From NCBI RefSeq assembly GCF_000003815.2, contig NC_049992.1, positions 10,622,728-10,686,727 on the forward strand: 64,000 bases of DNA, given 5' to 3'. The stretch is from Branchiostoma floridae. Taxonomy: Eukaryota > Chordata > Leptocardii > Amphioxiformes > Branchiostomatidae. Under the pieces are notes generated by a model, which had not been told where the DNA came from, did not search any database, and saw only the letters and a program-made list of their open reading frames with translations. Positions within the stretch are counted from its first letter, which is position 1, and each line of letters begins with the position of its first letter. The position numbers and the translations under genes were made by a program. Positions 1-64,000 of the stretch are shown here, one piece after another.

Positions 1-59
1 TACAAAATTTTCACACAATTTGAGATGTTAGATCTTCAAGAAATTATCATCTTATTTAC

Positions 60-2641
60 CTATCAAGTCAATCTGGACCTTCTGATTGGCCAGGATCCAG
101 TTGAACCACTCTGTAAGGACCACATACTCTGCATCTGTCATATTTCCACTGGGGAGACAAAAACACAAAGTTAACATTACATGCTGCTACTATATGTGTG
201 ACATCTGAAGCTGAACAAGTAAACATCATATGCCACTGGAGCTAAGTCAATACAGCTTATTTGAATAGAATTTTTCTCTGAAATAGCTTTGGTAAAAATA
301 ACAGGCTCAACACTATCTACATTAGTTGGACAATTTACAGACAGTGACACACAAAGATATCATAACACATTTTGGTATCATAGCACAGTTCAATTTGGAC
401 TATAATATGTCCCCACCTTTCATGCATGTTCTCCACAAAGCAGTACTTTGCACTGTAGATGGAACGTTCCATCATTCTGATAAGGGCTTTCTGAAAGGTG
501 TGAAACAAAATACCAAACGTTACACATTTTCAACATACACATTCAAGGAAGGAAGATATTAAAGGTTTTCAAATCATCAAACATTATGACAAAATCATTC
601 CGTGATGTAAAAATCACTAGGAATAGTAGGATGCTCTAATATTAATGATTGTGCTTAACTTTTACAGAAATGGAATTCTAAAGGCATCAACTCCAATTCT
701 CACAGGCAGAAATGTATTTACCCCTTTTTACTAAATTTTAGGCATGTATTTTTACACCTTAGAATGTTATAAGTGAACAGAGGACTTGCCTGTTGTCTTG
801 TGTGGATGTCTAACATGGTCAGCTGTACGTACGACTGGAAAGCAAAACTCCACCTCTTTGGGTCCGAATACATCAGAGCCTGAAGGCGGATAAAAAAATT
901 TAATGTAATTTTCAGGGTGAGTTACTGACACAAACAACATGTTTATATATCCTGTCAGTATCTCATTCACTGATACATATACCATGACCCCTGAGGTTGA
1001 ATTTAAGCATCTTTAACTTAAGGTCATTAACAGTTACTTCTTTAATAGGTAGATGAAGGCAGAGAAGGATGCAGAAAGGAGACTTAAAATACACTGGTCC
1101 TGATTGACAGAAATAATAGTGTATATACATAATTTCCTGTACTCACCAATGTGTTGTGCCCTCTCACATTTCTCCACATGTCCACTGGTTCTTGTATCAC
1201 CTACAAACGTACATGTGTATGGGTGAATAATATCACTAATATCAGTCAATAAGGGTATAAATCAAACAATTTGAATCCAATTAATGAGTGCAACAGGATA
1301 CATTCTTAAGTTATATCAGAGGCACAAAGTTTTAAAAGTCAAACTCTCATCTCTATGTCATAATGTCAAGATATGATACTAATACTAGGAGGTAAAACAA
1401 AATAAAAGATAACTAAAATATAGTCAGCTCTTCTTTCATCCACTGTCAAAACAGTTCCTTGCCTCAATTCCTTTGGTCTTTGCAAAATGGTCCAGGAATG
1501 TTGTCTTCCCACTGCCAATGTTACCCTCTATTGCAACCGTTATAGATCTGGATGGACGAAGTGTAGTCATTTTCCCGGTAACAAGCCTCTGTGCTAGAAT
1601 GTCATAAACAAAAGAAGTCAACGGATCATGACTGATAACAATGATAACAAGTATTCAACTGTAACGTGACCAACATTACATACATTGGACCATTAGGACA
1701 TACATTGGACTTTTTAGCTTTCCTAATTTTTTGTATGTATGCTTGTATGTTTGTGGTTGCATTCCATGATTGATATGTCATATGTAAGGCCACAGCAAGT
1801 AAATTTTATGGATGACATCCGCGCGCTCATTAATTTTCGCCTGATTTCAGAAAACAAAACAAGAATTTTTTTCTTCTTCAGGGAAGGCCTAATAGATTAA
1901 AATGGGTAAAGGTTGTGTTGTAACCTAATCATTGAATGTAGAATTGACACTAGAGACTCTGTACATAGCATTGACTGTAGTTGCAGAGGTGCAACTTGAT
2001 AGATAGTTGTAAACTATGGAAGCTATCAGTGTAGTTGCCAACATGATACCAGTCTACCACACTAGTGTCACTTTAACTACACTGGTGCACTTCTTAAATA
2101 CAGGAATGAATACCTTGTTGGCTGTGATGCCATATTTTGTCACTTCAACTTAGTTCAAGTCTTGTTACAACGTCTATTTTGAAAATTTGCCATTTTGTTT
2201 TTTTTACCCATCTTGTTTTTTTTCGCCCTATCTCATTATTTTTGCAGTCTGCAGAGGATGTCATCCATAAAATTTACTTGCTATGGCCTAACTGAGAAAG
2301 AGAGAAAAATTGACAGATAGAAATTACGCAAATAAGACCTAATTTGCATGATTGGTGAGATAATAATCAAAGTAGTGCCAAATGAACATGAACATCTATG
2401 GATGTAATTCTTGCAAATGAGGACCCAACTTACACAACTGTCCTCATTTCAATACCTGATCAGAAAATGCCTTTAATACTTCTGTAACCTTCAAAATCGA
2501 AACATGTGCTCTAGTCTGACAAGTAACATTGCATTTGCAATCATTTCTTCATATCAAGAGATCAAAGTTCTACTACAAACCTTTATCCAACGACGTTCTT
2601 GACCCAAAGATCGTCCAGCTCCCACGGAATGCTGCTTTCAT
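60..2641 (-). CDS. TK2: deoxynucleoside kinase, TK2/dNK type (3' part outside window)
   Basis: Phosphorylates deoxynucleosides for the (mitochondrial) dNTP salvage pathway. Visible exons, 5' to 3': 2581-2641, 1463-1593, 1147-1200, 790-879, 417-490, 60-148; phases chain correctly (1,0,0,0,2,1) and give 166 residues before the window edge. The P-loop [14 protein letters not shown], the [13 protein letters not shown] segment, [20 protein letters not shown], the ERS motif in [17 protein letters not shown] and [14 protein letters not shown] are all typical of the TK2/insect dNK family. The proposed first exon ([20 protein letters not shown]) is basic, lacks acidic residues before its end and resembles a mitochondrial presequence; it was chosen because its donor phase fits. 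Two introns use GC donors (after 1463 and after 790). The C-terminal lid and end lie below position 60. Identity is firm; the first exon is inferred. Confidence 0.9.
1787..2289. mobile_element. non-autonomous DNA transposon with ~34-bp terminal inverted repeats, copy 1
   Basis: The left end (1787-1820, starting AGGCCACAGCAAGTAAATTT) is matched inverted at 2256-2289 with one mismatch. The interior has no coding capacity. It sits in the first intron of the deoxynucleoside kinase gene. A diverged relative with the same ends lies at 31808-32292. A TA sits next to each end, but the target-site duplication is not clear. Confidence 0.8.
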
Positions 2642-3107
2642 GAACATTGTCCTAAATATGAGGTTTATCAAGCTTTTATGTACGTTCTATCTGTCCACGG
2701 TACCTCACCCAGGCATGCCCGCACTGTTTTGTAACATATGAACTTTCACCTCACTTCCGGGTTATAGAATTTGCTATAAAAAGACGAAAAACACAGTAAC
2801 TTGGCTAGGAAATAAGGGAAAACGACAGATAAGAAACAGTATTCAAAACAGCGCAGTTATGGTCAAAGTCTTTAAGCCTTAAATCCGAAGGGTGACCACA
2901 TCTGAAGATATATAACTGTTAATGCATGTGTTAGACAGGCGGACATGCAGCGACAATATTAGTGACCTTTTGTTCATCAGGTTCTCGAAAAGGCTGACGG
3001 GTAACGCGGGGTCATCTGAAGCGTGTGTTCCGAGTCGGCCTTTGTTGTGTTTTTCTGAGTCTTGTTGACAAATATTTGGCTCTGTACGCTATTTTCCAGC
3101 ACCAACA
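2642..3107. promoter_or_regulatory. head-to-head intergenic region, probable bidirectional promoter
   Basis: The start codons of the minus-strand deoxynucleoside kinase and the plus-strand ACTL6A are only about 470 bp apart. An ETS/GABPA-type ACTTCCGG is at 2753-2760 and an AT-rich CTATAAAAAG follows at about 2773. Divergent housekeeping pairs commonly share such promoters. This is inferred from layout and motif only; no transcription start site can be seen. Confidence 0.5.
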
Positions 3108-9010
<5,903 letters not shown>

Positions 9011-12000
9011 ACATGCCTGTCATAAACGTACACCTACTAAACTCTGTATTTAAGCACCAAACACATGAGGTAGCCATATGGGATGAACATTTTACAAAGT
9101 AGTAATGCTTCCATCTGACATGTCGGCCATTTCCCCAGGCAAAGGTAGCTGATATGGGTGGACAATTGGGGTAGTCAGTTCCTAAACTTTTCAAAGGATT
9201 TCAAGGGTACCAGACAGCTCCGTTTAGCATCTTGTATCATAAGTAGAGTCTACTTTCATAATATTGCCACTAAAAGCATAATGGCACCAAATATAATAAT
9301 GAAACGATAAATTTCAAGAGATCTACTAATGCAGAATCTCTGAGTTATGTACACTTAACATATATTCTGGTGTTCAAGACATTCTTTAGAAGGCTTTGAT
9401 TACCAACCATGCATTGTATGACAACAAGGACAAAGGTTTACGGTTCTATGTCAGGACAAGAGAGGGTAAAAAACATTCCACCACTTGCCAAATGACATGG
9501 AAGTTATGGGCAGTGTATGTCTGTTTCCCATGATTTTTGTGTCTGTAGACATCTTTCTACTGGTATTTCAGGTACTCTCTTCCAGCCAAGAAAAGAACAA
9601 CGGCTGTATAGAACTGATATAAAACCAAGATGATTCTCTTACTAATGGCTTATGTAACACCTTTATGAGCTCACCTTTTCCCAGTGCATTTTGGCAGTAT
9701 CTAAGAACTGTAATATTTTGTCATTAATAAGAGTAAGGAGTCAGTAAAAGCATGAGCATCCAAGGTAAATAGATTACAGTACATGGACACTAACTGGGGG
9801 AAACGGTGGGTTGCTCCTATGTCAAATTGGCATTACTTGTGAAATTGACATAACCATTGAGGTATGATGAGCCTCGATGAGAGTAGACATTACATGTAAA
9901 TATATCTAAGTGCTTGTATTTCTGAATTTTAGTACCATAATGATTATAAGGCATCAATGCATAACACAGAAGTTCTGCAAAGTACCTACTGTGCAAGCAA
10001 TTAGTTTGAGCAAGGAGGTTAAAAAAGACCCATGGCCCCTCTTATAAAATCCATTTTCTCATGGAAACAGTGTGATTACAGTGGTCTGGTGGCTTTTCAG
10101 TACATAGGACAAAATATATATCAAGTTTTGACAGAAAGTTCTAATGTTGATCTTTACTTCTAGCCCAGTTTACATTAAACATTATGTATTTCTGGAAGTG
10201 CTTGGGCTGTCTGTGGTCTTAGTTTATATAGCAGTCATAGAATTGCGTAGAAATCCATATGTCTCATCTATATGGGAAGGAAAGCTGTTTAACGTTTGGG
10301 GATGTATGGTGTGTGTTTTGTAGAATTTGCTTTCCACAATGTTAATACATATAAGTCATAAACATGATCTATCCGCTTGTACTATTTCTATATTGATTAT
10401 GCTTATGAAGTTCTATTTTCATATAACTTATAGGTATTGTTGTTTATGTAAAACTATACACCTATAAACATAATGAAAAAAAACATTCATGACTTTGATT
10501 TTCTTCTGAAGGAGGTAAAACAGAACACACAGCTTCAGTTGAACTGTAAGTCCATCGTCCCCCAAATCCAACCATTTCTTTCATTCCAAAAATTGTAATA
10601 AAATCAATCCAAATCTTTTTTATGTTATGCCTCTGAAATTGAGGTAGTAATCTTGCTATGTTACTGCTAGTAATAGAATGCTTTCATTTGTTGATTTTGT
10701 CAAATGTCTCACCTTCATGTACATGTGTATCAAGCAAGTACTATATATGAATCACGAAACATTCGCAGTGTTTTTGATGAGGGGTCACCGCTAACTCATC
10801 AAAACTCAAATACGAGTTCTGTCTGACGTTGTATTACTACGGTTATTTCAACCGTGAACTGACAACTCTCTTTCCATTCCTACCACGAAATTGCGTCCCT
10901 ACAAACTAGCGAGGAGTTAAGCCATTTCTGTACCGATGTAAACAGTTCATTTTTCTTCTCCCCTTGCCACTGTTTTTATATAATCAGCTCCCAAATCAGA
11001 CATTCAGGCTCGGAAGCTTAGTATTCTGCTACGTACTCTAAAATGGTACAGAGGTGAAGCATGTTGAGCTTTTAGACCAGCGCTGTAGGATTTTCAGACT
11101 CAGTGTCTGGACGAGAGCCAGAAGCAGGACTTGCGAGCTGATTAGACAGACGTCCCAGGCTCTTAGCTTCTTTTACAGGGAGTCTCTTGAGATTGACGTC
11201 TTGGAGTTGACATGACTTTGCCCTTAAAAGCTTTCCAGAATGGGATTAAGAAGTGCATGATAATACTGGATTTTAGATACATTGTGCATATATGAGAAAG
11301 GAGTGCCTTTTACTCCACTCTATTTCTAGTATGCGTTATTAGGAACGCAGTTTGCACTCAACATGTGGTCACAATCATGTTTTCAATGTCCTCGAATTTC
11401 GTAGTTGGGGAAGAAAGTTGAGTGAAATGCATGCATAAATATGGCGAATTCTATGAATTGCATGCATTTTGGTGGCGTTTGGTAACTGTTGATGCCAACT
11501 GTAGTTGATTGGATGTTTTAAGCACTTTGGAGTTCATGATTATATCAAATTAGAAAGAAACAAGGAAGAACGAATGGCCAGGCTGGGTAAGGGGCAAATT
11601 TAAAAAAAAAACACAGACTCGCTCTCATCTTGTCCCATCCCCAATCAAGGTCTATATGGTACTTCCAGCATCAGATAAGGATTTGCCTGAAGCAGCTTAC
11701 GCTTTCTAACGGACTTAAATTCGGTACTTCATCTAGGATCTCTTTGAGGCCGGCCATAGCATCCACAGATCTTTAGAACAGTAATACGTCGCTGAGTTTC
11801 AAGACACCTAAACTCATTAAGTGTCGCACAAGGCGGCTATTGTCAATTACTAACCCTGACAATTACTAATGCCATCTTAAATCTATCTTTAGTTTTCTAT
11901 GACTCCCTTGCGCTTCCTGTGGGGAAAACTATGGAGGATGGCACCTAGGCTACTAGTAGTATTGTGTCAGTATGCTGAATTTATGACCAAAGATATGGGT

Positions 12001-12471
12001 TTCGATTGCTATATAGAAGACTATAAAGATATGATATGGGTGTTGAAAAAAACAAACATTACGGTACTTTCTCCGGCTACTTTCTTTTCTCTAGACAAAG
12101 TTTTTTTTCGGTATTCATCTGTAGTCTGTGACCAGGAATATAATTGACATGTCAGTTAAAGCTTGGTGCATATTCCATTCCCAATTGCAAGCTCGTTTTC
12201 GAGTAACGTAAGCTGTGCATGTCGTATTTCATAATTGCCCACAAAAAGCCCTTTCCTCACCTTGTACATTTCGTTTCCTCCATGTGTCCCATAAACATTC
12301 ATTATTCAACTCTATGTGTGACGTACTTAGAGTATTCTCATTACTGTCAAATAGATGCTCTCGATTTCGGGCAGCCGTCGGTTGGTTCTTTGTATCTTCT
12401 GTAGCTTGTATTTTCAATTTGCATAACATTTACACGGATTTCTAGATAGTTTCGTTCGTTTAAGCGGACAG
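9011..12471. other. ACTL6A 3' flank and intergenic DNA, no gene recognised
   Basis: About 3.5 kb between the ACTL6A stop and the GPCR start. Open frames here are short, AT-rich and lack any family motif or convincing splice context. Part will be ACTL6A 3' UTR and part GPCR 5' flank; neither border can be placed. A possible polyadenylation signal (AATAAA) is near 10600, which would imply a long UTR and is uncertain. Confidence 0.5.
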
Positions 12472-14683
12472 ATGATCCGGAGAAACGTAACAGGTGCCAT
12501 CGCCCAGGCGGTTCGGGACGTCACGGAAGTGGTCGGAGTCTGCGAAGTCTTGGGTAATGTGACCACGGGTAACAACACCTTGACTGCCGTGGTTTTTGAG
12601 CCGGCCTTCTGTGGTCTGTACGGGGCAGTACCGTCCCTAGCGCCGCTGCTGATTCTGGTCATGGTCTGCTTCCTTCTCCTCTCGCTGTTTGGTAACAGCT
12701 GCCTGGTGGGAGTCATCTTAACTACGGATTACATGAAGGTAAATGTGTACCTTTCCATTCAAACGTCTAGATCTACTACTAGTGTCAGTGTGTCTTCTTC
12801 AAACGTGAGGTGAATGTAACAGCCGAGGTGTGTAGCAATAACAGTCCCGCCCGTGTTATGTTTTTTAAAGGTGGATAAAAGTGTATTTTTGTAGCTTTAG
12901 AAATAATTACAGAAATGTGGACGATTGCACGTAAAAATGGATACTGTAAATCATGTCAAGTGTTGTTAATAAGAACTGCATGGCAAGACTTTGATTTGAT
13001 ACATTATATTCCATCGTCATACCGTTTTAAATAGTAGCCTGATTCATATCATGGCCCATACTGCACACTAAAATGTACGAGCCTGGTTCTGCAGACAGCC
13101 TCTATTTCAGGGGTGCCTAAGCATTTGCACGAACCCTATGAAATTCGTACGAATATTATGTGATACACACGAATCACTATGCGAAAACGCACGAATATTA
13201 TGAAATTCGCACGAATCACTATGCGAAATCGTACGAATTTTATGAAATTCGCACGAATCACTATGTGACACACACGAGCCTTATGTGATTTGCACGATCC
13301 TTATGCAAAAACGGCGGCCGGGAGGAGGCATGATTTTGAGCGTTTCTACCCGAGATATTTATATTTCAAGGCATGGAATGGACATTTACCGTCGCAAAGA
13401 TGTATTTGATAGCCTGTGAGCTACTGTTTAGCTTCATTTCGGCGTGTTACATCGTATTTTCAGTCGGCGAAGCGGCGAAGCCGCCATCTTGAAAATCCCG
13501 CTCCGTTTGTCACGTGACCCCGCCAGTGGTTGCGCAATTTCGCATAAGGATCGTGCAAATCACATAAGGCTCGTGTGTGTCACATAGTGATTCGTGCGAA
13601 TTTCATAAAATTCGTACGATTTCGCATAGTGATTCGTGCGAATTTCATAATATTCGTGCGTTTTCGCATAGTGATTCGTGTGTATCACATAATATTCGTA
13701 CGAATTTCATAGGGATCGTGCAAATGCTTAGGCACCCCTGTATTTGCAAGTTCAAAATACTGTATAGTGATAGGGGGTTTGGACAAGTCCGTAAAATGTC
13801 CGCTTATTACAAAACAACAATGCTAATTCTTATATCATATATCTAGCTCACACCGTCCTACTTTCAGGAACCCGGTAACTACTTCCTCGCCGCCATGGCC
13901 ATCACCGACACATCACTAGCCATGGCCTACAACCCCATAGCGATATACAGTTTAGCACATGGTGAATATCCGGCCGGGCCATGGTGCAGGCTACAGGCCT
14001 TCTTCATCATTTTCCTGTCCATCTTGTCCATTCACTCGCTTCTCTGTGTGTGGATCTGTCGCTACATCCACATCGCATTTCCACTTCACTACAAGAAAGT
14101 CCTGACCCGTCGGCGGATGGTACTAGTCATGTGTCTGTGTGTCCTGATCGCAGTCATCCCCGCCGCCGTAGGAGTGTCTCCTATCCATAGCCTGGCAGTT
14201 GGGGCTGCTGAGGAAGTCCTCAGAGGCTTTGAGAAACCACAGACTTTGATGACACCGTGCTTGGCTGGCCCCGAGGGCCTAAAACTAGCCTTAGTCATCA
14301 ACCTTCTTGCCATGGTAGGTATCGTCTTCCTAGTCAGTCTCATTTACTGCGAGACCAGACGAAGCCAGAAGAAACACGACCAGAAGGTGACGTGGAACGC
14401 CCAGGCTGAAGATCAGGAATCCAAGATGCAGGCGGTCCACACGCTGCTCATCATCGTGTTGGTCAACTGGATCACGTGGCTACCGGCGTTTGTTGTTAGC
14501 GTCTCGATGAAGGCCGGCTCGATATCCCTGGCTACCGCCGCTCCCTGGTGTGACATCACCACCATTGTCCTGCAAAGCGCGACGTTCTCCGACTCTCTCG
14601 TCTACGCGTTTCGCTACCGGATTTACCGTCGGGCGCTCAAGAAAATGTATGAAAATATTCATTCTATTTTCACTAAAACCTAG
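12472..14683 (+). CDS. class A (rhodopsin-family) orphan GPCR, two exons, 360 aa
   Basis: Seven-transmembrane receptor. Exon 1 (12472-12738) encodes an N-terminus with several N-glycosylation sequons (RNVTG, GNVTT, NNTL), TM1 with a GNS motif (SLFGNSCLVG) and the first loop. Exon 2 (13868-14683, phase 0 join at KE) encodes TM2-TM7. TM3 ends CRYIHIAFPLHY, so the DRY aspartate is replaced by Cys. TM6 has NWITWLPAF, a CWxP variant. TM7 has FSDSLVYAFRY where NPxxY is expected. Cysteines at WCRL (top of TM3) and TPCLAG (loop 2) could form the usual disulfide. The short tail is basic. No ligand class can be assigned; lineage-expanded receptors of this sort are common in lancelets. The single intron is filled largely by a foldback transposon. 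Confidence 0.88.
13108..13740. mobile_element. foldback transposon with ~205-bp near-perfect arms (TSD TATTT)
   Basis: The arms 13108-13312 and about 13536-13740 are reverse complements with essentially one visible mismatch. The outer ends are CAGGGGTGCCTAAG, flanked by TATTT on both sides (13103-13107 and 13741-13745). The arms are built of degenerate ~40-bp units around CACGAATCACTATGCGAAA. The centre (13313-13535) is GC-richer and non-coding. It lies in the GPCR intron. Confidence 0.9.
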
Positions 14684-16134
14684 CTACTGATCGTATCTGT
14701 GTAGATTTTACAAGCATACATGAATATTGGAAGCATATGTGACCTTGTAAACTCTGTAAAGGTTCTACATAATATGTATTGAGCTCGGGACCAAAAATTC
14801 AACTATAGTATTCAGACAGTTGCTTAAGTTACCAATTTTGATGTATTGTCTAATGATTATGTTCAAAATGTTTATATCTCAGTATCTGTGAAGTTCTTAT
14901 CGTCAAGAAAATAGTTATGATTTCCCATGATTTGGGGTTGTGATATATTGAACAAAGTGAATGATAAATCAATGCCAGGCATTATAATTACTACAAAAGC
15001 GATGAATAAGTATGTAATGTTATGATGACTGAGCTAACAGCAGGAATGGTTTTTGATTGTATTTTGAACAGATTCAACGTCACAATAACCTGTGCATGTA
15101 TGTGTGGACTAACATTGTGATGATATCTATGTCAATGTATCATCATCATCAAATCCACTTTAAAAGTTGTTGACATATGAATTATGACATAACGTTATCT
15201 GTGTTTTCAAGCCGTTATTGATTGGGACATCTTACTTTGAGAAATATTACTCTTGAATTTGTTGAGCTGTAAATGTTTGGTTTGCGTGTGAAAAGTTTAT
15301 CAAGAAAGTTGACCCCAAGTTTGAACTATATATAGCTTAGTTAGTAGTAAAAATTCGTTCATTGACTCCCGACTGTATCATTATCAGTTGCACGCATTAT
15401 ATAGATACAATCTACGTACTTCACTTCAGCCATTCGGATACGCACTTACTGCAGTCCATTGTCGTTAGTAAGCTGATAGAAGTATGACTCTACGCATTGT
15501 CATCATAACCATTCTACCATACCATGTTACATGTGCCAGGCTCCCTGGAACTCAGCCTGTCTTAGAATGGCCGAAATGTACACAATTAACAACTGAGAAG
15601 TGATGTATGCAAACTTGAAGCACGGATGTGAACATATATAATAGGCACCCCACGCCAAATTTCATTTATTTTGAATACAGAAATGTACATTTTTTTTGTC
15701 TAAAATGGCTACAAATCACAAAATCAACCACAGTGATGTGGCCGGTGTGTGCAACAAGCGTGGACTCCGAAGCAACTTTTATGTCATTTGGTTTGAATGC
15801 TAGGACACATAAGCCCCGGGCCCCAAACCTACATTTTGGTTAAAACATTCGTTAAAATCAATTATGGGCAGAAATTGAGTAGTCTGTGTAACGCAAACTC
15901 CGCTATCCGGAGCTTGTAGACTCCTCCCCGCGGAGTATGATCGGCGCGGCAGTATGACGGGCCTGAGAAGCACGGTTAAATCAGGCTAACCCGAAGACTG
16001 GCTCGGAATCCAGCTGTTTTCCGACAATTTCCTTATTTGGGGAGCGTTTCTGTCATGCGCAGATGCACAGCAGCACAGCAGCAAATGGCGGACATTTTGG
16101 TTTTTGTTTGATCGTCGCGCGTCGCAGGACAGTC
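14684..16134. other. intergenic DNA, no gene recognised
   Basis: This holds the GPCR 3' flank and the promoter side of the next gene. The final ~250 bp become GC-rich, and a YY1-like AAATGGCGGAC is at 16082-16092, close to the start codon proposed at 16135. Nothing else is recognised. Confidence 0.5.
16082..16092 (+). promoter_or_regulatory. YY1-type AAATGGCGGAC near probable transcription start
   Basis: An ATGGCGG element about 50 bp upstream of the proposed start codon of the cysteine-rich repeat gene, in a locally GC-rich stretch. YY1 motifs of this form sit just downstream of start sites in many TATA-less promoters. Motif match only. Confidence 0.35.
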
Positions 16135-19100
16135 ATGGGTGAGTTTACAGACGTTTTCGTCCAAATCTCTAAATGTTCTCGTCCTAAAATGCACAGATTT
16201 ATGTTGCTATAACATAAGCACGCAACCTTTCCTGTTTTTGATTGTGAAAACTTTCCTATGAAAGTACACGGCCCCTTTTTTCTACATTCCTCTAGAGTAA
16301 GGAGGTTAAAGAAACCTTTAACCTCCTTGGTTAGAGTAGACATCATTCCTGCATGCATAAGTATACATGTTTGTTTGGATCTGATCTCTGTTGACTTTTT
16401 GTGATCGCAGAGCTCATACATAATTTCTAACAGACAGTGTTTTACTGTAACAAAATTCCGTAGACGACCTTGCATGGGAACCAACAAACTAGTAGAATGG
16501 GGGTGGCGTAACTTATATCGGTTTTGTTTGATTTTTATAAATACGGTAATTATTAATTAGGAATATCAAGTCGAATGCGGTGGTTTCAAATTATTTTCAA
16601 CTTGTTGCAGTTTAAAACCAGCATCCGTAGAGTCGATATTCCTAATAGTAATACTTTTTTAACGTAACATATATAAATATAGGTTACCCCGAGGATAAAG
16701 GTGAACTAGGCGTTACTTTGGCATTGTTTTGAGCGGCACCGCACCGAGAGCAAGTCTATGCATCTTTACATGTAGGTTTCCAATCGTATTAATAAATCTC
16801 ACTAGTAAGTCCCTGTTTTTTTTCTTTTGTTTTCAGATCACAAACAAAAGCTCGCAAGATTTTGTAGAATTTGTTGGGATTAGATTTTTAGAAAAGGTTA
16901 TAAAGGGTGAGGCTGTGAATACTATGCTATCCGACAAGCTTCAAGATTTTGTTCCACATGGAGACAGTTGCAACATCTGTATGCCAAAGAAACCTGGAAG
17001 GCCAATTAAAAAACACCCAGGGTTGCGAGTGAAATCAGAAGTATCCATGAAGGATGTGCCATTGACATCTAAGCTCTACCCTTGTACACCTGAGCGATCA
17101 ACAGAGCCCTGTGTACCTGAACGATCCACAACAGAGTCCTGTGTACCTGAGAGATGCAAAACAGAGCCCTGTGTACCTGAGCAATCCACAACAGAGTCCT
17201 GTGTACCTGAGCGATCCACAACAGAGCCCTGTGTACCTGAGCGATCCACAACAGAGTCCTCTGAGCGATCCACAACAGAGTCCTGTGTACCTGAGAGATG
17301 CAAAACAGAGCCCTGTGTATCTGAGCGATCCACAACAGAGCGCTGTGTATCTGAGCAATCCACAACAGAGCCCTGTGTACCTGAGCGATCCACAACAGAG
17401 TCCTGTGTACCTGAGAGATGCAAAACAGAGCCCTGTGTACCTGAGCGATCCACAACAGAGCGCTGTGTACCTGAGCGACCCAAAACAGAGTCCTGTGTAC
17501 CTGAGCGATCCACAACAGAGTCCTGTGTACCTGAGAGATGCAAAACAGAGCCCTGTGTACCTGAGCGATCCACAACAGAGCGCTGTGTACCTGAGCGACC
17601 CAAAACAGAGTCCTGTGTACCTGAGCGATCCACAACAGAGCCCTGTGTACCTGAGCGACCCAAAACAGAGTCCTGTGTACCTGAACGATCCACAACTTTA
17701 TATAACGTCTTTGGCATGGGCGAACAATCTGAAGCCAAGCAGGGAAACAAAACTGAACTACCCCAAACCAAAGAACCCACCCTTACCCAACAACCTCAAA
17801 GGAAGGAGCCTACCCTAACCCAACAACCTCAAAAGAAGGAGCCTACCCTGACCAAACAACTTGAAACTATGGAGGTCAGTTTGACCCAACAATCCCAAAC
17901 CATGGGGCCCTACACAACTGAACAACCTCAAACCAATGAGCCGACTGTGACTCAGTGTCAAACAATGGAGGTAATCTTGACTCCACAACCTCAAACCAAT
18001 CATGCCGAGATGCAGACAGTGATGCCCAACATTGCTTCCAAGAAAACCTGTCTGTTTTGCCAGAAGGTGATTACTTGTAGAAATTATCGGTCCATATTTA
18101 GTGAGGCTGTAGTGGAGGTCCATCCACAGATTCAACAGATCTTTAATCTATGGCCTGACAAGGAAGTCTGGACTAGGAAAGGGCTGTCCAACATCGTGTG
18201 CCAGCCTTGTTTTGGAAAGCTGAAGAAGCTTGTCAAGATTGATGAGGAATTGTCAACAATACTACAAAGACTACAAGAAGAGAAACAATCCTTGATAAGG
18301 ATATTACAGAGCAATGCCAAGATACCCACCAGCCTAGAGGATACACCTGTACACACAACTCCTACAGAACCAAAGTCAGCAGGTGTGAAGAGAAAGGGGA
18401 GGGAGAAAACAGAAATTCCTCCAAAAGTGATTAAGAGACATCTAGCCAAATATGTGCCTATTGCTCCAGCTGGGATCCCCTCAGAATTGGAAAAGCGACA
18501 TCTAACAAAATATGTACTAATTGCACCTGCACCAGTACCACCCCCAGCCCCAGACAAAAATATGGCTCCTACTACTAGACTTACTAGTGACAGTTGTATT
18601 CCACTGAAGAATGAGCAGGACAACCTGATACAAGATAGCACTGGCTCGCTAATGGACACAGTTGACACAGCAAAGGTAAATGGCTTTCTTCATTTGATTC
18701 AGACACACAACTTTCAAACTGCATGATTCTTCTTACCATGTCCGAAGGTCTAATAGAATTATGCTTGTTTACCAGGCCTTCATATTGTACATGTATTATA
18801 TAGTTGAAGCAGTGGCTATGGTAAACCAGCATGCATTCGGTTCTAGGGGTATTGATTACAATTGACCTGAGCTGTCATGAAATCAGATACTCCTTCAGCA
18901 TACATGTTTGTCTGACTGTTAAAATAGGGGGGGGGGGGGGGTACCTGTTTGTGTTTGCCCGTAGTGACAATGTTTATAGTGTGTGACAGGATGTGAGGCA
19001 GAAGATGGTGTTAGTGGAGACTGACAGGATGGGAAGGTTGGCTTGGCCTGGGCCTGAGGTCAGTTGTGCAAGCTGGCAGGATGGGATTGGGAGGATTGGC

Positions 19101-19410
19101 TGCGCCAGATCAAGTTGTGTGCCTCTAGGCAAGAATGACTGGAACCATTAGTCTCAATAGTATGGTAATTGTTTGTCTAGTGATGGCTGTTATAGTGTAA
19201 ATTTGAAAAAAAAACAAACAAGAATTTTAATTTCTAAACTTTTATGTCTTTTGGCAGGTGATAGCCACAGACCCATCAGTCCAGAAGTGGGTTGTACAAG
19301 ACGCTGGTGATTCTCAGTACCTCAAGGCTTTGAATGGCGACACATCAACAGAACCTGGAGCAGCTTCTCAAAATCTCATGAATATTAAGTGCAAGGAAGA
19401 ACCTCTTTGA
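16135..19410 (+). CDS. cysteine-rich protein with ~20 CVPERSTTE-type decapeptide repeats; apparent 1-nt frameshift
   Basis: Function unknown. The proposed exons are 16135-16138 (ATG G), 16837-18675 and 19258-19410 (stop TGA). Read from this ATG, exon 2 starts MDHKQKLARFCRIC and then hits a stop. Dropping one T near 16875 restores a 664-aa frame that continues G-I-R-F-L and on to SCNICMPKKPGRP, so a CRIC...CNIC zinc-binding pair is split by an extra base. Next comes the repeat region (17086-17695), a QP/T-rich stretch, then a second cysteine module (KKTCLFCQKVITC ... NIVCQPCFGKLKKL, a C-x2-C ... C-x2-C pair) followed by a predicted coiled coil. The C-terminus ends in a possible sumoylation site, IKCKEE. 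The arrangement loosely recalls ZAD-like zinc modules. An alternative start is ATG 16923, which avoids the shift but loses the first Cys pair. Polyadenylation signals are at about 19580 and 19776. Confidence 0.65.
16299..16328. repeat. perfect short hairpin AAGGAGGTTAAAG / CTTTAACCTCCTT
   Basis: The two 13-bp arms are separated by four bases in the first intron of the repeat-protein gene. It may be a solo remnant of a short inverted-repeat element. No function is evident. Confidence 0.6.
16490..16713. mobile_element. MITE of the TTCACCTTTATCC family, copy 1
   Basis: The right end GGTTACCCC...GGATAAAGGTGAACTAG and the degraded left end GGGGTGGCGTAACTTATATCG are inverted versions of the ends seen at 37588-37797 and 56188-56551. 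Interior motifs such as ATCAAGTCGA and TTTAAAAC are shared. It lies in the first intron. Confidence 0.6.
17086..17695 (+). repeat. 30-bp coding tandem array (decapeptide C-V-P-E-R-S-T-T-E-[SP])
   Basis: About 20 units of 30 bp with position-specific variants (ERSTTES, ERCKTEP, ERSTTER, ERPKTES). The later part follows a 4-unit (~120-bp) higher-order period. One unit near 17260 is shortened in frame (loses CVP). Because each unit is a multiple of three and lacks stops in several frames, the opposite strand is also open over 600 bp. Confidence 0.95.
18926..18943 (+). repeat. poly-G tract
   Basis: A run of G bases in the intron between 18675 and 19258. Such tracts are length-unstable and may be miscounted. 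Confidence 0.8.
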
Positions 19411-20222
19411 TTGGCTTGGACCTGATTATATGTCTGTGTTTAGCACACATCTTTTATGTTCTTCTGACAAAATTTTTGTATATGGGACATTGGGTACCCG
19501 GGTGCCAAGTTGATGTTATTTAGGACTGTTAATGTTCTATTATACATGTATTATGTTAGGTATGACACAGTAAAAAAATGCAATAAATGCCAGCACACCA
19601 TGCTATATCTTGTAATGCATTGAATAATATCTCTCCCAATCTAAGGTATCACTCCTGTATAACCAAACACCATAAGTTCTCTATTGTTATATACATGTCT
19701 CCTTCCTTTTTGCATTTGTAACAATTCTTGGTTTTACCATTGGTTACACTTGGTGCTTGTAGTTTTTTGTTTGTTAAATAAACACATCTTACTTATTCTT
19801 GACTGATTCATGAATGCGCTATTGTTGAAAAAATTTTTCAACCAACACTGGTGTGAAGATATCTTTTCTTAAACATACAGATATGACTAATATTGCAACA
19901 TGAGTATAGCCATTTAGTATATTTTCTTTCATCTATTCTTAAACCTGATTTGGACTGCAATGCGATAAATGCAAGAAGGTACAACATTATGATTGATTAT
20001 ATCGAAAAAATGCAAGACAACTTTGAAACAAACATGCAAGACAACTGAAAAATATCAATTCTACGACAAATTGAGTAACAATATCACCATCAATCTATGT
20101 TACAAAATCAGGACTGCTAAGTTGTAAAACATGTAGGCAGTTCGAACTTGAGATTCCATTTTATAATTATACAGCAAGATCCATTCTATATAGTTGTGAC
20201 CATTGCAGTGGCATCATACTCT

Positions 20223-23200
20223 TTACCTGCTCAAATACATGGTCATCGGAATGGCTGCCGCGATGCTGATGAGGTACACGACAAGACACAGCCTGTCCAG
20301 GACCCTAGCCAACAAAGTGTAGTCGGACACCTCTTCCTCGTTCTTAACTGCCTTGGTCAGCTCATCCATCCCTTTCTTCACCACGACAGTCAGTTCCTCC
20401 ACACTGGAGATCAGGGGAAGAAATCCACGGGAGTCAGCGGACTGAGGATCTGTGAAAGGCTTTGGTGACCGTTTGGTTGTCGCTGGGTCTTTGCTGCTTG
20501 TAGAGTACCACATTTCAGAGGTACTCTCCCCTTCGGACACTTTTGCATCAGTGTTGGAGGAGTAGTTGATCAGCTCTATGGCAGAGTGGATATATGTACG
20601 CTCCTCTGTGAGGTCTCCCAAAAGTAGAAACCTTCACAGACAGTAAAAGAAGGAAAGGGAGAAAGAACATTGTCATCTTTACCATAAAGGGGCATTTTCA
20701 TTGAATTGCATTTTTCATTGCTCCTTGCAAGGTGCTCCTTGGCACCACTCAGGTTTGAAATGTGATGTGTTCGGAATGATACCGACAGTCTTGACACCCG
20801 TTTTATCTCTTCAGGATTAATGTTTAACTTTGGAAGACAGTATAGATAAGGTTTATGTGAACCACTGAGACATTGAGTGATGTACTTTCAGGTTAGTCAT
20901 ATTCATTATAAACATCCACGATGTTGAAATGAAAAGTTCCTACCTTGCCATGTAACGGAGAAGAAAACTTCTCGCCATTGCAGACATTTGTCCCTTCTTG
21001 TCGTGAACAAAGATGATGGCGATGGTGAAGAAGAGGAAGAGCCCCATCAGGCCCATGCACACGATAATCAGCGTGGCTGTGCAAAACAAATGAAGCATTA
21101 CCAGAATGCAGGGGTTTTGCAAGTTCAATCATATGTTGACCCTGTCGGCTTTGTATGGTACTGCAGCAGAACTTTTGGTTTTCATCAGTCTTCAACAAAT
21201 GTTTTAAAAATTGCTTTCTTTCTAAATCATAGATAATCACTAAATATATACTTACCAAAAAATGGCAGAGCCCCCTTGACTGGAATAACGTCTGTAACAA
21301 ACACTAGAGAGACGACCATAGAGAGCTGAATGGTCACTCCAAAGGAGATCCGGTCTCCCTTGTCCATAGGCATGATGAAGGTGATGGTCATCAGCACAAT
21401 CAGGATGATGCAGGGTCCAACAGTGGTGGCGATGTGGAACGTGGGAATCCTGGACAGTTGTAGAGCAAAGCACGCTTCCTTCTTGTCTTTAGTGAAGATC
21501 TTATCCCTTCGATACCATTCTCCCTCCGGTATTGCAGGGGAGTAAGAGCCACAGGGATGGCTTTCCTTGTGTGCATCTGATGGCGAGCTTTCCCCGTGGC
21601 ATTCTGTAATCAATATACAATTGCTGCAGATTACTGTCTCTAGGAGCTTTTTAAAAACATATTGCATATAGGACTTGTGTGCGAAATACTATTGGCGTCT
21701 GAAGATTTGCTCACTCATGCATTGTCTCTGAGAGATATCGATCGTGAGTACTTCCCATTATTAGTACTTACTCTTCAAGCTAAGGCTAGATTGCTAGGAA
21801 AGGGTATAGAGAGTACTTTCATGTAGACTATTGCATCAGCAAAAGTAAAGGAACGTGCTGTGTCGTATAGACAAGCGTATAAGGTTCGTCAAAGTCTTAC
21901 GAATGGTTTGTTCGATCGCTGACGCTGCAGAAAAGCAGATGTGACAATCCATGGTGTCTGCAGGGAAGTAGAAGGGGTCAGCATCACACACGGTTGTGGT
22001 CAGGGTTTCCACTCTCCACTGCACCAGGCCGCTGCTGCTGATGCGGATCGGTATGTCCTTTGGTAGGCCTTGGCGGAGGCGATTAGCACTGGAAGGTAAA
22101 AAAAAAGACATTTATTTTGCATAATGAAAAAGACACAACGTCTTGCCAGAGAGTTTTTGTCTCTTTGGTCCTGCCAATCTTTTTCTCTGAAAAGTTTAAA
22201 CATATATTCTACTGATATGTGCTTTTGATCAGGGTACAGCCGTGTTATGTATGAAAAAAAAATGTTAGGTTGGCGAAATTTTATTGCCTTTTTTGTATTA
22301 TCTGTCTTTGGTTAGTTGTAAAGAAATCGTGACACCTACTTCCTCTTCAGGGTAAATGATGGAGTCCAAATATCGTCACCAGGGACACTGAGCGTCTGGA
22401 CACCACCGTAGTGCCGCGGGTTCCATTTCAGTCGACTGTCGTGCCATGACTAGGAAAGATAGATGTCTTTTTGTGCGATACCGAATGGAAAATTGCAATA
22501 AAAAGATCTACTGATCATTGCAATCCAAATGAACGTGACCGAAAGCGGCCTCAGAGATACGAAGCCTGTGCAAACTTACGAGGATGATGATCATAGAGGC
22601 GATAAGCCGCTCCTTCTTTTCATCCTGAAATAAAAATGATAGCTGTTATTAAAGCTGTGATGCATGTTTCTCCTACATATTCAAAGTGTATTTGTTGACA
22701 ATTAGAAAAGACAAGGATTTCTATTTCAGATAGTACGTACCAAGTCGACGATTTCCTCCACATCCCCCGTGAAGTTGATGGTAACATTTTCAGGCGCCAG
22801 ACCAGCACTGTAGGCCTCTAGCAGCTCCTTTCGCAGCTTTTGCTTCTGGTTGACTGAATGTATAAAAGATACATATTAGTGAGTTGTTAGAAAGAGATTT
22901 TGATGATCTGTGTCTATCAAAGGCTGTGTACAATTAGCAAGTGTAAATTTTACAAAGACTCCGTACGTAGCAATCACCTAGGCAAACGGGCTTGTCATAT
23001 TCCCAGGTTCCTCCTTCAAGGCAAGTCGCTTCTCTCGGGGAGCCGTACTCAGGCGTGTAGCCATCGTTGCACGTGTACGTGACCTTCTCTTCTAAGAAGT
23101 AGAACCTCTTACTGGGAGTTCTCTTGCCGTAGTTTGGAGGACCTCTGTCCCAACAGCCAACAAAATCTAAGCGTAGTAAGATATACAAAATACATGGTCA

Positions 23201-26200
23201 AAATCATCGTGTAGCTGTATTGAGTTTTGTGATATTCGATATGCTTCAAGAAGTCAGCAACACACCATTCCCATGACGTAAGTGTTTTGAAACATCTTAG
23301 CTAAACTATGTTTACGTTTATGAAGATATCCATCCACGTGAACAATATTCAAATGCAATCTATTTCTATAGCTGGATAAAAACGGAGATTTACTTCCAGA
23401 CGTTTCGAGTGACATCCATCACTATTCTTCAGTGTCACTTATCTACTAAGAATGGATTAAATGGTTCTAGTGACGCTGGAGATGAGTGATGGATGTCACT
23501 CGAAACGTCCAGAAGGAAATCTCCGTTTTTATCCAGTTGTAGAGATTGAATTGTATTTGAATAAAGTACGTTTAGTGTAGATCACCTACTACCGTTTATG
23601 AACAGACAACTTACTGCACGGAATGACGTCACATTCCTCCTGGCTACCGTCTCCAGTCAAACAAAATGGCCGTTGGATTCCGGTCGGGTTGCGGCAGTAG
23701 TTCCTGTCCAGGTTAGCCCAGGGGTACTCGGCCGTGTAGTAATCCGCTTGCCCAGCTGACCACTGAAGGCAAGCTGCCCCGGACGCCGTTTTACTCCATG
23801 TTCCAAGGTAGTTCATGCCAATGCCGTGGTAGCAGACTGAGGAAAAGAAAAAAATCATTAATTTACCTAGTTTTCTTTAAAGAAATTCTGAATAAATGGC
23901 CTATTTTATGAACGTTTTGTAACGACCATGAGATGCCACTGAATTGTCCCCGCACACAGTATGAGCAACTCTGCAATAGGTAAAGTTGATGTAGTTTTTA
24001 AAAAGTGAAAAAGATATGATATATAATCAAAATGTAATATGAAGCTCTGATTCCCACCTTCCGTGCCGATAACATCTGGTTCCGGGTTCCAACAGCCGTG
24101 CTGTGATGACGGGAACACATCACATGGCGGCAGCAGGTCCCTCATCAGATCATCACTCATAGTCATACTGAACACTTCCTCACACCAAGAGCGGCACGGC
24201 AGAAGTTGTGTACCACTGTTATACAAAAAACCCAACTAAATTCAGTACCACATGATAAACATGTTTGAGTGCTACCACTACAAGACATTTTTGACTACCG
24301 TGCATACAAGTCTGTACGATTAAGCCATATGGTAAAAGTTTTTAGTCTATTAGAAGCACTTCTTATGAATAAATGTAAGCATCAATGACTGTTGGTCAAT
24401 ATTGGAAACTTCCTAAATGAAGAGCAGATACTCTACGTATAGCCTCCTTCGCAGACTTTGAGCGGGACTGGCTGGTTCGTGATTTTCGAGGTGGGGCGAA
24501 ACACTCTTTCATGGAAAAATCTCCCTTTTTCGGAAAACTCCCTTTCCCGGTATTAGAAAACCTTAGTCAACGTTGAAAATCGCGAACCAGTTTCGCTCGA
24601 AGGAGACGAAAAAGGCTACCATACGTATTGAGAATGAATCATATTGTACTCCAATAGACGTATTGGCTACTCACACACATGAGGTCGTGGTGTTTGAAGG
24701 CGGGCGCAAAGAACACTGGGACATGTCTTCTTCAGGAACGTTGCATCGTGGGAAAATGGCGATAGACAGGAATTCTCGTAACTGCGGATGGTGTTCTCCC
24801 TGGACGCTGTTGGAATTGTGGAGAAGTTCCACGACAGAGGAATTCTGTATATCATCGAATGTCGTCTGGTTCAGTGGATTTGGTAACATTGTGAGTCTGC
24901 TGCCGAGCTGGAAAATCTCCGGGATGTGGAAGCAACCTATAAATTGAAGAACAAAAAAGAAATGGCTTTCAGTATACATGTCTTTGAGGGCAACGTAAGA
25001 AGTTTTCACTGGTGAAATAAGGATGCAAACTTTATTGTCGGTAAATATTCCCGTGTTCTTATATGTCAGCTAATTTTTTTTATGGTGGTGACACCAACTT
25101 ACCACAATTTTCCTCGTCACTCTTGTCCGAACAGTCTGCGGTTCCATCACAGCGCTTCCATGACAGGATACAAGAATATCCTTCTCCACAGCGGAAGTAT
25201 CCAAGGTCGCAATTGACTTTCTCTGCATGGAAAAATCAACAGTTCGTAAATTGTGTTGTTCGTATTCGTAGCTTTCAATCTCTCGCGCTGATGAGAATGG
25301 AATATTTTCCGTTTCTAGTAGTTTTTTACTTCTCCAAAGAAGCATATGTGTCTAAGAAAGTAATCAAAAAAACAAACAGACTTTTTGGATAACATGTACT
25401 CAATCCCTCCATAGGTCTATGTCTGGTATACGTATATATTTAGTTCTCATGATCTTTGCTTGCAAGCTTTTGTTCTTATATGAATGTTAGAAGGCAAGTT
25501 CTTATCGAAGATGGTCACAACACAAAGATTACCTCTGACTCCGTACAGCTCCACTTCCCGAACCCACGGCTGATACCCTGACCATGTGCGGGAGATGAGG
25601 AGTCGCCAGTACCGCGCCGTGGCCCGGAAGCCGCCGTACTCCTGTCTTGCGTCGGTTCCCGCTTCCACGTCAGTGACGGTCGTGACGTCTACCCAGACGT
25701 ACGTCGGGTCTCCGGTCAACGACTTCTGGAGGCTGAAATCCTTGATGTCGTGCGTGGTGTCTCCAATATGGCTGATTCCGATACGGGAGAGTGTGTAGCG
25801 TGCGGTGAGATCAAGCACGAAGTTCCATTGGTTGTAATACTGAGGAACTCCGGAAGGATTCCAGTAGCTGTAGGTGTTTCCGTCCAGGGCGTTGCCGGGA
25901 CCTGTTGTCCCGGAATAACCAACAACCCATGACACATCTCGTGTTAGCCAATCAGCTGTGGAGGAGGCGTGGATCAATTATCAAACATTTATGCAGTAAC
26001 GATTGCAGGCATATAATTCATTTCATGTTCGTTAGAAGTTATTTAGCATTGCCAGCTAAAAGCATGAAACCACTTTTGAAATTTCATGTTTATTCGGTCT
26101 TTAGGAGCAATGGAAAACATACGTACATATATGATTATAAGCATTCCTTCTTCTTTAAGAATGGGTGAAATATACTTGATGTAATGAATTTCTGTGTGGT

Positions 26201-27223
26201 TATACATAATGAACCATGTTTTACCTACTCTTAATAATGTTTGATACATTGACATGGAATCTTCCCCGGTTACTTAACGGATGGAATGTGCTTAAGTAAA
26301 GTTTTACAGTGTACTGTTGTCTAATGTCGTCTCTGCCTCTGGGTATTATTTGTACTTAGTGTTGAAAATTAATTGCTGTAATATTTCATGTTTCAAGCTG
26401 CCATATTTGTAGCTATCCTATTTCTGTCGACACACCCAATGGAGTTGATTATTGCTTTGCATTGGGTGTGTCCGTCTGGGCGATATAATTATTCTGATGA
26501 TTATATTCGAGACCAAATTATCAGCAGCAAAATATACACAAATAAAAATCATGTCAGAATTTTGGCAGATATACAAACAAACGGTGCCGTGAAAGAAAAT
26601 CGAAACACACTAACATATTTGAGACAAGGAAACTGATACTCAAACGCCCATTATATTTGAGTGTGATATTTGAGTTAAAGGGCAAGGTGTGTAATTTTGT
26701 TTTGGGGATGGAGCGAGGGTGTTGTAGCATCTGTGTTAAGGAAATAAGCAGTAAGAACAACAAGAGACCATCTGTGCATTGGCTATAAAACAGGTGTGTG
26801 CAATAGATTTTGATTTTGCGTGCGCTCTCTATCATTTTGAGCATGCTAGCACAAAAAGATAATTCATATATGTACATGTATAGATATTGAGATCATCAGA
26901 TAATTATAATGGCACTTACCTCTCACGATCATATGATTATAATTTTGTGTGTTAGTGCATGTGTGTGTGTGGTTGTGTGTGTGGTTGTGTGTGTGTGTGT
27001 GTGGGGGGGGGGGGATTGTGTGTATTTGTGTGGTTGTGTGTGTCTGTGTGTGGTTGTATGTGGTTGTGTGTGTTGTGTGTGTGTATCTGTGTGTGTGTGT
27101 GTTTGTGTGTGTTTGTGTGTGTATGTTTGTGTGTGCCTGTGTGTGTGTCCTGTCTATACCGCCCTTACCTGAGACAAACAGCAGACAGCAGGTGACCACA
27201 ACGATGACAAGTTGGCCTCTCAT
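20223..27223 (-). CDS. modular Cys-loop receptor: discoidin-LDLa-Frizzled-kringle-sushi-ligand-gated ion channel, 924 aa
   Basis: Exons 5' to 3': 27169-27223, 25533-25955, 25103-25222, 24675-24936, 24058-24215, 23615-23836, 22978-23166, 22741-22853, 22580-22624, 22340-22449, 21901-22088, 21256-21603, 20944-21076, 20223-20631. All borders are GT-AG, every phase matches and the total is 2775 nt. Residues 1-18 are a signal peptide (MRGQLVIVVVTCCLLFVS). Approximate domains: F5/8C 19-159; LDLa 160-199 (six Cys, CDGTADCSDKSDEENC); FZ-CRD 200-339; kringle 340-413 (YLGTWSKTASG, CRNPTG); sushi 414-476; channel 477-924. The channel has the 13-residue Cys-loop (CDADPFYFPADTMDC), WTPSF, GEW, four membrane spans and an M2 starting GDRISFGVTIQLS. 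Asp at -1', Leu at 9' and absence of the anion-type PAR motif suggest a cation pore. No vicinal CysCys is present in loop C, so a classic nicotinic alpha role is unlikely. The M3-M4 loop is ~100 aa. Ligand unknown. Confidence 0.93.
23347..23566. mobile_element. foldback element with ~75-bp arms and CGAAACGT core, copy 1
   Basis: Left arm 23347-23425 and right arm about 23480-23566 are inverted repeats containing CTGGATAAAAACGGAGATTT. Each arm has GTGACATCCATCAC next to the CGAAACGT motif. It lies in the intron between the sushi and kringle exons of the channel gene. A shorter relative is at 52908-53018. Confidence 0.8.
24425..24618. repeat. imperfect inverted repeat in the FZ intron/exon region
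   Basis: TAGCCTCCTTCG...GGTTCGTGATTTTC near the left is mirrored by GAAAATCGCGAACCAG...CGAAGGAGACG on the right. This is a probable decayed MITE in the intron splitting the Frizzled domain, ending just before the 24675 exon border. Confidence 0.5.
26949..27150 (+). repeat. (TG)n-rich microsatellite with poly-G
   Basis: Imperfect GTGTGTGT with interspersed GGTTGT and a G run at about 27002-27013, immediately inside the first intron of the channel gene and within 20 bp of the signal-peptide exon donor. The reverse strand therefore reads CA-rich. Confidence 0.9.
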
Positions 27224-30200
27224 ACCTCAGCAGTCGTACCCAGCCCAAATGCGCCTATGATGTGCACCTTTGCTGAATGTGATAAAGGTGAGGCCTCCTG
27301 TACAGAAGACCTTACTCAGTAGCTCCTATTCCACACAGGCACTTTTCTTCCTTATAATTATTTCCATCCAACACAAACAGTTCTAGGCAGCCGGCCACAT
27401 GTCAGGTAGGGGCTTTAGACTGTCCCAAACTGCGGAACAGCTAACTGTTTTTCGTCTATTAAATTCTACAGGTGTTCCGAGTGAAAGATTACGTGACCCA
27501 GACACACGGCATCAATTATTTAACGTTCCTCATCATATTTCTATTACTTTCATAATGATGCATATGATTACAAGTCCATCTAGCTAAAGCGAGAATACAA
27601 CTTATAATTGGGTTTGTCATTACTCGATATAAAGATGTATGTCGTCACTTTGAAAAAAAAGTGAAGCAGTCACTCAAGTCTTCTGTGTAACGTACAATAA
27701 AAGAGCTAATCAAGTTAATGGTAACTTTCATTAACAGCCCTTTAAATATTGATATTATATTACTAAAGGTTTGCCATTATACCATTCACGCTAGTCTGAC
27801 GTTATTATCAAATTGTCTCGTGGTCTCTTAATGGTGGTTTATTACACAGTCTAAACAACCTAAAATATGCACATTCCGACTTTCCATAGTAACAGTGGCA
27901 AGTGAATTTCACACAATTTCACCATTACATTATACCTGCCTGCCTAAGTGCTTAGGCCAGGGACTGGCCCCTTGCCCCTTATATAGATACATTATAACAT
28001 ACATAATTGTCATGAATAAATCGAACACTGCTCTTTGATCTGCATTCAACGTTACAAACTAAAAATATCCGCATGAATAAGTTCTGATGGATAGCATATA
28101 ACTTTTTCCATAAATCACCAGTTTTATCACATAGCATAACGTTATGTGTTGTTTATAACAGCTCGAGACCGGATGAACACGACTTAAGCAAGTAAGCATA
28201 ACGTTATAGTTGGCCGTCAATTTGCTTTCCATGCTCTTATTTTGGCATTTTCAAATTGTTAATATCAAAACATCAACTTCTACACTAACGCCCACGAAGT
28301 CTTGTTCTTTCAGTCCACAGCCCAATCAAATGATTCCCCCGTGCGCTCAAGGTTATATTGCACCTACTCGTAATTAACACACATAAGCAATTGAAATTGC
28401 ATGTTGAAAGAAGAACTATACCTATTGATTGATAAACGGGACCATTACATTTATTTAACACCTTCTTGTTTCAGAAGTACCTCCAATTGAATGTGGAAAA
28501 GAACGTGTACACTTACAGGCATGTACAGTTAGAGTTAGTTCTGTTGTTGAATTGTGTGTACGTGTCATTTATGACGCAATATTTCATCATTTTGTTCCTG
28601 AGATGGCTTACACATACGTATTCTTGATTCTAAATGTTGCATTTGTGAAAACAAGGACACATAAGTCCTAAACATTCGAACCCCCTTTCGAGTCTTTCGC
28701 GATTTCCCCATTCCCGAAAAGACGGAAATTGGCAATTTTGACGGTCGTTTTAACCACTTTTCTGAACGCGGCCGGGAGTGGTACTGCAGATTGGGCTATG
28801 ATAGGGTACGTGGTCCTGACTTGTGAAATGTCAAAAGATACAGGACATTAAGCTTAAAGCTGGTAAAAACTCTCCCAAAAAGGCCCAGACATCTTTACAT
28901 AATTCTAGAATGACGGTCAAGACATTAGTCGGCGTAAAAAGGGTTGATTTTAGGTCCGCCCGGGGAGTCCATGTAACGCCAATAACACCCGCCGAAGCGC
29001 CCCCTTCATTCATGTACAACATCATATCCGGTACGTAATGAATATGTTAAAGATATACTAGTATCTCGCCATGGATGACCGTTTTACCTTCGGCCTCTTA
29101 CTCATATATCCATCTGCTTATATATATGTGACAAGATACTGTCAGAGAAGCCCTGCCACCCAGAAGACATATTAACTATCTTTCATATATCAACTTCTGC
29201 TTGGAGACATCCACTTTGCAATGACAACGTTGGTCTTTTAGCTGACCGTTCACCCATTTACAAAATGAACATCTGGACGCCAGACCACAGAATGATATGA
29301 CAAGGAGGTATACGGTCATAGCCACAACCTTCTCCCTGGTGATAGATCACTAAGAGAAGATTCATTGTTATCCCTTGGCCATGAAAAAAATGGAGGTATA
29401 ATTGCTGTCAAATATGTATGTGTGGGGGTTTGTTTGTGTTCCTGGATATTTGATGACATCTGATTACAATGATATTTGGTATATGTAGGTAATTCTTGGG
29501 AAGGCGAAGGTGAGGGTTGCTTACAGGTCTCCTGGCATCTGGCCTTGGTGCTGAAGCAGAACTTCCAACATGAACTAAATTTCTTTTTCATTCAATGACC
29601 TTTTATACGCTTTGGTCGTGTAAAAACTTCAATCTATTTGAAAGTAATTTTCGATATTTAGTAAATTACTATCATCTTAATCACAAAAGAACTCATTCAA
29701 ATTGCTGGGTTTTAAAATTAAACAGTTTATTTCATGTTTGCCATATGCAGTGGGATTTCCACAACTCTTACCTATGTAACCTTCTATATAAAATTTCATC
29801 TACAAAAATGTAGGTCTAACCTTAAAGTTTGTATGTATACATTAGAAAACCTTGAATACTTCAACAGTGTTAAACTTTACACCAAATACTCTATAGTGGT
29901 AACGTTACTTCAGAAAAGTCTGAAGTTATGATACAGAAAAATTAAATAGTCAAACTGATGATGATTGTGAACACGAAAAAGGAAAAACCCTGTTGCTACA
30001 AAAACAGAATGATGCACTCATTCAATGAAAACTAGCGTATTTTTCTTTCTTAAGTAATAACCACAACTACTTAAATGAGAAAATGTCTTAAGTACACAAA
30101 ATATACTTCAATATATCTGTCATGGGTAAACTTGGAGCATCGATTATGTACATTTTGACAATGTAATTCATTGCACAACAAGATTGTATATTTGCGGTAA

Positions 30201-32438
30201 TAGGAATATACATGTACTACAATGTAATACCTTATCAACAACCTACATCTATTTGTACTGTTCAGCACTCAAAGTTTTTTTTTATTACGTTGCAAAGCAG
30301 CATTTGTTGCAAGTATTCACCGTTTCTGCATTTCTAAAACTCTTGCTTGTTAGAGCATACAGTATAATGTTTCACAGACCTCTACATCAAGCACTGCTCT
30401 CTGGAACCAGCCTATGATGGCAATACATGAGAAAGAAACAAAACATGCCTGGATATAGCATGGCTAAGACAATAATTGTTTTAGGCAGGGGCATCCACAA
30501 TGTACCTCAATGTACTTGCTGAATGATGAAAAAACAAAGAACTTGATGAGACGTAAAACAAAAGGAAATCATACACAACCAGCAATGAAGACGGAAACTT
30601 TATGATAATGAGACTTTTTCACTTTGATGTCTTATGATGAATCTTTCAGAACCGGAGAAGTTGCTGTGATTACCATATTATCATGTCTATTGCTTATCTA
30701 TCAATGTATTTTCCTCATATCTTTTTTTGCTGTGTTTTACAATACATCATTCTACAAAACCATCTATAGATTTGTACTTCCATATGCCCCTATAGCCTTA
30801 AAAAAATTCTTACAACTGCACAGAGCTTCCCTAAACCACACAATGGTTTGTCTCTATCAAACCTTAACATGAACCCTACATAGTAATCTTCATAGTAACC
30901 AAGAGAAGTTAACATCCTGCACCAAGAGAACAACTGGAGGTTCCACAGGAACAATAAGGTACAAACGTACATGTGACCACTAAAGACTCCATAGAATGTT
31001 GTATTCACAGTCCTTTCTACAAATCACAGAATCCTGTGTAACTCAAGGGGCAAGTGACATTGCTATGACAATGCATATGGAGCAAATATCTACTGCATCT
31101 GGTACTGTATCAGTTGTCATGACAATGTCTTTTTCCCACGCACTGTGTTACCAAAAGTTCTCCAGTTTTGCTAGCATGTGAAGGGATCCAGATTAAGATC
31201 TATTCACAAGTTTCCATAGCTCCGTCTACCTCAAACAAAACATTAGAAATGTAAAACAAAACTTAACAAAAGAAGACACCCCTACTGGTGAACTTCTAAT
31301 CATGATAAGCGGTCTCGGAACGGTCTTGAGCATCCTTTTAAAGTAAAATAATGATAAACTAAAAGGAGAAAAAACTACAAATTTCTTGATGAGCACACTC
31401 CATCAACAAATGGAAGTTTCTATTGCAAAAGCAGACTTATCAACTTTCTAACTACTGTTGGACAGTAGTAGAAATCTACAGAGCTTGTATATGAGAGTAC
31501 CACAGTCTATAACATTATGTACAACATGTATCATCTTGAACATTTTCATGATTGTAACAGTTTCAATACCTTATTACATAATGAAACTTCTATAAACTCT
31601 TGGTATATTTTGTGATGAAACTTTAATTTGTTAATGGTGATTAGTGCATAACTTTATGTATTAGTTTTTTTCCTCTTTGATGAATTATCTTTAATTGAGA
31701 GTTTTCATTTTTTTAACAATGAAAAATTACAAGCATGAAATGGAACCGTCCAATCCCCAATAAAGTAATTCTCACTAATTTCCATACTACCCTTATAATG
31801 CCTTAATTAACACAGCAAGTAAATGTTACAGATGACATCAGCAAGCTCATTAATTTTTGCCTGATTTTGAAGAAAAAAAGAAACAAGAATTTTTTTCCCT
31901 CAAGATGGTGAACATGACGAGAAAGTACCAAAATGGGAAATATAGTGTGTGGTAGCCTTGATTGTACTAGTCTTGTAGAAGTGACACTAGTGAGGAACAT
32001 GTAGCCAAGATCATAGTAACTGTTGTAGAAGTGAAAATAGTTAAATTATAATAGAACTGACACCAATGTGGTAGCTTTACTATAGTTGTCTACCACACAT
32101 ATATAGTGTTACTTAGTGCACCTCTTGAATCTTGTTTTGTTAATATTTGTTACCAAAAACTCCCTTGTTGTTACATTGTTTAATCTTTTAAGGTGTCTAC
32201 TTTGAAATTCCAGATATCTTATTTTTTGCCTTCTCTCGTCAAATTTGGAGTCTGCAGAATGTCATCCATAAAATTTACTTGTTTTTGGCCTAAGGAATAA
32301 AACACAACTCCTACAAATGTACGCAGAGAATGGTTACTAATCAATTATACCAGATATGGACTGATAGGGACTAATAGACTTTCAATACAAGGGTGACTGG
32401 ACAGCAGCGGTTATATGTGGAATGCTGGACTAATGCCA
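27224..32438. other. 5.2-kb intergenic region, no gene recognised
   Basis: This lies upstream of the channel gene (minus) and downstream of GOLIM4 (minus). It is AT-rich, the frames are short and no family motif is seen. It contains the second copy of the AGGCCACAGC-type transposon (31808-32292) and presumably GOLIM4 3' UTR next to 32438. A GC-richer patch at about 28740-29030 was inspected and gave no convincing coding or RNA signal. Confidence 0.5.
31808..32292. mobile_element. non-autonomous DNA transposon, copy 2 of the 1787-2289 family
   Basis: The left end CACAGCAAGTAAATGTTACAG...GATGACATC and the right end GTCATCCATAAAATTTACTT match the termini at 1787 and 2289, more diverged. The interior also shares CTCATTAATTTTYGCCTGATTT. 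It is intergenic, just beyond the GOLIM4 stop. Confidence 0.75.
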
Positions 32439-35400
32439 TCATCTAGCATGTCTGTTAAGGGGATGTGAAAGTGGCTGTCTCCTCCCAAAGCCACGGTCGT
32501 TTTGAAACTCATCTTGGTCTTCTCTTTGCCTGATGTCACCGCCAGCCTGAAAAAAAGGGACAATCAAAACATGCACTTCAGTCTGTTTGACTTTTTTGGG
32601 ACTACATACTACATATTTGATAATGAAAACTGCAAATATAAATTCTCAATCTTTTGCCATGACCTAAATAGACCTTGTGCTCGCGGCAACCATGGTCCCC
32701 GACACTCTTGATGAGGATGGGACTAGGTGAGGTGAGGAATAGACTATCACTAATGCTGGGTCTTGGATGGTATAAATTCAAAGAATCTGGATTCTTCTTT
32801 TGTGAACTGAACAGAAAGAACATGCATCTGAAAATGTAGGTTGAACAACAGTTACCCTTGATATAAAGCCAAGCAAAATAGATAAACACAACAACCAGGG
32901 GATATAAGAGTGCCCCACACACTCTTCAAACTACTTGGTTAAGAAGCACAACAGTAGTGGAAATACAATGGAGCACAACATTACTACAAACAGCTACCAA
33001 AAGTCCAAACAGACATGCAATTCATCTAGAGACTTGAGTTTGAGTTTGCAGTTCAAGAAAGCCATGCACCTTGACCTGGGCTATGCCATCATGAATCTCT
33101 CTATCATCATCATCATCATCATCATCGTCACCATGTCCGTCACCCACACCCCCCTCCACCTGATCGTTAGCCTGGTCCTCGTTACCATCATCAAAGTCCT
33201 TGTCCACGTCTTGCATGCCGCGGTTGTCGTCATTTACTGGGTCCGCCATATTATCGCCATCTGCCAGTGTGGGCACAGCGTTAGCATGCATTGTGAGCTA
33301 AAGACACTACATTGTCAATCATTCAAGCAAAACAGTCAGGGCACTGTATGTGAGGCATGCACACAGTTTACATCGTTTTGTTTAGTAATAAATCTTCATT
33401 GTCAAATGCAATTTGCAAATGCAAGAAAAAACTGTAAATCGTAGTAGAGAAGCTAAAAAGTAGTGTTTTAGTTGACTAATTGACTCACCTCTGTTTTGTA
33501 CTGGCATGAGGTCGGGCAGTTGCACCACTGGCTGGATGTTGTTGTCAGCCACCTGGCCGCCACCCGCCAACGGGTGGTCCACCTGCACCTCATGATCAAC
33601 TGCCACCTGGTGTTAGCACAAAACAACATTCAGCTGTCTAAGTCCCATCTGGTTAAACTTGCAGGAGTGCTCGAAATACCCACTTGCACACTTGCAAATG
33701 CAACCACATTTTGCTTGGCATAACTTCAACCCAGGTAGCGCAGTGTGCAACCTGAAATTTTGCAGTTGGAATACCACTTTTTCCCCACCCACGTGCATAA
33801 GCGTTTGTATTTATTTCTTGATGATGACACAAATTGCAGTTAAGGTAATAGAAGTAGGTAATTTGGAGAAAGTAATAACTTGGAAGTGGGGCAACCTAAA
33901 ATATTGATGGTACAACCTGGCTTTTGACCCAGGTTGCCACCTGTGCAACCAGGCTAAAATACGTATTTCGAGCATTACTTGCAGTCACATTTGTTGTATG
34001 ATTTTCAGCATGGTAATGACAGAAGTGACTGTGGACTAGATTTTGCTGTTGTAAAATTATAATACTTCATACATGATAATTTTTTTAAATAATATCCGTG
34101 TTATTTTGTATATTGCTCAAAGAAATGGTGATAATGTTTCCACAGGCTGGCTATGAGTCATATTCATATTTCTCTAAAAACAATTTTAGAGTATTTCAGG
34201 AGTTGACAGAAATATGAAAGGTTGTGACCTGTGGTAAGTTCTGGTCAGGCCTCTCCACCTGCATCATCTGTTGGTCACTCTCCTGACCACCTGGCACCAG
34301 AACTTCTACCTCATGTTTCACCTGCAGGAGAGCAGAATAAGACAGAAACATATCAATGTAGGGATGTCGTGTGTGGAAAAAAATGGTAGAGTGTTGGGCT
34401 CGGAAACTAGAGGTCCTGAGTTGGATACTCATTGTGCCACAGATGTGGTGTCATTTGGATAGGCACTTAACACAACCTTCCTCACTTCAACCAATTGTAA
34501 GAATGCAGGGCTCGAAATATTTTTTTCTGCATACCTGCACTGGTTCAGGTAACATTGAAAATTACCTGCACCAGACATGTTTTGCCTTCACCACTCAGAA
34601 TTTAGGAAGTATTGATCATACTATAATTGTTAAGTTACATCATTGCTATTTTCTTCTTTCATGCTTTATAGTTGGTAACAGTCAATGCAGCTAATAACAA
34701 TCCAACACCTACATCAAACTTCATAGGACATTAATACATAAAACCCAGTACATGGACCAGTGCAGGTTAGGTGCAGGTAGATATCAGAAATACCTGCACA
34801 GCTCCAATTTTACCTGCACTAACCTGCATATGCAGGTGGTATTTCGAGTCCTGGAATGGGTACCTGACTTCAGTCAGGGAGGTAATATACTACCTTTACC
34901 TTCTGTCCTGTCCGTGCTTTGTATGTGGCACTGTTAAAATAAGTTACTAACTTTCTAGTTCATTATGTCTTTGACCCCTCCTTACCAGTGGTTGGTCTAT
35001 TCCAAGCGGTGCTGCCCCCTGTTGTTCTGGTTGGTCCTGGTCCATGTCCTGTCCCACAGCAAAGGGCCCCTGATCTCCAGGTTGGGCATCCTGTCCACCC
35101 TCTGCCTCCTCCCCAGCCTGGCCCAGGGGCTGCATACCCTTGTCCTCAAGGTCATCCTGTGGGTCAGAAATGAAAGTAGAATATGTGTTGTGGGAGATAT
35201 ACATGTACTGAGTAAGAGGATGAGAAGATTTGTAGCAATAAAGGAAAATGGTGTATTCTCTGGCTTTCTCAGAGGATGAAAACATAAAATCACGTCAGAG
35301 TTGAAGACTGCATGTGAGCATGAATTTGTAGTGGTCAATCTAGATTTTCCAATTTTGTCAGAATCTGCTCCTGACGGTAAGAGAGCCCAATGACACTATT

Positions 35401-38400
35401 AGAAAATTAGAAGCTACATGTACCTCACCACGTCTAATCGTGGTACTCTTCAGAAGCTGCATGTGTCCGTACCTGATCTAGAAGTTGTCTGTGTCCGTAC
35501 CTGATCTAGAAGTTGCCTGTGACAGTACCTGATCTAGAAGTTGCCTGTGACAGTACCTGATCTAGAAGTTGCCTGTGACAGTACCTGATCTAGAAGTTGC
35601 CTGTGACAGTACCTGATCTAGAAGTTGCCTGTGACAGTACCTGATCTAGAAGTTGCCTGTGACAGTACCTGATCTAGAAGTTGCCTGTGACAGTACCTGA
35701 TCTAGAAGTTGCCTGTGACAGTAACTGATCTAGAAGTTTCATGTGTCAGTACCTGATCTAGAAGTTGTCTGTGTCAGTACCTGATCTAGAAGTTGTCTGT
35801 GTCAGTACCTGATCTAGAAGTTTCATGTGTCAGTACCTGATCTAGAAGTTTCATGTGTCAGTACCTGATCTATAAGTTGTCTGTATCAGTACCTGATCTA
35901 GAAGTTTCATGTGTCAGTACCTGATCTAGAAGTTGTCTGTGTCAGTACCTGATCTAGAAGTTGTCTGTGTCAGTACCTGATCTAGAAGTTTCATGTGTCA
36001 GTACCTGATCTAGAAATTTCATGTGTCAGTACCTGATCTAGAAGTTTCATGTGTCAGTACCTGATCTAGAAGTTGTCTGTGACAGTACCTGATCTAGAAC
36101 TTTGCCATCCTCATTCTTTTCCTCATCATCATCCTCATTCCCAGCGTCCAGTGGGTGATGCAGGTTGCCATCAGCCTGCACCTGGTTCCCTTCATCCACC
36201 TGATGCAGCTGCAGCTGCTTGTCTGGGTCGACTCCAAGTGGTTGTAACCTGTCCCCCCCTGCCAGCAGTTGGTCTGCTCCGTCCTGCTGGTCACCTGCGA
36301 GCTGCTGACCAATGAAGTTTGATCTTCCTCGCATACTCTGTGATGAAAAATATGACATAACTAATAAGTTGTTTTATCAGAACAAAATAGTCACAGGCAC
36401 ACAACAAGTGATATGTCATTGAAGACATTGTCCATCATCTTTTGCCTCATGATCATTTTGGATATGTCTAATGCAAAATTCCTGTTCATATTATTGTTTT
36501 AGGGTGACATCCACCCCACGCATGTCATACATAGTTCCAAAAATAAGAAGTTAAAGTTAATCCAAATGTAAGGTTTTTTATCAGGTTAGGCGATTCTCAC
36601 TCAATCAACAGGCATGTCAGCAACTGAAACATTCAGAAAAAAACAGAAAACCATAGAGGATGTAACAAAAAAAAGGTTCTTCTTTGATGACCAAATGGTT
36701 AGAATACAGGATAGATGAAATAAGATGCCAGGAGATGAGAGATGTTAAAAAAGGTACAATAGTGCCTTACCTGAATGCCATCCTGGTCATCTAGGTCCTT
36801 TCCATCCCCATTCCCCACCTTTCCCACTTGATACTCGTCTGGCAAGGCAACAGGAGACAATTTGAAAATACAACTAAGTATTCAACATGTGCTGTAAATG
36901 CATTTAAGTTTGTGGGGATTTACTTTTGCAGTAGCAGGAAAATGGAGTATTTTCATTTGTGGTAGCGCCATAGACTGTAGTCACATACTATAATGGAAAA
37001 TGTTCTAGGTGGTTTTAAGTTCGCGGTGAAGTGGCCACTGCAAACAACTACTGTGAATATTTCTGCATTTATACAGTATCTACTTCACACCTGAGGTGTT
37101 GTAAAAAAAAAAGAGAGAAAAACAAGTTCTTGTCACTTATGGTGTATGGATACATGTGCAACAGTTAGGTGTGAACAGGTCATTCTGTCTTATGCATGAA
37201 GGGTAGTGATACAACATTGGCCAGCTAGATATCAATGTTCATCATACATCATATTCAATGTCATAACTCATATTAACAATATGTATAAAAATAGAACATA
37301 CCTTGGTGTATAATTTGATTGTCATCATTGTCTTTCTTGTCTCCTAGCTTGTCTTTCTGGATGGCATTTTCATCTGGCAATCCCTGGAAAAGAAAAGTTC
37401 ATGACTTTAATTTGTATCATGTCTAAATTCCACTGCTACATTGTAGCTGATGCTGAAAAAACTTTGTTTAACTGGCAAAAATTTCCTTTTCTGCAACACA
37501 TGTTTGTCATGTAAGAAACACATATATTTGTCATGTAAGAAACTCTGTTAGTGGTCAAGACAAATATAGAAAATAAAAATATAAAACGCTTGTTCACCTT
37601 TATCCGTTGGGTAACCTATATCCGTTGCTTTTAAAAACGGTATTTGGGGATATCACGTCGACAGACGTAGGTTTCAAATTGCAATATTTTTAGTATATTG
37701 CTGTTTAAAACTACCACCTGTCGGCTTGATGTGCTACATACCCTGTTTTTAAAAACAATGGATATAGGTTACCCCGTGAATAAAGGTAAACTAAATTTTA
37801 AATTAATCGTTAGTCAATATCAAATTGATAGGGTACAGACTACTCCAGAGTAGGAAAAAGTGCCCACCAAGCCACCCCTGAACTGGTTCTGTAGCTCCTG
37901 TCGTCTCTTCTGAGCCTCCAGAAGTTGTTTGTGTGTCTCGTCCAGCCCAGGGTGCAGCCCCCCTCCCACCTCCAGGTCATCCCCACCTGCACCTGGCACC
38001 TGCACAAACAATGGCTGCTGTGCACCTGGCTGATCAGCGGTCTCCTGGAAGATAACACGCAGCCATTGTTAATTATGTTATAATTTAATCAACTTTCATG
38101 GGGATTACTTCGATGAAGGTTAGACATCCAGGTAATAAGATAATGTAAATGCATTTAAATTTGTGGAAATTTAATTTCACGGCAGTGGGGAAAATGGAGT
38201 GATCGCAGTGGTTTTAAGTTCAAAGTAGCGCCATAGACAGCAGTCTCATAGTATTACCATAATGGAAAATGTTTGCGGGGTTTTAAGTTCGCAGTGAAGT
38301 GGTCACCGTGAAAACCAGGAACATAAAACCACAGAATGAATATTTCTGCATTTATAGTATGCCAAAAAAAAACAGTTCGTCAAGCAACAGGACATAATTT

Positions 38401-41400
38401 TGGAAACAGTCATGATATTTCAGATCGTATCCACTATCTATTGACAAAAGATAGTGGATACTATTTGAAATGTCTGTTACCAAAATCATATCCAGTTTGA
38501 GTAACAGCTTTTAGGTAATATGGGTATTATTAAAACATTGAAGTAGTTATCAAAATATAATTGTCACACTTAAAGAAAGGCTTCCTAAAGTTTTGTGATA
38601 ATACTTCAAGCTAGTTCCAGTCAATTATCATCAAAGCAGCAAGCAAGTAAAATGGATAGAACATTAAACATGTGTAAATCTGTCCTAGTAAGAACACTGT
38701 AGTATAATTTGTTACATAACACAATTAGATTAGAGATTTTAGAGGTAGAGATAGAGGACATACTGTATGTAGTAGAGAATAGATTGTGGTTAGTACTCAT
38801 CTACATTTACATGTAAATACCAATATTTATTAATGAGCTGTCAAAAAAACATTTATTAGTATGGAAGATACAAACATGAAGTTAGTATGAATGGCAAAAA
38901 AGTGTTAGAATTTGAGGTGATACAGTCTATGACATTTGGTAAATGATGTAAATAATGTTAAGTAGTGCAGTAACTACCAAAAAGTGAGGCACTGGGCCAT
39001 CACTTTGGAATATACAGTCATGTAGCTCTTTCTGTAATGAAGATATGTAATGAAGATATGAGATGATCATAAAGATATGAGATGAAATGTCCTGTGCACA
39101 CCCTACTGAATACTGAATACAGAGGAAAGTTCTGGGTTAGTGTGTTATTTGTGCCATTCACACGTGCAGCTCAGCAACCCCACCCACCTTTTGCAGCAGC
39201 TGTTGTCTGCGTACAGGGTGCCCTCTCATGTACGCTCCAGCTACATGCTTCTACCAGCACAATACAAGAATGCTCTTTCAGTCCATATAGATGTGAAACA
39301 AGCACTGCACAATTAATGAATATGCTTAACATTAGTGCTACACTCGTAAAAGCCCTTTCTGTATGATTGACCCATATTTTTCTTATGTTCATGTCTACAC
39401 TTTTGCAATTTCTTAAAACTTTTTTGGTCATGTTGCTCCATATTTTTCTTCCAAAAAAAGACAAATGAAATTGGTGTGGCCTTGCAGTAGTTTGAAATTG
39501 ACAAAATGCAGCTACCTAGTTGTGATTGAAAATAAAGAGAATATTGAAATATTTGATTTCAAGTGGCATAGGATGTCTTGGAAAATTTAACGAAAATGTT
39601 TCCAAACTGAGTTATAAAATCTACAGTTTTTCTTAACGTTAGTAATAGTTGTAACATACTTTTCTGATAATGATGGCAAAAGTCTGACAAAAAGAGCCTT
39701 CACATTATGTCAAACATAATCTGATACGCTCCAGCTAGCTTTGCATTTGACGATGACTTCCCATGTTGACTAGCTGTGATGTTCATGCTGTTGGCTGGAA
39801 TACATGCTGTTAGAGTCAAATGATGGCATTATGATGACAATGAGCTTATCACAGCCTTGCAGACACTATCATTTTTGTAGTAATCATTGTGTCTAATCAT
39901 AATTCTGACTGCCAATATAAACATTTGAAACAATTTGGTTGGCAATGTCTTCTTGCTACCGAGACATAACAAAGAAATAAATTTAAATTTTTAAAGATAA
40001 GATACAAAAACTGTTCTATTGCCTTTTTTGAGGAGATTGTTACATTCCACACAGTATTGGTAGAGTCCATACCTCTCCTTTCAACATCTTTTACATACAA
40101 AACCAAAGTGAAGTACCCATTTTAACATCTGGGTGGATTGAGAAAAGCCATGTACGTGTAACATGCATTGGCATAATACCGGTCATAAGCCTTATACCGG
40201 TCGATTAAAAATAGTGGAACTTAAAGAGATCTACACATGCAACAATAGTTATTTCTGAGGTATGCACACTTCAGACATCTAGGTGTCCAATACATCATTT
40301 ACAAAGCATCGATAACAATGCATTCGAAGACAACAAGGCCAAAAGTTTTCAGGTCATTTTCGGGGCAGGCGAGCTCGTCGTGGGACAAACACACTGTCAC
40401 ATTCATCGCCAGATTTGTAGATAATAATCACATGTGCTCACGGCACAAGACGAGCATGATTCAACAGCAATCTTGAATTTCTTTTGGTGACCTACAACTC
40501 GTGTAAAAGTGTGAGGAACCGTTGCATTATCGCCCGGATCTACGGCTGAATGGGTCAAATTGAACGTACGCCGCCATTTTCCCGCCATTTTTAATGCTAC
40601 GGCCAGCAGTAAAGTTTTACGTCATAGCGGTTGTGACGGACCAAAATTAAATGAAAATTCTTGTCAGTATACGCCCATTTTCTCATGACTTTTTGTATGC
40701 CCATGCAGATTTTTGTTTTGTGCAACTACTAACAGGAAAGAAAGGAACAACAGAGGATGTATAAAGGTACATAGCGGCAGTTAATTGTGCCGTGTTTCGT
40801 TCGACCGGTATAGTGCACCCCCTTCCAACCACGCGCCCGTTCTCCGTGCAATTCCGCGGTGTGTTCCAATTACGATATTATGTTTTTAGCAGGACCAGAG
40901 AGACAAAATAATTTACACAGAAGAAGTGGCAAAGGTACATGTAAGCTGTAACAGCAACATGTAACTGGAGAAAATGATGCGTTGATCATTTGCCAAATTA
41001 GCATTGCTTGAGAAATTGCAGTAAACCGACCGGTATTATGCCAATGGATGTTACAGTGTCTTTGTAAAGGACAATGTCACAACATATAGCCAGACAGGCA
41101 TAAGGAATGAATCCCATGAACTCTCAATCTTGAGTTTTGAGCCTAGCCTCTTTACCATCAGACACCACAAGAAACAAAATGAATGGAAATTATCTGAAAG
41201 GCTGTCATAATGGGTAAGCAGAGAAAAAAAGGTGTTTCACAGTCGGCAGCTGCATCACCTGCGGCACCTGTTGCCGTGGCAACACCTGCACCTGCGGCTG
41301 CCACTGCTGTCGTTGCCAGGCCACTGGAACTGCAGCTGCACCTGGCACATACCGCTGTCCATGCAAAGCAGAAGTGGGGAGAAACCTTAGACTTACATGT

Positions 41401-44400
41401 ACCTCTAATCTTAACTAAACAGAAACCCTACAAGTGTCATGTGCCAGGGTCTTATATATTCAGCTGTGACACATGGACAGTTATTTACGCTCGTGTTGTT
41501 GGATCATGAGGTAAGAACAGATCTAAAGACCGTTTTTTTATCAAGTGGACAAGAAAAAAATGTATTGACTTGTGTATTCTATAATTGTCTAGATGAAGAC
41601 TTTGATTTGGTAAAATAACATTTGTTTAATACATTGCTATGGACAGTGATGTTCTGAGAAGCATTCTTTCAACTATTTTAAAGGAGGACCAGGCAATAAA
41701 GAGGGCATACCATTCAGTGATTGACCTGCTTTCTACAATCATGCATTCCTGGATAATACCCTCACTATATTGCAACTAATCACACCCACTTCCTGTCAAC
41801 ACTAACTCTGGCCACACCCATTTGTTGGTTCACCGATTTTCAAAACATTTAAACAAAATATATCATCATGAAAACTAAGCTCGAGGACCAGGTGTATGCC
41901 TTGGTGCACTCAGGTTTATGGAGCGGACATGGTCATATTATAGTTTTCCTCCCGGCAGGTTGCATTTATGACGTTTGCTAATATATTTTCACTTTTAAAA
42001 ATCTGTGAACCAACAAACTAAATTGGTGTGGCCTGAGCAGTAAACAAAGAAAGACTATATATAGAATGATATCAAATAAAATACCTTTGAATTTAAATCA
42101 GGCTGTTTCTGAGCCACCTGTGCAACATGATCCTGTCTATTCATCAGCGGCTTTTGCACAGCCTGCTGCTGTCCTACGTGCTGTTGCTGAAGGGGATGTT
42201 GCTGTCCAATCAAATGTTTCTGCCCAACGTTGAGCTGTCCTACCCCTGCCAGTTTCTGCTCCAGCTCTGCCTGTGCTGTCCGGTGTTTCTCCTTCATCTG
42301 TTTCTGTACGACAGCATGATTGTCCAGCTCAGCTTGTTGCTGTTCCAGCTCAGCCTGCTGCTGTTCCAGCTGGGACTGGGCAGCAGCCACAGCTGTCCGC
42401 TGTTCACTGATCAGCTGTAGCAGCTCCTGTTTTTCCCCCTCCAAGCGCCTCTGTCCATCCTTCATAAGACGTACATGTACAAAGTACACTCAGTCTGTTG
42501 ATATCTATGGTTCAACTTTGGGCAGCTTTTAAACCAATGTTGACTGACCCCTAACAAACTACTGTAAATGCAGAAATGTTCGCGGTGGATTAATGTTCGC
42601 GGTTTTCGCGGTGACCACTTCACCGCGAACTTAAAACCACCGCGAATATTTTTCTATTATGGTATTAGACTGCAGTCTATGGTGTTACCGCGAAATTAAA
42701 TCCACCGCGAAAAGTCCCTTTTCCTGCTACCGCGAAATTAAATTCCCGCGAACTTAAATGCATTTACAGTATGTTATAGTAATGAGGGGATAAACTAGCC
42801 TCCGTAGCAGGCTCTCTGGGGCTTTTTTTCGGCTCATAATACATTTTTGCTGGCCATTTCTTTTTGTACTGGGTTGCTGATTGCCAACCGTCGCTGATTC
42901 ATTGGCCCCTGAAGCCTGCGTGATAAAAGGGCCAATGAATCAGCGACAGCCAGTAATCGGCAACCCAGTACAGCAAGAAATGGCCAGCAAAAGTGTATTA
43001 TGAGCCAAAAAAGGGCCCCAGAGAGCCTGCTATGGAGGCTAGGATATACTGTAAATACAGAAATGTTCCTCATGCAAAATTTCCATAACCCTGCATATGC
43101 ACCCACATATTATCTTTTTTATCTTTTCTCATTTTTTATTTTGTATAGATACAGATCAAACTCACCTGAGATATTGTAATCTGTTTAACAAGTTCCTCCT
43201 GGTCTGCCTGAAGTTGTGCATTTCTTTCTTTCAAGTTCTGAATGACCTCTGCAAATGAAAAGTTATGAATACATGATGTGTATGTCCAAAGTCTGACCAA
43301 TATACCATTTATTATAGGGTTTTAGTTGAAAATTGGAAAAGCAATGGAGAAAACAGAGCTGCAAAAGGGAGGGAAGATGAATTCAAGCAATAGCAGGAGA
43401 AAGAATAGATAATATGGGGGGTGCGATGAAAACTGCAACATTACAGTGTAGTAAAATTGAATGTTTTCTCCTTTAAGCTAAAAATATTTTCAAAAGCAAA
43501 TATTAAATGATAACCAATGAAACATAACGTGCTGTCTAACTAGTGTGCGCCCACTGGACAGAGCCATATTGAAGCCTGGTGTGAAGACTAGCGGACTGCT
43601 GCCTACCTGTGTGTCAGAGAGCCAGCTGCAGTATAATCAGATCATCAAATATACAATGTGGGATACTACAGTAACTACTACTACATTGTGTACTACTACT
43701 ACCATTATGATAATGATTTGTTTACATAAAGGGTAGCAAACATTGACGAATGAATATTAAAAGGCATAGTCACCTTTGAGTCTTTGAAGATCTGTGTCCT
43801 TTTGGTCCTTTAATTTCTGGTAGTTGTCCAGATGTTGGTCCACAATTTTTTTGTGCTCGTCCCCGAGGCGGACATGCTGGTCCTGTAGTGAAGCATATTC
43901 CCGCTCCAAGTCCTCATGCTGATTCTAGGCATGGTACAAAAAAAAAAGAGAATTTCATGTGTTGGGAACTGTGGAAGCCAGCACACGGGTATACACATGC
44001 AGGGCGACCCCGACTAACCTACATAGACCAGCTTGCTCGTGATGTGGGGTTAAGGGTCGAGGACTTAGAACAGGACTTAGAACAGGACTAAGAACGTTAT
44101 GGGGGACAGAGACGTCTTGTAGGAGAGGGTGGACCTGGTCCCGGCAAGTAGCCCGCGATGATGATGATGGTGGGAACTTATTAAACTTAAGAATTAGTGA
44201 TCTGTGAACAACATCTAAGATGATATAACTGTTTCAAACGTTTCAAATCAGCATCTGTTTCATCATTATGGATTCTGAAGAAACATAATTGATTTTACAA
44301 AATAAATCAAATAAAAATACACATTAAGCAACTATGCTCAGCAATACATCCCATCATTGTGATTCACATATCTTTTCAGTCCAAGTATTTACTTACCCTT

Positions 44401-47400
44401 AGCATTTTATATTGCTGGTTCAGAGAATCATATCTGTTTTCTGCTTCTTGCTGTAAGAAATTGAATGCAAATGTCAATTAGAGAAAAAGAGACGAACATA
44501 CAGTCAAACCTGCCCCAGTCGACCACCCGGGGGACCGGAAAAAAAACGGCGATTTGAACAGGTGGTCGCTGAGAGGAGTATCGACTCAAAACATGNNNNN
44601 NNNNNNNNNNNNNNNNNNNNNNNNNNNNNNNNNNNNNNNNNNNNNNNNNNNNNNNNNNNNNNNNNNNNNNNNNNNNNNNNNNNNNNNNNNNNNNNGAACC
44701 TGTTCTGATTAATCTGCTTCTGTTCATATTCTGAAAATGAGAGAATCACAAGATTATGACAAGCTATGGCGACAGGTTTAATCTTTTATCCTTGTAAGAA
44801 ACAACCCCTTCTGCTTAACTTTAATACACTGGAATAAGTATGTGTAATCACTGACAGCTAAAAGGAAGATACTATAGTGCAGATGGAAGTATCTGCCAAA
44901 ATTGCCCAACACTATTTATTTCACACTATGAGTTGAAGACGGCACAACATCCCAGATATACACAAATCAAAATCTCTTAACATGTGTAGTTCAAATCATT
45001 TATCATCTGCAATACCCATTGCACATGCACGGCGGTCTATATGTATGTTTATGACCCAGTCAGAGAAAATCATACTAAAGTAAGTGTGAACTTGTAACCA
45101 TGTGAAACAGCATTTAGCTTTGAAATTATACCTGATCACAAGCACTTATCCTAAGTCAGCAGGGAAAAGGTTAGACTTAGAGTGATATGTGAACATGTAT
45201 GCTTTATGCCATGGCCTGCCTTCAAATCCGGGTCATGAAAGGTATACAACCAACACTGCTATTTACTCAATGCCTTTTTCTCCATAGAGACAAACGCAAT
45301 CACTAAAGGCTCAGGTGTTCTTGCATATACATGGTATTAGCTAATGCTAGTTTCACTATATACAGGAAAGCCAGTTGACAACAACCCAGTTGAAATACAA
45401 GTAATATCATATTACAGTCAACATTACACTTTTTTCAACTATATCAACAAAAGTACAAAACCAAATTTTATTTCAAGAAAAAACATTGAGATTTCAAATT
45501 TCAAATTTGTATGAAACACTGAAAGTTAAATTTTTTGGGGGGTTGAGAAATAATTCTTCTGTTATTTCTTAGCCACTTATACAAACCCTTATACAAATGT
45601 GTTATGTGTTTATGAAGAATGCATACTTGCACTTCCGTTAGACATTTCTTTCCAGATAAAATGTGAACTCTTTTGGGAATTGGCCAAAAATGAAAGCTTG
45701 GCATACTGAAGAGTAGACAGCAAGGCCCAGTGTCTGATGAGTGATCTAAGTCAGGGCTCGAAATACCACCTGCATGCATATGCAGGTTAGTGCAGGTAAA
45801 ATTGGAGCTGTGCAGGTATTTCTGGTGTCTACCTGCACCTAATATAACCTGCACTGGTCCATGCACTGGGTTTTATACATAAATGTCCTATAATGCAAGT
45901 GTATATGGAAATTGTTACTAGCTGCATTGACTTTTACCACCTATAAAGTATAAAAGAAAAAATAGCAATGATTCCTGAACAATTTTAGTATGATCTATAC
46001 TTCCTAAATTCAGAGTGGTGCAGGTAAAAGTTGTCTGGCGCAGGTAATTTTCAATGTTAGCTGTACCAGTGTAGGTATGCAGAAAAAAGGATTTCGAGCC
46101 CTGTGAGTTGTCTCTAATGTCTACGCCTAACCAGTATTACATAATGTGCTGACTGTCATGAGTGATCTGAGTTGTCTCTAATGTCTACGTCCAAACAGTA
46201 TTACATAATGTGCTGACTGTCATGAGTGATCTGAGTTGTCTCTAATGTCTACGTCCAAACAGTATTACATAATGTGCTGACTGTCATGAGTGATCTGAGT
46301 TGTCTCTAATGTCTACGTCCAAACAGTATTACATAATGTGCTGACTGTCATGAGTGATCTGAGTTGTCTCTAATGTCTACGTCCAACCAGTATTATATAA
46401 TGTGCTGACTGTCAATCATGAGTGATCTGAGTTGTCTCTAATGTCTACGTCCAACCATTACAAAATATGCTAACTGTCAGTGATTGTAAACAATGTTAAC
46501 TGATTCTTCCAGCCTCCCATGAATTGTTTACCAACCTGTTGAACCATGATACTCACTGTGAAGTACAGGAAAAATGGGAGATTAACTTGTGTTTTCTATG
46601 TGAGAAAGCAACATACAATGTTGCCTTGTGCTATATACCCCTGATGAAGTAGTATCTAGGTCCAAAATCTGACCTTCTTTTGTTTTCTTGTGCTCGTTCC
46701 TTTCCTTCTGTAGAGATTTTTCCAGTCTTGACCGATGTTCATAGACAACTGAGAAGGCAAAAGGTCAAATTATTTCATGTACAAATTACAGACAAAATAA
46801 CAACATAGAATATCATATTAGGTAAATTTCACAATGAAAATTTGAAATATCAAAAGTTGAATCTCTAACACATTTTTTCAGTTCAACTTCAAGTACATGT
46901 ACCACAAAGCAATTCTTTGGCAGAAACTGAGTCTGTGTCTGTTTAGATGCAAGTGTCACAAGTTTAAGTTACAACAGCTGTACTTCTGGTTCTGTTTATA
47001 CCTAGAACTCAACAGTGCCTAATGTTTACATAGGTCTGCTGCAGGCTATGATCATTGTTAATTGACAATTTCTACACCCGAAATACTAGGCCATTTGTGA
47101 CATAATTGAATTTTACCATCTGACGTTGTTACACACACACATATCAAGGGTTGCTGATTGAAGTGTATCAGCTTTCCAAAGAGCAGTCATGTGATACAAA
47201 ATGTGGTGGTATTATGGCACCCGGTGGAATTCTTAATTATCATTCTGAAAATGAGTAATTAATAAGACCCAAAAGTCCTGAGTACAAAAATAAGTATTCT
47301 CGTCTAATTATAATTACTTAATCTTAATTACTTAAAAATGGCTTTCAGCACATGGTATATATATATATGTTTAGCAGCTGTACAAGAATGATATGTATCA

Positions 47401-48580
47401 GGTATCTGAAGTGTTACCTCCACAAATATGATATTGTTTGGGGTATGTCTGCGTGTGTTTGTTTGTGCTTCCACATATGTCACTGTGTAGTTAGAATAGC
47501 TTAAGTAGGTTCAGATGGATTGTGATATCTAGCATGTGGGTACAAATGTAGGTCTGGGGAATAAGATCACGGTCAATTTAAATAAAGTCGGCTTTCCTTG
47601 TTTGCCATTGTAATTACAGTGTCTGCAAGTACTAGACAACATTATAAATATTTGGATTCAGATTTTGTTTAATGATAGTCTGGTATATAAACAATCATTA
47701 ACAGACAATGAATGAAAGAAGTATGATGTTTCTTAGAGTCAGGGCCTTTGGTCAGAAAATCTTTTTCTTTGTAACAATGTGAGCACTCAGCAGGACAAGG
47801 GTTTGAAATCAAACATTCTAAGTCTGGCCTGTAACATAGAAGGTAAACCAAAGACAACTCTCTGGAACATGTTTTTTTGTACATACTCAACAAATAATAC
47901 AAAAATCAATAACAGTTTATACCATTACAAACTAGCTAATGGAGTGTTTGCCTGACCCCTTCCCAAGAGGACAATACTTTTGTGTTGAATACAATGGCTA
48001 CTGAAGAGCAATTGGACTAACAAACAATATTGATTATGTGGCTTAGTAGAAAAGGTTTCGTGGTACTAAAGTAGTACTTCTAAAAGGTGATCAATTAGCA
48101 TCAATTACTGTCAATGACACTCCCCTTATTTGCATATTATTGTCTAGTGATGCATAGCATATGCCTGACTTATAAATTCTACAATCCAATAGAACAAAAT
48201 TAATATTCAGAAAGTTGAAATGAAATGTAAAGTACATACAAAATGTCGCAGTGTAGTTTGTTTACGACCACATGATCATAACCTCCTTGGTAAATGTAAA
48301 TGTCCGGCCAGCTGTGTAAATAATGTTACAGAAAAAATAGAAACATGCAAGAAGAACAGGAAATAATCTGAACTGTGTACCAACCTTGTAGCTGTGCGGA
48401 GAGTGACTCCTGTTGTGACTGGTATTTCTGGGACCTATGCTCGGCGTGTTGATGTCTGATCTGTAGCTGGTTGTACTCGTAAACACCGTACCCAAACCCG
48501 ACTAGCACCAACACGAACACCAGTGTCTGCCATTTCCCCTGGCCACGACGGGCGCAAATCATGCTGACGTCCTCTCTCAT
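32439..48580 (-). CDS. GOLIM4: Golgi integral membrane protein 4 (GPP130-like), one exon cut by assembly gap
   Basis: Type II Golgi/endosome-cycling protein; vertebrate GPP130 is sensitive to Mn. Exons: 48385-48580, 46674-46748, ~44696-44730 (rest in gap), 44397-44450, 43774-43924, 43166-43248, 42085-42459, 37868-38044, 37302-37383, 36771-36838, 36089-36337, 34986-35156, 34229-34321, 33489-33606, 33076-33260, 32439-32546. Phases agree throughout where readable. A short cytoplasmic start (MREDVSMICARRGQGKWQ) precedes a single membrane span, then QQESLSAQLQVVYEHRSRLE and KSLQKERNEH, which match vertebrate GOLIM4 almost exactly. A luminal coiled coil, a Q-rich region and an acidic tail (DLEDKGMQPLGQAGEE, nine Asp at about 33100) follow. 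The start was taken as ATG 48580; ATG 48562 is also possible. Two further phase-0 exons are proposed separately (41241-41354, 39188-39250). Confidence 0.93.
33662..33976. mobile_element. CTCGAAAT-ended MITE, copy B (TSD ACTTG)
   Basis: The left end CAGGAGTGCTCGAAATAC and right end GTATTTCGAGCATT are flanked by ACTTG on both sides (33657-33661, 33977-33981). Internal units are GCAACC/GGTTGC-type rather than the GCACCC or GCAGGT units of its relatives. It lies in a GOLIM4 intron next to the 33606 exon border. Confidence 0.7.
34506..34853. mobile_element. CAGGGCTCGAAAT-ended MITE, copy C (TSD GAATG)
   Basis: The ends are CAGGGCTCGAAAT and ATTTCGAGTCCTG with exact GAATG duplications at 34501-34505 and 34854-34858. 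Subterminal ACCTGCA units occur in both orientations. The interior matches copy D (45752) in inverted orientation over most of its length. It lies in a GOLIM4 intron. Confidence 0.88.
35465..36088 (-). repeat. 28-bp minisatellite of ~22 units copying a GOLIM4 5' splice site
   Basis: The unit on the gene strand is TAGATCAG|GTACTG plus 14 more bases ending AACTTC. It directly abuts the exon 36089-36337, whose own end is CTAGATCAG followed by the donor GTACTG. So every unit repeats the last exon bases plus the donor. Two subtypes occur (TGCCTGTGACA and TTCATGTGTCA/TGTCTGTGTCA on the plus strand), clustered in blocks. Confidence 0.92.
36892..37078. mobile_element. CTGTAAATGCA MITE, copy 1 (decayed)
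   Basis: CTGTAAATGCATTTAAGTTT at the left and TTTCTGCATTTATACAG at the right, with an internal AAGTTCGCGGTGAAGTGG. Family members are at 38141, 42560 and 62078. It lies in a GOLIM4 intron. Confidence 0.7.
37588..37797. mobile_element. MITE of the TTCACCTTTATCC family, copy 2
   Basis: TTGTTCACCTTTATCCGTTG at the left and GTGAATAAAGGTAAACT at the right form inverted termini. GGGTAACCTATATCCGTTG is mirrored by AATGGATATAGGTTACCCC. It lies between GOLIM4 exons 37302 and 37868. Confidence 0.8.
38141..38360. mobile_element. CTGTAAATGCA MITE, copy 2 (decayed)
   Basis: ATGTAAATGCATTTAAATTT at the left and ATTTCTGCATTTATAGTA at the right, with internal TTTTAAGTTCGCAGTGAAG. It lies in a GOLIM4 intron, just upstream of the 38044 exon border. 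Confidence 0.65.
39188..39250 (-). CDS. GOLIM4: possible small GOLIM4 exon (21 aa)
   Basis: An open, phase-0 to phase-0 segment with AG before it and GTGGGT after it would encode KHVAGAYMRGHPVRRQQLLQ plus one residue. It fits between flanking phase-0 exons without changing frame. The Q-rich composition suits the protein, but the acceptor has a weak pyrimidine tract. It could be chance. Confidence 0.3.
40157..41055. mobile_element. ~900-bp inverted-repeat element with promoter-like interior
   Basis: The 28-bp ends (40157-40184 and 41028-41055) are reverse complements with one mismatch and include GGCATAATACCGGTC. A second inner pair TATACCGGTCGA / TCGACCGGTATA lies at about 40193 and 40800. 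The interior holds two GCCGCCATTTT-type YY1/E2F-like sites, a TTACGTCA CRE-like site (40617-40624) and a 61-codon minus-strand frame (40403-40588, starting MAGKWRRTFNLT) directly below them. No target duplication was found. It lies within a GOLIM4 intron. Confidence 0.65.
41241..41354 (-). CDS. GOLIM4: probable additional GOLIM4 exon (38 aa, Q/P-rich)
   Basis: A 114-bp phase-0 to phase-0 open segment with acceptor GGACAG and donor GTGAAA. It encodes RYVPGAAAVPVAWQRQQWQP and continues QVQVLPRQQVPQVMQLPT. The Q/V/P content matches the neighbouring GOLIM4 luminal region and it would not disturb the frame. It is much more GC-rich than its surroundings, which supports coding. No homology could be confirmed. 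Confidence 0.5.
42560..42771. mobile_element. TACTGTAAATGCA MITE, copy 3 (best preserved)
   Basis: TACTGTAAATGCA at the left and TGCATTTACAGTA at the right; a TA at each outer edge suggests a TA target site as in Tc1/mariner-derived MITEs. The interior is a series of CCGCGAA / TTCGCGG palindromes, so both strands fold. It lies in a GOLIM4 intron. Confidence 0.85.
42795..43042. mobile_element. foldback element with ~110-bp arms
   Basis: CTAGCCTCCGTAGCAGGCTC at the left is mirrored by GAGCCTGCTATGGAGGCTAG at the right. Matching continues through CTGGCCATTTCTT and TGATTCATTGGCCC to a ~20-bp spacer at about 42907-42928. It sits between two TACTGTAAAT ends (42560-42771 and a fragment from 43046), suggesting a cluster of nested insertions. 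Confidence 0.85.
43965..44170 (+). mobile_element. 3' remnant of a non-LTR retrotransposon ORF
   Basis: The plus strand encodes GRPRLTYIDQLARDVGLRVE, the typical basic C-terminal segment that ends many non-LTR reverse-transcriptase proteins, followed by decayed frame and a (GAT)n-like tail at about 44157-44169. It is a 5'-truncated fossil in an intron of GOLIM4 on the opposite strand. Confidence 0.6.
44596..44695. other. assembly gap (100 N)
   Basis: Exactly 100 undetermined bases, probably a placeholder of unknown true length. It removes the 3' part of GOLIM4 exon 3, whose visible start encodes EYEQKQINQNR up to 44696. The left side of the gap is a repeat-like CAGTCAAACCTGCCCCAGTC sequence. 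Confidence 0.99.
45752..46103. mobile_element. CAGGGCTCGAAAT-ended MITE, copy D, inserted in a tandem array
   Basis: The ends are CAGGGCTCGAAAT and ATTTCGAGCCCTG. Flanks TAAGT (45747-45751) and TGAGT (46104-46108) are a 4/5 target duplication. The interior is inverted relative to copy C. The flanks belong to the 64-bp tandem unit that follows. Confidence 0.85.
46104..46475 (+). repeat. 64-bp tandem repeat, ~5.5 units
   Basis: The unit begins GTGATCTGAGTTGTCTCTAA and ends GTGCTGACTGTCATGA. The middle units are nearly identical and the last one is shortened. A truncated first unit is found at 45739-45751, left of MITE copy D, showing the element landed inside the array. It lies in a GOLIM4 intron. 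Confidence 0.9.
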
Positions 48581-49649
48581 CCAAACGTCTCTGTGGTTAG
48601 GCAAAGGTTGACTAACTACCAGGTTTGTACAGGTAGCTGTCAGCTGATGTAGGGGGGAGGGGGGCGTTCACAGGTGCAGCCGCAAAACCTTCCTTCCGTC
48701 AAAACTCAGCGTCTGTTTACATGCCAAAATAAATATATCCAGAGCTAAAACCGGGTGGGATACTTACAATATCGCTTGCAAAGACGTATCAGATACTGAA
48801 GAAGCAATAGAGAAGTGATCGAGTCTTTGTCCAGCGCTAGTTGAGAGAATTTAAAGGGAAGTGAAAACTTCTTTCCACAAGTCTCGCTCTACCTGCATGT
48901 CAACATGGCGACGTGTCAGCGCGCTGCATGCCGGGAGCTGGGGAAGTGGGCGGGGCAATCCGAGAACTTTCACTTGTGAACTTCGGACTAGGGAAAGTTC
49001 TCCACCGGTGCAGTTGGAGATCAAACAACACTGAAAGGGGCCCAGTAGATGTCTTAAGAGTTTATAAGTTTAAGTTTATAATCAGGCATTTTTTTTTACT
49101 TCTTATAATCTTAATCAGTGAAGGAAAACAAAAACTATGTTATTTGCATGACATGAATAAGTATCTTTATTTTGGCATTCATATAACACAGATAAACTTT
49201 ACAGAAGTTGACAGATGACTAATGATCACCGTTGATTTGCAAATCAGTGTTCGCCAATATAACAGTTAATAGCAGTCTAGAATAAACGAAACCAATTATA
49301 AGGAGTTGACAGAATACAGGCGAGCGTCTCAGTATGTACACAAGATTATATACATTAACAATATGTGATCTATTTTGCCGGGTCCTGATGACTAGTAACT
49401 CTACAACATTTACATAGACAGGACGCACTAGTAGCAAATTTCAATTGTAAGTAATGAAAGTTGCAAGACGTGAAATATACTTAATTGGAAAGTGGCTTAA
49501 AACGTTATTTAAGTGGCGCAAAATCACATGCCGCCGTGCTTTGATGATTATGATGCAAAATGTACTACTTAGACAGCATTGTTTTAAACTTATAAATTAA
49601 TTAGAAATATTACACGATTATGTACATAAAGTTATAACTATTTATCACA
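48581..49649. other. GOLIM4 5' flank and 3' flank of the Tie-like gene
   Basis: The GOLIM4 transcript should begin upstream of 48580. The stretch 48640-48980 is GC-richer, with CATGGCGAC at about 48905 and CCGGGAGCTGGGG at 48932, so the promoter may lie there. From 49000 the DNA is AT-rich and probably includes the 3' UTR of the minus-strand Tie-like gene. No further gene is recognised. Confidence 0.45.
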
Positions 49650-52600
49650 TCACGAGTGTTGCCACCAGGCCATGGCTACAAAGTTGGCCACGACAGCGAG
49701 GCTGACCACCAGGGCAAACACCTGGAGAGGGAGAGTGGACGTGGAATCATCCGGAGGGTCATCTTCCAAACCTGGAGAACATGGTACTCGTCAGTTAAAC
49801 GGCCAGACTTTGTAGCTTGAAAAACAGCGCTAAAATTCAAGGAGACAGCAGACACACGTTGCTAGAACGTAAAAGTGTGACATTGGGACACTTTACTGAC
49901 GGTTATTCCTAGCGTAAGAAGAATTGTATCCTTTGTCTTAGACTTAGGCCTACGTCACATTTCCAAAACGAAGCCCGGCCGGTCGGGCAGCTTTCAGGAA
50001 CGGTACACAAGACGTCAAGAGAATAGTTGTAGGCATTTTTCTGTAACGTATATGTAATACTCCACCGTTGACGTTTTTGGTTGACATCGACAACTGTTCT
50101 TGGTAAAGACGCTTCGGTTTATTTGTATATATTGTTTGTTGTCCTCTGGTTGTCTTACTGAATGTAACACGTTTCGTTTTTGTTATTTATGTAGTGGGCC
50201 CCCCTTGGAAATCAACTTCAAACAAGTTGAAGGGGCTACCCACATGTTTTGAGATGAATAAATAAATAAATAAAACTGTTACATTTCAATTTTTCGTTTC
50301 CACAAACAGCCCGAACGGGTCCCGGTATGGAAATGTTGCTTTGGCATTAATCGGAATAAGCGAGTCCGGTCCATCCAAGTTGTCAGAGAAGGCACCTCTC
50401 TACATCTCTACTATCGGTCATGTACTAGTATATACATGCAACTCACAAATCAGCGAACTGTTGGGTCCCGCCTCTAACTTGAAGATGGTTCCGTTACATT
50501 CCGTCTGAAGAAGCTTCTCCCAGTCTTGAAGATAGCTGTCGTTCCAAGATGACAAGTTACCGATGATCTGCTTATAGGGATAGGTAGGGTACTCCCCAGG
50601 GGTAGATTGCGCTAAAGAATAGAAAATACAGGTCTCGTTATACATGTATAGTATTGTTTACGCAATCACAAGTCTTGATCAGTTTTTTGTACCTACCAAA
50701 GATGTATAGATACATAGTATTGGGTAGGCTTCAATAGGTCAGAAAATCGCTAAAAAAAGACATTTGATACTGGTAGTGTGATTGTATGTATGATGGATGA
50801 TTTAGAGTATAGCACAATGTCAAATCGTATGATAAATATATATCGATAAACGTAAACTTGATATCTAATTCTTGCAAAACAGCAGAAGTCCACATGTCAT
50901 AAGTATCGACTTGACGGTTTATCGACGTCATTCTTAAAGTTCGAAATCAGCTGTCATGATGTTGTAATGTAGTTTCATCCATAATTGGAATCTATTGTAT
51001 AGTGTTCTACTGATCTGGTAGTACCTGTTTGATCTGTAATATCAAACGTTGTGTTGACTCTAGACGACTCGGTACCGTTGAACATGGTGGCATCGTTGTC
51101 ACCACTAGAAGTACTGGTCCTGTTCAACGTGACGTTCTTGACCACAACATTCTGATCAGAACCAAGGACTGTGACGGCGAGAAACGTTTTGATCTCACTT
51201 CTGCTTTCCGGCTCCTTTGTTGCGGTGAGAATTGGAACGTTGTCTTCAAGGTCGATGCTTGGAACGTCAAGGTCACTGATGTTGGGTTCAGTGACCTGAC
51301 AGAGGTCACCGCCGAAGCCGTGAGGACAGAAGCAGGTGAAACTTGCCACGGCGTCACGACATGTTCCGCCGTTATGGCAGGGTTGGGACAGGCACTCATC
51401 TGTCTCTGGAAAATAGAGATTCGGTAGGTCTATATATATATGTTATCTTAAAACTGAGGGTGGGGTGGAAAATCTTAACGTTTCATTGCATATTGCAACC
51501 TTGTTTTTCTGAGGAAAATGGCACACAATGGTTGCGTGCACATGTTGGAATTGTTCCTAAAATGTTATCGTTTACAATATCCAACAACAAGTAGCTCATC
51601 TTGCCATCAGTTGAATCTACGTATACGCATACGTACCTTCCTCACACCTGTCTCCTTCGTACCCGTCTGCACAGTTACAGAAGAACTTGTTAACTCCGTC
51701 TGAACACTCGCCATTGTTTAGACATGGAGAAGATTCGCACTCATTGATGTTTTCTGTGAGTAGAAAAGAGACAAATCTAGTAGGGACGATACCAAAAATT
51801 ACCACAGATGATCACTTAGAATTTGTTTCCCGTCTACGTATGGGCACATTAAAATAAAACTATGCTTATTTTAATGTGGATATAACTGATTTGATTGATA
51901 ACAAGAGAAAAAAAAGCGGTGTACCGAGACATGTCTGCCCACTAAAACCCGGCGAACAGACACAGGTGAAATTGTCGATCCCATCCTCGCAGGTACCTCC
52001 GTTTGCGCATGCGTCCAAGTAGCAATCATCCACGTCTAAAACCACGAAAGAAAAATCATTTGTAAATTCATTCAGTTTTCTAAGTAATAAGCCCTATGTG
52101 GTACAAGCAGAAGCTTCAACAATCAATCTGTATAAATTCTTTCAGATTATAGGAAAGGTATACATTTACAGTAATCGACCGAGTGGTATATCTAATTTAT
52201 TAAATCCTCGCCAGTTTAGCTTATAGTGTTTAACTAATTGCGTAGCTATTAACTTCTGCGAAGGGCTGTAAAATTGCTTGCTCAATATTATACAGAGTAC
52301 AGCACAAATTATGATGGTGGACAATAAGTTTAACTCACTTATCTCACAGTCCGTCCCGTTGAATCCCGGCAGACACGCACAGCTGTAGGAAGCCACGCCG
52401 TCAGTACAATTTCCGTCATTCAGACATGGGTCCGAGGCACACTCGTCTACTTCTAAAGTTTGCAAGAAATTAGTTTTCAGACTGATTCACAAAATAGCTA
52501 ATTGTATATCATTAGAAAATAAAAATGAAACTAGGTTATGAATCGTTGTAAAGTTTAAAAACTTTGTTCCAACACAAAAGAAATGATGAACTCACCATAA

Positions 52601-55600
52601 ATTTTCGGTCAAACTCGTCTATGAAAAATGAGATTTCATTCGTAGATTATGAATCGATTGTCGAAATTAAGAAAGAAGTGTTAATATATAACATTAAAGA
52701 GAGGACACAAGTATACCTTCCTCACACCTCTCTCCTGTATACCCATCTGTACAGTTACAGAAGAACATGTGGATCCCATCTATACACGTGCCGTTGTTCA
52801 GGCAGGGAGAGGACGCGCAGTCATCCGGGTTTTCTATTTTCGGTGTAAAGATTATATATAACTCATGAAGACACGTGTATGAAGGTTAGACATCCAGGTA
52901 TAAACAACATTCAAATCAATTCGATCTCTAAAACAGCATAAAACGGAGATTTCCTTCCGGACGTTTTGACTGAAATCTCCGTTTTTATCCTGTTATGGAG
53001 ATTGAATGCATTTGAATAACACATGAAGACTATCAACACAACCAGTGTATTTTTTTCTTGCAGCCGTGAGTCATAAGCTTGTTGTCTATTTCAATATCTA
53101 AGACATAACAATCCTAGTATTAGCTGAGAAATCACATGGCACAAATGTACCTTTTCCTGCCTCTCTGTGATTTTCATTCATCTCTTGATAGATTATGTTA
53201 CGCAAGCACCTAGATGTAATTGTAAACAGAGGAGGAAGGCAACTATCACCTGTACAGGTCGGCCCGGTGAATCCTGGGAAACAGAAGCAGGTAAAGCCGT
53301 TGATGCCGTCCTCACAAATCCCTCCGTTTGCGCATGCGTCTTTGTGGCACTCATTTATGTCTGGAATCACGGCAAAGGAAACAGTCACTTTGTTAACTAA
53401 CAATTGAACAGCACAAAAACATCATGGATCCTACGAGCTAAAGTTTTGTAAGGTACTGAATATCAAAACAGATCAATAGCAAAAAAGTCTGAGCGGCGGT
53501 CTGTGAATATCGTAATGGTTTGTGTAACAAAGTCAGAGAAAGAAGAAATGGCCGAACGTTACAGAGAGGTTGATAGATGAAACACTTACTTATCTCACAA
53601 TCAGTCCCGTTGAATCCCGGCAGACACGCACAGCTGTAGGAAGCCACGCCGTCAGTACAGTTGCCGTCATTCAGACACGGGTCCGAGGCACACTCGTCTA
53701 CTTCTAAATAGGGAATAAGAAGTCATGTATCGTTCACGATTCTGCGACGTCTAGTGATAATTGAGTAAAATGCATATTGGAATATATGGGACAATCAACA
53801 TTGATGTTGATTGGCTAAGACCTAAACTCTCGCTCACGTGATTGGCTAAAATTTCAGCACCATGGCCAGTGGCAGGTACTTCTTCTGACAGGTGAGTCAA
53901 AAATTTACCGTTGGTTTGTATGTGCTGTGCTTTCGTTGATTCTACAATTTGTACGTTGACGACCACGAAGTTTGACTTACAATGTCTGCTATACGTACCT
54001 ATAGAACAAGTAAAACCCATGTATCCCTCCGGACAGAAGCACATGAACGACTGAGGAGCGGTAACACAAGTTCCACCATTCTTGCAAGGATCGGACTCAC
54101 AAAAGTCCCTGTCTGGAAAAGAGAGTGTTTCTGAGACAAAGCATTTGAGATTTTTCGGATGACATGGTCCTTGAATTTTGAGGAAGAAAGCTTTCAAACA
54201 TGTACGGATATTGTTCGAAGGTTTCTAACGTACCTTCCTCACAGTTGACTCCTGTATACTCCTGCGGACACACGCACACATAGGACCCCACCTCGTCATA
54301 ACACACTCCGCCGTTTTGACACGGAGTCGACTCACATTCGTCAATTTCTGAAAACAAAGTGAACAGAGGTGCCTCGGTCATTTCTTGGCTTATTTGCAAA
54401 AAGATGATTAGGTCAAAATGAGATACTAGTATACCATCCAGCCATATGCGATAGGTCATGAAACGGGTACGACAATCGGAGAATCAATGTGTTCATTGAG
54501 ACTTGCAGTTTGACATTTTCCATGACTTTACGATGCCTTGAAAGATATATGTACATCTTCGTAAGAAATCAAATATAGCAGTTGATAAATCTTTGTTCAG
54601 CAATACAACGTTTTAAAGAAGACCTAGAGTGTAGAGGACAGGGTAGTACCTTGCTGACATTGTTGTCCTGTATAGCCTGGCTCGCAGACGCAGGAGAAGG
54701 CGCTAGTTGTAGGGTCCGGGGAACATGTACCTCCATTCCGACACGGATTCGGGATACAGACTTCACGAAACGATGTCAGTTCTAGTGCAGAAATGAAATA
54801 CGAATAGCTCTCAATTATAACATCAAATAAAGCAACTAGAACACTTCTAAAGAAAATTGGTAGAGAATTCTTGAAAAAACGTTTCCCATACTGTACATGT
54901 CTAAAAAAAAGTTAAGCCGCACCTTCCTGACAGTTGGGACCAGTCCAGCCGGAAGCACACCCGTCCCGACATTCCCCTGTGTAACGGTCACACGCCTCTG
55001 GACCAATACTGGAGCAGTGACAGGTGGACTGACAGCCAGAGCCGAATGTGCCCGGACTGCAGACTACATGTACAGGATCAACAGTGTTTTACACGGCATT
55101 AGCTTCCGTAGATAGTTTCATCAGGTTGGTATACACTCAAATAAATAGCAGTGATAAGTAGATCCAGCCATTCTACTCTTATGATGGTGTCTGATAGACA
55201 CCGAAACGTTGGAAATGAGTACTATTCTGGTTGTGTTAGAAGAACTTTACTATAAAGTTATTAGCTTGTTCTGAAGAACATTTAACAGTTTAACATGTTC
55301 TCTATCAATAGTTTAATCATCTCCCCAAGGTATCGCCCTTCCAATTCCTCAAGAGTCGCTAGTCTTCTGACCATTTTCTATTTTCTCACCTCGCTGACAG
55401 AGGAGTCCAGTGAAGCCGGGGCCGCAGGAGCAGCCGTACGGCTCGGGCAGACAGAACAGGTGGCCCGAGCAGCCTGCTGGGTCGTCCCGCCCCGACTCGT
55501 CACAGCGGAAGCTGCAGTCCCGCCCAAACCTGTTACCTCCACAAGCTGTTGGTAAAAGTCACAAGAAGTTCTCAAGAGCAAATAGAGTATGAAAAGGGAC

Positions 55601-58600
55601 ATTTATGAGGTAAGTTTTACTTGACTTATTTGACTTATGTCGAGTAAACAAAAGTGAAATACTTTGGGAAAACTACTTTTGTTCAAAAATTGCCGATTCA
55701 TTGGGGGTGTCCGAGTCTACAGATAAAGTAAAATGACAACTGCACCATTCTATGTGAATTTCTAACGCAACACAACACCAAGGGGGTAACTTTCTCAATG
55801 ATAAATACTCTAACTAATGAATAATGAAATAATTGCATGTAAAGGTGACAAATTAGAAAAAGCCTAGTTGTACATACGTGTCTGACAGGTGGGCCCCCTG
55901 AACCCCGGGGCGCACACACACTCCCCAGTCTCCACCTGACACTGGCCGCCGTTCAGACAGACTGGACACGACAGGTCACACTCCTGCCCCCACAGTCCCT
56001 CCGGACAGGCTGGACGGTAACAACAATGAGTGGTCAGTCTCCAAGCAGATGTTGAAATGCCAAAATAGCAACGTTTTCTGGCTGTCCAATTTTCTTATAT
56101 TTTTCAAACTACGTGCTCAAACCATTTTTTTTCAAATCTTTATGTCAGTATACAATACATGTACATAAAACACACAAGCGGTAACGCTAGTTCACCTCTA
56201 TCTGCGGGGTAACCTATATTCGTTGTATTCAAACAGGCATTACGGGTATCAAGTCGAAGTTATATTGAAAGACCTTTATTGCACATTTTTGCCCCACTGG
56301 GCTAAGTACAGGTCACATGGTAAGAAACACATATATGTAACAATGGAAACAATCATACACATCTATGTATGCAGATATGCGTCTAATCTATTATAAGACA
56401 TTCGACTTCCTCTCGCTTCTTGGTAATTGCATAAATGTAGCTAGCTGTATATTGCACTCTGAAACCACCATCTATCGTCTTGGTATCCCTTTAAATACCT
56501 TGTAATGAATACAACGGGTATAGGTTAACCCGCGGATAAAGGTGAACTAGCGTGATAAACACGATTTGTTAAACTCACATCTAATGATGAGCAGAGAAAT
56601 GGCGTGGCGTTTCTCGCTGTAGTCGCTAGGGTAGTAACACTCGTAAACCCCGGCCTGGAAACGCGGGTCCAGGGACGTCAGCTCCAGGGTGTACTCTGTC
56701 GGACCGAACAGCGGAAAGCCGTTTCTTCGCCACCGGACACCGTTCTACCACAGAGGATACATAAGGTAATGTTATTAACACGGTGGAAGTATAGATTCTA
56801 CTGTATGGTCAACTACATCATTTGGAACGCCTGGTCTCCAGAAAATGGTTGATAGCTAGTCTCATTACAGATATATTATATAGCACTTGCAAATGATACG
56901 GGACAAAGTGTACAATACCTCAATGAAGCAATGGATACTAGGTGCATGCGCGTGTAACTACAAATGAGGCTGAGGACATTTAACAATTCGATAAAAACAC
57001 GTATTTCAGTACTACATTTGTCACACAGGATTAGATTGAGCATATTTCAGTATCTAGCAATATGTACTTCAAACCATTTTCCATGCAGATACATGGAGTG
57101 GGAAAATACCAACAGTAGAGCAGAAAAAAGTATCCCTAACCTGTCCTGTTTGTTCCACAGCTTGTGTATACAGTGTCACGGAATCTCCCTTGTTCGCCGA
57201 TACAGTGAAATACTTCGGATAGATGTCGGCTATGTTCGGAAAAGAGACTGATTAGACCAAAATCAAAGTTTGAACACCGTTAGCAATGTCGTAAAAAAAT
57301 AGACAGTCACACCCAATCATAAAAGATGGTATGGATATGATTATATTGATACCCCTAAAATAGCTGATTTTGAACGATGGATCATCTGAGAGCAACTAAA
57401 TACAAAATTAAGTTTATGCATATGTAAAGTTAAACAAAACCGGTTCAAATCCAACTACCAAATCGATTGCTTATGTGCGAGCCTGGCTGAAGAGACAACT
57501 TACCGTCAGCTGACATCCCAACGGTTGTGACCTTGACTTTCTGACCGTCTGGGAAGGTCACTGTACTTGAGAAGACGCCCACCCTGTCGGAGCCACCTGT
57601 AAGTCAGCATCAGGTTATCAGAATATGTCATTAAATGTTGACCTAATCTCCCAAACAGATTCCCCGTGGCATAAGATACTAGTAGTATCAAAGCTGGCCA
57701 ATGAGTATAGCCGGCCAGAGGAGGTCCGCCGCCTACCGGGGTCCACCTGGCTGCCTTTAGCTATACTCTTGGCCAGCTTTGATACTATCTTATGCCACCA
57801 TAGGATCTGCTTGGAGATTATATATAACTTTATTGCACAACAATTGTACGAGGTACAAAGTATGGCATCTACATAACTACATTGCTATAGCTTAACTTAT
57901 CTAACTAATACAGGAGTTGTAGTATGAGATAAGTTTATTACATTCATTGGAGGCTTTTACAATCATTTGAGGGATTATATGTTGCCCACCGAGGTACCTT
58001 CATTGTCTCTAACCTTAACTACAAAATCTTTTTGTTTCAAAATCTCTTAGTCTCTGAAATTCCCAATGACACTATAATAAAGATACAAAGGCCAGACCTT
58101 GCGGAAAGAACGTCACCATACGCCCTGGCCATGAAGCATCATCGATGGCTGCTATACTGCTGCGGGCCGCTGGGAGGCGCCAGTTCCGCTCGGCGTTGAA
58201 CTCCACCTCACTAAAGTCTCCTCCGACAACACATTTAAGAGATGTGTTTTGACCGGTGGAGGCATCAGGTACAAACTGGTACTCAGTGACCAACGTAACA
58301 TCCGGAACAGCTCCTGTAATTCCTAAACGAAATTAAATAAAAGATATCTTGACCCAGGTTGGCTTTCACAATTTTTGATAGTAGAAAGATGATGATAACT
58401 AACCGGATTGAAACATAAAGCACAGAAAGCTGCGCTCAAATGAAGGGTCGTATTTGATAACTGGAAGATCACAAAAGACATATACAATTCTCTTAACCTG
58501 TTTTGCATTTCTGTAATAAAGCTTTTTTATTGAGTTCCAGATATGTATACCCAATAAGAAATATGAGAACCTGGCTTCCTTACTTTCTGTGACTGCAAAG

Positions 58601-58901
58601 GTATCTTACTCGGCATACATTTGTTTTGTCTCCTTGGTACCGCAAAGACTAAAGTAGGACATGTTCTTCAAACTTCCAGGTCGGAAAAAGAGAGATGACG
58701 ATACAGATGGATGAAATAGTTTAACAGGTGGAGATTTATACATTTCAACAGCGAACATACATATTGAACCTCTCATCCAGACAAAAGGAACTTCAATTTA
58801 AAAAAACACACACAGTATTCTAACGTTTGAAAACGACGCTAAACATACGTACCTATACTAAATAGCAAAAATATGGATATCCACAGCGGAGCCTGCACCA
58901 T
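49650..58901 (-). CDS. Tie-like receptor ectodomain (Ig-Ig-EGF13) with C-terminal anchor and no kinase, 917 aa
   Basis: Exons 5' to 3': 58853-58901, 58098-58313, 57504-57596, 57141-57229, 56579-56744, 55878-56009, 55390-55545, 54923-55063, 54650-54781, 54234-54347, 53999-54112, 53590-53703, 53250-53360, 52717-52833, 52339-52452, 51925-52035, 51637-51753, 51025-51405, 50447-50611, 49650-49771. Phases close (2754 nt). A signal peptide ([17 protein letters not shown]) precedes two Ig-like regions (aa ~17-204), three Tie-type EGFs (~205-347; [39 protein letters not shown]), ten Notch/fibropellin-type EGFs (~348-735), a Ser/Thr/Asn-rich linker, and [16 protein letters not shown]... ending WWQHS. 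The [17 protein letters not shown] stretch is specific to vertebrate Tie1/Tie2. The hydrophobic tail with only a few residues after it suggests a GPI signal or minimal membrane anchor. The third Ig, FNIII and kinase of true Tie receptors are absent. Probably cell-surface; ligand unknown. Confidence 0.92.
50100..50275 (+). mobile_element. probable truncated non-LTR 3' tail ending in (AATA)n
   Basis: TTGTTATTTATGTAGTGGGCC...GTTGAAGGGGCTACCCACATG followed by four AATA units at 50258-50273 looks like the 3' end of a retroposon with a simple-repeat tail. No coding remains. It is intronic in the Tie-like gene. Confidence 0.4.
52908..53018. mobile_element. foldback element related to 23347-23566, short copy
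   Basis: Arms around AAACGGAGATTTCCTTCCGG and AAATCTCCGTTTTTATCCTG, with outer TTCAAAT...GATCTCTA / GGAGATTGAATGCATTTGAA. The central CGAAACGT block seen in the longer copy is lost. It lies in an intron of the Tie-like gene. Confidence 0.7.
55140..55290 (+). repeat. repeat with stem GTGTC/GACAC followed by CGAAACGTTGG
   Basis: GTGTCTGATAGACAC forms a hairpin directly before CGAAACGTTGG, the same stem-plus-CGAAAC layout as in the element at 23347. It is intronic in the Tie-like gene. Element borders are not clear. Confidence 0.4.
56188..56551. mobile_element. MITE of the TTCACCTTTATCC family, copy 3, with internal insertion
   Basis: CTAGTTCACCTCTATCTGCG at the left and GCGGATAAAGGTGAACTAG at the right. 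It is about 150 bp longer than its relatives because of an insert starting near 56265 (AAGACCTTTATTGCACATTT). It lies between the second Ig exon and the first EGF exon of the Tie-like gene. Confidence 0.8.
57666..57798. mobile_element. foldback element GTGGCATAAGATA...TATCTTATGCCAC
   Basis: The arms (57666-57711 and 57761-57798) share AGTATCAAAGCTGGCCA inverted. The spacer is GC-rich (GGAGGTCCGCCGCCTACCGG). It lies in an intron of the Tie-like gene. Confidence 0.8.
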
Positions 58902-59415
58902 CGTTCATTTTGTTGCCTGCGTCCGTCAGGCGTCTGTTGAAGTTGAACTTTCACGGATACAGTATGGCTACATTTGCTAAGAGGATGAGAGAGGCACTCT
59001 ACATCTAATGTTCTACGTCCTTCAGACAAAAACCGTGCGTTTTCTATTCATCGAAGGTTCCACTTACGGTTGGAGAGGTGCGATTTGGGTCAGTAATTTG
59101 TGACTGTTCATCAGCGTCATCTAGCGGTTCAAATAAAAACGTGACGTTACCTTGAACAACACTTTTACCTCAGTCTGTATTTTAATGACATTTAAACAGT
59201 GTGGCACTTCTAAAACATTCCATCGTGCACATGACATCTATAGTCCTTAATGCCATCAGGAAAACGATGCTAGAACCAGCCAATCAGATGTTAGTGAAGG
59301 GGATGTGTGTAGTAAACAGGTCGAACTGGTGTCACACGGTAAAATAAACCCCGGGGCGATGTGTCCTCTTACGGTGTGTTGAAATCCCGGCTGGTGCACA
59401 GTTAGCGAGGTGAAC
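58902..59415. promoter_or_regulatory. head-to-head intergenic region between the Tie-like gene and the plus-strand first exon
   Basis: About 510 bp separate the Tie-like start codon (minus) and the ATG at 59416 (plus). It may hold both promoters. No TATA box or clear factor site was recognised, so regulation is only inferred from position. Confidence 0.35.
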
Positions 59416-59495
59416 ATGTCGGCAGAAGAGTCAGGTAGACCTAAAAGCTGGCCCCGGCCATCCTCCACTGGGTACCGGCTTGCCAGCAACATTTT
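59416..59495 (+). CDS. first coding exon of an unrecognised gene (paralogue 1)
   Basis: ATG to donor GTGAGT at 59496, phase 2. It encodes MSAEESGRPKSWPRPSSTGY followed by RLASNIL. It is strongly similar to the exon at 63424 (GRPKSWPRP then GYRLA), with the same phase and donor, which supports real coding. No family is recognised. A possible second exon begins at 61322. Confidence 0.6.
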
Positions 59496-61321
59496 GTGAG
59501 TATCACCTGTTATACACCGCTGTTAGACTTAAGATCAGGCGCCTGTCACAAATCAGGCACAATTTACGACCAGCATGTTGACTCCAATATACACAACATA
59601 CATTGTACTGTAGTACTTAGCTAAACCTAAGAAAGCCGGTGTTTCTGTTTGTGATTTAGGAAGAATATCACAGTTGTGGTTCCTCACAACAGTTAGGCGT
59701 TCGTTTCGTTCTGAGAGTTAATCGTAACACGATTATAAAACTGCTATGTTCGTGTAATTGAGAAATGTCGTGGGAAACTGTGTAAGCTATAGCATATATC
59801 CACCAAAAGCCCAAGCTGTTTTGCCTACCACAGACAGACGTAGATTGTATGTTTGACACAAAGCCATGATAGCTGCGGCACTAGACTAAGACCTGACATG
59901 TACCTCCTTTGTGTCACAAAAGTCTTGCATCAGAATTTACACTCGTATTGATGTTAGTCCGGCTGTAAACAGTTTAACGTTTACCAGTGGTCATGGTCAT
60001 ATATATTCACGAGTGGACCTGGTGTAGATACATCTTTGTCTCTAAACAACATGCCCAAGGCAAACTGCTGGATCAAGTTACACAACACAGTCAAAAGGGC
60101 TTGCATGCCTAGCTTTGTCTGTGTGACTACTTGTAATGCAGTCTTGTCAAATGTTGGGCTAATGAAACATTCCAGGTGGTAGTTGTCAACTTGTATGTTC
60201 CCCGTGAATACCTTGCTTAACCGAACATGCAACGTTCATCGCATCATTGCATTGCCATAAAACAGATAATTCGCATCACTAGTAATGCTTTGTACTGTGT
60301 GTGGCGATCCAGTTCAAAAATCCTGCAGGTCAGATTATCACTGAATGTGTAGTTTAGCTTCGTGATGTTGTGCTATATATGTAGCGACTCTGGTAGCATG
60401 ACTAGTATTAGGTACATATATGACTTCAACTATATCTAGAGACTCACTGAGATATCGTCTCTTTTCGAGTTGAAGTGTCAGCAGTGACAGGTAATTTATG
60501 TTTAGCTTGTCTACTATATGTTTATCTTTTTTGCTTGTTGTGTCCTTGTATCCTGGTGTGTTAAGTCGAAGGGCGGTTATACCGGCTATATAGATACAGG
60601 TATCCTGGACAGCGAGGGAGCGCGAGGTTTAACATTATTATTCGATTAGGGCTTTCACACACACAACAAAAACAAAATACCGCGTTAAGGGAAAACAATG
60701 TGCTTTTGTGGTGGGTTGTGTGCATCGTGTAAAGGACTGTGTTGTATCAGCAGTTCGTTGTTCCGGACGGTTTGTTACAGGTTGGCCGATGTCGGGTCAC
60801 GCCCGGACAAACGTACCCTGGGGCATAAATACCACAATACTTCTTCTTGTAGAAGCACGCAAGTAGGAGGGGCCTAGTATTGTTAAAGTTCATGCCTCCT
60901 GGGAAGCTTCTTTAAGACACAGAACAATTAAGAGATGCGATCTGTCATATTGTGGTGAGAACAGTAGCAGGATTATATACTTTAACGTAGATAACGGGGA
61001 AAATGGAGTAGACAATAAAAGTTATAATATTCTTGAGCTTATCTTGTGAGAAATATTAGAGGTCTACATATCTTGACAGTTGTAGAATTATTATTTTATC
61101 ATGAGCTTTTCTTGAGTTATGCTGTGACATCGGCAAAATCATACCGACCGAAGCTTGCAGGTAATAATGCCGCCTAGCGGAATTTATTCGACGTGAACTT
61201 CCGCCGTACTTTTGGATTCCTCCAACACTAAACGGGCACTCATAAAACTCTCAGAGCTTGTGTGAATTTAGCCGTTGTTTGACGACATTATCGATGAAAT
61301 AACCTCTATACTTCTTTTCAG

Positions 61322-61383
61322 GAGCAGGAAGGGGCAATGGGTATTCTTCAAGCAGATATTTCTGTCGGGGTCTGGGGCTACAT
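61322..61383 (+). CDS. possible second exon of paralogue 1
   Basis: It follows a good acceptor (CTTCTTTTCAG) and in the phase left by the 59416 exon reads SRKGQWVFFKQIFLSGSGAT. The start of the putative second exon of paralogue 2 at 63986 reads S-A-R-R, weakly similar. The donor (GTAGTA) is uncertain. Confidence 0.35.
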
Positions 61384-62077
61384 GTAGTAATGGCCGCAAT
61401 TTATTTCATTGGCCTCCCGGCCCTCTAGAGAGAATCATTAGTAGGTAACAAGACTCTACCAATCTTCACAGATTGATATAATTATGGTAAAAAAATGGCA
61501 AAACTATACATGCCCGAGGATGTAGCCAGGAATAGGAGTACAGTTTGGAACCTTCATTTTTCAGTGTATTTGGACAATTTCTACTACTACTATTTTTCCT
61601 GCAACATGAAGCCCAGTGGTAGAGGCTAGTATGTAGGGCTGAACTCCTGTTGAACCAGCATAGATTTTCACTAGCCTCCATAGCAGGATTCGTGGTATAA
61701 GTGACAGCCGTCCAGGCTACGTTAATTTTAGATACCATTTGGCTGCTTTGATTGTAACATTGAGGGGCCAAATCTCACCTCACCGAATAAGACCAAAGGG
61801 TCTAAAATCTTCATGTGTTCACCAAGAAGGTTCAATTCATGCCTCCTTGTTTACATTAGAGGTGTGTTGATACAATACTAGTATACACATCGCGCGATCG
61901 GAGTGCCAATCAGACAAGCCAGTTCCTTCTTAGATCACTCATCAAAAATGGGAACCAGAAACAAGTAGGTAACATTTTGAATTTATAACTCTGCCAAATG
62001 CCTGCGAAGTTAGATAAAGAACTAACCTATTACACTAACGGTACTAGGCAATGTGATTATGTGAGTAGTAAAACAGG

Positions 62078-62259
62078 TACTGTAAATGCAGAAACTTCCG
62101 CAGTGGTTTAATGTTCGCGGGTTTGCGAACACTTTTCCATGGCAGTAATAGACTACATTGCATGGTGCTACCGCGAAACCACCGCGAAAAGTTCTTTTTT
62201 CCTGCTACCGCGAAATTAAACCCCCACGAACTTACAATAAAATAAATTTACAATAACAG
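62078..62259. mobile_element. TACTGTAAATGCA MITE, copy 4
   Basis: TACTGTAAATGCAGAAACTT at the left, with interior CCGCGAAACCACCGCGAAAAG and CTACCGCGAAATTAAAC as in the 42560 copy. The right end is decayed around AAATTTACAATAACAG. Confidence 0.7.
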
Positions 62260-63423
62260 TTGATAGTGTATAAACCACAACAGTTTAAGGCATAACATAT
62301 GTGAAGGGTACAGTACATGTGTATTCACTGGTGAAGGGAATTGTTACTGTATACGTAATTGCGACGATCAATATGCTATCAATATCAACTTGATATGTAA
62401 CAAGCAACCACCCTTAAGTAAAAAATGTACACTACTACATTTGTACGTATACCAATAATGAATCATTGAAATCTGAGGGGCAATGAGCTGAATACTTATG
62501 AAAGCCTGTATGCATATTCGCCGATATTGGAAAATAAAATACTATATATCTTTGACGAGAAGATCACATTTTTGTTGAATCATGATATCGAAAATCAATT
62601 GATATTTTTGTGATCCTCTTAACAGATTCTAACAGCCTGTACATTTTCATTGAAAAATATGATGTTTGATGTTTGATTTTTAAGACACGAAATTTCTGGA
62701 TCATTAAGACAGCGATAGGCTTGAAGGCTGATAGCAAATATAAAGCTATCATACCAGAATGACTATCACATGAAGATATATACTACCACAGACCTTCTGC
62801 TATCAAAACATCACATGGAGAATTTGCCACCTCTGGCCCATGGAATAGTACGCCCAGTAACATAAACCGGGTGCATGTAAGGTTGGGCTTGTTTTGTAGA
62901 TCCACGTGAGAACACATCGAACAAAGGTATTGTCATTACAGGTATCGTGTATCAATGTGAGGTTGTAGTTGCCTTACATGTCCGCATCGAAATGTTACCT
63001 ACTCAAGAACTGAAAATATCAAAAGATCAATCTAAAGAATGGCATACAACGCAGTCCTCAGATTTGACACGAACGTCGATAAAAATCATGCTTAGATAAT
63101 TTTGCCATGGATCTTTTTGCAACAAATGTGTCATATGTTTTAGTATAGTTTCATTAAAAAAAAACACAGCGAATCTTTCTCCTTGACCAGACACTTCTAC
63201 CCGTATACATACACCCTAATTTCCATGTGTCACCACCGGTACTTCAAGTTAGTTAATTGATTTACCACAAGCTAGTAACGCCCTAACCATAAACCGCGTT
63301 AACCAATCAGAAGGACGGGTTGCGCAGGATGAGAGGAGTGTAAACAAACCTTAAGAGACGGTCACGCTGTAAAGTCTCCCTGTCGGGAACTTCTCGCTCC
63401 ATTTCGCACGGGAACAAGAAGCG

Positions 63424-63506
63424 ATGCTGACCAAAGAACACGCGGGGAGACCCAAGAGTTGGCCCCGGCCGGACTCGGCCGGCTATCGGCTGGCTAACTA
63501 CATGTT
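63424..63506 (+). CDS. first coding exon of an unrecognised gene (paralogue 2), continues beyond window
   Basis: ATG to donor GTGAGT at 63507, phase 2. It encodes MLTKEHAGRPKSWPRPDSAG and then YRLANYML. A second exon may start at 63986 after TATGTTTTTAG and runs off the window. It could be a tandem duplicate gene or an alternative first exon of one gene together with 59416. Confidence 0.6.
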
Positions 63507-64000
63507 GTGAGTACCAGGGTATCATATAAGGCTTCGGGATCTGTCCTATGGTCGTGTACTTAGAGGCTGAGTTGTTGCATACATTTTTAGGCATGATTTG
63601 CAGCAATGTATCGTCAGAGTTTGTTCAGTTTTAGGTCAGTGGCAGTGGGTTGAATAGCCTGTACAAAGTTGTCATATTAGGATTACTACATAGTTGAAAC
63701 TAAGATTACAGAAGGGAGTTGAAATAAGTGAATAGAAATTGTTAAGAAGGTGACATTCTATCGAGCTACGTACGTAAATGAGAAGCTTACAAATCCTCGT
63801 CTCACCGTTTTATATGAAGCTATGACACTTCAATTTACGGGTTCCTTGTGTTTTGTGATTTAGTAGATATTCATTGCTGAGATTTAGACTGCAGGAACTT
63901 GGCTTGGTGTAACTCCACACGTACACACTCCGGTGGCCATAGTTATAAATCTGGGCCAGTATCGTATGTCTTTATATGTTTTTAGTTCGGCTCGCAGGAG

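What the first reader, a model, noticed from the sequence alone, without database searches (positions are those of the whole stretch)
20223..27223. A single chain joins discoidin, LDLa, Frizzled-CRD, kringle and sushi modules to a complete Cys-loop channel
Seen: 14 exons with matching phases give one 924-aa open frame from signal peptide through five extracellular modules to a pore with Cys-loop, M1-M4 and a terminal stop. Known: FZ-kringle pairs occur in MuSK/ROR kinases that organise acetylcholine receptors; nematode AChR clustering uses separate proteins with LDLa/CUB (LEV-10) and sushi (LEV-9) modules. Inference: here the clustering or Wnt/lipid-sensing modules are covalently part of the receptor, which could make a self-scaffolding or morphogen-gated channel. 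I know of no vertebrate counterpart.
Basis: partly seen in the sequence, partly recalled or inferred. Interest (0 to 1): 0.93.

Follow-up and report, generated by a model that had tools for sequence, protein, structure and literature searches.

The report
Ion channels with modular extracellular arms
A lancelet-like animal genome carries dozens of nerve-receptor-type ion channel genes in which the channel is joined, in one predicted protein, to a long chain of adhesion and recognition modules, and the outermost modules differ between several of the genes, which hints at a large undescribed family of surface sensors.

Summary
Fourteen GT-AG exons (minus strand, 27223 to 20223) give one 924-aa chain: signal peptide, F5/8C (discoidin/galactose-binding-like), LDLa, Fz-like CRD, kringle, sushi, then a Cys-loop channel. 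It is not a one-off. The window's own genome is held, and about 65 channel loci there look like one family. 63 of 65 have this kind of kringle upstream on the same strand, against 0 of 61 weaker channel hits (the cut was mine). In 19 of 19 fetched paralogs with both exons, sushi and channel meet at the same phase-1 splice sites. Modules and channel evolve under constraint where tested. Fz-kringle-sushi-channel, usually with LDLa, is the core. The tip varies: F5/8C, C-type lectin, EGF-like, SRCR, extra kringle or sushi. None of 12 aligned members has the acetylcholine aromatic box, while Cys-loop and key pore residues are kept. Best reading: orphan, probably cation-selective channels for contact recognition (glycans, microbes, particles, matrix). 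AChR self-clustering and Wnt gating are poorly supported. The architecture is near certain; the function is inferred.

The parts
27169..27223 (-). Exon 1: start codon and signal peptide (55 bp, ends in phase 1)
   Evidence: only signal-peptide-like candidate in 30500..22854; 55-bp homologue with the same phase-1 donor in two paralogs, L031 and L032
25533..25955 (-). Exon 2: F5/8 type C (discoidin / galactose-binding-like) module, the tip of this gene; phase 1-1
   Evidence: 150 matches listed in the genome, a capped number
25103..25222 (-). Exon 3: LDLa module, phase 1-1
24675..24936 (-). Exon 4: first part of Fz-like CRD (phase 1 to 2)
   Evidence: remote paralogs 67.0 and 58.4 bits to Pfam Fz
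24058..24215 (-). Exon 5: second part of Fz-like CRD (phase 2 to 1)
23615..23836 (-). Exon 6: kringle, phase 1-1
22978..23166 (-). Exon 7: sushi/CCP module, phase 1-1
   Evidence: same acceptor and donor positions in 19 of 19 paralogs where it was found
22854..22977 (-). Intron 7 (124 bp) between sushi and channel: no A[AT]TAAA signal and no signal-peptide-like exon
   Evidence: in 19 paralog introns none reached the cut-off of 2.0, the best being 1.96 in L020
22741..22853 (-). Exon 8: start of ligand-binding-type domain
   Evidence: acceptor at the same position in 19 of 19 paralogs
22580..22624 (-). Exon 9: 45 bp of the ligand-binding-type domain
22340..22449 (-). Exon 10: 110 bp of the ligand-binding-type domain
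21901..22088 (-). Exon 11: Cys-loop (C600-C614); loop-B Trp replaced by Ala
21256..21603 (-). Exon 12: end of extracellular domain, M1, M2
20944..21076 (-). Exon 13: M3
20223..20631 (-). Exon 14: intracellular loop, M4 and stop codon

Best explanation
SHOWN in the sequence: the gene encodes one chain in which a Cys-loop channel subunit carries an N-terminal arm of F5/8C, LDLa, Fz, kringle and sushi modules. It belongs to a family of about 65 loci in this genome with a conserved core (usually LDLa, then Fz, kringle, sushi, channel) and a tip that differs between the members examined. INFERRED: the subunit assembles into a pentamer with a cation-selective pore (Asp at -1', Leu at 9') that is not opened by acetylcholine at the usual site. 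The core makes a spacer running into the first helix of the channel domain, and the tip binds glycans or other surface ligands on microbes, food particles, cells or matrix. Binding or clustering of the arms then gates or positions the channel. Family expansion with different tips gives a repertoire of contact sensors, either chemosensory or immune.
For: One chain. Family: 63 of 65 loci with a kringle upstream on the same strand, against 0 of 61 weaker channel hits (60 of 62 if the cut is put at E 5.1e-20); Fz upstream in 41 of 42 close members, this gene included. Junction: sushi acceptor and donor and channel acceptor at the same in-phase position in 19 of 19; no exon above the signal-peptide cut-off in 19 of 19 sushi-channel introns. 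Constraint: dN/dS of Fz, kringle and sushi 0.10 to 0.47 in 20 of 21 comparisons that gave a value, one 0.97 (nine chosen pairs). Shared history: kringle+sushi distances correlate with channel distances, r 0.65 and 0.69, permutation p 0.0002. Variable tips: Lectin_C 4.9e-22, SRCR 3.1e-12, kringle 1.1e-26, sushi 1.3e-12, FXa_inhibition/EGF-like 1.9e-12, F5_F8_type_C_2. The 14 best C-type lectin matches to one tip (60% identity or more) all lie 0.7 to 2.9 kb upstream of a family Fz exon. Orthosteric site lost, pore residues kept: 12 of 12.
Against: No transcript, expression site, ligand, current or structure. F5/8C and other tip modules also serve in adhesion and coagulation, so a tip need not mean sensing. 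The tip is known for a minority of loci, and its joining to the core is inferred from distance, strand and phase; the phase test (19 of 23) is lax, and the SRCR piece of L021 lies over 4 kb from its core. LDLa was seen in 11 of 14 fetched loci covered there, and not in L009, L010 and L011. The 10 kb upstream of L011 (L033) showed no module of the set searched. Tip dN/dS is also below 1 (0.16 to 0.48), so there is no sign of rapid ligand-driven change. Loop C is poorly alignable, so Y188 and Y195 assignments are less sure than the rest.
Confidence: 0.42

Rival explanations
1. Adhesive or anchoring accessory subunit: the arm ties the channel to matrix or to a partner cell, and a partner subunit supplies ligand binding. 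This is, without acetylcholine.
For: Extracellular CCP and CUB proteins cluster receptors in worms and flies (PMC9083331 passages). The channel lacks the aromatic box on both faces, as expected of a subunit that does not bind the transmitter.
Against: About 65 loci with differing tips is a large repertoire for an anchor. The worm parallel depends on CUB and CCP, and the LDLa there is dispensable.
Confidence: 0.3
2. Splice-optional arm: all five module units are phase 1-1, so exon 1 could splice straight to exon 8 and give an ordinary-sized channel, with the arm present only in some tissues.
For: Exons 2, 3, 4+5, 6, 7 and 8 all start in phase 1 and exon 1 ends in phase 1.
Against: Constraint on the modules is similar to that on the channel in the pairs tested. 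Symmetric phases are also simply the mark of exon shuffling (PMC4284660 passages).
Confidence: 0.15
3. Morphogen-gated channel: Wnt or a lipid bound by the Fz module, with LDLa and kringle help, controls the pore.
For: An Fz module is present in the core; the two remote paralogs examined keep a good Fz match.
Against: In this gene the Fz is diverged (20.6 bits against a cut-off of 32.1) and by alignment lacks some of the usual cysteines. The variable part is the tip, not the Fz.
Confidence: 0.06
4. Gene-prediction chimera of a secreted mosaic protein and a separate channel gene.
For: Lancelet fusions are often annotation errors (PMC4967905 section 12; PMC6071037 abstract and section 3.3). One paralog intron (L020) holds a borderline hydrophobic ATG exon, 1.96 against a cut-off of 2.0.
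Against: The same order and junction recur at dispersed loci. In this gene no start, signal peptide or A[AT]TAAA signal lies between the parts. A homologous first exon lies far 5' of the modules in two paralogs.
Confidence: 0.02

Closest known systems
Nicotinic acetylcholine receptor / 5-HT3 branch of Cys-loop receptors
   Same: LBD and TM profiles, Cys-loop with 13 residues between the cysteines, cation-type M2, M4; best PDB sequence matches are AChR beta, alpha-7 and 5-HT3A; 26% identity to human alpha-7 over 292 aligned positions. Exon lengths of 45 and 110 bp match those I recall for nAChR genes.
   Different: A modular arm of about 450 residues sits between signal peptide and channel; none of Y93, W149, Y188, Y195, W55 and no vicinal cysteines. 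One ordinary channel locus of the same genome (L034) keeps an aligned loop-A Tyr and loop-B Trp and showed no such modules in 10 kb.
Amphioxus-specific nAChR expansions (nine genes beside CHRNB2/4/5, four CHRNA1-like; PMC6354393 passages)
   Same: Lineage-specific amphioxus expansion of nAChR-type genes is already in print
   Different: The passages mention no extra modules; I could not tell whether any of those genes belongs to this family
MuSK / ROR receptor kinases
   Same: Fz followed by kringle
   Different: No kinase and no Ig; the kringle scores better against plasminogen-type kringles than ROR; the effector is a channel
LEV-9 / LEV-10 / Hig receptor-clustering proteins
   Same: Sushi (LEV-9, Hig) and LDLa (LEV-10) modules outside a Cys-loop channel (PMC9083331 passages)
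   Different: Separate proteins there, one chain here; no CUB; LDLa is dispensable in LEV-10
Octopus chemotactile receptors (recalled; the papers were not held)
   Same: Expanded nAChR-derived channels that lost the acetylcholine site and sense surface-bound molecules
   Different: As I recall they have no modular arm; here recognition-type modules are added outside the channel domain
Lancelet multi-lectin APEC proteins (fucolectin, C-type lectins, CUB, APEC; PMC12373286 passages)
   Same: Fucolectin and C-type lectin modules at the N-terminus
   Different: Described as secretory pattern-recognition proteins, not channels
Branchiostoma-specific architecture with Neur_chan_memb, 269420_PRF0 (PMC4967905 section 12)
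   Same: A novel lancelet architecture holding a Cys-loop membrane domain
   Different: Its other domains are in a supplement I could not open; identity with this family is unknown

Membership tests
Cys-loop (pentameric ligand-gated) receptor superfamily | Ligand-binding-type domain with two Cys separated by 13 residues, plus four TM segments | tested here: met
   Pfam PF02931 and PF02932 above cut-off; C600 and C614, both kept in 12 of 12 aligned members
Cys-loop (pentameric ligand-gated) receptor superfamily | Forms a pentameric pore | not testable with these tools
   Needs expression; -1' Asp and 9' Leu in 12 of 12
Acetylcholine-binding nAChR | Aromatic box (Y93, W149, Y188, Y195, W55) | tested here: not met
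   K, A, D, K, I in this gene; no aromatic at any of the five positions in 12 members
Acetylcholine-binding nAChR | Vicinal Cys pair in loop C of alpha subunits | tested here: not met
   I-F here; no Cys at these positions in 12 of 12
nAChR gene structure | Short signal-peptide exon, then 45-bp and 110-bp exons at fixed places | tested here: inconclusive
   Lengths 55, 45 and 110 bp here and paralog splice sites agree, but the vertebrate lengths are recalled; the search for a source found none. PMC6354393 says introns 1-3 are shared by all vertebrate nAChR genes (passages)
Fz (frizzled CRD) domain | Pfam Fz above cut-off | tested here: not met
   This gene 20.6 bits against 32.1; the module at the same place in two remote paralogs 67.0 and 58.4 bits, so I read it as Fz by descent but diverged
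MuSK/ROR | Tyrosine kinase domain after Fz-kringle | tested here: not met
   A channel follows; no kinase among the Pfam matches
LEV-10-like clustering protein | CUB domains | tested here: not met
   No CUB match in the 924-aa chain at E<=1
Pattern-recognition receptor | Binds microbial glycans and triggers a response | not testable with these tools
   Lectin-type tips in several paralogs; this gene has an F5/8C tip

The most novel reading that the evidence does not exclude
Chordates contain a class of pattern-recognition ion channels: a repertoire of about 65 Cys-loop channels whose acetylcholine site was abandoned and whose recognition was moved to interchangeable lectin-like tips on a common LDLa-Fz-kringle-sushi stalk, so that contact with a microbe, particle or neighbouring cell is turned directly into a cation current.
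Probability: 0.3. Interest if true: 0.96.

Novelty: new variant of a known kind. Interest (0 to 1): 0.87.

Why it matters
Cys-loop receptors are textbook transmitter channels whose extracellular part is a single domain. A large chordate family in which a conserved stalk and differing recognition-type modules are built into the subunit would change what this fold is known to do, and gives a natural system to ask how force or binding on a distant arm reaches a pore. It also shows that at least one lancelet domain fusion, of a kind often suspected to be annotation error, recurs coherently across dozens of loci and is under constraint where tested. Whether the family is sensory, immune or adhesive can be tested directly by expression mapping and glycan binding.

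Tried and rejected
Gene-fusion artefact: rejected. A paralog inside the window: none with a significant match. A unique invention: rejected. Acetylcholine receptor proper: rejected. Fz assignment: doubtful from this gene alone. phmmer of the segment against the PDB gave nothing at E<=10. Pairwise alignment to Fz8 was weak: 9 of 2000 shuffles reached the score. The remote paralogs settled it for me. The statement that some Fz cysteines are missing is my reading of the local alignment (by eye four of ten, which would be two whole disulfide pairs, pairing recalled); the global alignment of the same call does not place the last cysteines well.

One search translated exon 14 in the wrong frame. The window's discoidin matches many discoidins elsewhere (55-62%) better than those of its two C4 paralogs (51-53%), and pS between them is about 0.65 against 0.21-0.48 for the core. 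This suggests tip exchange, but I did not test it with a tree. Literature: ten searches (two were on side questions). By titles and starts of abstracts none describes a Cys-loop channel joined to these modules; subscription papers and supplements were out of reach.

Counts and drops. All genome counts are lower bounds, since the search scores a capped number of candidates (94 of 504, 150 of 168); 43 Fz first-half rows of 88 rows, and 58 channel rows of 102 (one M1-M2 exon per locus). Two Fz rows had no listed channel (C5:4746166, C8:9517017). None of 16 remote channels had an Fz at that threshold within the rows used, but Fz pieces were found in both remote loci fetched. One search used 68 of 150 kringle rows; 21 of 150 discoidin rows, picked by eye, were given; 8 of 43 Fz rows had one within 12 kb; 26 of 150 C-type lectin rows were given (the best, with five similar-scoring rows left out); 16 of 26 lie within 6 kb upstream of a family Fz; 126 of 135 channel rows (nine second pieces dropped) and all 150 kringle rows. 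I put the cut at row 65 knowing where the kringles were; E-values there run on without a gap (2.2e-14, then 3.1e-14). Down to E 5.1e-20 it is 60 of 62. The two loci without a kringle are C16:2345465 and C4:18898464. Same-strand kringles downstream and opposite-strand kringles within 30 kb: 7 and 5 for the 65, 1 and 0 for the 61. Of the 61 weaker hits I opened one (L034); 20 loci fetched; L025 showed only channel exons, and its upstream reads largely N. Sites that did not fall exactly in place are listed there (for example LDLa acceptor 3 of 11, FZ1 donor 11 of 15, CH8 donor 16 of 19, CH12 acceptor 13 of 20); 11 of 20 loci gave a complete kringle-to-M3 chain. Seven of the 65 loci lie on small contigs (C230, C256, C221) and may be alternative haplotypes; L012 and L013 are nearly identical.
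Full report
WHAT IS THERE. Exon 1 codes for a signal peptide and ends in phase 1. Exons 2 (F5/8C), 3 (LDLa), 4+5 (Fz-like), 6 (kringle) and 7 (sushi) are phase 1-1 units. Exon 8, the start of the channel domain, also begins in phase 1. Pfam supports every module above its own cut-off except the Fz, which reaches only 20.6 bits when its segment is scanned alone; F5/8C passes its cut-offs only when scanned alone. The channel part has a full ligand-binding-type domain and TM region. Its best PDB sequence matches are AChR beta, alpha-7 and 5-HT3A, at 26% identity to human alpha-7 over 292 positions.

ONE GENE OR TWO. Six ATG candidates with a good phase-1 donor were found between 30500 and 22854. 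Only exon 1 has a signal-peptide-like core (mean hydropathy 3.27; next best 0.98). Intron 7, between sushi and channel, is 124 bp with no A[AT]TAAA signal. Exons are GC-rich (0.525) against introns (0.363).

THE FAMILY. The window's own genome is held: 513 Mb in 431 contigs, not named. Its size fits a Branchiostoma floridae assembly as I recall it. The channel part has 102 exon matches there, a capped number. In a search with a remote member's M1-M2 exon I used 126 of 135 rows. The first 65 have a kringle of this type upstream on the same strand within 30 kb in 63 cases (median distance 4.2 kb). The other 61, weaker channel hits, have none. The cut at 65 is mine and was made with the kringles known; at a stricter E of 5.1e-20 it is 60 of 62. 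Of 42 close members (63% identity or more over that exon, this gene included) 41 have this Fz exon upstream, most within 12 kb and two at 26 and 29 kb. Fifty-eight of the 65 lie on contigs C1-C19, spread over 16 of them with 13 on C16; the seven on small contigs may be alternative haplotypes.

THE JUNCTION IS CONSERVED. Twenty paralog loci were fetched. In the 19 where sushi and the first channel exon were found, the sushi acceptor, sushi donor and channel acceptor all sit exactly where this gene predicts, in phase (chance about 1 in 16 each), and no aligned exon piece holds a stop. None of the 19 sushi-channel introns (16.7 kb in all) holds a first exon above my signal-peptide cut-off of 2.0; the nearest is 1.96, in L020. 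Two of the nearest paralogs, both on C4, have a homologous 55-bp signal-peptide exon with a phase-1 donor about 6 kb upstream of their C-type lectin and F5/8C exons. Nine chosen paralog pairs give dN/dS of 0.10-0.47 for Fz, kringle and sushi in 20 of 21 comparisons with a value, the exception being one kringle pair at 0.97 with few changes; the channel parts give 0 to 0.42. Distances among kringle+sushi track distances among channel parts (r 0.65 and 0.69, p 0.0002, 16 and 14 members). The core has therefore travelled as a unit. This answers, for this family, the caution of Banyai and Patthy about lancelet fusions (PMC4967905 section 12, read; PMC6071037 abstract and section 3.3, read).

TWO BRANCHES AND THE Fz. 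Two remote members (L029, L030; about 50% identity) have LDLa, Fz, kringle, sushi and channel in the same order. Their Fz modules, joined by me at approximate exon ends, score 58.4 and 67.0 bits, well above the cut-off. I read the module in this gene as their homologue, diverged. By alignment it lacks cysteines at positions that pair with each other in classical Fz domains (pairing recalled; the alignment is weak). LDLa was found in 11 of the 14 close loci whose stretch before the Fz was covered and readable, and not in L009, L010 and L011.

THE TIP VARIES. Upstream of the core, paralogs carry a C-type lectin (L017, L019, L021, L022, L027; a piece in L015; and the C4 pair together with F5/8C), an F5/8C module of two exons that looks fucolectin-like to me (L012, L013, L018; one exon in L015), an extra kringle (L012-L014), an extra sushi (L027), EGF-like modules (L017, L019, L021; below cut-off in L026), or an SRCR piece at the edge of the stretch, over 4 kb from the core (L021). 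Nineteen of 23 tip exons tested have both a phase-1 acceptor and donor within reach, a lax test. The 14 best relatives of one lectin tip in the genome all lie just upstream of a family Fz exon. The 10 kb upstream of L011 showed none of the modules searched (L033). The F5/8C of this window has 150 or more relatives in the genome, and many elsewhere match it better than those of its C4 paralogs, so tips may have been exchanged. Whether every tip is in the same transcript as its core is inferred from distance, strand and phase.

CHANNEL PROPERTIES. In this gene and 11 paralogs with a complete kringle-to-M3 chain, the Cys-loop cysteines, Asp at -1' and Leu at 9' are kept in 12 of 12. None has an aromatic residue at any of the five acetylcholine-box positions, and none has the vicinal cysteines (loop C is the least certain part of the alignment). 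One ordinary channel locus of the same genome (L034) keeps an aligned Tyr (loop A) and Trp (loop B) and shows no such modules in 10 kb. The channel is therefore a Cys-loop receptor with a cation-type pore that should not bind acetylcholine in the classical way.

HOW IT MOST LIKELY WORKS (inferred). The N-terminus of a Cys-loop subunit is at the top of the pentamer (established knowledge), so each arm points away from the membrane; about five residues separate the last sushi cysteine (C475) from the first residue aligned to the alpha-7 helix (481). A repertoire of about 65 loci with a constant stalk and differing, often lectin-like tips is most simply a set of contact sensors for glycans or surfaces, immune or chemosensory. 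An anchoring role is the main rival. The worm clustering parallel is weak because the LDLa of LEV-10 is dispensable (PMC9083331 passages). Lancelets shuffle 1-1 exons unusually often (PMC4284660 passages). Channel activity and C-type lectin domains are among enriched terms in lancelet dispensable genes (PMC12373286 passages), but I cannot tell whether this family is meant. Octopus chemotactile receptors are the nearest functional analogy, recalled only (searches found no text).

NOVELTY. Searches for amphioxus, Cys-loop and kringle (0 papers), Neur_chan_LBD and kringle and Branchiostoma with acetylcholine receptor, kringle and C-type lectin (none relevant by title and start of abstract) show no description of this family in the open library. 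In print already: an amphioxus-specific nAChR expansion of nine genes (PMC6354393 passages) and one unexplained Branchiostoma architecture with a Cys-loop membrane domain (PMC4967905 section 12); either could overlap with this family. The pore is a known kind; the architecture and the repertoire look new.

Noticed in passing
window 13847-14680 (+): Open frame with a rhodopsin-type GPCR match (7tm_1, 9.2e-20); an upstream piece may lie at 12427-12810.
   Followed up: partly
window 16705-18726 (+): 673-residue open frame with about 20 copies of a 30-bp unit (17088-17696) and no Pfam match at E<=0.01; all three minus-strand frames are also largely open across the repeat.
   Followed up: partly
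window 50978-54911 (-): Several open pieces with EGF-like sequence, perhaps one multi-EGF gene; one piece checked with Pfam.
   Followed up: partly
window 35452-36099 and 46104-46479: Minisatellites: 28 bp x 23 copies and 64 bp x 6 copies.
   Followed up: no
window about 44.5-44.7 kb: Run of N (assembly gap) seen in the frame translations.
   Followed up: no
G000 contig C10, about 21.0-23.8 Mb: Dense array of C-type lectin exons among the 150 best matches to one tip.
   Followed up: no
G000:C5:4746166 and C8:9517017 (with kringles at C5:4747391, C8:9518649): Fz and kringle of this family with no channel exon in the list: broken copies, unscored channels or stalks used elsewhere.
   Followed up: no
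L027:41-2942 (gene orientation): Repeated pairs of unidentified open pieces (VFDYTAMSADVTAWE... and VQVSVIRATFQLYFSRHLASL...) upstream of the sushi and lectin tip.
   Followed up: no
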